Shown: in pieces, positions 1 to 64,000 of the stretch
Position numbering within the stretch: the first letter of the stretch is position 1
Layout: each line of letters starts with the position of its first letter
Source of the DNA: Amia ocellicauda
Lineage: Eukaryota > Chordata > Actinopteri > Amiiformes > Amiidae
DNA length: 64,000 bases
Direction of reading: 5' to 3'
Assembly (NCBI RefSeq): GCF_036373705.1
Contig: NC_089863.1
Span: 7,973,357-8,037,356 of the forward strand
Notes under the pieces: model-generated
What the model was told of the DNA's origin: nothing
Database searches by the model: none
The model's input: the letters and a program-made list of their open reading frames with translations, nothing else
Translations under genes and position numbers: made by a program

Positions 1-1195
1 TGAAAAGCTCAGGGGGCTTTGCTAAATGGGGTGAAGTGTGGAGATTGTTTTGCTGGAGGGAAGCAATAAGGCTACACACACAGGTGACTTGATGTAGTTA
101 TTTTAGCAAGAGAATCCAATATCACAGTTAGAAAAGGACTTTGTGTGACTTTACTTTTTTTTCCCCCGGATATTGTGCATCTACAATAAAATCCAACCAT
201 ATAACGCTCTGACAAGAAAACATTGCATTTCCACCTACCTGTTTCTGCAAGAGTGCCTAGCTTTTCAACCCAAAGTACTCAACAAATATGTAAAGAATCT
301 GCTTGGACAGAGGAAAAAAGAGAAAGAAATATAGCCCTTATCAAGTCTCTTTTTCTCTCGAGTGTGTGGAGGTTCTGCAGCGGTGGTGCTGCTTGAGAAG
401 TCCTTATGATGATGAGAAGACTGTAAATAAAGTAGGAAGTAACAGCTTGTGTCATTCCCTGGATATTCGCGGTGTTGCCCGCTCTCTCAGGTACGTTGGA
501 GGTTCTGTGTTTGGAAGCATCTCCCTTCCAACTGTGTATTAAAGCACATCTCTCATTTTCCTCAGAAGCACTGGGACATCTGAATCATTTGTGCGGGTAA
601 AAGACATGACGCAGGTTACACAAGGATGTGATTTCTCATGACACTTAAAAAGGCACAGCTGGACCAGAGCATACAGAGAACAGGGAGAGGCGTTGTAGCA
701 AAGATGCATTTAATGGAAAAGGGAAAACATGAGTAAGTAGTGGAGCCACCTGAGATGTCGGTTGTGAGATTAGGCTGGGATTCTGAGGAGAAAAGTAAAG
801 CGGAGGATCTGGCAGTTCTTCAAGTGTGATGTAGGTTTGATATGAAATGTGTTTGATATTCATGCGGGGTATTCGTTTTATTCTTCCAGGACACTGAATA
901 TATTTAGGGGGCTCCAAACTGCCATAATCATCGAAAGCCTCATTCATGTGTCAAATATTGCAAACAAGGCACATGGTTAGCACGTAGCTTTCTCACAGGA
1001 AGTTAGTACTGACAGCATAGCCTTGATTCCTAAATCTGTATGTTCTTCAAGGAGTTTACTGATGGAGAATCCTACATGTCAGCTTTATGTGTTGTCAGAG
1101 ATCCTAATATCTAAATATCAAATTTCACTCTGGAAGAGCAATTCGTCCACTTACATGTTTTTTAGTTTTTTTAATACTGGACAAACTGACATAAT
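1..1195. other. Intergenic DNA, no gene seen
   Basis: AT-rich sequence with only short ORFs on both strands that lack family resemblance, splice context or biased composition. I see no exon, RNA gene or recognisable repeat here. Confidence 0.5.
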
Positions 1196-1720
1196 AGGTG
1201 CGTTTACACTGCTGTTTCTGATCGGGATCAAATGCACCTCTCAGGGAGATGATACAGATCCGGATTAAATGCATTTGATCCTGACAGTGTGGACTCGACG
1301 GCTCAAGTTCTGGCATGCACTGCAGCAGCGCGTGTTTTAAAGGCAGGCGGCAGATAAGAGAACACTTCCTGTTTTATAAATAAAATATTGTTAAAAATAA
1401 CACTAAATGGCTTCTTATTTTATGTTAGCAAATATACATGCTTGTGTTTTTATTTTAAATGATTTGGTTGCATAAAAATGCATTGGTTTTGGGTGTTAGA
1501 ATAATTCATAACGAGATAAAATGAGTTTTTGATAAAGCTCTGTGTTCTAAAGGACTAATTTAATATATACATATAATTAAGCTTGGACTTCCATGCTAGT
1601 GCATATGCGAAGACCCCTGTGGTGGCTGAAAGTTGATCTTGTTCAAATGGCAGTGTAGACACGACACCACTGATCCTGATGCATTTGATCTGGATCAGAA
1701 ATGGCCATGTAAAAGTGCCT
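1196..1720. mobile_element. Non-autonomous DNA transposon (MITE-like) with 28-bp TIRs
   Basis: The left end reads AGGTGCGTTTACACTG and the reverse complement of the right end reads AGGCACTTTTACATGG. Both ends continue to TTTCTGATC, giving imperfect inverted repeats of about 28 bp (about 21 matches). GATC-containing subterminal motifs recur inside both ends. AAT next to both ends may be a 3-bp target duplication, which would suit a PIF/Harbinger-type element. No transposase ORF is present. The superfamily assignment is inference. Confidence 0.5.
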
Positions 1721-1737
1721 AATGAAGCTCAGTGTCA

Positions 1738-1925
1738 GCTTAGGGCTGTGGACTCATAACTGGAGAGTCACGGGTTCAAATCAAATCACAAACGGCTGTT
1801 GTAACCTTGAGCGACACACTCTACCCAGATCACTCCAGTAAAAACCCAGCTGTATCAATGGGCAACTGTAAATCACTGGGTAAAAGTGTCCGCGAAATGA
1901 ATCTATATCAATAATTGGTCGAGAT
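1738..1925 (+). repeat. tRNA-derived SINE, copy A
   Basis: Starts with a tRNA-like head (TTAGGGCTGTGGACT, then a B-box-like GGGTTCAAATC). It continues with the body shared by three other copies: GTAACCTTGAG, ACTCTACCCA, CCCAGCTGTAT, a spaced GGGTAAAAGTG. The other copies are near 3.9, 27.9 and 56.2 kb. Confidence 0.65.
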
Positions 1926-3923
1926 ATTTTGTGACGCTGGAGTTGCTGGATCAGCACTTGCTCAGTGATGGCCTAGAGATCCCAGTCCCTGCTCCATCAC
2001 AGAACCTGCAGAGAATGTGGTCGACTCATGAAGTAGATTCTTGCACGGCTACATCGGTGTGGAAGCATCTGTTGGCTGGTTTAGCAGGGCAGCGGGGATT
2101 ACGAGCGCATAATAGGCTATAAAGGTGTGATGATCCTTCGATGATCACATGTGAGGAAAAACAATATTGTGTGGCAACACACACACACACACACACACAC
2201 ACACCAGCTTTCTAATCCGAGCATCTGTTGGAATTAGTGGGCACATAGTGGGAATGCCAGCGAGAGAGATTCACATGCAGCACGGTGCCGCTGGTAGACT
2301 CGGTGTGGAATGAACATCGCAGTCGGGGGGAGTTAGAGCATGAGGGGGGACTACTGATGCCGCCCGTCTGTCTCATCTACTGATTAGCCATCAAGTGGAC
2401 GGCTTCCCTGGGGTGCTGGGGAGTCGAGGCGGACTGATACTCTGTCAATTGTCCATTGATCCGCTTTTGGGACGTGCATTTCCAAAAGGGTTCCAGAGTC
2501 TTCACTGCAAAAATGTACTTGCATGCTATATCAATGTGTGTTGACTTATTTTCCAATCACACATTTATTTTAGCTTATTAGAAATATACACTTCTACCGG
2601 GCATGTTTAGAAGATCAAAATCTGGATTTGGTTTAGTTTGTTTCCTTTCAAACACTAGGCTCATTGTTTGCACTGTTGTTTTATTGGTGACTGTTCATTC
2701 GTAAAGACACAGTGTTTGTCTGTGAGTGTTTGTGTCTGTATGTGATTGTGATGTCCTGAACTGCAAGTGTCCAAACGGATTATTCCCATAAACGTATTTT
2801 ATGTGAACCTCTCTTGGTCCATTGCAGTTGCTGGAAGTTCCCTTTGAAATCGTCCCTTGATCTTTCTGTGTATGACTTCACACCAACACATGGACACCTG
2901 TCGACAACTGTGTTTAGATTGAAAAAGATTAGATCCACTTATTATCAAAGGCTTAGAGCCTTTGATCTTTTTTCACAGTATCAAGAAATGTGACAAATGT
3001 GTTGCTTTTTTTTTCTTCTCAAAACCACTCTCTCCTTGTGTTTGATGGAGTAATAACCCTGCAATTCATTTGATCTCTTTCTTAGTCTAGCTAAGAGTCC
3101 AAGGACAAATGACTGACCCTGATCCACTTCTTAGTGTATCTTCCTAAAATATTAGATCACATTCCAGAAGACCAAAAAGAGTAGAAAATAAATGTTTTAT
3201 TGAAATGAATAACTTGGGCATAATCAAAAATATTAACGTGGTAAGTAGATATGAATCATGATTATTGCTTGCCCTAGGTATGACACAGCTTCATATGTAT
3301 TTCTACATGAAATACAAGTGTGAAGGTGAAGGTTATTATATAGATTCATTTTGCAGGGCAAATCTCTGACTACTCTAGGAATACATGGGGGGTATCTGTG
3401 GCAACGCACTCAACGTGTTGGGATAGCAGATAGTGATGACCCAACACAAACACATTTATTAATTAGGGCACCAGAAACTGTCCCCATGTTTTCAAACATC
3501 TATTGTATCATAAAATTGTGGAAGAAATCATAATCAAATGTGTGTGCGCGATGTGTAAAATGCACAGTGTGTGAATGCAGCTTTTTTTATTTGTGCAGGT
3601 ACATAATGCCTCAAATTCAGATCCTCTCTGTGCAGTTCAGCATGGGAAACATGAGTTTGATTAAATGTTTTTGGATGCAGAAATTACTAATCCTACTGAA
3701 GCCTGAAATTGGCAGGATTTAAGCAAAAAGCTGCTATTTAGAGATATCTGGGAATGGCGTTGAGGACAAAGTTATTTCAGGAAGAGGTTAATTAGGAATA
3801 TGTCACTGTTTGTTCCTCAAAATGAGTTTATTAAATAACAATCATTATTATGACGAACATATAGTGAATATGTCATCGATCTATTAAATATATACATTTG
3901 ATATTATTATCATCTGATTTTTT
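1926..3923. other. Intergenic DNA, no gene seen
   Basis: Holds a (CA)n microsatellite at about 2176-2204. The rest is AT-rich with short, unsupported ORFs. Confidence 0.45.
2176..2204. repeat. (CA)n microsatellite
   Basis: Uninterrupted CA dinucleotides, about 14 units. Confidence 0.95.
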
Positions 3924-4079
3924 AGCAGACACCCTTTATCTAGGGTGACTTACAATTTCTACAACATATCACATTATTTTTACCCAGTTATACATTTGGG
4001 TGACAGCAGTGCCCCCTCACCTGGGATTAAACCCACAACCCTCTACTCCAGAGCCCTAACCACTACTCCACACTGCTGA
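3924..4079 (-). repeat. tRNA-derived SINE, copy B
   Basis: Reverse-strand copy of the SINE near 1.7 kb. On the plus strand it runs from CAGACACCC, GGTGACTTACAATT through CACCTGGGATTAAACCC (B-box complement) to AGAGCCCTAACCACTACTCC (A-box side). Diverged, so an old insertion. Confidence 0.65.
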
Positions 4080-5321
4080 TATATATACACATGCAGGCTG
4101 ACCACTTGGCCCCATAATCACGGCACACTTAGAGACAGAACAGAATTTTGAAGCTGCCCATAAACTGAAACAACAAAGTTAATTAAGTATTTAACCATTA
4201 AATTGCTAAATGGGTATTGTTGCCATCAGTGGTATGACAATTGAATAATATATCCACCAGCAGTTACTGACAACTAAATTCACCATCTTATTTAATCGTT
4301 TTCAGGTGCTAAAGTCCTATGTATCCTCAAAAGAGCCATAATCTCGAGACAGGGAATGTTTATTATTGTTGTTTACTATTGTAACATATCTCACACATGC
4401 AGGGTTAAAGAAAACACCTTTTTAATCTACCTTGTTAGGCAGTGGTACATACTTTTCCCGCTGGCTTACAATTGCAACCATATTAAACCACCTATATCTT
4501 ATTCATCTGTAGAGGTCATTACACTACAACTACTATGATACCATCAAAAAGGCACATGAAACCCCAGTTTTGCCTTTGGGGTCAATGGTTAAGGAAGGAG
4601 GGCGACGCCTTTTGGTCGCATGAGTGGCGTATAAGCCTTTGGGGTCCCTGCATTGTTTTTAGACGTAGCTATCACATCCGAGCACTTACAGCAAAGACTG
4701 GTGGGACTGCAACGCGAGTGGAATGGGAAGAGGGGCTTAACATCCTGCATTGACCTGGGAGAGTTTTTAGTTGCCCAGCCTGGACCAAGGACAATCCAGC
4801 TTTGAGAACAGGCTTGGATGGTGTCACTGGATGTGTTGTGAGAGCGAAGAGACAGGGAGTTAAGCCCGGGCGCCTGCCGCTTCGTCGCTGTCTCTCTGAG
4901 GCTGATCTCACCACGTGGAATCCACCCACCGCTTGTTGGTCATCAAGGGCCCTTTGTTCCTGTCCCAAAATAGTTAATTGTCTCCTGGTTCAATCCCGCC
5001 GGAACAGGTGGAGGGAGGTCTACAGTCGGCACTGCAGTAACAAACTGCATTCCTGCCACCCCCCCCTTCCCAGGTCAGACTGTCAGTCACTGCCATGGGG
5101 TACCCACCCTGAGCCAATCCACCAGGGGCATCCCAAACCGGCCACACCCACAATCCCTCCCCCTCTGGGCAAAGGTTTAGTAATGTGTGGCATTGTGAGG
5201 TCAGATTGCTATTGGGGTTCACCCAAGAGTGCAGTATCTCATTGATTGTGTCAAAATCATATGTTATAGTATTGATGTATTTATATAAATCATGTCATGT
5301 ATTCATTATAAGTTGTCCTAG
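4080..5321. other. Region upstream of chrnb1
   Basis: AT-rich to about 4.55 kb, then GC-richer to about 5.2 kb without a convincing exon; overlapping ORFs on both strands here look like composition effects. The segment would hold the chrnb1 promoter. A TATA-like TTATATAAAT lies at 5281-5290, about 32 bp before the start codon. An upstream non-coding exon cannot be excluded, because TTGTCCTAG just before the ATG also resembles a splice acceptor. Confidence 0.4.
4999..5010 (+). promoter_or_regulatory. Candidate N-box (CCGGAA) abutting an E-box (CAGGTG)
   Basis: CCGGAA at 4999-5004 is directly followed by CAGGTG at 5005-5010, about 310 bp before the chrnb1 start codon. N-boxes bind Ets/GABP factors and confer synapse-specific transcription in several acetylcholine-receptor genes. 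E-boxes bind myogenic bHLH factors. The motif match is seen; function is inferred. The bases just before (GGTTCAATCCC) resemble a Pol III B-box, so the segment could be repeat-derived. Confidence 0.35.
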
Positions 5322-8300
5322 ATGTTTGCTGTAACAATGAAGGGCATTTCCTCGCTGGCTTTAGCCCTGTGTCTCATAACACTATCAGGTGAGTGGAAAT
5401 TCTTGATTCTGATATATTTTATAGGAGTTCAGAGTGTGTACTTTCAATCTTGTCCTTGACCAGATGTAAATAGTGTGTTGAATGTGAGAATGACTTCAAA
5501 TGTTTGTCTCTTCTTTCCTGGCTTGAAATAAGTGGCATTTTAATATTATATGAAGGTATTTTCAAAGGATCTTTTCTGTTTGATTTAAGATTACAAATGT
5601 GTAAGGCACAACATTACAAGGCTTTCCTCGAGTCTTCGAGGCTTTCTGCAATTTTACAATGATCATTGCTATTGCTTGGATATGAACCATGTTTTTACAT
5701 AATGGGTGTATGTTCATACATGCTATTAATGCTATTAATGCTATTAAAATATTAATTTGATCAGGTGCAAGTGGGGGCAATACTCACTGTGTCAGTATTC
5801 ATATACAGTAGTCACTGGATAATATTTTTGCCTTGGTATCCAAGCTAACTATGATTAAATATTAGCCACTAGGGTAAATATCAATTTACAGTAAATTAAA
5901 CATTCCAAAAAGACAATCCCTACCCTATGAACATAATACCATATGATAGTATATAATGATAATTTTAACTATTTTTTGTGAGGACCTTGGTGAATAATCA
6001 CAATATCCTCATTTAAATCCTTGCCTTTAATTGTGTAACATTGCTAAATGTAATTAAAAAAACATAAAGTAGTTGCATTTGCATAAAATATTAACTCACA
6101 GCCCCCTAAGTTCCTCTCATGCATGTTATTTAAAACCGGATTAATGGAGAACCTTTGACTTTCAAGTTGGAAATAAAAAAAGTTAACATTCTCTTTGTTT
6201 GCTCTGAGGCTATTTTTCATGCGCCTTGGATATTTCTTCTTTGATTTTATATATGTAGACAGCAGATCAGTAACATATTGTAAGTTGTCATTTTCCCAAT
6301 GTTACAGAATACTGTATTACTTGGTTTCTTTTAAGTCTGTTGTAACAAGTCTCTTTTATTAGGCACAGGGGCATCAAACAATAAAAAGAGGTAGAAATAT
6401 TTACCCGGGGGCATTATTTGATTACGGTTATTTGTAACAGGAGACAGACAGTGGAAATGTGAATTATGAATCAAAGAGATGGGAATTTACTCAATCATGG
6501 ATTTTGACTCAGCAAAATTCTGATTTACTTGCTTCAGTATCTGCAACCAGGGGGTTCTGGTACATATTGTAATGGCTGTATGTATATCTTTTGGGATGTC
6601 ACAGGGGCCTCCCAGGTCGAGAGACTGCTGCTTGAAAAGCTGTTCAGAAACTACAATCTTAAAGTCCGTCCAGCCCGCACGGTGGAGGAGAGAGTCCAGG
6701 TTCGGGTAGGAATGACTCTGTCTCAGCTCATAAGTCTGGTAAGACAGTGGTCTGTAAAAATACTGAACAGCTGCATATTGAGTTGACACACTTACATCCT
6801 CTTGAAAAAGTAGCAAAATAAGAAGCTGGCTGCAATGTCATTTGGGCATCATCCACTTTATAGATTCTGGAAATTGGTCACATAATTCAGGTTTAATCTA
6901 ACAATTCCTTATCTTGTCCTTTATGCATGTTCTCACGCAGTTCCAAAAGCAACAGGGCAAGCTTACCTTGCCAGTAATCATTTATACCAAGTGAAAGGTA
7001 GTGAAGAGCATTCTTGATGATTCATATCTCGATATTTAAGTTGTTTTGGACAGCAGTGTGCCGCCCTTATCAATGGGCTTTCATGGTGGACATTTTCCTG
7101 TTCTTGAAGACAAACTGAAGGCAAAAAACCCCAAGAACAAGCAGGAACTAAAGACAGCTGCAGTACAGGGCTGGCAGAGCATCACCAGGGAAGAAACCCA
7201 TCATCTGGTGATGTCTATGGGTTCCAAATTTCAGGCAGCCATTGACTGCAAAGGATTTGCAACCAAGTATTGAAACTCACAATTTAATTCATGATTATGT
7301 TAGTTTGTCCAAATATTAGGTGGACCACATATAACAATGGGTGTAATTCCTACACCGTTCACCCAATTTGGATGTAACTACCCTCAAATTAAAGATGAAA
7401 GTCTATACTTAAAGCACATATTGATTGCAATGTTTAATGAGCAGTTTTATGATCATTCTACACTCCCATGTTATGTTTACATGGGCCATAACAGAACCTG
7501 GTTCACATCCAAGAAAAACATAAAAATTCTATTTCCTGTGGGGTTTGTTCACCACCATGGGAAGATGGGCTTCCTTTAAAAGTTATAGCTGTGATGCCTC
7601 TATGCTGTCCAAGAGTAGAATGATTTGTTATTTTAGTACACATTTTCAATTGGGATTTGTGATTCTTAAGTTGCTATTGACTCGCTGCAGGGTGAAACCT
7701 TTTATGATACATTTTTAAAAAGGAAAACCCCCATTCAATCTCATCCTTTGACCCGATTGCATGAAGTTTTGGATGTAGCGAGGTGACAGGTCAAACAAAG
7801 GTGTTTCCAAAGCAGAAGAGGGAAATGTAATGAGTTCCACATTTGTATTAAACATGAGGTGGCAAGTGACTCTTTAAAGATTAACGAAACAGAATGTCTT
7901 GAAAAATAAATTATTAACCGAAAATTCCCTGTCATGTTCTTGAGCTCTGCTTTTAATGATTAATACAAGAAATAAGTCCCTGTAAAGGCAGGCCTCCCAG
8001 ACTGCCTGGTTTCTGCTGGTGTAACCCTGTTCCCTAAAGCAGCTGTTTTTAAAATCACCTACTCTCTCTCTCTCTGTCGCCATGAAACTTGCCTTTTAAA
8101 TAGGGTAGAAACTGAAAATTCAGATAATAAGATGCCAGAAGTAATATCTTATACATTTGATAACATTTGGATGAATCCCATTTAAAAAGGAAAAAAGAAT
8201 GGGACTAAAGAAAAAATAAGTCACAGAGAGAGATGTGAAAGTCTGGAAGCCATATTGTAGCTTACACTTTGGGATCATTTAAAAATAGACTGGATGTGAT

Positions 8301-11300
8301 TCTTGGATCATTAAACGACTAGCTACCAAATGAGGGTGACAGATCAAACGGCTTCCTCTCATTTGTGACATTTTAAAATATTTTGCGTATCACGTATCAT
8401 AAATGTATAATATATATGTTTGATTAATCTGACCCCTTTCATTTCTCACCCACAGAATGAGAAGAACGAGCAAATGACCACAAACGTGTTTATGAATTTG
8501 GTGAGTATCCGGCCAACTGTTTTTCAGTCACGACTCATCTGCTGCAACTTGTGCCTGGAAAGTAATAGAAGGAAGACGCAATTATTAAACAACACATTAA
8601 ACAGCTGCCATTAAGGTTGGAAAACTGTTACTGTATCATGTAATGTGTCGTGCAACACTGAAGTGATGTGAAGTTAATTAATTCATTCACAGAAAATAAA
8701 CAAACACAAAGGCATATTATACATGTTAACAAAAATTAGTCTTGTTATACCGGATATAAAAAAAAAAAAAAGAACATCCATAAACTGTTTGCTGAAACTG
8801 GAAAATATCTGTCCCCCAATGATCTTTAGAACTTGTTCTCATGAACCTTGAAAGTCATCATCAGTGTACTATAACGTTGAAAACAGAGCATTAGTTCTCT
8901 GTATATAATGACTTGGTGGTTTATGTATTTTTATTTTACGTTTGACGCTAATCACACTCACTCGTTCTCTGTTTCTCGACGGTCTAGGCTTGGATGGATT
9001 ATCGCCTGTCCTGGAATCCAAAAGAACATGACAATATCCAAGTCTTGAGGGTCCCTTCGACCAAAGTGTGGCGCCCCGACATCTATCTTATTAATAAGTA
9101 ATTAAAACCAAGCTGGCATATGCAAAAGTCAGTTAATTGTAAAAAAAAACTAAACAAGAAATAAATAAGCCTATTTTCAGTTTCCATCAAGAATTAATGA
9201 AGAGGTAGTTCGGAAACCTGATGCCGTTTTTACACATTCAACTCATATAGGACCACATAAGACCTCTAGGCACTTAATTTCAAATAAGTAAATTGTCTAA
9301 TTAAGTAAGTTTGAACTGAATTGCATTGAGCAGAAAGCACAAGAAAGGTTACAAAGAAAAGGTAGCCAGTAATTTTCTTAATTCACTTATCCCAAACTCT
9401 CAGACAACCTACTCTTGAAGGCATACAAAAAGTACTATTCAGCTAAAAGCCTGTGTAATTTGCTCCAGACTCCCACAACTTTTAGAGTGTGACGAGCTGC
9501 CCCCAAAAATGTGATTTTGTGCTTTTTTTTCTTATGCTGTCCGTAAATTAAATGTCTATATTTTCTGTCTGTCGTGAGCCAAAACACACGTGGGACTCCA
9601 CTAATTGCCTCACCCCAGATGACGTATTATTTATATAATATTTATATCTATAATATTTGTGCACATTCACCACTTTCCGATCTATGTGCCTACATTACCT
9701 TAGCTTCCCACCATATTCAATCTGAGAATTCATATCTTAAATGGAAATTAACCAAAAACCTCCTGCTTCTAAGAGATTATGTAAAAGGACTTTCAAACAT
9801 ATTAATGTAAATGGACACTCCCGAACGCCAGACTCAATGTGAGTTTCTACTTGGACTGTATAATTGAACTTGACAGCCATAAGCTAGTCAGTTTTAAAGC
9901 TCCATATAGTGGAAGGTCTAGGAAAAGACTGTGTTTGTCCTCCAAGTGATATTTTAAGATCCGCAAGTGCCAAAGAAGACACTGAGTGGGAAGAGTTAAT
10001 AGCAGTTCTGCTTTGTTTTCAATCTGGATATAAGATTTTGTATAGGCTGTGCAGAGGGGATGTCATGGGTGTGAACATCATTTCTTTAGTCAGTATTGTG
10101 ATGACATATATATATGTTTGCCTGTGTGACTAATGTGTCTGTGTTCCTCTTCACAGCAATGACGGCCAGTTTGATGTTGCTCTATACGTCAATGTCCTGG
10201 TTTATAGTGATGGCACAGTTAACTGGCTGCCACCAGCAATATACCGCAGCGCCTGCTCGATCAAGGTACGAGTGAGAGACCTGGGCCAGAATAGAGCATC
10301 CCACTATTTCAAACAGATATATACAGGTATCAAACTCAAATAATTACTTTTTCCCTAGGTGACATACTTCCCCTTTGACTGGCAGAATTGCATCATGGTG
10401 TTTAGTTCGTACACTTATGACTCCTCTGAGGTGGACCTGCAGTATGCTCTGGATGACAATGGACAAGAGATCAAAGAGATCATCATAGACGAGAATGCAT
10501 TTACAGGTGAGCAAGGAAGATAACAAAATCAGTGTCTGTAATGTCAGCGCACTGAAGCTACAACTGTAGACCATACAGTGCATTGCTAAATAATATGAAC
10601 ACCAGTCGTGTCTACAGTAAGAGTATCTGTACAAACGTGGTTAGTACATATATGTATTGTGGCACCGTGGTGTGTTGGAAACCCAAAGGCTACGGTGCAA
10701 AGAAGGTGATTTATTCTGTACACAGTGTGCGTGCTCAAACCAAAGAGACAGACAAAAATGTAAACAAAACCCTAGCTCCCCTCGAGCCTAACCCAAACCA
10801 CATTTAAACAGGTCCCTAGCCTACACATATAACTAATAAAAAGCACAAACACAACAAACACTAGCAAACAGTCAAGTGGGTAATCCGTAATCAATCTTTA
10901 GTCTCTTTCGATGCTCTTCTCTCAATCTTCCTTAGAGAATGGAGAGTGGCAGATCTGTCATAAGCCGTCACGCAAAAACATTGGGGAAGACCTCTATGAG
11001 GACATCACCTTCTACCTGATCATCGAGAGGAAGCCTCTCTTCTACATTATCAACATTATCGTGCCCTGTATCCTCACCAGCATTCTTGCCATCTTCGTCT
11101 TCTACCTCCCCCCAGACGCAGGTAATTACCTACAAAGAGCTGCTTGGAAATAACTACACTCTGCTTGTCTTGTTCTTCTGCCGTCTCTTGCCACTCCGCA
11201 TTTGTGCTTGCTGTCTCTGAGGAGATGGGAACCTCTCTGTAGTGCCTAGGAGGAGAAAGGAGCATAATTGCACACTGCCTCCAGATACATCTGTGTTTCC

Positions 11301-14300
11301 CAACATCACTCCTCAAGGGTAGATTTTCCCGCACATTTTATATGTTTAAGTGATTAATGCTTCAAACTGCTTCAGTTAGATGAATAAAGCATTAAATGAC
11401 ATATTCCATAATGTGAGTGGTATGAAAAGCAGGCCCACAGTAGGGGAATACTTCTTTCCTGCATTCCTTCTTGCACGTATTTGATGTTTTCCCTTTACTA
11501 GAAGAAGTATTCCTTTTCCTTCCTTGAACCGAATCTGTAGCCCCCAAATGGCTAACCCCATGTGATACAGCTATGGTTCTTGTGGGTGTTGATTAAATAG
11601 AGAATTATTCTGAGCTCATACAAACTTTGTCTTCTCTACCAGGGGAGAAGATGACGTTGTCCATCTCAGTCCTGTTAGCGCTCACCGTCTTCTTGCTCCT
11701 GCTGGCGAACAAGGTCCCAGAGACCTCACTGGGGATCCCCATCATCGTCAACTACCTGATGTTCACCATGATCCTGGTGACGTTCTCTGTCATCCTCAGC
11801 GTGGTGGTCCTCAACCTGCACCATCGCTCACCCAGCACTCACGACATGCCCCAGTGGGTGCGCAAGGTGAGAGAAGCACTTCCTCCACATGCCATCGAAC
11901 ATCCTAAAATCAGCTCCCAGACAGAACATATTGAAACATAAGAACATAAGGAAGGTGGCCTGGTTGATATAGGATCTTCTGGTCCATGTTGTATGCTTGG
12001 ATGCCAGTAGCTTATTTGATGCTAGGAACTCCTCCAGTGTTTACTGAAGGATTCTGGTGAATCTGCTTCAGCAATATGGTAGCCTGGTCCAGATTCCCAC
12101 AGAATTTGATGTCAGGAATTGCCTTCTGTTTTCAAAATCGTAAGGACATCCTCTTATTTTTCACTTGTGTCCTTAGTGTTCTGTTTATCCTGTGAGATCA
12201 GGTTAAGTTTGTCAATACCTTTCAGGATGCTAAATTGGCCAGACGAAAGCCATGCAGTTCCTTTACTGTGTCTGAATATGACATGTCCAAGAATTAACAT
12301 GGTCACTCTTCTTTGACCTCATTTCCATTTCATTCAAATCTTACATGAAATCCAAATCCAAATTTGATTCAATTTGACTTTTTTATGATGCTCAAAGATG
12401 ACACTTGCCATGTTTTATGTATTCTGGAGTGTCCTAATGGAAGCAGTTTTCAGACAATTACAATTTTGAATTTAATACATTATTGTACGCCAGCATTGCT
12501 CAATTAAGTTATTTAATTAAATAAATAACCATTGCAATAGTAATGAAACAGTACAGGAAAAAGCATGTCTTCCCTTTTTGCCACATGGCAAGGTTCTGTG
12601 CTCTCCTACTGTTTTACTTCTTGAGCAAAACAATCACTGCCATTGATTTAATAATTGGAACAATGCCAGGAAACTCACATTTGGTGTATATCATGACAAT
12701 TCACATGCAAACTCTGTCCCTGTCAATGCATATTAATATTTCAGTGCTTGTCTTTCCTGTACTCAAGATATTCATTCACACTCTTCCACGCTACCTGGGC
12801 ATGCAGCGCCCCAGGCCCGAAGACCCCCTCGACCAGCCCCCCAAGAAAGAGAACTCCTCGAGGCCCAGTGATCGCCGGCCAGCCGACGAATACTTTATCC
12901 GCAAGATCAACCCCGAGCTCATTCTTCCTTGGAACAGCAGGTAATCAGCATCCTTGCTCGATAGGTCTGTCTCTCCAGTTCAGACGGCAGATTGAAACAG
13001 AGGCCCCAGCTGCATCCTCTTTCAATCACAGCACAGAAGATGTCTTCCCGTGAACCAGTTTATCTGCGGCCCCAGATTACTTTTCCTTTCATTACCCCAT
13101 CAGTTGCACCACGAAGACACAGCACTTAATACCTAAAAGGTATTGCTCAGTCTTCCATCATCTACAACCTACTAGAGTAATGCCTGACAGGACAGTCTGG
13201 GACTCCCCTTCTTCACAAATAAAAAACAATAACACACTGGATATGCTGTAAATATACTTGAGCAAAAGTTTTAGATAAGTATATGAATGGATGTTTATAA
13301 AGCAACTATCTAGTATTCCAGGTGTCAGTAGAGGGATATATTTGATACTCCGTTGCAATACTACAGTTTCAGTTAAACCTCTGCACCCTAATTTATACAG
13401 TTGACAGTTGCAAATTCCAATGATTTAGGTTCCCAGAACGCGCTTCTGCTTACCCACCAAAACAGAGCACATTTTATAAATAGCAATTGTCTATTTTTGA
13501 ATAATTGACATTATGAGATGGGATGTGATGATAACACCTATATGAAAGGGATTTTTAATCCACAGGTGTCCCTTAATGAAACCCTGTTCTGTGCGTAGCC
13601 CCCAAACATTCTACGGGTCTATGCTTTGCTTGGCGTTAACTATCGCAGGAGGGGATGCTTCAGCTGGCTGTGTTTCAAAGCTGTGGGGTAGTGGACGCTA
13701 ACTCCCATGCTAAGTCCCTTGTCAGAGTCCTTGTTAGCGCTAGACCTTGCCCTTTTCCTTTCTTTGGCATGGCTCTCTCGATTCCAATGAAGGGGACTAC
13801 CGGTATGTGCCATTACTGGAACGCTGCGCTGGGAACATGCTGAGAGCATGACAGCTGTGTGAAACATCTACAAGCGAACAGAAATAAACAGGATCAGGAG
13901 AGGAACCCATTGCACTTCCTCCAACATGTTTTTGCATTGGACTTGTAGCAACTTGCCGAAATGTGAACAATGGAGAGGGACGGCGCCTGGAGACCATATT
14001 TTTCACAACCTTTCTTTGCTTTATAGGATTTAGCTATACAAGAAACAAAATATAAAAGCATTCACGTCCATTTAAATGTAAAGTAAACTGTATGGCTTTT
14101 CAAATCGTATTTTATTGGGTTAGAATGGTTGGGTTTTTCCATTCAGATTCCTTAGCACATGTATTGAACAGGTGTGTCTGAGGACTGATATATCCCATGA
14201 CCCTTGATGCTTGTATCCAGTGGTGGGAAGGGGTAAAAATAACTCAGCAACTCGTAACTTTAAGAGATATTGAATCATCCTTAAATGTAGGGTACTGCGT

Positions 14301-17249
14301 TTTTTCATCTTGCAGGGCGATTAGAAAATCAAAAAGGCACCGAAACCATGTGCTGTATTAGTAATAGTTATGCATAAAAATGGATAGCATTTCTAGATTG
14401 CCTTTTTAATAAACCGTGACAGCCTTTTTAATGATTCATAAAAACACTGTCAGTATAAATTAAATGGTAATCAGGTTTCACAGGGTAGATTTCGGATGAC
14501 AAACATCAGCTGGCAAGCTTCCAGCAACCCATACAATTTGATTTATAAAAAAAAGACGTACCTCAGTTATGATGTCAACAGCTGTGACGGCAAACTTGCT
14601 TGTGTGGAGATTTTGCTCATGGAAAGAGAGCTATTCTTCAAGAAACATCTAAATCCACCTCCAAGTTACGGAAGAGGGTTGTTGAGTGACAGGCTTGAAG
14701 TTATCCTTATGTGTTTAAGGTATCCCTTCATGTTATGCATCATTTTTCACATTGGTATGAAAAGGACAAGATGGGGAAGTGAGGGGGGAGGCTATCAATC
14801 TTTTTACAAAGTTACCGACATCTTTCCAGGTGCCTTTCTTGAATAATATATGAACACAAAGAACACAAAACACAACAACCAAGGGGGCTACACAGGTCCT
14901 TAAAGTCACAATACATCACCTTAAGCTTTACTACGTATGTTTCCCATCATTTTGGAATTAAATATGATCTTTAATTTCCCAAACTTAAGCTGTCTTTTTT
15001 AATAATTATGGAATTTATTTCCAGGAAGTGGCTGTGAGGAGGATCTAGCAATGTTGTGTTCAAACACGAATTGTAAATTACAATAATGATTGAGTTGAAA
15101 CAGTTGTGTTTGTTGTTGTTAGTTTGTTTTACAGTTTTTAAGGACAATTGCATATGACAGTAAATTTAAGATGAACCAATTAAATCATTGTCCTGGCAGT
15201 TTCACTCAGTTTCATTTTGAAATAAAACGATTCAATCAACTAGTTTCAAACCAAACAGTATTTTCCTCGGGAAGCAGTTGCTGTCATCCATTGTGGGCCT
15301 TAAATTGAGTTTAAATAAAGGTTGAGGAGAGAAGACTACCCCAATCTCATCCTGAACTGCACGCCCACCTAAACATTAGTGTGGGAAACAAACTCCCCTT
15401 CCCAGCATGCATCACTCCTGAAATATGATCAGCCCCAATTAACCAACATTCACATTTTTAAGAACCTGCTCTGCTCTGCTCTTTGATTGAATGTGTGTTT
15501 CTGTGTCCCCTTAGGAGGGACAGCACGGTGCAGCTGCAGAAGTACATCGACGGGCAGAGTTACTGTCTCATTCTCCCCCCCGACCTCAAGTCAGCGATCG
15601 CGGCAGTCACCTACATGGCAGACCAACTCAAGAGACAGGATGGTCATGACACGGTCAGTTATGGGATTGTTAAAACCCTTGCAGAAGAACAGTTCAGTCT
15701 TGTTTCCTATAGATGTTTTTATTTTGGGCTTTTTGCTTGTTGTATTGACTTCCCACCAGCCTTTGCCAACCAATGACAAGGGTCAGTCGGTTTTCTTTCT
15801 TTCTGTGTGACCTACATTTCTACAATCTCTGAAAACTGCAGGTTTCTGGACTATCATGAAGGATCTCACTCCTGATTTAGGACCCCCCTCTTTGTTTTGT
15901 GGATATTAATGATCTCTGAAGTCCTGCACATACTTTACCTTGGATTACCTAATCCTTAAATTATCGGTAAAGTAAATCCTTAGGGTTACCACCAGATTAC
16001 AGGAAAAAAATGGAAATTACATAAACAGATACCGTTAAAATGAATATCTTAAACTGACACCTGAGCTTCATTAACAGCATAACAAAATGTATATAATATA
16101 TAACACAAAAACTTACATGTGGTGGATGTTTTACATTTCAAATAATATATTTACATTTGGTATCCATCATCTGTTGGTTATCTAATCAGCCTCGTTTGCC
16201 ATCTTGTTGATTAGATATTCACTCACAGCTGTATTTATCTGTTCACAGAGAATCTGAGCGGATGAAGGAGCTTTATTTATAAGCAGTTAATTGGGGATGA
16301 TCAAAAATAGAAAACCATAAAAAAAGAAAACAGAGATGAGAAGAATATTGAAAATCTAATTAATGATACATTAATTGTATTTAAAATTATATAAAGTAAC
16401 TGTTTTGTAATGCACTTTGCAATGCATTTCACTTTTGGACATAGTATGATATTTTGCTTGATTAACTGACCATATAGTTCACCGTCAGAAATCTTTATTG
16501 ACGAATACTAAGCCATTTTATTGTTACAATACAGGCAAAGGGTGGAAACAAGGTACAACACAAATCCTTTCAATAACACCTTTCTCAAACAGATCTCATT
16601 GCACCAACCATTTGGAATATATGGTTTTTTTTATATATATATTTGTTTCAAAAACAGAATCAGCCAAATGACTTAACTGAGCTAACAGTGCCATCTACTG
16701 GACAGTGTTCAAAACATTCATTTTCAAATATGCTTATATATCTGTTCAGTTGTTCATGTTTAACTTGCCTCTTCCTTATAAAGAGACAACTGGTGGTTAT
16801 GTTTGTTGACAGCAGTTTTATTTAGTGAATATTTCTGCACGAGTGTATTTCTGTTATTGTATACCGCCAGAAAACCCCCCAGAAACTTTCTTCAAGATAG
16901 GAAAGTGAATGGGTCCCACTGACCCACAAGGTAAGTTTAAGTAATAAAACTCAGAGGCAGGAATAGTAGAACAACAAGTGTTTAATCTCCAATTATGCCA
17001 CATATTTGCCTTTTCTGTGAACATTAGACTGGTCGAAGAAATCACAGATAAACTAAGGAACATAGAATGCCGTACAGAAAACAATTGTTCAGTCTTGTCT
17101 GGTTGCAGATCACTGAGGACTGGCAGTACATTGCATTGGTGGTGGACCGGCTTTTCCTGTGGCTTTTCGTGGTCATCACCTCGCTGGGGACTTTCACCAT
17201 TTTCCTGGATGCCAGTTTCAACTACACTCCAGACCAGCCTTTTGCTTGA
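5322..17249 (+). CDS. chrnb1: Muscle nicotinic acetylcholine receptor subunit beta (11 coding exons, 491 aa)
   Basis: Structural subunit of the pentameric endplate acetylcholine-gated cation channel. Exons: 5322-5388, 6605-6738, 8456-8500, 8988-9097, 10157-10265, 10359-10506, 10936-11121, 11643-11866, 12768-12940, 15515-15653, 17109-17249; all introns are GT-AG and phases match throughout. Residues 1-22 form a signal peptide; a second in-frame ATG is at codon 6. The Cys-loop is C152-C166 around YFPFDWQN. M1 covers about 237-262, M2 about 270-289 with conserved E268 and L278, M3 follows. The M3-M4 loop contains ADEYFIRK with Y383, the context of the phosphorylated rapsyn-linked tyrosine of beta subunits. 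M4 is about 453-478. The ADEYFIRK context and the PPD-type C-terminal tail favour beta1 over other subunits. Oddities: no N-glycosylation sequon in the ectodomain, and asparagine at M2 position 20' (N289). Confidence 0.95.
7040..7475 (+). mobile_element. Degenerate Tc1-like transposon fragment in chrnb1 intron 2
   Basis: A short frame ends with [17 protein letters not shown], then [18 protein letters not shown] and ATKY, the typical C-terminal end of fish Tc1-like transposases. It is followed by TAACTACCCTCAAATTAAAG and ACTTAAAGCACAT, typical of a Tc1 3' flank. The catalytic core and 5' half are missing, so it is a dead 3' remnant. Confidence 0.7.
11936..12318 (-). mobile_element. Diverged LINE 3' fragment in chrnb1 intron 8
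   Basis: Begins with AAACATAAGAACATAAGGAA and contains GGTCCAGATTCCCACA, TCAATACCTTTCAGGATG, CTGAATATGACATG and GGTCACTCTTCTTTGA in order. This matches my recollection of an abundant repeat of ray-finned fish and other vertebrates whose reverse complement encodes the tail of a non-LTR reverse transcriptase. The copy is heavily mutated. Family placement is from memory. Confidence 0.5.
12941..15514. other. chrnb1 intron 9
   Basis: 2.6-kb intron between the exon ending in the M3-M4 loop and the exon encoding the amphipathic helix. It holds short ORFs on both strands but no exon, RNA gene or clear repeat that I recognise. Confidence 0.6.
15654..17108. other. chrnb1 intron 10
   Basis: 1.5-kb AT-rich intron before the last coding exon. 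No gene or clear element seen. Confidence 0.6.
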
Positions 17250-17520
17250 GATCTTCTCCCTTCCATCCAAGTCTTCCATATTTTCTTGTCCCTAATTGAT
17301 AAAGCTGCAGGTCAAAGTTCACATGTGCATAATACCAGAAGATTAACAAGCATCCTCTGGTCTCCTCGTCTTGTCAACTGAAGAACCTGATCTGTGTCTG
17401 ATATTTTCTCCCAAAACCAGATCAGTGGACACTATGGTCATAAGAGGTCTGTAAATTGTATGTTCAAAGAATATCAACCATATTGTATATTTGTGTTCTT
17501 TAAAAAGTACAGAATAGCAT

Positions 17521-17551
<31 letters not shown>

Positions 17552-18772
17552 CACTCACCTAAAGGATTATTAGGAACACCATACTAATACTGTGTTTGAC
17601 CCCCTTTCGCCTTCAGAACTGCCTTAATTCTACGTGGCATTGATTCAACAAGGTGCTGAAAGCATTCTTTAGAAATGTTGGCCCATATTGATAGGATAGC
17701 ATCTTGCAGTTGATGGAGATTTGTGGGATGCACATCCAGGGCACGAAGCTCCCGTTCCACCACATCCCAAAGATACTCTATTGGGTTGAGATCTGGTGAC
17801 TGTGGGGGCCAGTTTAGTACAGTGAACTCATTGTCATGTTCAAGAAACCAATTTGAAATGATTCGACCTTTGTGACATGGTGCATTATCCTGCTGGAAGT
17901 AGCCATCAGAGGACGGGTACATGGTGGTCATAAAGGGATGGACATGGTCAGAAACAATGCTCAGGTAGGCCGTGGCATTTAAACGATGCCCAATTGGCAC
18001 TAAGGGGGCTAAAGTGTGCCAAGAAAACATCCCCCACACCATTACACCACCACCACCAGCCTGCACAGTGGTAACAAGGCATGATGGATCCATGTTCTCA
18101 TTCTGTTTACGCCAAATTCTAACTCTACCATCTGAATGTCTCAACAGAAATCGAGACTCATCAGACCAGGCAACATTTTTCCAGTCTTCAACTGTCCAAT
18201 TTTGGTGAGCTTGTGCAAATTGTAGCCTCTTTTTCCTATTTGTAGTGGAGATGAGTGGTACCCGGTGGGGTCTTCTGCTGTTGTAGCCCATCCGCCTCAA
18301 GGTTGTACGTGTTGTGGCTTCACAAATGCTTTGCTGCATACCTCGGTTGTAACGAGTGCTTATTTCAGTCAAAGTTGCTCTTCTATCAGCTTGAATCAGT
18401 CGGCCCATTCTCCTCTGACCTCTAGCATCAACAAGGCATTTTCGCCCACAGGACTGCCGCATACTGGATGTTTTTCCCTTTTCACACCATTCTTTGTAAA
18501 CCCTAGAAATGGTTGTGCGTGAAAATCCCAGTAACTGAGCAGATTGTGAAATACTCAGACCGGCCCGTCTGGCACCAACAACCATGCCACGCTCAAAATT
18601 GCTTAAATCACCTTTCTTTCCCATTCAGACATTCAGTTTGGAGTTCAGGAGATTGTCTTGACCAGGACCACACCCCTAAATGCATTGAAGCAACTGCCAT
18701 GTGATTGGTTGGTTAGATAATTGCATTAATGAGAAATTGAACAGGTGTTCCTAATAATCCTTTAGGTGAGTG
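17552..18772 (-). mobile_element. Intact Tc1/mariner element (DD36E type), copy 1
   Basis: 1,221-bp element with near-perfect 28-29 bp inverted ends (CACTCACCTAAAGGATTATT and its complement), flanked by TA on both sides as expected for Tc1/mariner target duplication. It landed in an (AT)n tract 0.3 kb past the chrnb1 stop codon. It carries one full-length transposase frame on the minus strand. Another copy of identical length lies at 22631-23851 on the opposite strand. Confidence 0.95.
17584..18624 (-). CDS. Tc1/mariner transposase, full length (346 aa), copy 1
   Basis: Cut-and-paste transposase of the IS630/Tc1/mariner superfamily. The N-terminal paired-like helix-turn-helix includes SISQSAQLLGFSRTTISRVY at about residues 24-43; a second DNA-binding segment follows (GRLIQADRRATLTEI). 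The RNase-H-like core has the triad in AWSDESRF (first D), FQQDNAPCH (second D) and DLNPIEYLWD (E). I count 36 residues between the second D and E, a DD36E spacing rather than the DD34E of canonical Tc1. No stop or frameshift interrupts the frame, and it fills the element. It differs from copy 2 at seven residues, none of them a catalytic acid. Family name (Incomer-like) is from memory. Confidence 0.93.
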   Translation of the reverse strand: MGKKGDLSNFERGMVVGARRAGLSISQSAQLLGFSRTTISRVYKEWCEKGKTSSMRQSCGRKCLVDARGQRRMGRLIQADRRATLTEISTRYNRGMQQSICEATTRTTLRRMGYNSRRPHRVPLISTTNRKKRLQFAQAHQNWTVEDWKNVAWSDESRFLLRHSDGRVRIWRKQNENMDPSCLVTTVQAGGGGVMVWGMFSWHTLAPLVPIGHRLNATAYLSIVSDHVHPFMTTMYPSSDGYFQQDNAPCHKGRIISNWFLEHDNEFTVLNWPPQSPDLNPIEYLWDVVERELRALDVHPTNLHQLQDAILSIWANISKECFQHLVESMPRRIKAVLKAKGGQTQY

Positions 18773-21700
18773 TATATACAATACATGTCTGGCACCCTAA
18801 TGAGTTTATAAATGGCAGTATACAGTTCCCAGTAAGTGAGCTGTTGTATCAGCTCTCTATTTTTGAGATTTCCTTTCTTATATTTTCCCTTTCTAAAGTT
18901 AAATACTTTCTCTTACAATGTGAACATGTTTGAGCTTCCTTAGACTATGTCTCATTGATGAAAGATACACCAACACACATTTGAAAGAGCTCAACTTTCC
19001 CATTGGTGGTGGTTGTGACTTTCTCCCAAGACATTAGATACAAGATATCTCTATACAATTGTTGTTATTGAACACGCTGTTCAATGCATGTTTAGCCTGA
19101 AATGATAGAGAAAGAACTGTTGTAGGAAAATGACAATCGCAGATGCACTTTTTGTACTATCATATCTTGTATTATATTAATATTTTAGATTTGTAAATAT
19201 GAAAGCAATGTTAACATGTTGACATAAACATGATGATAATAATAACATGGTATTGTATTGCTACTTTCTGTAATATATAGCTCCTGACCTCATTCAAGAC
19301 TGTTTAGAAGAAAGTGTACGGATGCAGATGAAATTGAAAATCTTATCAGATATTTCTGCTTGGGGTTGTGAGTTTGGCTTCTTTTAAAGGGAAGGAGTTT
19401 ATATTTAGCACAAAGAATAGAAGACCAATAACTCTCACTCAGTCAAAAAGAAGGCCATTTCTTCAATGCTTATGCAGTCTACAAACACAGAAAGCCATAC
19501 GGATCCCATTTTTTAAAATAATGTTAAGAAGGCAGGCACCTCCCAGCTCCAGTCCCGCCTCCAGTGACGCGTGTCCAAAGAACAATGATGAAATAACAAA
19601 AGTAAAAACTGAGTTGCAACAGCCAATAGGATCCCATCACAAGCTGATTGGTCACTTTTGAGCATCTCGAGTGTGTCGCAGTGGGTGTTTCCGACCGATG
19701 AACCTGAGGTACTCCCTGCTGTTTGGTGTATTGAATTTGGATTAGTCACTACTATGTAACAGTACAATAACCTGAAACCAACAACAGCAGACAAAGAACC
19801 TGAAACCCGAACAATACCATGAAAAATAAACACGTCTCACAGAAGCGCTTTGACTGCGAGTTGACTTTAATTGAAACCTTGAGGCATTGAAGCAGAAATT
19901 ATTAATGACCAATACTGTCCACTGCGTTGTACACAATCCCAACTATTGCTGTTAAAGTTATATTGATTTGATCTCATTTGTCTTACCTGGTTGAGTAAAT
20001 CAGCTCAGTGAATCAGGAAAATCTCCTCCGACTGATGCAAGTTTTCTGATCCCATTAAACTTCTGTATGCTTCCCTAAGGATAGGTGCAATAAATCATGT
20101 CGTCTCCTAACAGGTTTTGAGGATAAAAGTTGTGCTCAAAGAGAATACATCTACGCAACAAAATGTCTGTGTTTCAGGGCATGTGTGTTTGTGTCCTCAA
20201 CATGTTTGTTTCAGTACATTGTAGGCTTGTTACCCATCAGTAACCAAGCTTGAATGTGGGAATTCTGCCCGCTGTAAAAGCACAGGCAGTGATTTATGGA
20301 TGTAGTTTGTTGCCCAAGCCTGCAGGGTGAGGGTTGTCTCCACTGGCAAGTAATTGGCAACAAGAACACAATTCTGAACAGTTCTGAACAGGAACTGAAC
20401 TAATTAGGCTAATTAGGGACATACCTTATTCTTTTCATAAGGTCACTGCCAAATGCATAGCCCTCAACTAGACACAAGGCATATAGTCTTCAGTTGAAAA
20501 TGTTAACTTTACTTCTTCATGTAACTGATGTTTAAATTATTCTGTTTATAAGTCATCAGTCCTTAACTGCACAATTTGAATCGCAATCATCTGTTTTGTC
20601 AATTGTTGGAGTTTCTCGAGCGAAATGCTTTTAAAACACGGTTTCCTGTTTCTAGGAACGTTTCACCTTATATTGTCAATTTACAGTAACTAATGACTCA
20701 ATGACATGAGGAGCCCGGCTCTCCTGGGAGTTGGTTTTGTGAGAGAGAAACTCTTCACTTTCCAAACAGAAACTAGTGTAACCTGAGTGGTTCTCACCCA
20801 AATGGGTTGGGCCCATTCAGGGAGCTGCTAACCAATCATTGAGGATCAAACGAATCACACGGACGGATGTGCTGAGAGGAAGTTTCTCCCCTAGTTTGCT
20901 GCCAGTGCAAGACACCTTTACGTCAGTTTAATTTCTGCTTGAAGCCTGAACTCAAATGTTTCTTCATACTTAGGCAAAGTGTCATAATATAAACCCACAT
21001 AAACTGCAGGTGTATAAGCACCACTCAGGTGTTGAATAAAGTGTGCATTAGTCACTATAGTAACTAAGCAATTTTGAAGCTTCTATTTACAGATTTTAAA
21101 TTACCCTCACAACATAAACATAGACCGTAAAGATTATATGATCCTTTTCAGAGAAAGATATGGCAGCAATCCAAGGTATTTGGCAATGTTGCAAATTGTA
21201 ATCATAACAATTGCAGGGTCTATAAAAATAATCAGTGTGGTCATGTAAAATGTTTAAAAACAGGACTACAAATTTGGAAGAATGAACAAAAGGTTAGTGC
21301 CTCCTATACATTTTATACTAATACTGTTTAATCGGAAAGGACTTGAATCTTTAACCTGAGCAATGGAACAAGACCAAATTAAAGAGCAAGTGAGGTGGGG
21401 GGGGATATTTGTAATGTTTATTATTACCTACCACTTAATTTCTTTATATTTGTAAGATCATATACTGTTTTCTTGTCTTCTAACATTCTGGACCTCAATT
21501 TTATGTTTATAAAGCAAATATATATCCCATCTTAGGAGGACAATAGGAGTTGTCTGCCCAGGCTACTCACCATGCTTCGGATTTGAAGCACCTTGGGAAA
21601 CCAAGCTTTGAGTTTGTGGTTCCTTTCAAGAAATGGTGCAGGTTTCAGTTGGTGTCCCACCAACCAAGCAATCAAACTTCCTGGGGGAAATTTCATGCGT

Positions 21701-22630
21701 GTCTGTGCACTTTTGTGTAATTATATCACAAACAGGATCGAACCCGGCTTAAGCTGTGTATCATCAAGTCAAAAGCCACATACTCTGTTCTTGTAACTGA
21801 AAAAGTCTTACTACTGCATGTATTTACAATAATCATCATCATCATCATCACAGATATTAATAATAATAACAGATTACAATAGTAACAGATATATCCTTTT
21901 ATATGGAGAAACTATATATAAAATGTAATGGATAATTCTTGCAGAAATATGTACAATATCTGTCTAGCTCAGTTTAATTTCTGCTGTTCAGTGGAAAGCT
22001 GACAGTCAGTCTTTTATTATCATTAGGAGGCTAATAAAAAGATTTCCATGCTCATGTAAGGGCATTTGTCAGGACTGAGAACTACCCAGTGAGTCATGCA
22101 GTCTTTACAGTTTACTAGATTTCCTCTTCTGGGAGTACAAAGTGATATCTGGAAAAACTGGTTTTAGTAGCATGAATACATAAGTCTCTGTTTTTATTAG
22201 CCCTACAATTTGAATTCATTATCATTTTTAAGTAGGATCAATGAGACAGCTGTGCAAGGTTTAAACAATCAGTACAGTGTATAGTCCTGAAGCTATGCCA
22301 AATCTTGACATATCGAGTAAAGAATGAAAATCAATAAACATAAAGCCCCCGTTAAAGCGTGTGTGGGGAAACACAATTAGGAAGTGTATTACTTTTTACA
22401 GAAATTAAAAAATACAACAATACAGAAACAAACGGAACAACAACACAAAAGCCAAATAAAAACGAACAATATCAGCATCGTTTTTACATGATAAAAGTGG
22501 GATCTGGGATGGTAAATATACCTAACGGCTGACCGCTCCATATTAGACAATGGCGCCTAAGGTTCTGAATGCCAATTGGTTAGCCAAAAGGCACTATATA
22601 GTGGAGTTGAAGTTGAAGAATGTGAACCTA
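18773..22630. other. Gene-poor stretch between the two DD36E transposons
   Basis: 3.9 kb of AT-rich DNA with short unsupported ORFs and a small (ATC)n tract near 21833. First canonical plus-strand AATAAA signals after chrnb1 occur near 19.8-21.0 kb. No exon, RNA gene or classified repeat recognised. Confidence 0.5.
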
Positions 22631-23851
22631 CACTCACCTAAAGGATTATTAGGAACACCTGTTCAATTTTTCATTAATGCAATTATCTAACCAACCAATC
22701 ACATGGCAGTTGCTTCAATGCATTTAGGGGTGTGGTCCTGGTCAAGACAATCTCCTGAACTCCAAACTGAATGTCTGAATGGGAAAGAAAGGTGATTTAA
22801 GCAATTTTGAGCGTGGCATGGTTGTTGGTGCCAGACGGGCCGGTCTGAGTATTTCACAATCTGCTCAGTTACTGGGATTTTCACGCACAACCATTTCTAG
22901 GGTTTACAAAGAATGGTGTGAAAAGGGAAAAACATCCAGTATGCGGCAGTCCTGTGGGCGAAAATGCCTTGTTGATGCTAGAGGTCAGATGAGAATGGGC
23001 CGACTGATTCAAGCTGATAGAAGAGCAACTTTGACTGAAATAACCACTCGTTACAACCGAGGTATGCAGCAAAGCATTTGTGAAGCCACAACACGTACAA
23101 CCTTGAGGCGGATGGGCTACAACAGCAGAAGACCCCACCGGGTACCACTCATCTCCACTACAAATAGGAAAAAGAGGCTACAATTTGCACAAGCTCACCA
23201 AAATTGGACAGTTGAAGACTGGAAAAATGTTGCCTGGTCTGATGAGTCTCGATTTCTGTTGAGACATTCAGATGGTAGAGTCAGAGTTTGGCGTAAACAG
23301 AATGAGAACATGGATCCATCATGCCTTGTTACCACTGTGCAGGCTGGTGGTGGTGGTGTAATGGTGTGGGGGATGTTTTCTTGGCACACTTTAGGCCCCT
23401 TAGTGCCAATTGGGCATCGTTTAAATGCCACGGCCTACCTGAGCATTGTTTCTGACCATGTCCATCCCTTTATGACCACCATGTACCCATCCTCTGATGG
23501 CTACTTCCAGAAGGATAATGCACCATGTCACAAAGGTCAAATCATTTCAAATTGGTTTCTTGAACATGACAATGAGTTCACTGTACTAAACTGGCCCCCA
23601 CAGTCACCAGATCTCAACCCAATAGAGCATCTTTGGGATGTGGTGGAACGGGAGCTTCGTGCCCTGGATGTGCATCCCACAAATCTCCATCAACTGCAAG
23701 ATGCTATCCTATCAATATGGGCCAACATTTCTAAAGAATGCTTTCAGCACCTTGTTGAATCAATGCCACGTAGAATTAAGGCAGTTCTGAAGGCGAAAGG
23801 GGGTCAAACACAGTATTAGTATGGTGTTCCTAATAATCCTTTAGGTGAGTG
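22631..23851 (+). mobile_element. Intact Tc1/mariner element (DD36E type), copy 2
   Basis: Same 1,221-bp structure as copy 1 but in the opposite orientation: CACTCACCTAAAGGATTATT at the left, its complement at the right, TA on both flanks. Length and almost all positions match copy 1, which indicates recent transposition of the family. Confidence 0.95.
22779..23819 (+). CDS. Tc1/mariner transposase, full length (346 aa), copy 2
   Basis: Uninterrupted 346-aa transposase, starting at the same MGKKGDLSNFERG and ending at the same GGQTQY as copy 1. The helix-turn-helix and the DDE acids (WSDESRF, FQKDNAPCH, NPIEHLWD) are all present with 36 residues between the last two. Differences from copy 1 are R70M, S88T, I169V, A206G, Q243K, R253Q and Y284H (copy 1 to copy 2). 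Q243 of the QQDN motif is K here; glutamine is usual in Tc1 enzymes, so copy 1 looks closer to the ancestral form at this site. Activity of either copy is not known from sequence. Confidence 0.93.
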   Translation: MGKKGDLSNFERGMVVGARRAGLSISQSAQLLGFSRTTISRVYKEWCEKGKTSSMRQSCGRKCLVDARGQMRMGRLIQADRRATLTEITTRYNRGMQQSICEATTRTTLRRMGYNSRRPHRVPLISTTNRKKRLQFAQAHQNWTVEDWKNVAWSDESRFLLRHSDGRVRVWRKQNENMDPSCLVTTVQAGGGGVMVWGMFSWHTLGPLVPIGHRLNATAYLSIVSDHVHPFMTTMYPSSDGYFQKDNAPCHKGQIISNWFLEHDNEFTVLNWPPQSPDLNPIEHLWDVVERELRALDVHPTNLHQLQDAILSIWANISKECFQHLVESMPRRIKAVLKAKGGQTQY

Positions 23852-24438
23852 TATACTATATGTAATATTTTTCTGGTATTGAGTTTTACGTCTATAGATT
23901 AGCCATTCGATTCCAAAGCACAAACAAGGGCCAGGTGATGTGAAAATGGCCACTTTGAAGAATGGGAACTATCTATTTTGCCTTGGGGCTATTTCACTTT
24001 CCCTGGTGCTGGTGCTGGTGATTTTTTAAAAGATCCTGGGCAAAATGCAGGTTGAGTCAAGAAGCTCAAGCTTGCTTGCAAATTTACTTGATAAGGATCA
24101 CAAGCACAACCAAGATATATGAGCAATGATAGAGGGGATAAAAAAACAACAACACATTTTTGATTGGTATCACAATTTGCAGAAAACTGAAAGAAAAAAC
24201 AACAAGCTACAGGAAACGCCTACACATACTGAATGTGTAATTACTTGTTGACAAATATGTTACTGATTCATACAACATTGACAGTTATTGAAATGTACTA
24301 TTTGCCATTTGATTTTTATCCAAAATAAATTATGTATTGATTTTAATTAAAAAATTACACCAGTAGTTTTTACTAATCAGCATATATATGTTATTGCTGT
24401 TGTTGTTGTTGTTGTTGTTGTTGCAATCAAATGCAACA
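23852..24438. other. Intergenic DNA, no gene seen
   Basis: AT-rich; contains (TTG)n at about 24396-24423. Nothing else supported. Confidence 0.5.
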
Positions 24439-24446
24439 CATTAAGC

Positions 24447-24637
24447 TAGGGGTTTTCAAACCGGTCCTGGAGTACCCTGCCCTGCTGGTTTTTGTTCCAA
24501 TTCAGGTCTTAATTGCTTAATGTAATCCTTAATTGACCTAACAAAGCAATATACCATTCAATTAAGTAATTAAGACCTAGGTTGGAACAAAAACCAGCAG
24601 GGCAGGGGGCACTCCGGGACCGGTTTGAAAACCCCTG
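24447..24637. mobile_element. Palindromic hAT-type MITE, 191 bp
   Basis: The two halves are inverted copies for roughly 75 bp each. The left arm starts TAGGGGTTTTCAAACCGG and passes CCTGCTGGTTTTTGTTCC; the right arm is its near-exact complement, ending CCCCTG. Flanks CATTAAGC (24439-24446) and TATTAAGC (24638-24645) form an 8-bp target duplication with one mismatch, typical of hAT elements. Longer relatives lie near 46.2 and 55.2 kb. Confidence 0.75.
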
Positions 24638-24645
24638 TATTAAGC

Positions 24646-26190
24646 AGTTCAAAAAATTCTGTTTCTCTACAAGTACTATGTGTAAAGATTTTAAAGGCAA
24701 TTTTATGTCTAATTTAACTCCTAAAAACTGCAACCTTTCAGTGCACACTCAAGTGCTGTTAGGACACCACCTCCTACATACCATGGATTCACAGTCATGC
24801 CGGTGTCTATTAATGTAGATGCTTACTTATAGGGTGTGTTCTTCTCCCCAGGACAGCAAACCAGTTTTGGAAAATAAAAACTTCTGAATGTCTACAACAG
24901 CAATTCATGGCACTCTGTACACACACCTGCAGGCGGTCGATGCTGCCAGATGGAAGCAAATGTTTTATTCTCGAGGGTTGAGATTGTATACATTCATTTT
25001 TCTTTTTGTCTTGTTTCTGTGTCAGTGTGTTGGTATCATTGAACCACAGCAACCATTGCTGTTGTGCCACCATCTTTGTTTTCTAAGAGGCTTCTGTATT
25101 ACGTGTTTTGTTTACTTTGGCAGTTGCAAATTCCAACTTCTTATTAAAAAACCTGTTTATCTACCATTCGACAGATACTCCCTGTTAATAAATACACTCT
25201 GTTTGCAAGTCCAGACACACTGTCTATCACAATGTGCATTTCTGTAACCAGCATGCATCTTAACCGCCTGCTGGCCATATCCCTAAAGTGAGACCATGGA
25301 CTGGATTGAATAAACCCACACACCAATTGCAAATTACAATTTCCATGGCAGATAAAGACCACAAATGTATATCCATTGACAGCCATAGGTTTTTAATTAT
25401 TTGTTTTGATTTAGTGTGAATATGAATGTGATTTGTACTGGTGTAGGATGCAATAGATGTAGTTTGTATGCTGGAAATTATTGTATCCCACAGCTGAAAG
25501 TAATCTGTTTCCTTGGCAGAGAACTATTCCTTTTTTTCACAGTGTAAATCTGGTATCAAGCACAACGCTTTCAATGTGTAACATGGTCTGTTATATGGTC
25601 AGCTGATATATGTGGTGATCACATCACAATGATATCAATACTGGCAGCGCGAAACATCGCAATATGCAGCAGTGGGAAAAGCTTTTTATTTTATTTAGTT
25701 TTATCTGTGGGTGAGAAGCGAACATGTCTGAAATTCCTCCACCACATGTAGAATCACTGTAAGTATACAGTAATCTAGCTTAGCATCCTAGGTTTGACTA
25801 CAAACAAAACCAACATTTTAAAACTCAAGTAAATATATATAAGTAAATATATAACACAGTGTTTACGCAAGGTATCTCAAGATTGTGTGACGATGACACT
25901 TGACAACCCTTGACTTTGATTTCACCTCAATACTTTAACGAGGATGGGGACCTCAAACCTTTCAGGTCCCCCACACTGATTCTTCGACCTGGAATACTGG
26001 AGCCAACACAATGGACACAAGCAAAGGAGAGCCATCATTTGATTTATTATTCTTTACACAAGCACAGGTAGACAGTTTACACAGCAGCATGTTGCAGACT
26101 TCAAAGCCTATGTACAAAATTACAGCAGCAGTTTAAAAAAATTAAGAAAATACCTAACACTAACCCAAATGACAAAACCTCACTTTATTA
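24646..26190. other. Intergenic DNA, no gene seen
   Basis: Short ORFs on both strands only, none with recognisable homology. No classified repeat identified. Confidence 0.45.
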
Positions 26191-26198
26191 CTATAGAG

Positions 26199-27524
26199 CA
26201 GTATTAATTTCGTCAACTAAAACTATGACGAAAATATTCGTCAACGTCTTATATTCAGTGAGGATAACTATGACGATAACGAGACGACATAGTGTGAAAA
26301 AAACAATAACTAAAAATAAATGCTTTCTAATTTTAGTTGACTAAAATGTGACGAACGAAAACACAAGATAATGGACATAAATGACAGTATTTTGCCAGGC
26401 GGCCAGTCAGGGATCTGTTTAATGGTCCAATCATAATCATGCCTTTACTCGGTCATCACGTTCGTGTAGCGCAGCTAATCGCAGTTCTGCGCAGATCTGC
26501 GCTGCTCCACCAATGCGAGCGGTGTGCTACTGCAACTCTGCGCAGAACCGCGGAAATCTGCGCAACAGAATGTGACCCGATTGGACACAAGCGTGTGTTT
26601 CGCTAAACATTGAAGGCGTTGGTGTGGTTTACTGTATTGTGCTTATCGTGAAGTTGATGCAGATTGTGTGCAGTTATAATTCAATTGTTTTCTATACAGG
26701 ACTGGTAAGTGCGGGTCTTGTAATTAGCAAAGTTAGGATCTAATTGGTTAATTTATAATTACAATAAGCCAAGCTAAGCGCTTACAGCAGCACAATTCAT
26801 GCTTGGCTACAATATGCTTATGCTTTTCATATCACTTTAAATATCCAATATGTTGTATATCAAGGGGGAACGTTTTGAAAACGAAATGCAAAAGCCATTT
26901 GAAATTGTAATATTGTCAGCGAATGTGCGTACTGGAATATACAAATACAAATTGTATTTGCATTTTCACTTAAATAACGCGTGCATAAATTAAAGATGAA
27001 AATGCAATTGTGGAAATACATTTGCATTTGAATAAAGTCCACTATATGCTTCCATACTGTTCTTGTAACTCTATTCTTATTACAAACATTTTCAAGAGAG
27101 ACTTCAAACTTGTGACCATGAAATTTACAATACCTGTTTGTGTTTTGATTTCAAATACATTTCATATTAAGTCAATCAATATGTTTATGTTTTGCATCCA
27201 TCCACCAATTGGTGTAAACATCTGGCATCAGACATAATGCATAATGCTGATAATGACATTTAAAAAAATACATGAACTAAAATGACATTGACTAAAACTT
27301 GACTAAAATGTCAGTTTTCGTTTACTAATATTAACTAAAACTAATGAAAGATGGAATTAGTAAAATGTGACTGATAAGCATTTTACTGATAAGCTTAATG
27401 TTGAACGTGCTTGATGTGGTTTACTGTATTGGGCTTAACGTGAAGCTGATACAAACTGAAAAGCATTTTATTCAAAAGAGTAAGACTAAAACTAAATCTT
27501 AAATAGCTGACAAAGTTAACACTG
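26199..27524. mobile_element. Non-autonomous hAT element, 1,326 bp, with 8-bp TSD
   Basis: Left terminus CAGTATTAATTTCGTCAAC, right terminus GTTAACACTG; the flanks are an exact 8-bp duplication CTATAGAG at 26191-26198 and 27525-27532. Subterminal stretches rich in GACTAAAAT and TGACGAAAA repeat near both ends. No transposase frame. A stretch around TGTGGTTTACTGTATTG occurs twice inside (about 26620 and 27415), so part of the element is duplicated. A related GCGCAG-rich piece occurs near 53.5 kb. Confidence 0.8.
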
Positions 27525-27845
27525 CTATAGAGTGAACTACTCTAATACCCTAATGAAAAGAAAAGAGATTAAACTAAAGGCTTATTCCAAAAAGCTAATA
27601 AAACTACAAAAAAAAAAGATTATTCCAAGAAATCCCAAGTCTATTCCTATATATTTAAGTATATGGACACAGACTGATGACTAAAATCACAGGGACACAA
27701 AAGAACAAAGCACAATAACTAAAGTCTGTAGTTGACCGGTATACTTCAGATAAACGTTTTATGGATACCTCTATAAAACCACATGCTTTGTCACTTCATT
27801 ACAGAGACAAGAGAATACATTACAGGTGCTGAGAATAGTGGTAAG

Positions 27846-28033
27846 ACATAGGGTGACTTACATTTTATACAATAGATCACATTATTTTTGTACATACAAT
27901 TACCCATTTATACAGCTGTGGTTTTACAGGTACAGTATCTTGCTTATGGGTACAACAGCAGTGTCCCCCACCTGGGATCGAGCCCACAACCCTCCCTCCA
28001 CCAGAGCCCTGACCACGACTCCACACTGCTGCA
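27846..28033 (-). repeat. tRNA-derived SINE, copy C
   Basis: Reverse-strand copy of the SINE near 3.9 kb. On the plus strand it runs GGGTGACTTACATTTTATAC, CCCACCTGGGATCGAGCCC (B-box complement) and CCAGAGCCCTGACCACGACT, ending ACACTGCTGC. Confidence 0.7.
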
Positions 28034-31000
28034 AGGGTCAGGTCCAGTGGCAGCGCAAATAACTCACTGTCAATTACTTTCTTGCCTCAGGGTCATACAA
28101 TAATCAACGCAACACTTAGCTCTCAAGTTCCTTTGTTTTCCCCAGTGCCTGTGTCCTTCTTCTAGCACAAAACACCAGGTCATGGCTTCCTTGCCTGCTG
28201 TCCGGCTGATATCTCTTTCCCCTGGTGGTTGAATCTGAGTCTCCGGTGTCCGCCCCCCCCCCCCTGCCGTTCCCTTCGTGTGTTGATGAGCTCAATCAGT
28301 CGTTGCTGGGTGACACCCTTCGTTGGCTGCAGGTGTGCTTTGTCACTGACTAGGACTCAATACAAAAACAAAAGTGTGGCAGTGATTATACAATTAAGTC
28401 AAAATAATACACACATGAGGACAAAAGAGAGAAAGGTTACTGAAGACAGCAAAATAGACATGAATAAGCCTTTGAACAAAGAACATTATAGAAATCTGAA
28501 TACACAAATTATGAATAAAAGCAAGCAGATCACCCTAGTTTACTTTATTCTTTCGATTTTATTCTGTTGTTACTATACAGCCAAACACAAACTGTGGAAC
28601 GGCTATCACTTACGCCTCCTTGTTACTACATAAACAAAACTATTTACATAGAAAATATATACAAATTTGTTCATGATTCAGCCCCTCCCAGGGAACATGG
28701 GTATATTTTTCTCGGGAGCTGCCTGGCGGCCACCCAAGAGATAATGTCATGATGTCACATGAGCTGGGCACCGGTGATGTCACACTAAACAGCTACAAAA
28801 TACAAGCGGAAGCATCCTGTCATTCTAGTGTCTCTCCCCTCCCCTGACTCACTGTGTTTTTGTCTGTTAAAATCTAGATAGAAACTGAACCCACTCTCAG
28901 GAAACCGTTAAGGAATATGCAAGAGAGTTCCTGAAGCACATTTCACACCAGGTGGAGAAAGGTCTTTTAATAGCTCACCTAGTTAACTAGCAAACACTGA
29001 TCTAAGAGGTTCACCAAGTAGAAGTATCCTGAAGAGGAGAATCAACACCTTGGCACACTATGACAAAAGACGCCGTTCGGTGGCTTTGTTCCAGCATCTA
29101 CAAAGGGATTATATGTACAGCACCTTAAACTGAAATCGCTTTATCACAGAAGATAAGTGGATACACAGCAATACACTTCCCTTCAGTGAAGTAAATAGAA
29201 GGACAAACAAAGTTACAATTCACACAAAACGTTAAGCAGTGGCATTTTTGTTATGGTCAGGTTTTCTGTATCAAATCATTGGAACTGTTAGGCAAGCATA
29301 AGCAATAAAGAAGTGGTAAATGGGTTGACAGTGGAGATAAAACATATGGCTGAATTACAGCACAGCGCGTTTTACAAGCTTTTATATTTGTAGTAACCAA
29401 TCCTGTTAAAAAAAAAACTGTTTTTGCTCCTGAGGTTTGTGCTATCTCAGCACATTTGTAGTCCTGGTCCCCTTGCAGTTGGGAAGCTACAAGTCCTGGG
29501 AACAGAACAATCTTTACAACCCACCTGACTTTCAGTAAACAAGCAAACTTGGCTGACACGGCCCCTTCCCGGAAAGATATATCAACCACGTAACCAAGAG
29601 CTACAGCCTGGGCATCCCGGACACTCATTGGGTTTCTTTGTGAGTTTTACGTTCCTTCTATTTCAATGTAGCTCCTGTTCACAATCGATGCATTGTTGTC
29701 GACTGTGCGTGGCCCTGGGCTCTGAAAACAGCACATTTCTCCACAGTCCGCTGTGTATACAAACTGCCTACTGATGAGAGGGCAGGGAACGTTCAGTCCA
29801 AAGCTCACATCACGCAAGAAGTACAATACAGTCAATTTGAGTGCATTTAGTGAAGGCCTCCTGGATAATTCCTATCATAATATTTCTGCAGATGCGTTTA
29901 AATATGTTGTTGTATACATGCACAACACATATGAGGTTATTCAACATCTTTTCAGTTTCTGTCGAACACTGAATGAACTGAGTCAAGTTCGGAGGTGTAT
30001 AAACTTTGGGCCGCAACTCTATTGACTTCTGTGACGTGCCAATCGAAAGTTTGCACAACACCTGACTCCGACCCAATTCAGGAAGTTTATCGTGCTGTTG
30101 TGTTTCAGTCCTCTTGGGTAATGTCATCAATTGACCAAACAGACACACAAACAAACACATAAATCATTGAATAGTCCTGCTACCATTGATCTTTATTATC
30201 TGTGATGGTTCAAACAGTCACTGTTGCTTTTCAGACTTATGAGAAAGACAGCGCTATGTCAGAATGTCTTTCTTTAAAAAGTGAAATGGAAGAAAATAAT
30301 GTTGACATATTTGTTTAATCATTTTAACCTATTTATATAAACATAATTATATATAAATATCAATTCTAGTTCTCAAATTAATGTTTACACTCTATAAACA
30401 AATAGTTCGGTAGTTTCAGAATATGTTTCAGTGAAAGGATAAATACATTGTCCTGTGTTCAGGTTTGTGGGAAGACCTATTTTATCTTTCTATGTCTTCA
30501 TTCTTGTCAATCTCAAAGTGACAGTCTGTGTTGTTACTCAATTGTTTAACAGTTTATCAATGATTGATTTCTGGACTGTTAACATGTGTGGGTGAATGGG
30601 TGTAAAAAGTCAGACAAGACAACAAAGCCATTCAAAGAATTCACTTATTAATGTGTTGCTCTTGATTTATTATTTTGGTTAGCTATATCTTTAATTGTTT
30701 TCTTAATGCTATCTATCTAACTGGACAAGATGAGCTAAAATAAAAAAATAAGTAAATTATTGGTTTAAGAAAGTTGGTCACACGATCAATCTCCAATTTG
30801 AAATAATAATAATATTGATTCAGTTATATACTTTCCCATCATGTTTTGTCAAATTAGTTAAATATCAGTTCAGTGGATTTTTCCAACTATAGCTATTCTC
30901 TTAAAACTTTTTTACATACTCTTGCTCTCTCCTTTGAAAATAATATAATAGCTATCATTGTTTATTGTACACATCAGCCCCCAGGTAGGTGCTAAATATA

Positions 31001-31371
31001 CTGTCAGCAGATGCAGTATTAAATCATTTATTTTGTGTCCTTTGATATACTTTGTAACTGGGTAACATTTTGCTGTTACCTGTGAGCTTATAACATTCGG
31101 TTGTATTCATCACAATTAAAGCATCTTCGAAATAAGAATATTAATGTATTATATTTAATTTATATGACTTTCTCATGATCTCGTTAGCTTGGTTATTATC
31201 AAATTCTAAGCTGAACTGTTTAATTATGATCATAACCGTTATTTTGTAATGAGAGAGATAAAGTAGTAAAATGTATCAGTTTGTGAGCAAATGTAATTTA
31301 TCTTGTTATGAAGGGTATCAATTATATTAGGAAAAAGTAATATAACATGTAAATACTCAATATCTTACGTA

Positions 31372-31452
<81 letters not shown>

Positions 31453-32437
31453 AGTAGTAGTAGTATTTTAATAAACCGTTATACATGTTTTAGTGTTCAA
31501 CTGCGGTGGCACAATGTCCATATGTTCTTTATCGCTCTAATCGCTCTTTATCTCATTCGAGAGCAGATTTATTTGCCTTTGTTTTGAGATTTGTTCATAT
31601 TTATCGTCAAGTCTTGCGTTGTTTGCTTACCTGTACCGCTTCTCTGTAATCTTGAGTAGGAGATTATGCACGGATTTCATTTGCACGGTGTTAATCAAAG
31701 GGACTGCCTCGGGCACAGTAATTAAACCAGAACCAGGGATCACAATTAAAAAGTAGGTGTATTAGGACTGAAAACAGAAGGGGTTTACTACACAATAATC
31801 GGCTTGAGTTTAACGTGTAAATAAAACTTGCTGTGGCATTTAAAAACCGTATCCTCTGTTTGTGCACTGCTGATACCAAGCAAGAAGAAAGAAACATAAT
31901 AACCCCCCCCCCAGAGATGAATTGCTCCAATGCGGTGGACTAGGCTTTTCATAGATCTGATGCCACACGTGTTGAATGTATGTAACACGTTTTCCTATTC
32001 AAGCTCAGATTCATTATTTCTGTTATGTTTTTGCAGTTGAATATGTTTACGCAGTTTCACTAAAATAAGAATAAAGTTTGTTTGCCAAAACGTCGATACA
32101 TGTGTATCTGTTCCAGAACAAACACCTACACCGAATTCCTCAATCCACTTTCACTTTTCCCCCACAAGAAATGAAACAAAACCAATACACACGTTGCAAC
32201 AGCACATATTTACAAAAGGCATTGTGTTTGTTTTACTTTATTTGCTTTTTTTGTCATAATCGTGGGCTTTGGGTTGTTTTGATGGTGAATGTGCCAGCAA
32301 TGGGTCAACAACAAATCAGACACGTTTCCATTTGTTTGCGCCAGTGCAAACCAAAAGGCGCAGTTTCTGTTTCGTTCAAAGTTTGCCTGCTGGTCGAGAC
32401 CAGACAGCACCACCGGTCCCAGCAAAAGCAGCCCGTT
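28034..32437. other. Gene-poor stretch upstream of cldn7
   Basis: AT-rich DNA with a long (AT)n tract near 31.4 kb. Minus-strand frames at 29257-29628 and 29647-29835 lack any family resemblance and I do not call them genes. GC content rises only from about 32.4 kb. Confidence 0.5.
31374..31450. repeat. (AT)n microsatellite, about 76 bp
   Basis: Uninterrupted TA dinucleotides; long enough to form a cruciform and to be length-polymorphic. Confidence 0.95.
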
Positions 32438-32460
32438 TGACGTCACACCGCATGACGTCA
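32438..32460. promoter_or_regulatory. Two perfect CRE sites upstream of cldn7
   Basis: TGACGTCA occurs at 32438-32445 and again at 32453-32460, 15 bp apart start to start. This palindrome is the consensus for CREB/ATF dimers. The pair sits about 60-80 bp before a TATA-like CTTAAAAG in the presumed cldn7 core promoter. Confidence 0.6.
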
Positions 32461-32917
32461 TCATGAAACCCGGCGCACTGAAACTCCCGTGCCCGCGCCC
32501 GCACGCCCCCCCCCGCGGCTTAAAAGCGCGTCCCCGGCGCCTCATTAAAAGCTCAAGGTGCGGCAGACAGGTGTAAGAGACGGACCTGCGCAGGACGGCA
32601 CGGTGCAGCACGGGTTGCCTGGATAAAATCACCCAGAGACGTCGTTACCTTGCTTTTACTGTAACCTTACACCTCAGGAGGGGAAGCATTGACTGGATTT
32701 GACCAAGTGCGCAAAAAAAGTAGTTTGATTCCCAAATTGTAGCAGGTGCACCGGAGTTGGAAGACAAAGGCGGTGTGAACACGCGTTGAAGGACATCTTC
32801 TTCCCTGGATACAGACCTCAGACACATCCGTCTCATTTTTCCAATCCATCCAGTCGTCTGGCAACTTGTTGGTGACGTTTCTTCTCTCCGGCCGGCGTTG
32901 GACGTGCGTTGATCCAG
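32461..32917 (+). promoter_or_regulatory. cldn7 core promoter and 5' UTR
   Basis: GC-rich segment with CCCGCGCCCGCACGCCCCC near 32490-32516 and TATA-like CTTAAAAG at 32519-32526; a second ATTAAAAG is near 32544. Transcription should begin around 32.55 kb, and an unspliced leader of about 360 bp would run to the ATG at 32918. The start site is inferred. Confidence 0.45.
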
Positions 32918-35900
32918 ATGGCTAACTCCGGGCTGCAGATGCTGGGCTTTGCGCTGGCGCTCATCGGCTTGATCGGGCTGATCATCGGGACCATCCTGCC
33001 CCAGTGGCAGATGTCGGCCTATGTGGGGGACAACATCATCACGGCGGTGGCCATGTACCAGGGGCTGTGGATGTCCTGCGCCTTCCAGAGTACCGGGCAG
33101 ATGCAGTGCAAGGTGTACGACTCCATCCTGCAGCTCAACTGTAAGTGTGACCCGTTTTCTCTTGCCTGCTGTGCTTATAGTCGACCACCTACAGCCCGAG
33201 CCCATCATGCGAGAGCAGTGTGGGACAGGTGTGCTCGGACCCAGAACTTGGTTAGGAGCACCTTCTTTAGGTGGGAGTGATGTTTTGGAAGTTCGCACTT
33301 GGGCGTGTTCACATAAGACCGAGTATCTGCTGCAACTGGGGGCTTCTTTAGTTTAATTACAGCGCACATTGACCTGGTTAAATCTAAACCGCACATCCCC
33401 TGTTCCATAACCGTGCATGCCAACGCAAATTCGTGAACTTTCCCACATTTGAAACGGTTTCATTGAGGGATAATAAAACCTGGGGGGTGAATCGTGTGTC
33501 GCTACACTGTTGCAAACTGTTGAATGGGTAACAATCGGCGGAAAGGGGCGAGTTGAACGGGCTACAGCGGGGGGTACCTGGATGGTATTTTGTGTGGGTT
33601 GTCCCTAAACCTGTTGCTTCTCAAATTACGTTCTCGGAAGCCTGTGTGAGTTTCTGTAGAGGGAGGGGGTGAGGGGGGGCTCATAGCCTTTAGTCCTGGA
33701 GATGACGTTACAATATCACTGTAGTAACCTGTGCGGGAGGAAGGAGGATCCGGGTGATTTCGTTCTTCCATTTTGAAAGGACGACACCGTTAATGGCTTT
33801 AGTGTTTGAAAAGGTCACCCTGGAGCTGCTAACCTAGGCTTGCAAGGGTTTGTTACCTGTGTGGGTGTACTGGGGGGGGGGTTGGGGAGCCATTATGCAA
33901 CCCACACTGATCGACTAGGCTGTTTTTGGAAGATTTGGTTGCCCGACAGTTTGCATGTCGCCAATGCTTTGTACGACTTCAGGAACCTCGCCCAACAAAA
34001 CCGACCCATTGCTTTTCACATGAAAGCAAATGCCACCGCGTTAGACTTGCTAATTAACGCCTGCTTCCATTGTCGACGTGTTTACTCTGAGTGTAACGCA
34101 TAATTAGTGACTGTCTTCTCTAGAAGAGCCTTTTTGTCTCTATAAAAGGTTGTAACATTGTCCATTGTTTCAAGGTTTACACGACCTCCGTTTGTGCCGC
34201 ATCCTAGGCGCACTTAAGATAACAGGTTTTCCCCCCAGAAACTGATTTTAAACAATTCATATATATATATAAAAAAAATATGCTTTTTATTTTAAGCAAA
34301 TGAGTTCACAATTTATTTTTACACCCTTTTGTTGCTTGCAATTATATGAAATGTGATCTGGAAGTGGTTGATCACAGTGGACTGAAGTGTTTTACCAAAA
34401 GACACTCATTTGGTGCAGCATTATTTTCACACAGATTCCCTAGTCCCCATGTCTCCAAGACTTCCTACATCTAGATGTTGTAGTAATTGGTGAGGAGTCT
34501 TTCGATTCCAATGCTATACTGCACACAGTTTATACAATAACTCTTCAGTGTGCACATTTAAATGTCTTATTTAAAGGATGGATTCGATGATTTGCCCCAA
34601 GGGGCAATTCGGTTTGCAAACTGGGGTTAAACCTTCAGCAATCTTAATAACAAAAACTAACTCAACGGCACTGATCCACGGGTGGAGGGGGGGATTCAGA
34701 TAGCAGTAGTAAGGATGCTCTTGTCTTTCTAATTCCTTTTTAAGGTGGACTACAATATAGTTTTGAAAAGTTTTTGGTTTCTATGTAGTTTCTCAGAAGT
34801 GGTCTAATATTTAGAGTAATGTTATTCCATGCATACTCAATACCTCTTGTATATCACTTTGTTAGATCTGAAATCTAAATGGTTCACATTTTGCTTGATG
34901 CATGTTTTAAGATGACATGTATCAGTAAAAACAACAAAGAAACTTTGAGAGCAAGTTAAGAGATCGCACAACATTTAATCTTCTCAGTCGTCCCAATTGG
35001 ATACTTTCACTAGACAGGTGTTCACATTACCAGATTATGACTTGTTTCTAACTCTCCTGGGTACACATTGTGCAGCAGTATTTCGTGTGGAGGTTTGGGA
35101 TGGTGTATTTTTTGTCACTGTCAATGCTTTTTTGTAATGCAGAAATGTATTGGTCATCTGAAATGTTGTACATTTTTGGGGGAATGTGGCCATTTCTCCT
35201 TTGCAACTCACTCCTGTTATCTCCGATCAGCAATGCATTCTGGGCTTATCCACAGTGAGGCTGGAGAAGACGACTAGTGCATTCCAGACATGCCTGACCT
35301 GAAACCCACAGACTTGAGTGTAGAAAATGTTCCTCGCACTGGCACCCAAACTGATTTTTAGTTTCTTATTCTGCTGTTCATCCCATTTCTGACAATAAGG
35401 CCTTAAACTCCTTCACCACGATCTTCTAGGGAGTGGCAGATGAAGAGAACAGATCATGGGGAAATGGATGCATCCAAACAAACGATAGCAGAATGATACA
35501 TTTTATAGTGAATTATGTTTTGGGCCAGTCCTTGCTATTTTCCGAACTACTTTCAGTACGACCGCTTAAGTGTAGCTCCATGTAATGACTCCGGACCTCT
35601 TGTAATGAGAAATGGGTTATTGGGTATATAATATCAGAAACTAGAACCCAGCTAAATCATTTTACTTATCTTCTGCTTTTCAGGCCTTTGTGTAATCGTG
35701 AAAGTGCAATGGAACAATAAAATCACACTCCGGGCGTGTGACACACTGTACGCGGAACTACAATACTAAAATGCACCACTATTCACAAACCATAAAACAA
35801 TATGGTGTTTGAACTGATTATCAAAATTGTGGTGATTAAGGAGCTTTTATAGGGTGTTATCTCAATGTAAATATGTTTTATAGAATCTTGAACAAATCGA

Positions 35901-37863
35901 CTGATAAAAATGAATAAACCATAGTTACGTGGAAGGAATACTGGAGTACACTTAATCCAGAGGAGTCTGAATTCTCTGCTCGCTGTGGAATGTTGTGCAG
36001 TAGTTACAGTAATATTTAAACTTTATAAGAAGGGTTAACAAAACTCAGTTGACTGTAAATGGCTGGAAATTCCCCAAGTTAACCATGGACACGTTAACAA
36101 TGTTATAACACTCGATACCTTCTTTCTCTGTTGGAGTTGCTAGAGAACACCCAACCATGTTTCTCAACTATGAGAATTTAGTTTTAGTTGTGCAGAAGAT
36201 TTACCTGTGTGGCACTAGTGATATTTAGCCTTCAAAAAGACCTGAGAATGAATCCTTTTGCTTTGTAGGAGGGAAGTAAACTCAGATTTTCAGTTGTTTC
36301 TCATGTATTCACTCTGGCACACCTTGCACTGAAACCTGATCCCTTTGACCTGATGATAACTGGCTCAACCTGTACCGTGTGTGTCCGCCTCTGAAAGGCG
36401 GAAGGTGGGGGAGGATCAACGTCGCGGTTTCCCCCAAAGGAATTCTCTTGGTAGAACCGGTTTTGGCCGCACCTTATGCACCTGATACTCCAGAGCTGTT
36501 GCCAGGCTTGATGTGGCCTCATTTACATCTGTGTCAAGAGATTTGTAAACTGGGGACAGCCGAGTCTTGATTAAATCGAGCGCGTCCCAGTTCAAAATGC
36601 CCAAATGCATCTTATTCTTTAAATAGAGTATTATGTTTAATAAAGTTAAATAATGTGTAGGTCATATGAAACCCTATTTAACTTCCCTGCCCCCCGAGCC
36701 CTGGCTGGACAACTAACCCAAGCTTATTCAGGAACCTATTGTAGTCTCAAAGTAGGCCATTACAAATACATCAGGATGCACAAGCTGGCGTTAATCACAT
36801 GGGGCCTGTTATTGTGATGAAGGTCTTGGGTGGAATGAGAGCCGGAAGACCTCCTATCCTAGGGAATTGAGCCCCTGCTTATTAGATGTTGATTGGTACA
36901 CTTCAGTTTTTTTTTTTGTTTTTTTTTTTACGTTTTGAAAATCTTAAGCTTTCTGCACTAATCGAGCCAAAATCTCTTCTCTCCAGCTTCCCTGCAGGCG
37001 ACACGTGCCCTCATGGTTGTCAGCATCGTGGTGTCCGTGGTCGGTCTGGGGGTCTCGTGCATGGGCATGAAGTGCACAAACTGCGGAGGCGACGACAAGG
37101 TTCGGAAATCGAGGATCGCCATGGTGGGCGGCATCATTATTCTCATCGGAGGTGAGGACAGCGGTTTTGGGTTCTTGTCTAAATATCTGATCCTTTTCCT
37201 CTTGTGCAGAATACTGGAAAACCACTTCTACCGTAGACCCCGACTCAATTCTTTACTTGTATAGCACCCTTCACAGGGTAGCCACAGAGTGCTTTACAGA
37301 CTGGTAAAGGTACAACAAATGTACAGCAAAATAAAATGCAGACCTTTAAACAGTTTACATGATCTAATGTAAATCATTTTCCAGCCACTGGCCTGACGAA
37401 TACACAAGGGGTTATCTTGCCACACCCGTAATTTCTTCTGAAGATCATGAAGATCTTGGTCTGCATTCTCTAATCTGTTTTCCTCTCCATTTCCTGCAGG
37501 TTTGGCTGCTATCGTGGCTTGCTCATGGTTTGCAAATAACATCATCAAGGCCTTTTATGACCCCTTCACTCCTGTCAACACCAAGTGAGTACCACTCCTA
37601 TCTGATGCTCATTTACTTCCGATCTAGTGTATACTGTCGGCATATTGTGTCGCTAATTGTTATATTGCTTTAATTTTGACTGTTTGTTTTTCTTCAGGTA
37701 TGAGTTTGGTGCAGCCATCTTCATTGCCTGGGCTGGGTCTTTTTTGGTGCTTTTGGGTGGTGGCATGCTTGCCGCTTCCTGTCCTGGTACAAAACAGGGA
37801 AAAACCTCCAAATATCCAATGCCAAGCAACCGACCTCCCAGCAGCACCAAGGAGTACGTCTGA
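32918..37863 (+). CDS. cldn7: Claudin-7 (4 coding exons, 212 aa)
   Basis: Four-pass tight-junction protein that seals the paracellular space and sets its ion selectivity. Exons: 32918-33140, 36987-37151, 37500-37584, 37698-37863; GT-AG introns with matching phases. The start [11 protein letters not shown] matches claudin-7. TM1 is about residues 8-28. Extracellular loop 1 carries the claudin signature W30, G49-L50-W51, C54 and C64, with R81 following. TM2 starts at about 82; [16 protein letters not shown] is the intracellular turn; TM3 is in exons 2-3. Loop 2 contains [15 protein letters not shown], then TM4. The tail ends KEYV, a PDZ-binding motif for ZO proteins. Length is close to the 211 aa of human CLDN7. 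Whether it is a or b of a duplicated fish pair cannot be told. Confidence 0.95.
33141..36986. other. cldn7 intron 1
   Basis: 3.8-kb intron without another exon that I can support. It contains one perfect AACCGGTT at 36455-36462, the Grainyhead-type palindrome. Confidence 0.6.
36455..36462. promoter_or_regulatory. Grainyhead-like consensus AACCGGTT in cldn7 intron 1
   Basis: Exact AACCGGTT, the GRHL consensus; GRHL factors activate epithelial junction genes including claudins. A single 8-mer is expected about once per 65 kb by chance, so this is only a candidate. Confidence 0.25.
37240..37310 (+). mobile_element. LINE (L2/CR1-like) 3' tail in cldn7 intron 3
   Basis: CAATTCTTTACTTGTATAGC followed by ACCCTTCACAGGG and AGAGTGCTTTACAGACTGG is the common 3' end of vertebrate L2/CR1-related retroelements. 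Only about 70 bp remains. Confidence 0.5.
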
Positions 37864-39925
37864 ACGTCCCCTATTCGACCTCTGCAAGCCAAACTGCACA
37901 AGGAAGGAACCAACGCCTCCTTGCAGGCTGTCGTTACAGCAGTGATTTTTTTTTTTAATTGCATTTTAACTCTTTTTTTTTTTTTTTTTTTTTAAGCAAA
38001 GTAAACGTTTATCACCTCAGTTGACTTCAAGTTGAATTCACACCCCAATGCATAGCAGTTCTGAATATGTAAGACTTTGATTTTTGGTGCATGTCCGAGA
38101 ATGTTGGCGAATCGGATTTTGTAATCCTCCAGGTTCTTTAGGGTGTTTTTTCTCGCTTCCCATAAGGAGACAACGATTAATCGGTTTAATATAAAGTACA
38201 TTTTGAGTGGGACCAGAACCAGACGAAACTGTGGCTCTTTAGTGCCAAGGTTGCTGACCACCAGTACCTCGTGATGAGGACCTCACAGCAGGGATAGATA
38301 ACTCTAGGCCTTTACGGCTGAACTTTTTTCTGGTTTAATTCCACCTCAAGACTTAATTCTCTAGTTTTTATCAGTGGTTTCAGCCCTTTAATCTGTTGTC
38401 AATGGAAAGACCCCTATAAAACCTACAGGAACTAGACCCTCCAGGGGTTAAGGCATTCCAGTCCTGGCTTACGGCATGATGTATTAATTTTAAAATCATC
38501 CACGGAACCGAACTCCTTCTGAAGTATGCATGTACACACCGATTTCACTGCTAGAATCCGTATTGGTTCAGGTATTTTCACTCCTCAGTTGTTCAGGTAT
38601 TTCCCCATTAGAGGTTTGTTTATACTTTGACATCAAAATAGTAATCGATCTCAATTTTAGTTTTTAGTTGTTTTTTTATATATATATGGATGCATGTTTG
38701 AAATTTGAGTAGCTGAGTAACCTAATGTTTTTTACAATAAAAGTTCAAAGTTCACTTGTTTTAATGCCCTCAAACATGACCAGAGCAGGGTGATTTTTTT
38801 TTTTTCCTCCCTTCTAGTAATGTGAAGGCTAATACTTTCTCTTTACTGTAAAATTAGTGCTAGAGATCTGGAAGTGAGTTTTAGGAAGGAAATTGTTAAT
38901 GCCACACTTACTTAATGCTAGCATGTCTATATTATAAGCTGTCCACTTGTTGCTGCAAACTTATGTTCAAAGACTTTAAAAATGTGAAACCTGCATTAAA
39001 ATGTATATAGGAGGAACCTTTTAAATTATGAATGTGCAAATTGTATGGGGTGACTGATCAAAATTGGTCAACAAAAACGTGTTCATCAGTGCCACCAACG
39101 TACTATTTCTAACTTCACGTATGCTAGAAGCCAGGGCTGTATCGGTTTCCTTATTAATTCACATAGATAATTTGTATAAAATTAATTGTTGTCAAAGTCC
39201 AGATTGTTTTGATGGTTTGGGGGTCCTTTTGCTCAATTTTTAAAAGGTCTGAAGTCTTTACATTTGATTCTGGAAGAGAATGAACACCAAAATTATATCC
39301 TATTCTGTAAAGATGATTTAGACTGTGCATACTTTGAGGACAAACCTTTTGTATCAAGTAAGCCTTTTCATTGCCTTTTAAATTGTACTTACTAGAATAT
39401 TTGACTGTAAAAAGCAGCTTATACCAGGAATATTTTGTTTTTCATGCATTCAACCCTGGTTATTTCCCCTTGTGAATCTAAAATGGCATGGATAAATGAA
39501 ATGTAGACTCTCTCGGCAGCAGCCAAAAAGTTTTTGCATATTCACTTTGAATATGCAGATTCCTCTGCCCAACTGTGTGGGTCCAAATCCCTTGCAGGTT
39601 GTCTTATGCTGTGTCCTTTTGTACAAGATCTATATTAAGAAATAAAAGCTGCCCCATTAAGAGCTGGATAGATATAATGCATTTTTACACTGCTTTAGGA
39701 TCTGTGATCTGTGTTTTGAAGTAGTGTGGCAAATTTTGTACATGGCAAATTCTGCTTGGTTTCTTGCATGTTGTACAAATGGGTCTGGCTTCTTTATATA
39801 TTTTTTTTCCTTCAGACTATGGTTGGCTAACTTGCCGTCTATCAATGCCTAACTTTAAGTTTGTATTTTGTAGTTTTGTTTTGAGAAGATTCTTGTGTAA
39901 ATAAATATTTCAACCTTTTTTGGTG
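37864..39925 (+). other. cldn7 3' UTR (predicted)
   Basis: No gene or inserted repeat seen. Long T-rich tracts near 37.95 kb. Possible poly(A) signals AATAAA occur near 38.74, 39.64 and 39.90 kb. The last is followed by a strong T/GT-rich stretch, so the full 3' UTR is about 2 kb. Extent is inferred. Confidence 0.5.
39900..39905 (+). terminator. Distal poly(A) signal of cldn7 (AATAAA)
   Basis: AATAAA followed within 15-50 bp by TTTTTTGGTGGCTTTTG and further GT-rich sequence, a good downstream element. Confidence 0.5.
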
Positions 39926-40548
39926 GCTTTTGTTTTTTCCTTGTCTGTGTGTATTGGTAGAAAATAAACTGTTCTTGGATGCAGTTTTCTGAATGTCACA
40001 GCCCAGAGCTTGAGTTGTTGGCTAGTTTTGCAGGCCTTTGTGGATTGAGTTTGTTCTATAGACCTTATTGTGAAGGTGGTGAAAAGGCTGGGGTGGAGTT
40101 GGAGGTCTGAAAGTTACAGGAGTAACAGATGTAGTAAAGGTTTCATTTGTTTTAATTTTCTGGTCACCCTTTTCTCTAAATGGTTGTATAAACCAGTACT
40201 GACCTAACCACCTCCCAGCTGTTGGATTCAAACCAGTAACTGACAGTTTTGATTTTCATGCTTTGCATTGTGTAAATGCTTGTAATTGTGATATTTGTAC
40301 ACTGGCTTTTTTTTTTTTGATAAAGAAAAAATAATAAATCCTAAGATGCAGGCAGGTTGAGGAGGGAAAAAACAAAAACAATGGCTGGATGCAGCCTATG
40401 TTTACAGACCGGTGTGCCAGTAAGGCCTACAGAAACACAATAGTTGGGTGTAGTCCTTTCTTGCGGTCTTGCAAATAGACAAACAACCACTGAAACAATG
40501 GGATGTGATCTCTTCCTATAATAGGAAAGTGCGGTCTGCCTCAGAAAA

Positions 40549-41101
40549 TTATTTAACCAAGTCCGTACTGTTCCAAGTTCCCCAGGTCTCGCCTCCCATC
40601 AATATCGCCTGATTAGTTGGGAAAGGATTAGACCCAGCAAGCACATTGTCCTTCCAAACAATAGGCCCATCAAAATCTGTCGACATTTCATCTGTCAAAG
40701 AACCTGAAACTCTGGATAACGGTGAAGAAATCCAGTACAGGATTTGCTTATCTTGGAATGGAAGCTGGGGGGAACTTCTGAATATGTTATGTAAGTTTGT
40801 CTGAAAACTCAAATTGTGAAATGAAAAGGATGCATATTCAATTCCATTTGTTTGGTACAATGTAGAATTGGCTTGTTTTGTATTCTGACCTGTTGGTTCT
40901 TCCTGAGCAACATACTCTCTCACAATTGGCCCCTTCCTCAATGACTACTTTACTACTTGTGTAGTACAGTACATGTTGTCTATGGAAACTATAATGACTA
41001 TTGAGATGTAAGTCTGTGAATCCTTCACACTCTACTGATTTCAAAATGAGTCCAGTTGCTGTGGGAAAGACCAATCTGGTGCTTCGGAGTAGCTTTTCCA
41101 T
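40549..41101 (-). pseudogene. Decayed or uncharacterised ORF pair
   Basis: Two overlapping minus-strand frames cover about 550 bp: 40838-41101 (87 aa, beginning MEKLLRSTRLVF) and 40549-40941 (130 aa, ending WGTWNSTDLVK). Reading passes plausibly from the first into the second near 40.93 kb, as if one frameshift had broken a longer frame. No domain is recognisable and base composition is like the surroundings. It may be a lineage-specific pseudogene, a transposon remnant or chance. Confidence 0.25.
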
Positions 41102-41468
41102 GGTTTAATCTTTCGTGGAAACAATACTTCCTGGAACCCTGAAAGATCACATCTGCCATTACGTGGTAAGTTTTAAACTTGGTGTTTAAAGTTGTTTACA
41201 TGACCAAATCAAGTTGGAAACATATCGCACATCTGATGTATATGCTAATTGGAACATGTAGCGATGCATGAAACCATAACTTTAGGAACTCCACTAGTTC
41301 CCCTTTAAGTGATTCATTCTAGTGGATATTTGTGTGTCATTTCCTGCATTTGTAACAGTATGATAGTCTGTATGCGCCAGCCTTGTATAAGTTAGATCAG
41401 GTGGTTTAATTTGTTTGTTTAATGCATTTACACTAATATTTGAAATATTATTGAATAATCCAGATACA

Positions 41469-42361
41469 CACCGATCAGTCATAACATTATAACCACTGAC
41501 AGGTGAAGTGAATAACACTGATAATCTTGTTATCATGGCACCTGTCAGTGGGTGGGAAATATTAAGCAGCAAGTGAACATTTTATCCTCAAAAGTTGATG
41601 TGTTAGAAGCAGGAAAATGGGCAAGCGTAAGGATCTGAGTGACTTTGACAAGAGCCACATTGTGATGCTAGACGACTGGGTCAGAGCATCTCCAAAACTG
41701 CAGCTCTTGTGGGGTGTTCCCGGTCTGCAGTGGTCAGTACCTATCAAAAGTGGTCCAAGGAAGGAAAATAAACTGTTCTTGGATGCAGTCAGATGAACCG
41801 GCAACTGGGTCATGGGCGGCCATGGCTCACTGATGCACGTGGGGAGCAAAGGCTGGCCTGTGTGGTCCAATCCAACAGACGAGCTACTGACGAGGTTCTG
41901 ATAGAAAGGTGTCAGAACACACAGTGCATCGCAGTTTGTTGCGTATGGGACTGCGTAGCCGCAGACCAGTCAGGGTGCCCATGCTGACCCCTGTCCACTG
42001 CCGAAAGCGCCTACAATGGGCACATGAACATCAGAACTGGACCACGGAGCAATGGAGGAAGGTGGCCTGGTCTGATGAATCACGAGTTCAAGGTGTTGAC
42101 TTGGCCTCCAAATTCCCCAGATCTCAATCCAATCGAGCATCTGTGGGATGTGCTTGACAAACAAGTCCGATCCATGGAGGCCCCACCTGGCAACTTACAA
42201 GACTTAAAGGATCTGCTGCTAACGTCTTGGTGCCAGATACCACAGCACAGCTTCAGAGGTCTATTAGAGTCCATGCCTCGACGGGTCAGGGCTGTTCTGG
42301 TGACAAAAGGGGGACCTACACAATATTAGGCAGGTGGTCATAATGTTATGGCTGATCGGTG
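41469..42361 (+). mobile_element. Internally deleted Tc1-like transposon, copy 1
   Basis: About 0.9 kb. Ends are CACCGATCAGTCATAACATT and, at the right, AATGTTATGGCTGATCGGTG. The interior encodes Tc1 transposase pieces on the plus strand (start MGKRKDLSDFDKS, later RKRLQWAHEHQNWTTEQW and SPDLNPIEHLWDVLD). The frame jumps from WSDES straight to EFKVLTWPPNS, so the part with the second catalytic D is missing. The copy at 51147-52043 has the same junction. A foreign insert at about 41764-41789 brings an in-frame stop. Confidence 0.85.
41764..41789 (+). repeat. 26-nt insert matching 39960-39985
   Basis: Inside the Tc1 copy, right after the codons for SKEGK, a string starting GAAAATAAACTG and ending TTGGATGCAGT matches plus-strand positions 39960-39985 exactly. 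The sister Tc1 copy lacks it. Confidence 0.85.
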
Positions 42362-45300
42362 TATATTCCAATGTGTAAATAACATATTAGGAATATGAAA
42401 CAGTATTGAGGATGGGATATTCCTGAGCCCTGTTCCAGATATGAGACTGAACCACCAACATGTTAAAACAGAGCCCGAGTCATATCTGAACAATTACAAA
42501 AAAATGTTCAACACCAAGAGCCTTAGCTCTGTCTTAACAGCATAAGTGGAATATTCTGCATATTTAAACATACCGGTTGTTAGTTTTCAGCACTTTCATT
42601 TTAATTTGAACAATGATTCCTTTCACACACACACAAACACGCTTGTCTGTATTACATCCTATCTTGTGTGTAAGGAAACACACTCCCCTGCTCCATTAGC
42701 AAACAGAAGGATGCCTCAACGTCCTGGGGTTTCTCAATTTGGGGGACTTTTACCAAGTCATGTTTTATTAATGTAAAAATAAATATTTTATTCAAGAAAA
42801 CAAACCTTTTTTTTTTTTTTTAGTGCAGATGAAAATCTGTACTGTCCCACGTTATACTAAAAAGCAGATAATGCATTTAGTATTCTTTGTGTGCCAAAAG
42901 GAGTTAATGACTGTATCCAACGTCCTGGTGGTTGTAGGAAGTGGAGTAGATTGTTTTACAGTCAGTTCTGCCCTCATGTGACAGAAACCTGTAATGCACT
43001 TTGTTGTTTTGTTTACTATTGGATTATTATTTATTTATGAGCAGACACCCTTATCCAAAATATAAGCACAATACAACATGCAAAAATACAGTGCAGTTCA
43101 ATGCATAAAACATATTACAAATTCCAATTTACATAATGCAGTGCAATTCAAAGCATAATAATGATAATTAAAAAATGGCAAAGCTTCAACGAGCCCAATA
43201 CTGTTAAAGCACTAATGGTACAAATAACCTCACAACACACAGGTTTAAAATGTAAATGCATATTTTTAATAGGAAAATCCATCCTCCTATGAGCAATCAA
43301 TACTGTCATAGATAGATCAATCACATGCATTCCTTAAATAGCAAAAAACTGAAGACACTTAACACTTGTGTCCTGGTGGGGTTGGCAGCCAGGATATTGT
43401 GAAGATTGTGTCATATGTGTCATAACACGAAAGGTAAAAATAGCAGTATTGAAGTTTGGAAAATATAGTATTTTACACAGTGCAACATTAAGATTGTGTT
43501 GAAATACTGTGATTATATGCAAAGACAGTATTAGCATTGTATGTCTGATATGAAATGCCTACATACTTAAATAACCTTGCTATACAAACCCTGAAGCATA
43601 AATGACCAAACGTATTATTTCACTTTAACCAGGAATACTTTACATCATTCTAACTGTAAAGTTTACTTTGAAAATCAGCAAGCAACATTTTCATCCTTCT
43701 CGTTCTTGACAATGTAAATGCCTTCATTTAGAAACATCAACTGGAACACAGGGAGTGGAATAAAATATTCCAATGTCGCTTCCTAGTACAGACGTTTAGG
43801 TTGAATGGATACCTTTGTTCAAAGCGTACAATCGGAGAGACAATCAATAAGGCAGGCAAAGGCAATGCATGTTTATTTTAGTTTTTATTTTTTCTCTTCT
43901 CGAATTGTTGAGTTTTCTGTACCCTTGGATTTCACAATTGAATGTATATTTCATCCAGAGTCCTGGATTTCATCACAACATGATGCCGATTTTTAAATTA
44001 AAATATAACCACAATTTAAACCTAAAATTAAACAAGCTGTAGGCTGCCTAAAAAATGGCAATTGACAGACACAAAGTAATGAATGGATGTTTCGGTGCTC
44101 TCATGATACAAAGCATATCTTGATATGGTAGATCACAACATAACTCATGCAACCTTTACCAACACCATGCACTGTACAAACACCTAGGTACAGTCGCAAA
44201 ATAGAAATCATGTGCCAATCAATCGCCAACATGCGGATATCCAATTTGAAATACAAGGTACAGGGCTTTCTACAGCTTTTGTCTTTTTTTTTTAATAAAT
44301 TAATAACCGTAACATTTAAAACAGTGGGATTAATTCCCAGTCTGCTTAAATATCCAGTATAACAGTTTCCAAACAAGAATAGCTAATGAGAAGCAATTAT
44401 ACTTCTCTTTCCAGTGAAGACGGTCATCTCTAAAACAAAACATCCCTTCTTAAAAGATAAGCTGTAAACATATGAAGAAATAGTATTGCACTTTTTTTTT
44501 TCGTTTTTCTTTTTTGCTGCACGAGAAGCTGCATTTTGGCCAATATATAGATTCCAGACCAACTTTTAAGACATGAAACAAAAATATATAAAAGGAAAGT
44601 CGGTTTTCAATTAGGACATCTTATTTTCTAAATACTAAATATGTCCTACCACTCTCTCCCTAACAGTTCCAGTTTCTACAGTTTACTCTGATAAATCTCC
44701 ATATTTGAGGAATCTCTAATTATTGTTATTATTATTATTATTATATTTTTTTTAAATAAGGAGATGCTGGTGAAATGCTTGCAGCCAGACTACGTTAGCT
44801 TTAGTATTTTCAATTTCAACGTACAAATGGAATGCTATGCCACACAATGCTGTATAGAAACACAAGGTATATAGTTTCTAGGTGCATGCTTGCAAAGAGA
44901 GAGTGTCAGCGTGACAATGCATATAACAGATGTTCCACGTAAAGATATAAAGATATATTTCTTGCCACATGTGAAAACTCATGCTCATTTCCTGTGTGGC
45001 CCTTTTGTATGGTTTCAATATAATTCCATATACGTATGCAGTTACGGAGGGATATTAGATTAGAAACTAAATGAGTCTGGCTGCAGGCTTTACACCCCCT
45101 ATTACAGAAATGGTCATATTCCGAAGGATGTCGCACCATAGTAAGTTTACAACTCATTTTACATTCGCTAAAGAACCTTTTAAAAAGCATACAACATTTT
45201 TTCAAATTAACATCCCGAAAAATTAAGATCTACTATAGTTTTCTTATACATAAACTACTATAAACTTAGCATAGTGGTCAGCCTATTATGAACATGACCA

Positions 45301-45581
45301 AATCGAAGAGAAAATTAGAACACCTTTTTAAGTTTTTTTTTTATTATTATTATTTTTTAAAACACTTTAAGAAACCGAAATGAAAGAGAAACCACAGAAA
45401 AGCACACCAATTGTATCAGTGTTCCATAAATAAGCTTAAAGTGCTTGAAGTTAAACAATAAATAAAGTCCCCATGAAGATTTTGACGTCTCCAATTCATT
45501 TCCCCGGTAAAAAGGCATTTCGACCCACGGTTTTGCGGTTTGGCTTCGTGTAGGCATGGCACAGTCGGTATCGCAGGGTAT
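42362..45581. other. Intergenic DNA and 3' UTR of the CaMKIIN-like gene
   Basis: No coding exon seen. A diverged repeat tail (AGCAGACACCCTTATCC) is near 43.04 kb. The AT-rich stretch of about 43.9-45.6 kb probably includes the minus-strand 3' UTR of the neighbouring gene; candidate minus-strand AATAAA signals are near 43.87 kb. Its end cannot be placed. Confidence 0.4.
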
Positions 45582-48254
45582 CTAGGCCACAGGCGTCAGG
45601 TTAAGGGATATGGGGAAAAGGCCATTATTGTTCATCATGTCATCAAAATCTTCATCCTCGATCACAACTAAAAGAAGAGGGAGAAAAATTATTCAGAGTC
45701 AGTATAAAATCATATATATTAATTAAGCTCCCATTAACAGCTTATTCCTTACAATTACTATGTACAATGTACCTGAAGGGGAGGAGGCTGTATTTTCTTT
45801 TGCTTGGTAATACAGTTCAAATCATAGCCACAATAGCAGTGCAGCATTTCAGATGTGGGTTCTGCTCACCCCCCCATTTAATGGTACATTACCCTATTCA
45901 AAACACAGCAAGTACTTTACACAAATAGTAATGTAAATGGGAGATTAATAACATTGGACAGGGGAGTAAAGCAGCTCTTACAAAGAACATCTCAAGCATA
46001 AGACACAGGGGCTGCTGTTGTTGGGCAGGCCAAAGATGACCTGGCTGCATTTGACCAACCCAAAGCCAGACGTATTTAGTTTATTGCACGCTGCCCCCTG
46101 TTGTTTCAATCTGCAATGACGGCACAAAATGTAAACAGCCTGGACTCTTTAGGGCTCAACCTAGAGTCTTTTCAGTTACTTAATTGAACCTTAATTGAAG
46201 TAACAATCTACTTACATTTGACTTTTTAAATTGTGTAATAAAACAGTTGGTTCTTTAATAAATTCTTTATACAATTCTATACTTAACCTAAAACCCCTGC
46301 TGTTTAAAATGATTAAAAGGCTCAGATTCTGGAAATTAGTTCAGTTAAGGCTTCAATTAAGTAATTGAGAGCTCAGTTGCAACAAAAACCAAAAAACAGT
46401 CCCCCAAGACTAGGATTGGGAGCACTGTGTTTGGGTGGATTACTGATTTGAAACTCCATGTAACCTGACATTGACAATGACTGCATTCGTATAGCAAAGA
46501 AAAACCCTGTGTTCACAATTGCCAAGAACAATAATAATCTCAGAGAGTTACTTAAAAAGGTAAAGCAACCGAGTACTGATTAAAAGAGCATTTATTTTGT
46601 ATACCACTTCACATAAAAGCTGTACACTGAGAACTTGTACATTATGACAGCGCTTATAAGTCTAAATCGAGGGTGCCCTCTTCAGGACCAGGAGGGTTAG
46701 AGTGCATCAGGGTGTTTTGCTGTGTTGACATCGCCAAGACACCAACAACGCCAGACTTAATAAACTGGCTACACTGCCTAAGTGAATCAAATTATTAGAT
46801 CATTAAAAGGTTATTAAAAGCATGGGCGGAAGGAACACAATGTCAGATGTCAAGACAAGGAGACACCACAGCCCTGGAGGACATGAGGCTGGGCATCCCC
46901 TATTCTAATTATGGTCATGTCATCCAGCTAGTGCATTCCAGCTTTAAACTAGGGTTGGGCAATACATCGGCAGCATAGTTTCATAAATTGATCTTGGGGA
47001 AAACACTGTAGCAGGTTTTTTTTTTTTTTTAATGAGTCATTTCCAGTTGCACACAGATCACAAATGAATACGTGTCAAAAAAAAAAGAGAAACGTGTGTC
47101 TTAGAATGAAATCTACTGTATCAAATGTGTCATATATATACTATAATACCATTACACTATATTATATGTCTACAATACTAATATAGGAATGTGTATATGA
47201 GCTAAAGGGGTCAAACTGCATCTCAATCTAATAGGTATTGATCATCAGAAAGCAGCATCGTCAGTGGTGTTCTGGTTTTCGATTCAAAACAGATCTGGAT
47301 CCCAGCACCATCATTTATGTTGGAAAGCTGGGGCAGGAAAAAAAAAAAAAATACCGCAATGTCAAATGTCAATGAATCGTGATCTATAGCCGGCTGTGTT
47401 AACCCCTGTGAAAAGTCATCTAGATCTTAAAAAGATAAAATCGCAGACCTGTACACACACAGCCTCCTACATGTTCATAAGCATGTCAGCGCTGTGACAC
47501 ATACAGTCCCCACAATGACAGCTGTGGAGAATGGACTACGACATCAGTAATAATGAGCACTACACACAATCACAACGTTTACTCCGACACGGGGATAAAC
47601 CCAAGCTTTGCAGCAATACAAGCATGTATTCAATAGTAATACACGGATTGCACATAAACCATACGCACTTTTATAGCTTGCAGAGGTGGGGGACTGCAGT
47701 GCATTCAGTCACAAGCCCCAAACTCTCAGCTAAACTATTTTAAAAGCAGATATCAATAACACAGGAGGACATTCAAGCGGCCTCGGTGTTTTTGTTCAAA
47801 TGCGCAATGACTGATATCAATGCGTCCCGAGTGAAGTAGAAACATCACTGTTTTGCTGTAGTTGAATAGTTTACATTAAACGTCACAATGTTACCGAGAC
47901 AGCGTCTGTGCGTCCCCCGCCAGCCCCGCTCCAGCCCCCGGCTCTCTCACCTCTCCGGGACCGGCCGATCTCGCCCAGCTTGGGGGCCCGCCTGCCCAGC
48001 CGGCGCTGCGGGGAGTCGAGGCTCAGCCGGCCGGGGTTGAACTCCGCCGCCTGCCCCGGGTTATAGCGGCCCTCCTCCGGCGGAAAGCGGCCGGCTTGGG
48101 GCTGCTCCGGGACCGCCGCTAGGTCGTACATCTCCCGCGTCGCTGGCGCAGTGGGGGCCTGTCGTTTGTCCCGTCCTGCCCCGGCCTCTCTCTTCATCCA
48201 AAGGCGCGGCTCGCCGGGCTGCTCCTGCTCTTCCTTCCCGCAGCAGTAGATCAT
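45582..48254 (-). CDS. CaMKII inhibitor (CaMKIIN)-like protein, 2 coding exons, 88 or 129 aa
   Basis: Predicted inhibitor of Ca2+/calmodulin-dependent kinase II. Coding exons on the minus strand are 48254-47951 and 45667-45582, with a GT-AG intron in phase 1. The splice joins RRAPKLGEIGRSRR (residues 88-101) to VVIEDEDFDD (102-111). This rebuilds the inhibitory core of CAMK2N1/2 (RPPKLGQIGRSKR then VVIEDDR); about 15 of 21 aligned residues match. The rest is not CAMK2N1/2-like: a Cys-containing start (MIYCCGKEEQEQ), a Pro/Arg-rich middle, and a tail rich in Asn/Asp (MMNNNGLFPISLNLTPVA). Start is uncertain. The ATG at 48254 gives 129 aa but has weak context; the ATG at 48131 (MYDLAAVPEQ) gives 88 aa, nearer the 78-79 aa of known CaMKIINs. 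The assignment rests on the motif alone, and inhibition is inferred. Confidence 0.75.
45668..47950. other. Intron of the CaMKIIN-like gene
   Basis: 2.3-kb intron. It contains a diverged member of the palindromic repeat family near 46.14-46.44 kb and no further coding exon that I can support. Confidence 0.6.
46140..46440. repeat. Relative of the palindromic hAT MITE
   Basis: Contains CTTAATTGAACCTTAATTG, TTGACTTTTTAAATTGTG, AAGTAATTGAGAGCTCAGTT and CCAAGACTAGGATTGGG, shared in the same order with 55.13-55.43 kb. It lies in the intron of the CaMKIIN-like gene. Confidence 0.5.
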
Positions 48255-48960
48255 ACAGATGGTTACAACCGGGCCGCGGACTGTAGCCCTGCCGTCGCAA
48301 ACACACACATGCACAAGAGCGCGTTAAAATGGTGGCTCTGGAGTATCAATATTGAATATTTAACAACACAGTGCTACGACACCCTACACGGTGGCGTGAC
48401 AGCCCAGCCGGACTGAAAACACGCCTTTGACACACTTCTCAGCAAATGCACGGGCCACCTAGTCGCCCGCTCGCTTAGTATCCATAATAACGCACTGCAA
48501 TAGTTTAAAATGAAAAGTTGCACCGCGAAATCCCGATCACGCCTATGCAAGAACCCGACATCCCCAATCCCAATCCCGATCCCAATCCCAATCCCCGGCA
48601 CGCCGCGCACTTATCAACGGGCAAGTGCAACAGGATGATGTAGAGGTGTGCTGCAGTGCTGACCTGTGTGCGCTGCTCTCTGTTGAACGCAGTGCAATGT
48701 GTCTACAATGTTTCCAGCACCCGTCTGTTTTAACGACACCCCCGCGTCCCCCCCGGCCTGGGCTCTTCTCATAGGCGCGCGCAGGACGGGGATTCCCCCG
48801 CCGCTGTTTTTCTGCTGACGTCACAGTCCGCGCTGCCAGGAAAGCCCGCGCGCCCACACCGCCGCTGACGTGGGCGTGTGACCTTCAGTTGCTGCTGCTC
48901 GCCCAGCTCTGATTTGCGACTGCGCGTAGCGACACGCGTGCCAGGTTTAGCAGTGCTGAG
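47900..48960 (-). promoter_or_regulatory. CpG-rich promoter and first exon of the CaMKIIN-like gene
   Basis: Roughly 1 kb of GC-rich, CpG-dense sequence in otherwise AT-rich DNA. It includes a perfect CRE (TGACGTCA, 48816-48823), a second half-consensus GCTGACGTGG near 48865, and a C-rich hexamer repeat at 48562-48597. No TATA box is evident, as is usual for CpG-island promoters. Confidence 0.6.
48562..48597 (-). repeat. GGGATT hexamer array, possible G-quadruplex
   Basis: On the minus strand there are six runs of three or four G, each separated by three bases (ATT or ATC). This fits the usual G-quadruplex pattern and lies on the non-template strand of the adjacent gene. Confidence 0.7.
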
Positions 48961-49964
48961 ATGCGCTCCATCTTTGCTGATCTCCCCCTGAAAGGGTGAT
49001 TTATAACCACAGTGGGGATTGTAAATGATGGCTTGTTGCAATAAGTTTATGTACGAGGCTGAAGTTGGCTTTGCAGCTTCTTATTCGGGCAACTTTACCT
49101 CCATACCTCTCTATATAAGGTCTTCTCCAACTTTTAATGGTTTTAAATCTCTTAAAACTGTTTTGTTTTCTCTAGGTATACTCTTATTGTCTTTGTGTCT
49201 TTCATGTTGTCCTTGTGTTTTTGTTATGAATTTTGGAATTTGCACTTTTTTTGACCAACCCAAAGCGAGATGTAATTTTGGCACTTTGGCCAACTGTCGT
49301 TGTTTTTATATGTGCTATATAATAAAAGTGACTGACTGACTGACTGACTGACTGACAACTTACTATTCAAGTGCACACATTAATTTATACAAGTTGAATA
49401 TTTAGCAATGGCATTAACTGTGGGCCATGGATTTCTCTGCAGATTCTTAAGGAGGGGTATTTATCTACCAGGTTCAAGTGTATTTCAATGTGTTCAGTGG
49501 CACAATAGTGGGTATGCATGACACATATGCCCGCCAACAAAGGACTGATTAGCCCTGAAGTTAAGACAAAATACCTTGATTGACTTATTTGTCTTATTGT
49601 TCTATATAAAATGAGACAGTACATACATAAGACAAGACATAAATGTACTGCAGGATACATGTAATGGTGTTGTAAATAAATAAATACATATAACAACATT
49701 AATAAATACAAATACATAAAGTTAGCCAATGCACAGCACAATAATGTGTCTTTTTAACACAAGTCTATGTGGCAATAACATTGGTTTTTTTTTGTGACAC
49801 TAAATTATGAAGTCCTTAAACAATCATAATGTTTTAATTTTAACTTTAGTTCAAAGTAGTCCTTACACTTTCACAGTCAGACTACAAAATCAATTTTATA
49901 GGGCATGTTCCCTGAGATCAATTTTATATTTACATAAAATTCAACATAAGACACAAAACATACA
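48961..49964. other. Intergenic DNA with a (TGAC)n-tailed repeat end
   Basis: TGTGCTATATAATAAAAG followed by seven GACT units (about 49329-49356) looks like the 3' tail of a retroelement, but its body is not recognised. The rest is AT-rich and empty. Confidence 0.35.
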
Positions 49965-51120
49965 GCAAATGCCAGAACACCTTCAATGCTCTTGGCACAG
50001 ATTCGATGAGTCTCTGGACTCTACTGGAGGGATGGACACCATTCTTCCAAAAGATATTCCCTCATTTGGTGTTTTGATGATGGTGGTGGATAGCGCTGTC
50101 TAACACGTCTGTCCAAAATCTCCCATAGGTGTTCAATTAGGTTAAGATCTGGTGACTGCGAAGGCCATAGCATATGATTCACATCATTTTCATACTCATC
50201 AAACCATTCAGTGACCCTCGTGTCCTGTGGATGGGGGCATTGTCATCCTGGAAGAGACCACTCCCATCAGGATAGAAATGTGTCACCATAGGATAAAGGT
50301 GATCACTCTTGTAATAACTTTGTAATGATTTGCAGTGACCCTTCCCTCTAAAGGGACAAGTGGACCCAAACCATGCCAGGAAAATGCCCCCCACAGCATA
50401 ACAGAGCCTCCGGACCCCCTCACTGTAGGGGTCAAGCAGTCAGGCCTGTCCCGTTCTCTTGGTGTCCCACACATGCACTCGCCCACTTGTCAAGAATATG
50501 GTGAAGGATGACTCATTTGACCAGATCACTTTTTCCCACATCTCTGTAGACCAGTGCCTATGGTTTTTGCACCACTGAACTCCCAAATGTGCATTTGTCT
50601 TTGTAATGAGGGGTTTATGTACTGCAGCCATACTATAATATCCTCTATGTGCAGTTCTGGATGGACTGTTCTTGCTGACACAGACTGATCACGTCCTGCA
50701 TTGACATTCTCAGTCACCTGGGAAAGAATTGCACTTCGGTTGTTCCTTACATATCGCAGCAATGCACGAGCATCACAGTCATCAAATGTGCGCTTTCCAC
50801 TCCAATTTCCAAACCCAATTTACTGAGGTATTTTACATATATCTAAATGCTGATGTAACTTTAGTCACTGAGCAGTCTTTGTGACTGAAGCTCCTGCCAT
50901 TCATGCCCCAATAATGACCCCTCTTTCAAAGTCACTTCCTCTTGCCATCTTGATCCAAAAGTGAGGTCAACTGGACCTGCTCAGGATTGTTATACATGCC
51001 ACAGAACATGATAGGATGTTAATTGCTTAAAGTATCATGCAGTACACCTGTTTGGAGGCATCTGCATTCATTATGTTCGTCCACTCATTTATTCAGGTAT
51101 TTCCTTTAATTTGTCACCCA
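49965..51120 (-). mobile_element. Degenerate full-length Tc1-like transposon, second family
   Basis: Transposase pieces on the minus strand are spread over several frames: MARGSDFERGVIIGA followed by a TGA, then NNRSAILSQVTENVNAGRD, SVMLWGAFSWHGLGPLVPL and FQDDNAPIHR. Right-end sequence near 51080-51118 (CATTTATTCAGGTATTTCC) looks terminal. Multiple frameshifts and stops make it dead. Confidence 0.75.
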
Positions 51121-51146
51121 TCTATATATATACAATATATAATATA

Positions 51147-52043
51147 CACCGATCAGCCATAACATTATGACCACTTGCCTAATATTGTGTAGGTCCCCCT
51201 TTTGCCGCCAAAACAGCCCTGACCCGTCGAGGCATGGACTCCACTAGACCTCTGAAGGTGTGCTGTGGTATCTGGCACCAAGACGTTAGCAGCAGATCCT
51301 TTAAGTCCTGTAAGTTGCGAGGTGGGGCCTCCATGGATCGGTCTTGTTTGTCAAGCACATCCCACAGATGCTCGATTGGATTGAGATCTGGGGAATTTGG
51401 AGGCCAAGTCAACACCTTGAACTCGTGATTCATCAGACCAGGCCACCTTCCTCCATTGCTCCGTGGTCCAGTTCTGATGCTCACGTGCCCATTGTAGGTG
51501 CTTTCGGCAGTGGACAGGGGTCAGCATGGGCACCCTGACTGGTCTGTGGCTACGCAGCCCCATATGCAACAAACTGCGATGCACTGTGTGTTCTGACACC
51601 TTTCTATCAGAACCAGCATTCACTTTTTCAGCAATTTGAGCTACAGTAGCTCGTCTGTTGGATCGGACCACATGGGCCAGCCTTCGCTCCCCACGTGCAT
51701 GAATGAGCCTTGGCCGCCTATGACCCTGTTGCCGGTTCACCGCTTTTCCTTCCTTGGACCACTTTTGATAGGTACTGACCACTGCAGACCAGGAACACCC
51801 CACAAGAGCTGCAGTTTTGGAGATGCTCTGACCCAGTCGTCTAGCATCACAATTTGGCCCTTGTCAAAGTCGCTCAGATCCTTACGTTTGCCCATTTTTC
51901 CTGCTTCTATCACATCAACTTTGAGGACAAAATGTTCACTTGCTGCCTAATATATCCCACCCACTGGCAGGTGCCATGATAACGAGATTATCAGTGTTAT
52001 TAATTTCACCAGTCAGTGGTCATAATGTTATGGCTGATCTGTG
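51147..52043 (-). mobile_element. Internally deleted Tc1-like transposon, copy 2
   Basis: 897 bp between inverted ends CACCGATCAGCCATAACATT and AATGTTATGGCTGATC(T)GTG, with TA on both flanks. Minus-strand frames 51351-51803 and 51179-51484 carry the N-terminal half and the NPIEHLWD end. The WSDES to EFKVLTW deletion is identical to the copy at 41.5 kb, so the second catalytic D is absent. It lacks the 26-nt insert of copy 1. Confidence 0.88.
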
Positions 52044-52372
52044 TATATAATTAATGACCACATATTAAGTCCAGACCAGAATACAACTGAAATGAGATAC
52101 AACACGACCAATGCAATATTTCAAGAATAACTATACACAAAGACACAAAATATGAATCCCAACACCTCAGAGTGCAAATAATAAAATGGAAACAATAGCA
52201 ATATATTACATTACCTCATCAGTAGAGATCAATTTGCATGATAAAGTGGGACACGTGATGGAAACAAACACTGCATCATAAAACAATTATTTGAAATATT
52301 AAGACTTCATGGATAAGTAAAAATAAACAAGAGGTGATTTAATAAATACGATTTAACTATTAGGCTACTATT

Positions 52373-52980
52373 TAACCCGTTACTTTCGATGTAAATTATT
52401 TAACTTGGATACATAGGTTGGCATATGTGGCATGTTTACCTGTTGTTTTGCAAATGAAAGCCACATTGGGCCGGGCTAAATACACTTAGTAGAGAAATAG
52501 AGTACACCGGTAGAGAAATTAACTGTGGACAGGAATCCGCAGAGAAGTAAGTGGCCCAAGGTGAAATAACCCGTTGCTTTCATTGCTAAATATGCAACTT
52601 TTATAAATACATTTTGCACTTCAGCGAATGGCATATGTGGCATCTTTCCCTGAAGGTATGCCACTGTGAACTGCGTTGGGCCGGGCTAAATACACTGGGA
52701 CCTGGCAGAGACCGTACCCCTGGTCAGGAAACGTAGAGACAACAGTGGCCCAACGAGAATTAACCTGTTACTTACATTGTTACATATGCGACTTGTATAA
52801 ATAGGTTGGTATAGGTGGCATGTTTACCTGCTGTTTTGCCAATGAAAACTGCATTGGTCCAGGCTAAATACACTTAGATCTGGTAGAGAAAATGGCCCTG
52901 GTGAAGAATCCATGACCCACGGTGATTTAACCCTTTAATTTCATTGCTAAATTCACTTGTATAAATAAATGTGTGCAACT
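52373..52980. repeat. Short tandem satellite, about 3.3 units of 170-195 bp
   Basis: TAACCC/TGTTAC-like unit starts lie at 52373, 52567, 52761 and 52927. Each unit goes on through a GGCATATGTGGCAT-like block, TTTACCTG-like and GGGCCGGGCTAAATACACT-like blocks (52471, 52681, 52859) and an AGAGA...GTGGCCCA block. Units have diverged markedly from each other. Confidence 0.75.
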
Positions 52981-55127
52981 TCAGCCTCATAGGTTATGTA
53001 GTATCATGACATTGTCCCAGTGAAAGAAAACAATACTGATCACACATTTATTTCCTACCTGTTTGAGATTCAATGCTGTTGGAGGTAACCCTGAAGCTGC
53101 CATTGAGAATAATGTGTTAATCAAGTGTTCATCACACTGAATCTCCTCCAAACACAGACACTAACCACTCAACGACACCAGTGAAGCCGCTTCTAAATAA
53201 AGTAATTCAGGTTTATGTTAAATAACAAGGTAAGAGTGTGCATGGCAGTGAAGTTACACAATGAGATGCTGTAATCTGCATTCAAGGGCTGCTTGAATCA
53301 ACGTAAAAAGATATCGTCTATGTGTGAACTGTTTGGGTGTAATGAGAAATAAAGACTCGTCGCAGATTAAACTGCAAACAATCAGTTCAAGTCTGAATAT
53401 AAACGGCTGTGAGATGTTTTATTCCTGCTAGTATGGCAAGGACGTGAGAATACCTCTTCTTATCAGCCTATAGGGATCCTCGATATATTAGGTTGACGTG
53501 CAGATCGACAATATGGTCGCGTTTGTGTTGCGCAAACGTCCACAGTTCTGCGCAGCTCCACCAATGGGATTGGTGGGATTCTGCAGATCTGCAACTACAA
53601 TTACAACTACAAGCAGGGGGTTAGGTCTTTTATTTAGGTTCCCTATGGTGTTGGAGACAGATTAAACAGACATGTGCACGGATGACGCCATACAACAAAA
53701 TGGCACGCATTAGATAGTGCTGAACTTGTGCAGTGTCCTTTTCTGAGCCAGTGTCTTTTACAGCGTGTGTTCAGTATTTCCTCAGGATGTGATTTGTATG
53801 ATGGTTACACAGGCCAACATGCCCCTTCAGGATCTTCAGAAAACCCTGGCCCTGGCAAACAGCTATTATACAGCAGCTCCATGAACCACAGACTCATTCA
53901 TTCTGGGATGGCAAAGACAAATCACAGCAGCTAAGTCTATGGGAATTATTACCTGTACCTTCCAGTTGTTATCAGTGGCGGATTGTATGGTGTTTAGCTT
54001 TTAAAATCTAGTTCTTCTACAATGCAGTCAAGCAAGTTATTACATATATTAAACAGTCAACAAAGTACTGACCTTTTCTTGTACCTAAGTCTAAGTGAGC
54101 TGGCAGTGTAAATACAAGTACCTGTCACTGCATGTGATAAATATGCACTCGAGATTAATGTACATAGCCAATCACAATATGTTGAAAACCACACCTCTGC
54201 CTGTCTCAGTTGAGACAAGTCAAGTTTAAATTGCCTTTACCAAGTTACACAGAGTTGGACACAGTTTACAATAACAAGCAAGCAGGTAAAACACATCAAT
54301 TACTTGTACCAGTTTCATTTATACCTTCAATCTGTTTGTCACTGTAATAGGAATTACACAGAGATGATCTTTAAATGGACATTGACAAACCATTTTAAGA
54401 AAAGGGCACCATTCTTTTTTTTATTTTTACTAATGTTAGCTGCCGTTTTTTGTTAGTAACTGCAATTTTGGGTGCGTTTCAATTTTTTTAGAACAACATG
54501 CAAAAAGGACAAAAATAATAATTACATGTAAACATTTGTTGGAAATGTTTCTTGGAACAGGAGTCTTCAGTCAGTAAGCTTTATTTTGTAATTAATGCAC
54601 ACAGACACCCTGAATCTGGTGCAGGCCAGTTGATTTCCTGGTTTCAAGCAGTTATATGTCCCACCAAAAGGGGCGATCTACAGGAGAGGGCAGCGCTCTC
54701 CCAAAAGCAGCCGATCATAAAGTTACAGTTTTAAGTGGAGTGTCAGTGGGGGGAGAATTCTACCAGACATTCTCCCAACCTGTCATCTAGAAACCCTTAT
54801 ATCTCACCCAGGACGTGGGAGCTGCTCAGCACCTCCTCGTTCCCCCCAAAATGGTTAAAATGTGGCATTGTTAAGAAAACTGAGTTATATTTTCTACACA
54901 TATTTATAGTATTATGTTCTGTACAGAGGTATGTGAAAATAAGTTTAAACTTTGAAATATCCAGGTACTAGCAGAGATTATAATCATTCATATCCTAAGG
55001 AGATATAAACCTCTTTTGACTGAGGCTATCAGTTACAACAATAGAAGTGGTTGGCTGTGGCTTTACTGGCCGCTGGAGTCATTTACATGATCAAAGAACT
55101 GCTTTTGAGTGATTGATTCATGTAGAC
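52981..55127. other. Intergenic DNA, no gene seen
   Basis: Holds a piece related to the 26.2-kb hAT element near 53.51-53.62 kb (CAGTTCTGCGCAGCTCCACC). The remainder shows only short unsupported ORFs. Confidence 0.45.
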
Positions 55128-55430
55128 CAGTGGTCTCAAACTCAATTCCTGGAGGGCCATGTGTATGCTGGTTCTTGTTCCTATCTAGTCCTCAATGACT
55201 TAATTGAACTCTTAATTTAACTAATAATTTCCTAAATCGGAGCCTTTTTAATTACTTTAACCATTAGGGGGTTTAAGTTAAGTCGAACCAACTCTTTTAT
55301 TACACAATTTAAAAAGTCAAATGTAAGGAGATTGTTAATTCAATTAAGTAACTGAGAGCTCGGTTAGAACAAAATCCAGCAGGGTAGGGGGTCCTCCAGG
55401 ACCAGGATTGGGGAACTCTGGAGCTAAAGA
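55128..55430. repeat. Relative of the palindromic hAT MITE
   Basis: Begins CAGTGGTCTCAAACTCAATT and ends GGACCAGGATTGGGGAACTC, with complementary CCTGGAGG / CCTCCAGG ends. The interior shares TTACACAATTTAAAAAGTC with the 46.2-kb copy. A further diverged piece lies at about 55.59-55.66 kb. Confidence 0.55.
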
Positions 55431-56199
55431 CTCAATATAGGTTGAGCCCTATACAGTCCAGGCCCTGTTTACGCTTTGTGCTGTCATCATAGATTGTAAC
55501 CACGGGGGGCAGCATGCAATAAACTAAATACTGATGGATTTGGGTGGGTGGTCAAATTCAGCCAGGTCTTCTTTGGACCGCCTCTTTAGCTCACTTGGAA
55601 CAAAACCCAGCAGGGTTGGGGATAATCCAGGAGCACGGTTGGGGACCCTTGCCCCACAGCATTTAAAATGCTTGCCAAGTAACCAACAATAGGACAGTGT
55701 GCTTTTGTATAGACATAGAAATGAGCACACATCACGAGAGAAACAATGGTTATAGACGTGTTAACCCTTAAAAGTTACCTTTGTTAACAGACATTTACAA
55801 CATACCTGTGTATATTTTATACATTAGCTTCCATGTCATTGTAATTTTACAGTATCTATATGATCAATCAGAATATCTCATATGGTAATTCAGACTCAGG
55901 AAAAACATTGTAATTTTAAGTATTACTGACTGAGGACTGTCTTCATACATTATAAAACCTCTAATCTCTTTCTGCAACCCCTGAAAAACACTCTGCTTGT
56001 TAAGGACTGCCTTTCCAAAATAAACTTTTTTTCCATTCAAATAAATCAGGCATCACAGTGCATCAGTGTTTTGCACTCCTGCTCCATGTTTCCTGGCAGC
56101 CCAGTTCAATCTAATCCTTTGTAGTTTTGAAACATGGTGAGGAACCAAAGTCCAGCTAAACAGGAGACATGTACATTTGTCAATTGCTCACTCAAATCT
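55431..56199. other. Intergenic DNA, no gene seen
   Basis: Repeat remnants near 55.6 kb, otherwise nothing recognised. Confidence 0.45.
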
Positions 56200-56357
56200 T
56201 GTGGTTAGGGCTGTGGACTCTGGAGCAGAGGGTTGTGGGTCCAATCCCAGGTGGTGGGGGACACTGCTCTTGTAACCTTTGAGTAAGATTAGATACTTTA
56301 CCCAAATTGCTTCAGTAACCCAGCTATATACATGGGTAATTGTATGTAAAAATAGTG
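56200..56357 (+). repeat. tRNA-derived SINE, copy D
   Basis: GTGGTTAGGGCTGTGGACTC, B-box-like GGGTCCAATCCC, then TTGTAACCTTTGAGTAAG, TACTTTACCCA and AACCCAGCTATATACATGGG. This is the best-preserved head of the four copies. Confidence 0.7.
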
Positions 56358-56363
56358 GTATAT

Positions 56364-56480
56364 ACAGCTCTGGAAAAAATGAAGAGACCACTGCAGATGT
56401 TTCTTAAATCAGCATCTCTTCATGTACAGCAGCCATTCCATTCATATTTTTATTTTATTATTTTATTATACAATAGTCAG
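56364..56480. repeat. Dispersed repeat shared with 63.56 kb
   Basis: GAGACCACTGCAGATGTTTC, TTAAATCAGCATCTCTTCAT and GCAGCCATTCC recur in the same order near 63573-63640. Family not identified. Confidence 0.6.
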
Positions 56481-58029
56481 TATATTTTAAACACACATTA
56501 CCAGTTAACATTTAAACTAAATTGGATGGCGGGGCGGAAACAGGCATGGCTACATGGGTTGTGTGTGCACCAATAGTAAAAATAGACAGGACCGCACCAG
56601 TCCTAGCTGCAAAGATGAGGGTCTCCATAGGGGGGTTAAATTAAATATATCGTATGGTCTTCTGTGGTTTCTGATGCTTTGTAAAGGTTTCAATGAGCTT
56701 ATTTGGGAGATATAAAGATGCATATTGGAGGAATATAGCAAGGTGCATGAGGGTGTAAGTCTGAATGTTTGATTGGTGGGGACAGGAATGAGAGGGGCCA
56801 TGGGCCCTATATAAAGTGATACCTGCCCTGAGAGAATGAAAAGGTGTTGACAGACAGAGAGGTCAGGAGCTCAGAAATGGGAGCTTTAGGCTGGCTGTTA
56901 CCAAGTCAATGGCTGTCAGTTTTTGTTGTACCTTCACAAATATGGTTTCCATGTATGGATTAAGGTGTATATTGTATATTGTTTATATTGTTAGTATTAT
57001 TTGTGTTATTGTCCTATAGTGAACTCCACAACTTTGGACCCACTACACTCCCACAAGTACAAGACTGTTTTTTACTCAAATCAATTCAGCCAAACCCAGG
57101 TGGCCGGCTGAATGCATTCAGAGTGATGGCTGCAGGACGTGGGCTAAGGCACGTGAAGTAGGGCTGCAACAAACAACTATTTTGATAAATCGATTAATCT
57201 GTCAATTACTACCTCAATTAATTGGATAAAAAAAAATCCAGCATTAAATGCAAGTGTTTCATTAAAAAAAAAAAGAGTATTTCCTCATCTTGCACAATGC
57301 TGTTCGAAACAACATGAGATGGCAGTCTAAAACCAATAGAAATCATATGTGCAAAAAATTAAGGGTTTCATTGTATATAGCAACGTGTTTTTACATTGTT
57401 CTCAAAACAAAAAGTTGTACACTTTTGTTTGAAAAATGCTAAACTGTTTTGATAAATAATGAAAAATAAAGAAACATTTAAATCAGTGTTTACAGGCTTT
57501 TCTGCAACAAATAGCTTCAACAGCAGTCCAATACTGGACTATGGAGGTATAATTATTTGTTTCTGAAATGAGACAATATGAGTATACATAGTAGCACAAT
57601 ATTTACATTTACATACACACTGGATGATGCATCCGATCTTTATGTTTCTGAAAAGAGAAAAAATAAAACTGGTGTGTGCGTCTTTCCTTTCCCACCTTGA
57701 ACACTGTGAAACAAGTTTGATTTGATGTGATTTAACGTGCATTAAAAATTACATTGACACGAGAGGAAGACGTGAATTGGTGGAAAAGCTTATGCTCTGC
57801 ATGTCTAACCACTAATAACTATACAACAGAGCAAATAAATATAGACTGACAATATATGGCAAGCTATCACGGAGGAGCTGGGCATGAAAGGTACCCACTG
57901 TCTGCTAGAATAAAAGCAAACTCAAAACGAAACTCAAACTTTTCCCATTTGTGTTTTTTCCCTTTACAGTATATAGCCTATTTATATTTTGAATTCAATA
58001 ATTATGGCCCTAATTTGATCATATAGTCC
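56481..58029. other. Intergenic DNA with a hAT remnant
   Basis: AGGGCTGCAACAAACAACTA at 57161, followed by TTTTGATAAATCGATTAATC, is the usual left end of a vertebrate hAT family. No right end was found. No gene seen. Confidence 0.4.
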
Positions 58030-58365
58030 AATCCTTCTGCAGCACTGCATCACGGCTGTGCAATGCACTTCCAGAGGCTCTGAGAAGCGACCAAAACACA
58101 ATAGTTAAAATGTCTTAAAAAAACACCTTTTTAAAAAAGTTCTTAAGGATCTCTGTTAGTGCAAGTTTTTAAATCCTCTCAGCCTTTTTATTGCTTCCTC
58201 CTCTTCATTGGCTATCCTGTTTGTTTTCTTGCAAACTTTATTTTGTCTGTATGTAATGTACTGCTCTATTGCATCTTTTTACTTCGTCTGGTTTGACTCT
58301 TGAGTGTAGCGTGTGGGTATAATAAGAGGGCGTTATAAATAAAATGTATAAAACCAATAATGATA
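58030..58365 (+). mobile_element. LINE 3' end
   Basis: A decayed frame reading LCNALPEALRSDQN then KNTFLKK resembles the last residues of a CR1/L2-type reverse-transcriptase ORF. It is followed by a TTTTTATTGCTTCC spacer and the tail GGGCGTTATAAATAAAATGT. It lies in the region downstream of the zinc-finger gene, on the opposite strand. Confidence 0.55.
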
Positions 58366-58537
58366 ATATTTTAGTCGTAGCTTGCAAGACACACACCAGT
58401 TTAAAAAAGGAAAGGCTGTGTTTTAGGAGATCCACAGCTTGTACCACGCTGAGCATCTTCCTCCTGTCAGCATGGCTCCAGTGCGTTTTCTCTTTAGGTT
58501 CTCATGCATCATTGTCACACTCCCTTGCCATGCAAGT

Positions 58538-60195
58538 TCAGCTTTGCAAATGTTGCAGCAAACGGACACCTGTGTGAGTGCGCTGATGTTTTTTTAAGTT
58601 TCCTGGATGAGAGAAATTCTTCCCACATTGGGAGCAGCAGTACGGTTTCTCTCCTGTGTGAATGCGCTGGTGACATTTAAGGCCTCCTAAATCATTGAAG
58701 CTCTTCCCACATTTAGAGCAGTAGTATGGTTTCTCTCCTGTGTGAATGCGCAAGTGAGATTTAAGTTTCATTAACTCACGGAAGCGCTTGCCACACTGGG
58801 AGCAGCAGTATGGTTTCTCTCCTGTGTGAATGCGCTGGTGAATTTTAAGTTTACTTAAGTCATAGAAACTCCTCTCACACTGGGTACAGCAGTATGGTTT
58901 CTCTCCTGTGTGAATGCGCTGGTGAGATTTAAGATTTGCTATCTCAGTAAAGTTCTTCCCACACTGAGAGCAGCAGAATGGTTTCTTTCCAGTGTGAGTG
59001 CGCTGGTGAATTCTAAGGCCCCCTAAATCACGGAAGCTCCTCCCACACTGGGTACAGCTGTATGGTTTCTCTCCTGTGTGAATGCGCTCGTGAGATTTAA
59101 GGCTTCCTGACTCGGTAAAGCTCTTCCCACATTTGGAGCAGCAAAACGGCTTCTCTCCCGTGTGAATGCGCTGATGTTTTCTAAGGTTTCCTGACTGAGT
59201 AAAGCTTTTCCCACACTCGGAGCAACAGTATGGTTTCTCTCCTGTGTGAATGCGCTCATGAGTTTTGAGGTTTTCTGACTGACTAAAGCTCCTCCCACAC
59301 TGGAAGCAGCAGTATGGTTTCTCTCCTGTGTGAATGCGCTGATGAGTTTTAAGGTATTCTTGCTGAATAAAACTCTTCCCACACTGGGAACAGCTGTATG
59401 GCTTCTCTCCTGTGTGAATACGCTGATGTTTTCTAAGGCTTGATAACTCACTGAAGCTCTTCCCACATTGGGAGCACCTATATGGATCCTCTCCTGTGTG
59501 AATGCGCTGGTGAGTTTTAAGGCTTTTTAGCTCACGGAAACTCATCCCACACTGGGTACAGCTGTATGGTTTCTCTCCCGTGTGAATGCGCTGATGAGAT
59601 TTAAGATTTCCTAACTCATTGAAGCACTTCCCACACTGAGTACAGCAGTATGGTTTCTCTCCTGTGTGAATGCGCTGATGAGTTTTAAGGTGTCCCAACT
59701 GAATGAAGCTCTTCCCACACTGGGAGCAGCAATGGCAGCCCTTACGTTTCCGAGTTTCCCTTGAGGGGGGAGTGTGGGAGCTGGAGGGAGTGTGGGTGCT
59801 GGAGGGTCTGGGACGCAGCTGTCTACACTGTGTCGATTGGTCCCTCCCTACACTGAGCTCTGTTTCCAGATCACTGAGGCCTCCTTTAATACTCTCCAGC
59901 CTAAGATTACAGAGTCCATCTTTCAGAAGAGTGCGAGTGTCTACCTCTGATTCATTGGACTCTGTTTTAATGTGATCAGACAACACACTGGGTTCAGGCT
60001 GTGTTCCAGACTCCAGGCCACTGAGCTCCGCTTCAGTGTCTCTGCTCCTGGGCTGCTCAGTTAGCCCCTCTTTATCTTCAGTAGCTGTGGGCTCCGTGTC
60101 CTGCCCCAGACTGGAGCCCCACTGCTGCTCACAGCGCTGCTGCTCAGTGGGAGCCCTTTCCCGAGAGTCAGGGAGAGCGCTGGCCTGTACAGCTC
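58538..60195 (-). CDS. C2H2 zinc-finger protein, 14 fingers (last exon only)
   Basis: Predicted nuclear DNA-binding regulator. The exon starts after the acceptor CTCTCCCCCAG at 60196, in phase 1; upstream exons are not found, so the N-terminus is missing. About 150 acidic, Ser/Thr/Glu-rich residues come first and include HIKTESNES, a SUMO-type IKTE motif. KKRKG-like basic residues (RETRKRKG) precede 14 tandem fingers (about 59740-58560) with mostly TGEKPY linkers; two are altered (TGEDPY, TGKKPF). Nine fingers have an extra Cys just before the first zinc ligand (YCC or FCC). The first two fingers carry contact residues Q-G-H-T and E-G-N-S. No KRAB, BTB or SCAN domain lies in this exon. Orthology of such clustered fish genes cannot be settled by eye. 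Confidence 0.88.
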
Positions 60196-61337
60196 CTGGG
60201 GGAGAGACAAGACATGAGAAGAGCACTGAGAACAGCAGATCTGAGGACAGGTTACTAGTACAGGTCATAAGAGTTACACTGGATACCGATTCTGTCGAAA
60301 ATGGATGGCTATATTTCAAATGTGTACTACTAGAGCAGTGGTGGGCAACCTAGAGTGGTCCACAAGTCCATTTGTCAAATGACCGCTTGTGCCGCATGTC
60401 TCCCTTTACCACAAGCCACAAATGTTACACTTGAATTACAAAATAGTAGGGTGAAGGTTCGTTCAGTCTCCAGACCTTCATAGATTTTTACAAACCTTCA
60501 AAGGTTCGTCACATTACAATCACATCCATTTTTGTTCTCTTGTTGATAAAAATTGACAGTGTTTGAATACTGCAGAGTGCCACCGCACCAGATAAAGGGT
60601 TAATGGGGTAAAGGTGATGGGGTGGGGAGGAGCGTAGGGAGAGGGGATAAAATCTTAAGTGAGGCGGAAGAACGAGTCAGTGTGTGAGTGTGTTCAGTGC
60701 TCTGCAGTAATAATTAATACAATGATTTGTTGTTGCACCCGCAATGATGATTTGGGTCTACTCCTTGCAAACCCCCGCAAGAGTTACAATACTAAACCAC
60801 ACATGTCCCACTATATAAATTAAGACATTTGATTTGTATACTACCCATTACATAAATAAACATTGCTGGATATAAAAAAATTGAAACTGTAATAAAAAGC
60901 ACCTTCATTGCCACTGTCGTGTCAGCAGGCATTGGACCAGATTCAATTTAAACAATGTATTTGAAAATATAAGATTATCACAAGATAATCTTCTGAAAGA
61001 GCACTATCCTGCCAGCATGCCTGTAGCACCACTGCATTATTCTGCTTTATTGTTTCATTTTCAACGATCTTTACAGCAAAGTGTTGTGCAATATAATGTA
61101 AATGTAAAACAAGAGCTTCAACAAAATGTTGCTGTTCAGAATGTTTTGTTTAATGCACAGAACCCAGCTGAAATTATCACGGAAGAAAAGGCATTTTCCG
61201 GGATCATTTAACCAATGCGAGTTTACATTATTATGTGTTATTTATTAGGTTTAATGGTCAATTGCATAGAACTGAAAGCAGCATACTGGAGATGATCCCA
61301 TATTTAGTTCGCAGCTCTACTAACTGCAAGTTTGTTG

Positions 61338-61384
<47 letters not shown>

Positions 61385-61391
61385 GGTATAA

Positions 61392-61434
<43 letters not shown>

Positions 61435-62279
61435 AATAATATATAATGTTGGCACAAATTCTGAACTGTAGAAAGGAGTCTTTGTATTATAGTTAACCCA
61501 AATGTTAAGGTATTGTTCCGGTGTCTTTAATATTTACTACTTTCAGTAGTTGTAACATTAAAAAATAAACCGAACAGAGGGTATATTCATCAAGGGTATT
61601 ACAATGATTTGCTATTTCTGACACTTTTCCCTTATCAAATAAAATACAAATAAAAAGTTAACTTGTATATATGCGTCACCACACATGTACTTTATTATTA
61701 GTAATGTGCTTTTACTTGAAATTTAACATGTTTCATGTAAGTAAAATCAATAAACCATGTGCTTGTAAAAAACTAATAAAAGCATGATTACTGTTCGAGA
61801 TGCTTATTTTAAACTACAAGGGCACGTTATATTTTGTTAAATGGATTACCTGTAAATATATTAAAAGTAGTAGGATTTTCATTCAAATCTATACACTAGT
61901 AGCTAATGTGACATCATCGATACATTATGCAAATTTGTATATTCAGTAATGGGTTTCGGACCTTCACAGGTAAAAATGTACCCTTTGGGACAGCCCTACA
62001 AAATGGCAATATAATGCTATAAATACATATCAGTAATGTATTAAGGGAGTAACACATTGATACAAAATAAGCTTTTTTAAATGTTATTTGGGGAGGTAGG
62101 GAGGGTGTACTGGTTAAAAGTCTCCTGATAGCAATCAATACTTTAAGTGGTCAAAATGTAAAAAAAAAATATATATATATATCTTCTGTGGAAGAGACAT
62201 AACTAAAAAATGATCGATTGCATTTGGTCCGAATGTAATGATAGGATGTCCTTCCTGTCTGTCAATCTATATTTGCATA
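60196..62279. other. Upstream of the zinc-finger exon
   Basis: Must contain or lead to the missing 5' exons of the zinc-finger gene, but none is recognisable. GTGGTGGGCAACC at about 60339 looks like a hAT end. Two (ATT)n blocks lie at 61338-61441. Confidence 0.45.
61338..61441. repeat. (TTA)n microsatellite in two blocks
   Basis: About 15 and 17 TTA units separated by CGGTATAA. Confidence 0.95.
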
Positions 62280-62360
62280 CCGACGCGCAGACAATCACAC
62301 GTCATCAGCGCGGGAACCTTGACTGTGCAGCGCGAGCGCGAGAATGGAAGGTGAGCCGCA
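62280..62360 (+). promoter_or_regulatory. Small CpG-rich segment, possible promoter
   Basis: CGACGCGCAGACAATC, CACGTCATCAGCGCGGGAAC and GCGCGAGCGCGAG stand out in AT-rich DNA. ATGGAAGGTGAGCC follows at 62344; that frame stops after 15 codons. Confidence 0.4.
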
Positions 62361-62391
62361 GCTCTTTCTGCTCATCCTGAAGCTCCAGTAA

Positions 62392-62640
62392 AAGAACAAG
62401 AAAAGAAAAGAAAAGAAAAGAAAGACCGCGTTAGAAACATCTACAACGAGAAAACGTCTGGATCAAGAGCGTGCTAAAAGCAGAATTAACTTTGGCGTTG
62501 CTTTTCCACGCTGGAGGCAACTGCGGGACGCAAAGGGTCTGAAAAATTACACCATGGTTGGCAAAAAATGCCAATTTTCTATTGGACGGGTAATTACAAG
62601 GTTTGATTTGTTTTGGGCATTTTGTTAATGTAATGGACTA
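62392..62640 (+). CDS. Possible first exon with a recurrent fish motif
   Basis: Open plus-strand frame without a clear start: Lys/Arg-rich (encoded by an AAAAG repeat), then RLDQERAKSRINFGVAF and PRWRQLRDAKGLK, followed by MVGKKCQFSIGR and a possible donor GTAATT at about 62590. I recall similar RINFGVAFxRWRxLRDxKGL blocks from several predicted fish proteins of unknown role, some linked to domesticated transposases. The expected continuation after KGLK is absent. It may be a real exon continuing past the window, or a remnant. Confidence 0.3.
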
Positions 62641-64000
62641 TTTAGCTCATGAGACATGCGCTAATCTGAAACTGTTGCGATCGATTCCACCAACACGTCT
62701 CTCCTCCTAGATAGAGGGGGCGTAGCTTTGCAGACACCTGCTTTCAAAACAAGCTGCTGACTGCTGGCCTCTTTGGATTACACACCCTAGATTTAAGTTA
62801 CAGCTTTATTGTGCAGCATAGAGTTACATTTCATAAGATAATTAATTAATTTAATAAAGCACAGACAATGCTAAAGAACTGATCCAGAATTCCAGATCTA
62901 TGGTGTTGACAATGCTGTCTGTGAGAAGTTGTCATTCTAGTTGTCTAGGTGGCAGCAATAGCTTTAATTCAGCTTAACATGCCCCTCTTGATCTCTGTAT
63001 CGTCTCTTCTCGCAAAGCCACTGCTAGCCTAGAGGCCGATTTACACTTCTGCGTAGATATAAAAGCAACACAGAGCAGGGGTAAGCGCAGCCCACAGAGC
63101 ATTTAGCAGCCCAGGTGAGCATTTATCCGAAATGCGGTCCTGCGCGTCAGGCCAGCGCTGATTGGTTTAGCAGGAGATTCTGACAGCCAATCGGTCAGTG
63201 AGGAATTTGCTTTCCCTGGACAGAATGAACAATCAGTATTCTTGATTAGACAGTGACTGATCAAGGCATTGATCCAGAGACCCGGGTTTGCAATGTGATC
63301 ACGACTGAATTCCAAAGGAAAGTTAGAAGCTTCCTGAGCTGATCAGATAAGCGCTATATCAGGTGCAAATCTAATACAATAAATAATGATAATTCATATA
63401 TGATGTGTAGAAAATCATATGTTTCACCAATCAACATGATTGTAAAATCGTTCCCAATTACTAATTTCATTACAAAGCCCATATCGTCGGCTATATTTAT
63501 TATATTCAGTAGGCTATAGCCTATCGCATGAACTGCGGGTCTGGCGGTTATAGAACTTACAGGTCTGAAAACAATTAGGAGACCACTGCAATTTTTTCTT
63601 AAATCAGCATCACTACATGTATGGCAGCCATTCCTATTTTTATTTGAAATTTGGGTGAAATGTTGTCAGTAGTTTATAGAATAAAACAAAAATGTTCATT
63701 TTATCCAAACACATACCTATAAATAGTAAAACCAGAGAAACTGATAATTTTGCGGAGTTTAACAGCTGAAACACCATGCATCTAATTCAAATATTTAGTA
63801 ACATCAGAACGGATATGCAGGAGAGATTCACATACGCAGAGATGTGTGTATGTATGTTCTAGTGTTAAGTGTCTAGCCAACTATAGCAAGACAATAGAGA
63901 TCTGCACATAGAGGATGTCATTTGTATTTGTGTGTGTGTGTGTGTGTAGTTTCTGTAACATGTCATTAACAGTATGTGTTAATTTACATCCATACAATCG
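62641..64000. other. Window end, no gene seen
   Basis: AT-rich. Contains the dispersed repeat also found at 56.4 kb (about 63560-63650) and (TG)n at about 63929-63948. Confidence 0.45.

Follow-up and report, generated by a model that had tools for sequence, protein, structure and literature searches.

A candidate third CaM-KIIN-type gene next to a claudin in the bowfin genome

Introduction

The CaMKII inhibitor family, with two known members in mammals, has been described with the alpha and beta isoforms (PMC3184957), and CaMK2N1 and CaMK2N2 are the members named (PMC5481336). The question raised by the present locus is whether the genome of the bowfin Amia ocellicauda holds a third member and, if so, where it came from and what its protein would do. 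The locus lies in the window, i.e. the whole stretch of 64,000 nucleotides that was analysed (C20:7973357-8037356, in a genome of 988 Mb and 385 contigs), for which an earlier note, made from the sequence alone, had proposed a divergent third type of CaMKIIN-like gene beside cldn7. The gene is provisionally labelled camk2n3.

Results

Structure of the window gene

Judged on its sequence, the window gene is an intact-looking third member of the small CaMKII-inhibitor family. Its features, and those of two neighbouring genes, are collected in Table 1. Exon 1 and exon 2, joined in phase 1, give a spliced frame of 129 aa in which the V102 codon is split, its first base lying in exon 1 and the remainder in exon 2, and the splice product reads RRAPKLGEIGRSRR-VVIEDEDFDDMM. 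The donor, GTGAGA, follows directly after exon 1 and agrees with MAGGTRAGT at 7 of 9 positions; at the acceptor of exon 2, pyrimidines occupy 20 of the 25 positions before the AG, and a CTGAC branch-like site is present.

Table 1. Position of the third CaM-KIIN gene, its parts and its neighbours (coordinates of the window)
Feature	Position	Strand
Exons of a muscle-type acetylcholine receptor beta subunit	10902-11941	+
Exons of a claudin	32876-37945	+
AATAAA within an A-rich stretch, 237 bases past the stop; a weak candidate poly(A) signal	45340..45345	-
Coding exon 2, 86 nt, with TAG stop	45582..45667	-
CN19-like core, exon-2 part: residues 102-106 (VVIED) and one base of the next codon	45653..45667	-
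Intron, phase-1 GT-AG, 2283 bp	45668..47950	-
Coding exon 1, 304 nt if the first in-frame ATG is used	47951..48254	-
CN19-like core, exon-1 part: residues 88-101 (RRAPKLGEIGRSRR) and first base of the junction codon	47951..47993	-
CpG-rich stretch across exon 1 and upstream; compatible with a promoter	47801..49000	none

The codon-position GC of exon 1 is coding-like (0.74/0.56/0.86, in a frame without stop), being strongest over codons 42-87 (0.80/0.52/0.91) and weaker over codons 1-41 (0.68/0.56/0.78). CpG observed/expected values were 0.94-1.05 across the six 400-base intervals tabulated from 47801 to 49200, except for 0.88 in the last. The gene is presumably transcribed. Scanning exon 1 for bacterial promoters gave no useful information. 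As for the start codon, its position is uncertain in view of the weaker codon-position GC of codons 1-41. The nearest upstream in-frame stop ends at 48324, the first ATG (48254) has a weak context with further ATGs upstream in the presumed leader, and alternative in-frame ATGs are found at 48197 and 48131, the last of which has a G at -3 and would give a protein of 88 aa, near CAMK2N1/2 in size.

The earlier note had placed the junction so as to fuse RRAPKLGEIGRSRR to VVIEDED, read there as the CaMKIIN inhibitory core, and both a half-motif scan and a family match bear this out. All GT and AG sites of the window were scored on both strands for a phase-1 fit to the CAMK2N1 core, i.e. 3822 GT sites on the forward and 3721 on the reverse strand (including the donor of the window gene), together with 3746 and 3864 AG sites. 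Before its GT, RRAPKLGEIGRSRR scores 56, vs. at most 13 at any other GT in the window and at most 21 in 20 first-order Markov shuffles, while VIEDEDFDDMM after its AG scores 34, vs. at most 17 for all other AG sites and at most 27 in 20 such shuffles. When the GT requirement was dropped, the runner-up 14-mer across the six frames scored 27 and contained a stop.

The spliced protein matches Pfam PF15170 (CaM-KIIN) with 31.5 bits (E = 2.1e-7; cut-off 27), the match being gap-free over profile positions 43-70 of 79 and modest vis-à-vis the 160.6 bits of human CAMK2N1. Neither exon 1 alone nor the exon-2 frame alone (typed with a few upstream intron codons) has a Pfam match, so that the CaM-KIIN match arises only once the two are joined. 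Among solved structures, neither the full-length protein nor the isolated core had a match, short peptides being poorly found by this method, and the viral_contigs scan, one of eight, returned 9 pattern matches, none of which was confirmed.

Canonical paralogues in the same genome

A PF15170 search of the genome gave six matches, four of them above cut-off, which account for both exons of two canonical genes: a camk2n1-like gene on C24 (27636053-27636948; 79 aa, MSEVLPY..., GRSKR) and a camk2n2-like gene on C7 (78 aa, MSEILPY..., GRAKR). Two weak matches below cut-off were located on C23 (19.8 bits, one stop) and C22 (17.9 bits, two stops). This search misses the window gene exon by exon, and copies equally diverged would escape it too. 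Since canonical camk2n1 and camk2n2 lie elsewhere in the same genome, the window gene is a separate third gene. The case that the earlier note had named as refuting, namely that the locus is simply camk2n1/2 with a wrong first exon, was checked and is ruled out by the genes on C24 and C7.

All three genes have two coding exons, and their introns interrupt the identical V codon after the basic stretch, in phase 1; their lengths differ (2283 bp in the window gene, 659 bp in camk2n1 and 725 bp in camk2n2). The shared codon and phase argue against a retrocopy and indicate that the window gene arose by DNA-level duplication. Together with the spliced Pfam match and the separate canonical genes, this shared intron upholds the proposal of a third CaM-KIIN-type gene.

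Core, N-terminus and tail

In the 19-residue core, the window protein is identical to camk2n1 (CaM-KIIN alpha, the C24 gene) at 15 positions and to camk2n2 (CaM-KIIN beta, the C7 gene) at 14. The changes relative to camk2n1 are K1R, P3A, Q8E and K13R, the serine at position 12 being common to both; camk2n2 has alanine at position 12, and its other differences from the window protein are those of camk2n1. At the codon level, the comparison with camk2n1 gives 4 identical codons, 11 silent differences and 4 residue changes among the 19 (dN 0.17, dS not estimable), and that with camk2n2 gives 5, 9 and 5, respectively, whereas camk2n1 and camk2n2 differ from each other by 6 silent differences and 1 residue change, with 12 identical codons (dS 0.79). 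Silently changed codons at 11 of the 15 residues kept vs. camk2n1 suggest purifying selection on the core. As the GC-rich exon 1 raises the number of silent differences, the depth of this divergence is suggestive and not dated.

When the comparison is extended to 28 codons, including the start of the tail, residue changes number 10 vs. camk2n1 and 13 vs. camk2n2, and constraint drops outside the core. Concerning the N-terminus, no likeness to the paralogues above shuffles was found (500/500 and 412/500 shuffles reach the observed score), and the conserved N-terminal half of the CAMK2N family (MSE.LPY ... CRLQDTN) is not seen in the window protein, which would have 129 or 88 aa vs. 79 for CAMK2N1. 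As it is the core that inhibits, this half is regarded as a usual trait of both known members and not as a defining one. The start of the tail has a weak fixed-register likeness to DRIDDVLKNM, reached by 6 of 2000 shuffles for camk2n1 and by 28 of 2000 for camk2n2; when gaps were allowed in a local alignment, the tail did not reach significance (34/500 and 430/500 shuffles, respectively), and the PPGV end of the family is absent. The earlier statement that everything outside the core differs holds for the N-terminus and may hold less well for the tail start, and RIDDVL had been wrongly taken for the usual end of CAMK2N1/2, which continue to PPPGV or SSPGV. As a whole, little besides the kinase-blocking core would have been kept in the window gene.

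Comparison with engineered peptides

The CN19 peptide, reported as unordered, inhibits with an IC50 near 100 nM, and L6, I9, R11 and S12 are among its most sensitive positions, R11 being equivalent to the -3 arginine of the pseudo-substrate (PMC3184957). All four are kept in the window core, in which positions 1, 3, 6, 9, 11 and 12 correspond to R88, A90, L93, I96, R98 and S99, and R101 occupies the acceptor position. According to Table 1 of PMC3184957, alanine at position 3 raises potency and arginine at position 1 lowers it; Q8E and K13R do not occur in that table. The alanine at core position 3 had been named, correctly, as a change used in optimised inhibitor peptides (PMC3184957, abstract and Table 1), and the window core shares it with CN19o and related engineered peptides. 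In contrast to CN19o, the window core keeps Arg 14, Ser 12 and Val 16, so that the stronger engineered changes are absent from it, and it carries the potency-lowering arginine at position 1 (PMC3184957).

The window protein would thus be a CaMKII inhibitor in which K1R and P3A are expected to act in opposite directions on peptide potency. Its core would span both the T (docking) and the S (substrate) site of CaMKII in its activated state, with R98 (CN19 position 11) replacing the -3 arginine of a substrate and R101 standing where a substrate offers Ser/Thr, which would lead to block instead of phosphorylation. S99 could be a phospho-switch, as has been proposed for S12 (PMC3184957).

Chromosomal setting

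In human, the p53 family is located at 17p13.1 (p53), 3q27-29 (p63) and 1p36.2-3 (p73) (PMC3191818) and the Dishevelled genes at 1p36 (DVL1), 17p13.1 (DVL2) and 3q27 (DVL3) (PMC4228291), CAMK2N1 lying at 1p36.12 (PMC4846124) and CAMK2N2 within 3q27.1-q29 (PMC3905969). In the bowfin genome, nine p53-family exon matches were distributed evenly over C7, C20 and C24 (three each), and ten Dishevelled exon matches fell on the same contigs (4, 2 and 4, respectively); both searches score best candidates only, so that further copies are possible, and do not tell individual members apart. With camk2n2 on C7 and camk2n1 on C24, the window gene, on C20, is situated on the third copy of the Dishevelled/p53 paralogon, a position that would be reached by chance alone in about 1 in 27 cases (C20 represents 36.2 of 988 Mb). 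Intron and map position together suggest a survivor of the early vertebrate genome duplications.

As for the neighbours, the best 10 of 72 PDB matches of the acetylcholine receptor subunit are muscle-type beta subunits, and the best of 12 solved relatives of the claudin is claudin-19. We take the two to be chrnb1 and cldn7, whose human counterparts both lie at 17p13.1. The neighbour named in the earlier note is a claudin, and its probable identity as cldn7 draws on its closeness to claudin-19 among solved claudins. We know of no CAMK2N gene at human 17p13.1 or at the matching mammalian place.

Other features of the window

Two near-identical open frames of 346 aa, Tc1-like transposases on opposite strands with about 4 kb between them, were found at 17584-18624 (-) and 22779-23819 (+); the former matches Pfam Tc3_2 and DDE_3, the latter having been compared by eye only. 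Broken transposase pieces flank the camk2n gene at 41891-42329 (+), 50179-50819 (-) and 51351-51863 (-). The first and the last match Tc3_2 or DDE_3, and 50179-50436 has no Pfam match. Finally, a 603-aa open frame at 58538-60349 (-) contains 14 C2H2 zinc-finger stretches arranged in an array.

Discussion

The window gene is very probably a third CaM-KIIN gene derived from 2R and carried by the 17p13.1-type copy of the p53/Dishevelled paralogon, its protein most likely being a CaMKII inhibitor like CAMK2N1/2. In the simplest history, the 2R duplications would have left three CAMK2N genes, the third of which survives in the bowfin lineage.

A protein that binds CaMKII through its core might instead mainly place the kinase or compete with T-site partners, without lowering its activity. 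This is in line with the CN peptides, the core of which likewise takes up the T-site, in competition with GluN2B (PMC3184957), and with a knockout-rat study reporting that full CaMKII activity in kidney and left ventricle depends on Camk2n1 (PMC6686962), so that its loss did not simply raise activity and even CAMK2N1/2 may not be plain inhibitors in vivo. The N-terminus, wholly different from that of the paralogues, would also fit. The pseudo-substrate residues are kept nonetheless, including the arginine at the acceptor position, and we regard this role as quite improbable.

The origin of the gene could also be more recent, a canonical camk2n having been duplicated, intron included, onto C20 in the bowfin lineage and having diverged fast; such a copy might still inhibit the kinase and would not be a 2R ohnolog. 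An N-terminus and most of a tail without likeness are what a fast-evolving copy would display, and the evidence comes from a single genome. Nevertheless, a late copy would have had to land on the third contig of the paralogon, and the share of silently changed codons vs. camk2n1 (11 of 15) is above that between camk2n1 and camk2n2 (6 of 18), GC content contributing to this difference. Such a history appears very unlikely.

A silent or early-decaying gene, with a core kept because the loss is young, is a still fainter prospect. The weak context of the first ATG, the ATGs in the presumed leader and an AATAAA found only in an A-rich stretch would agree with decay, but the 129-codon open frame, the good splice signals, the CpG-rich 5' part, the coding-like codon-position GC and the scarcity of residue changes vs. 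silent ones in the core do not. As for a chance resemblance of two unrelated frames, to which a junction read from genomic DNA alone might be open, its probability is negligible in view of the junction scores vs. shuffles (56 and 34 vs. at most 21 and 27) and of the intron codon and phase common to both canonical genes.

The 2R-derived inhibitor gene can be given a bolder form, which we hold to be rather unlikely: an ancient third inhibitor, lost in mammals, with a core tuned by P3A and a palmitoylated MIYCC N-terminus that would direct it to a membrane-bound CaMKII pool. A membrane tether through MIYCC, comparable to that of GAP-43, would require the use of the first ATG (48254).

No third CaMKII inhibitor gene was found in the literature searched, which leaves most subscription journals outside; an automatic annotation may exist. 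Within the same scope, camk2n1a was the only lettered camk2n paralogue name found, and none of the matches listed combined the inhibitor name with ohnologs or genome duplication.

The beta core has been described by Coultrap and Bayer as identical from zebrafish to humans, from which it was argued that evolution opposed potency-raising changes, and the alpha core with S12 was suggested to have possibly arisen later (PMC3184957). The camk2n1 gene of the bowfin contains the complete CN19 sequence, including S12, and as two of the three paralogues have this serine, it is probably ancestral. Its occurrence in both bowfin camk2n1 and the third gene bears on the suggested late appearance (PMC3184957). 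The third gene, moreover, pairs a natural potency-raising change, P3A, with S12, while also carrying the potency-lowering K1R.
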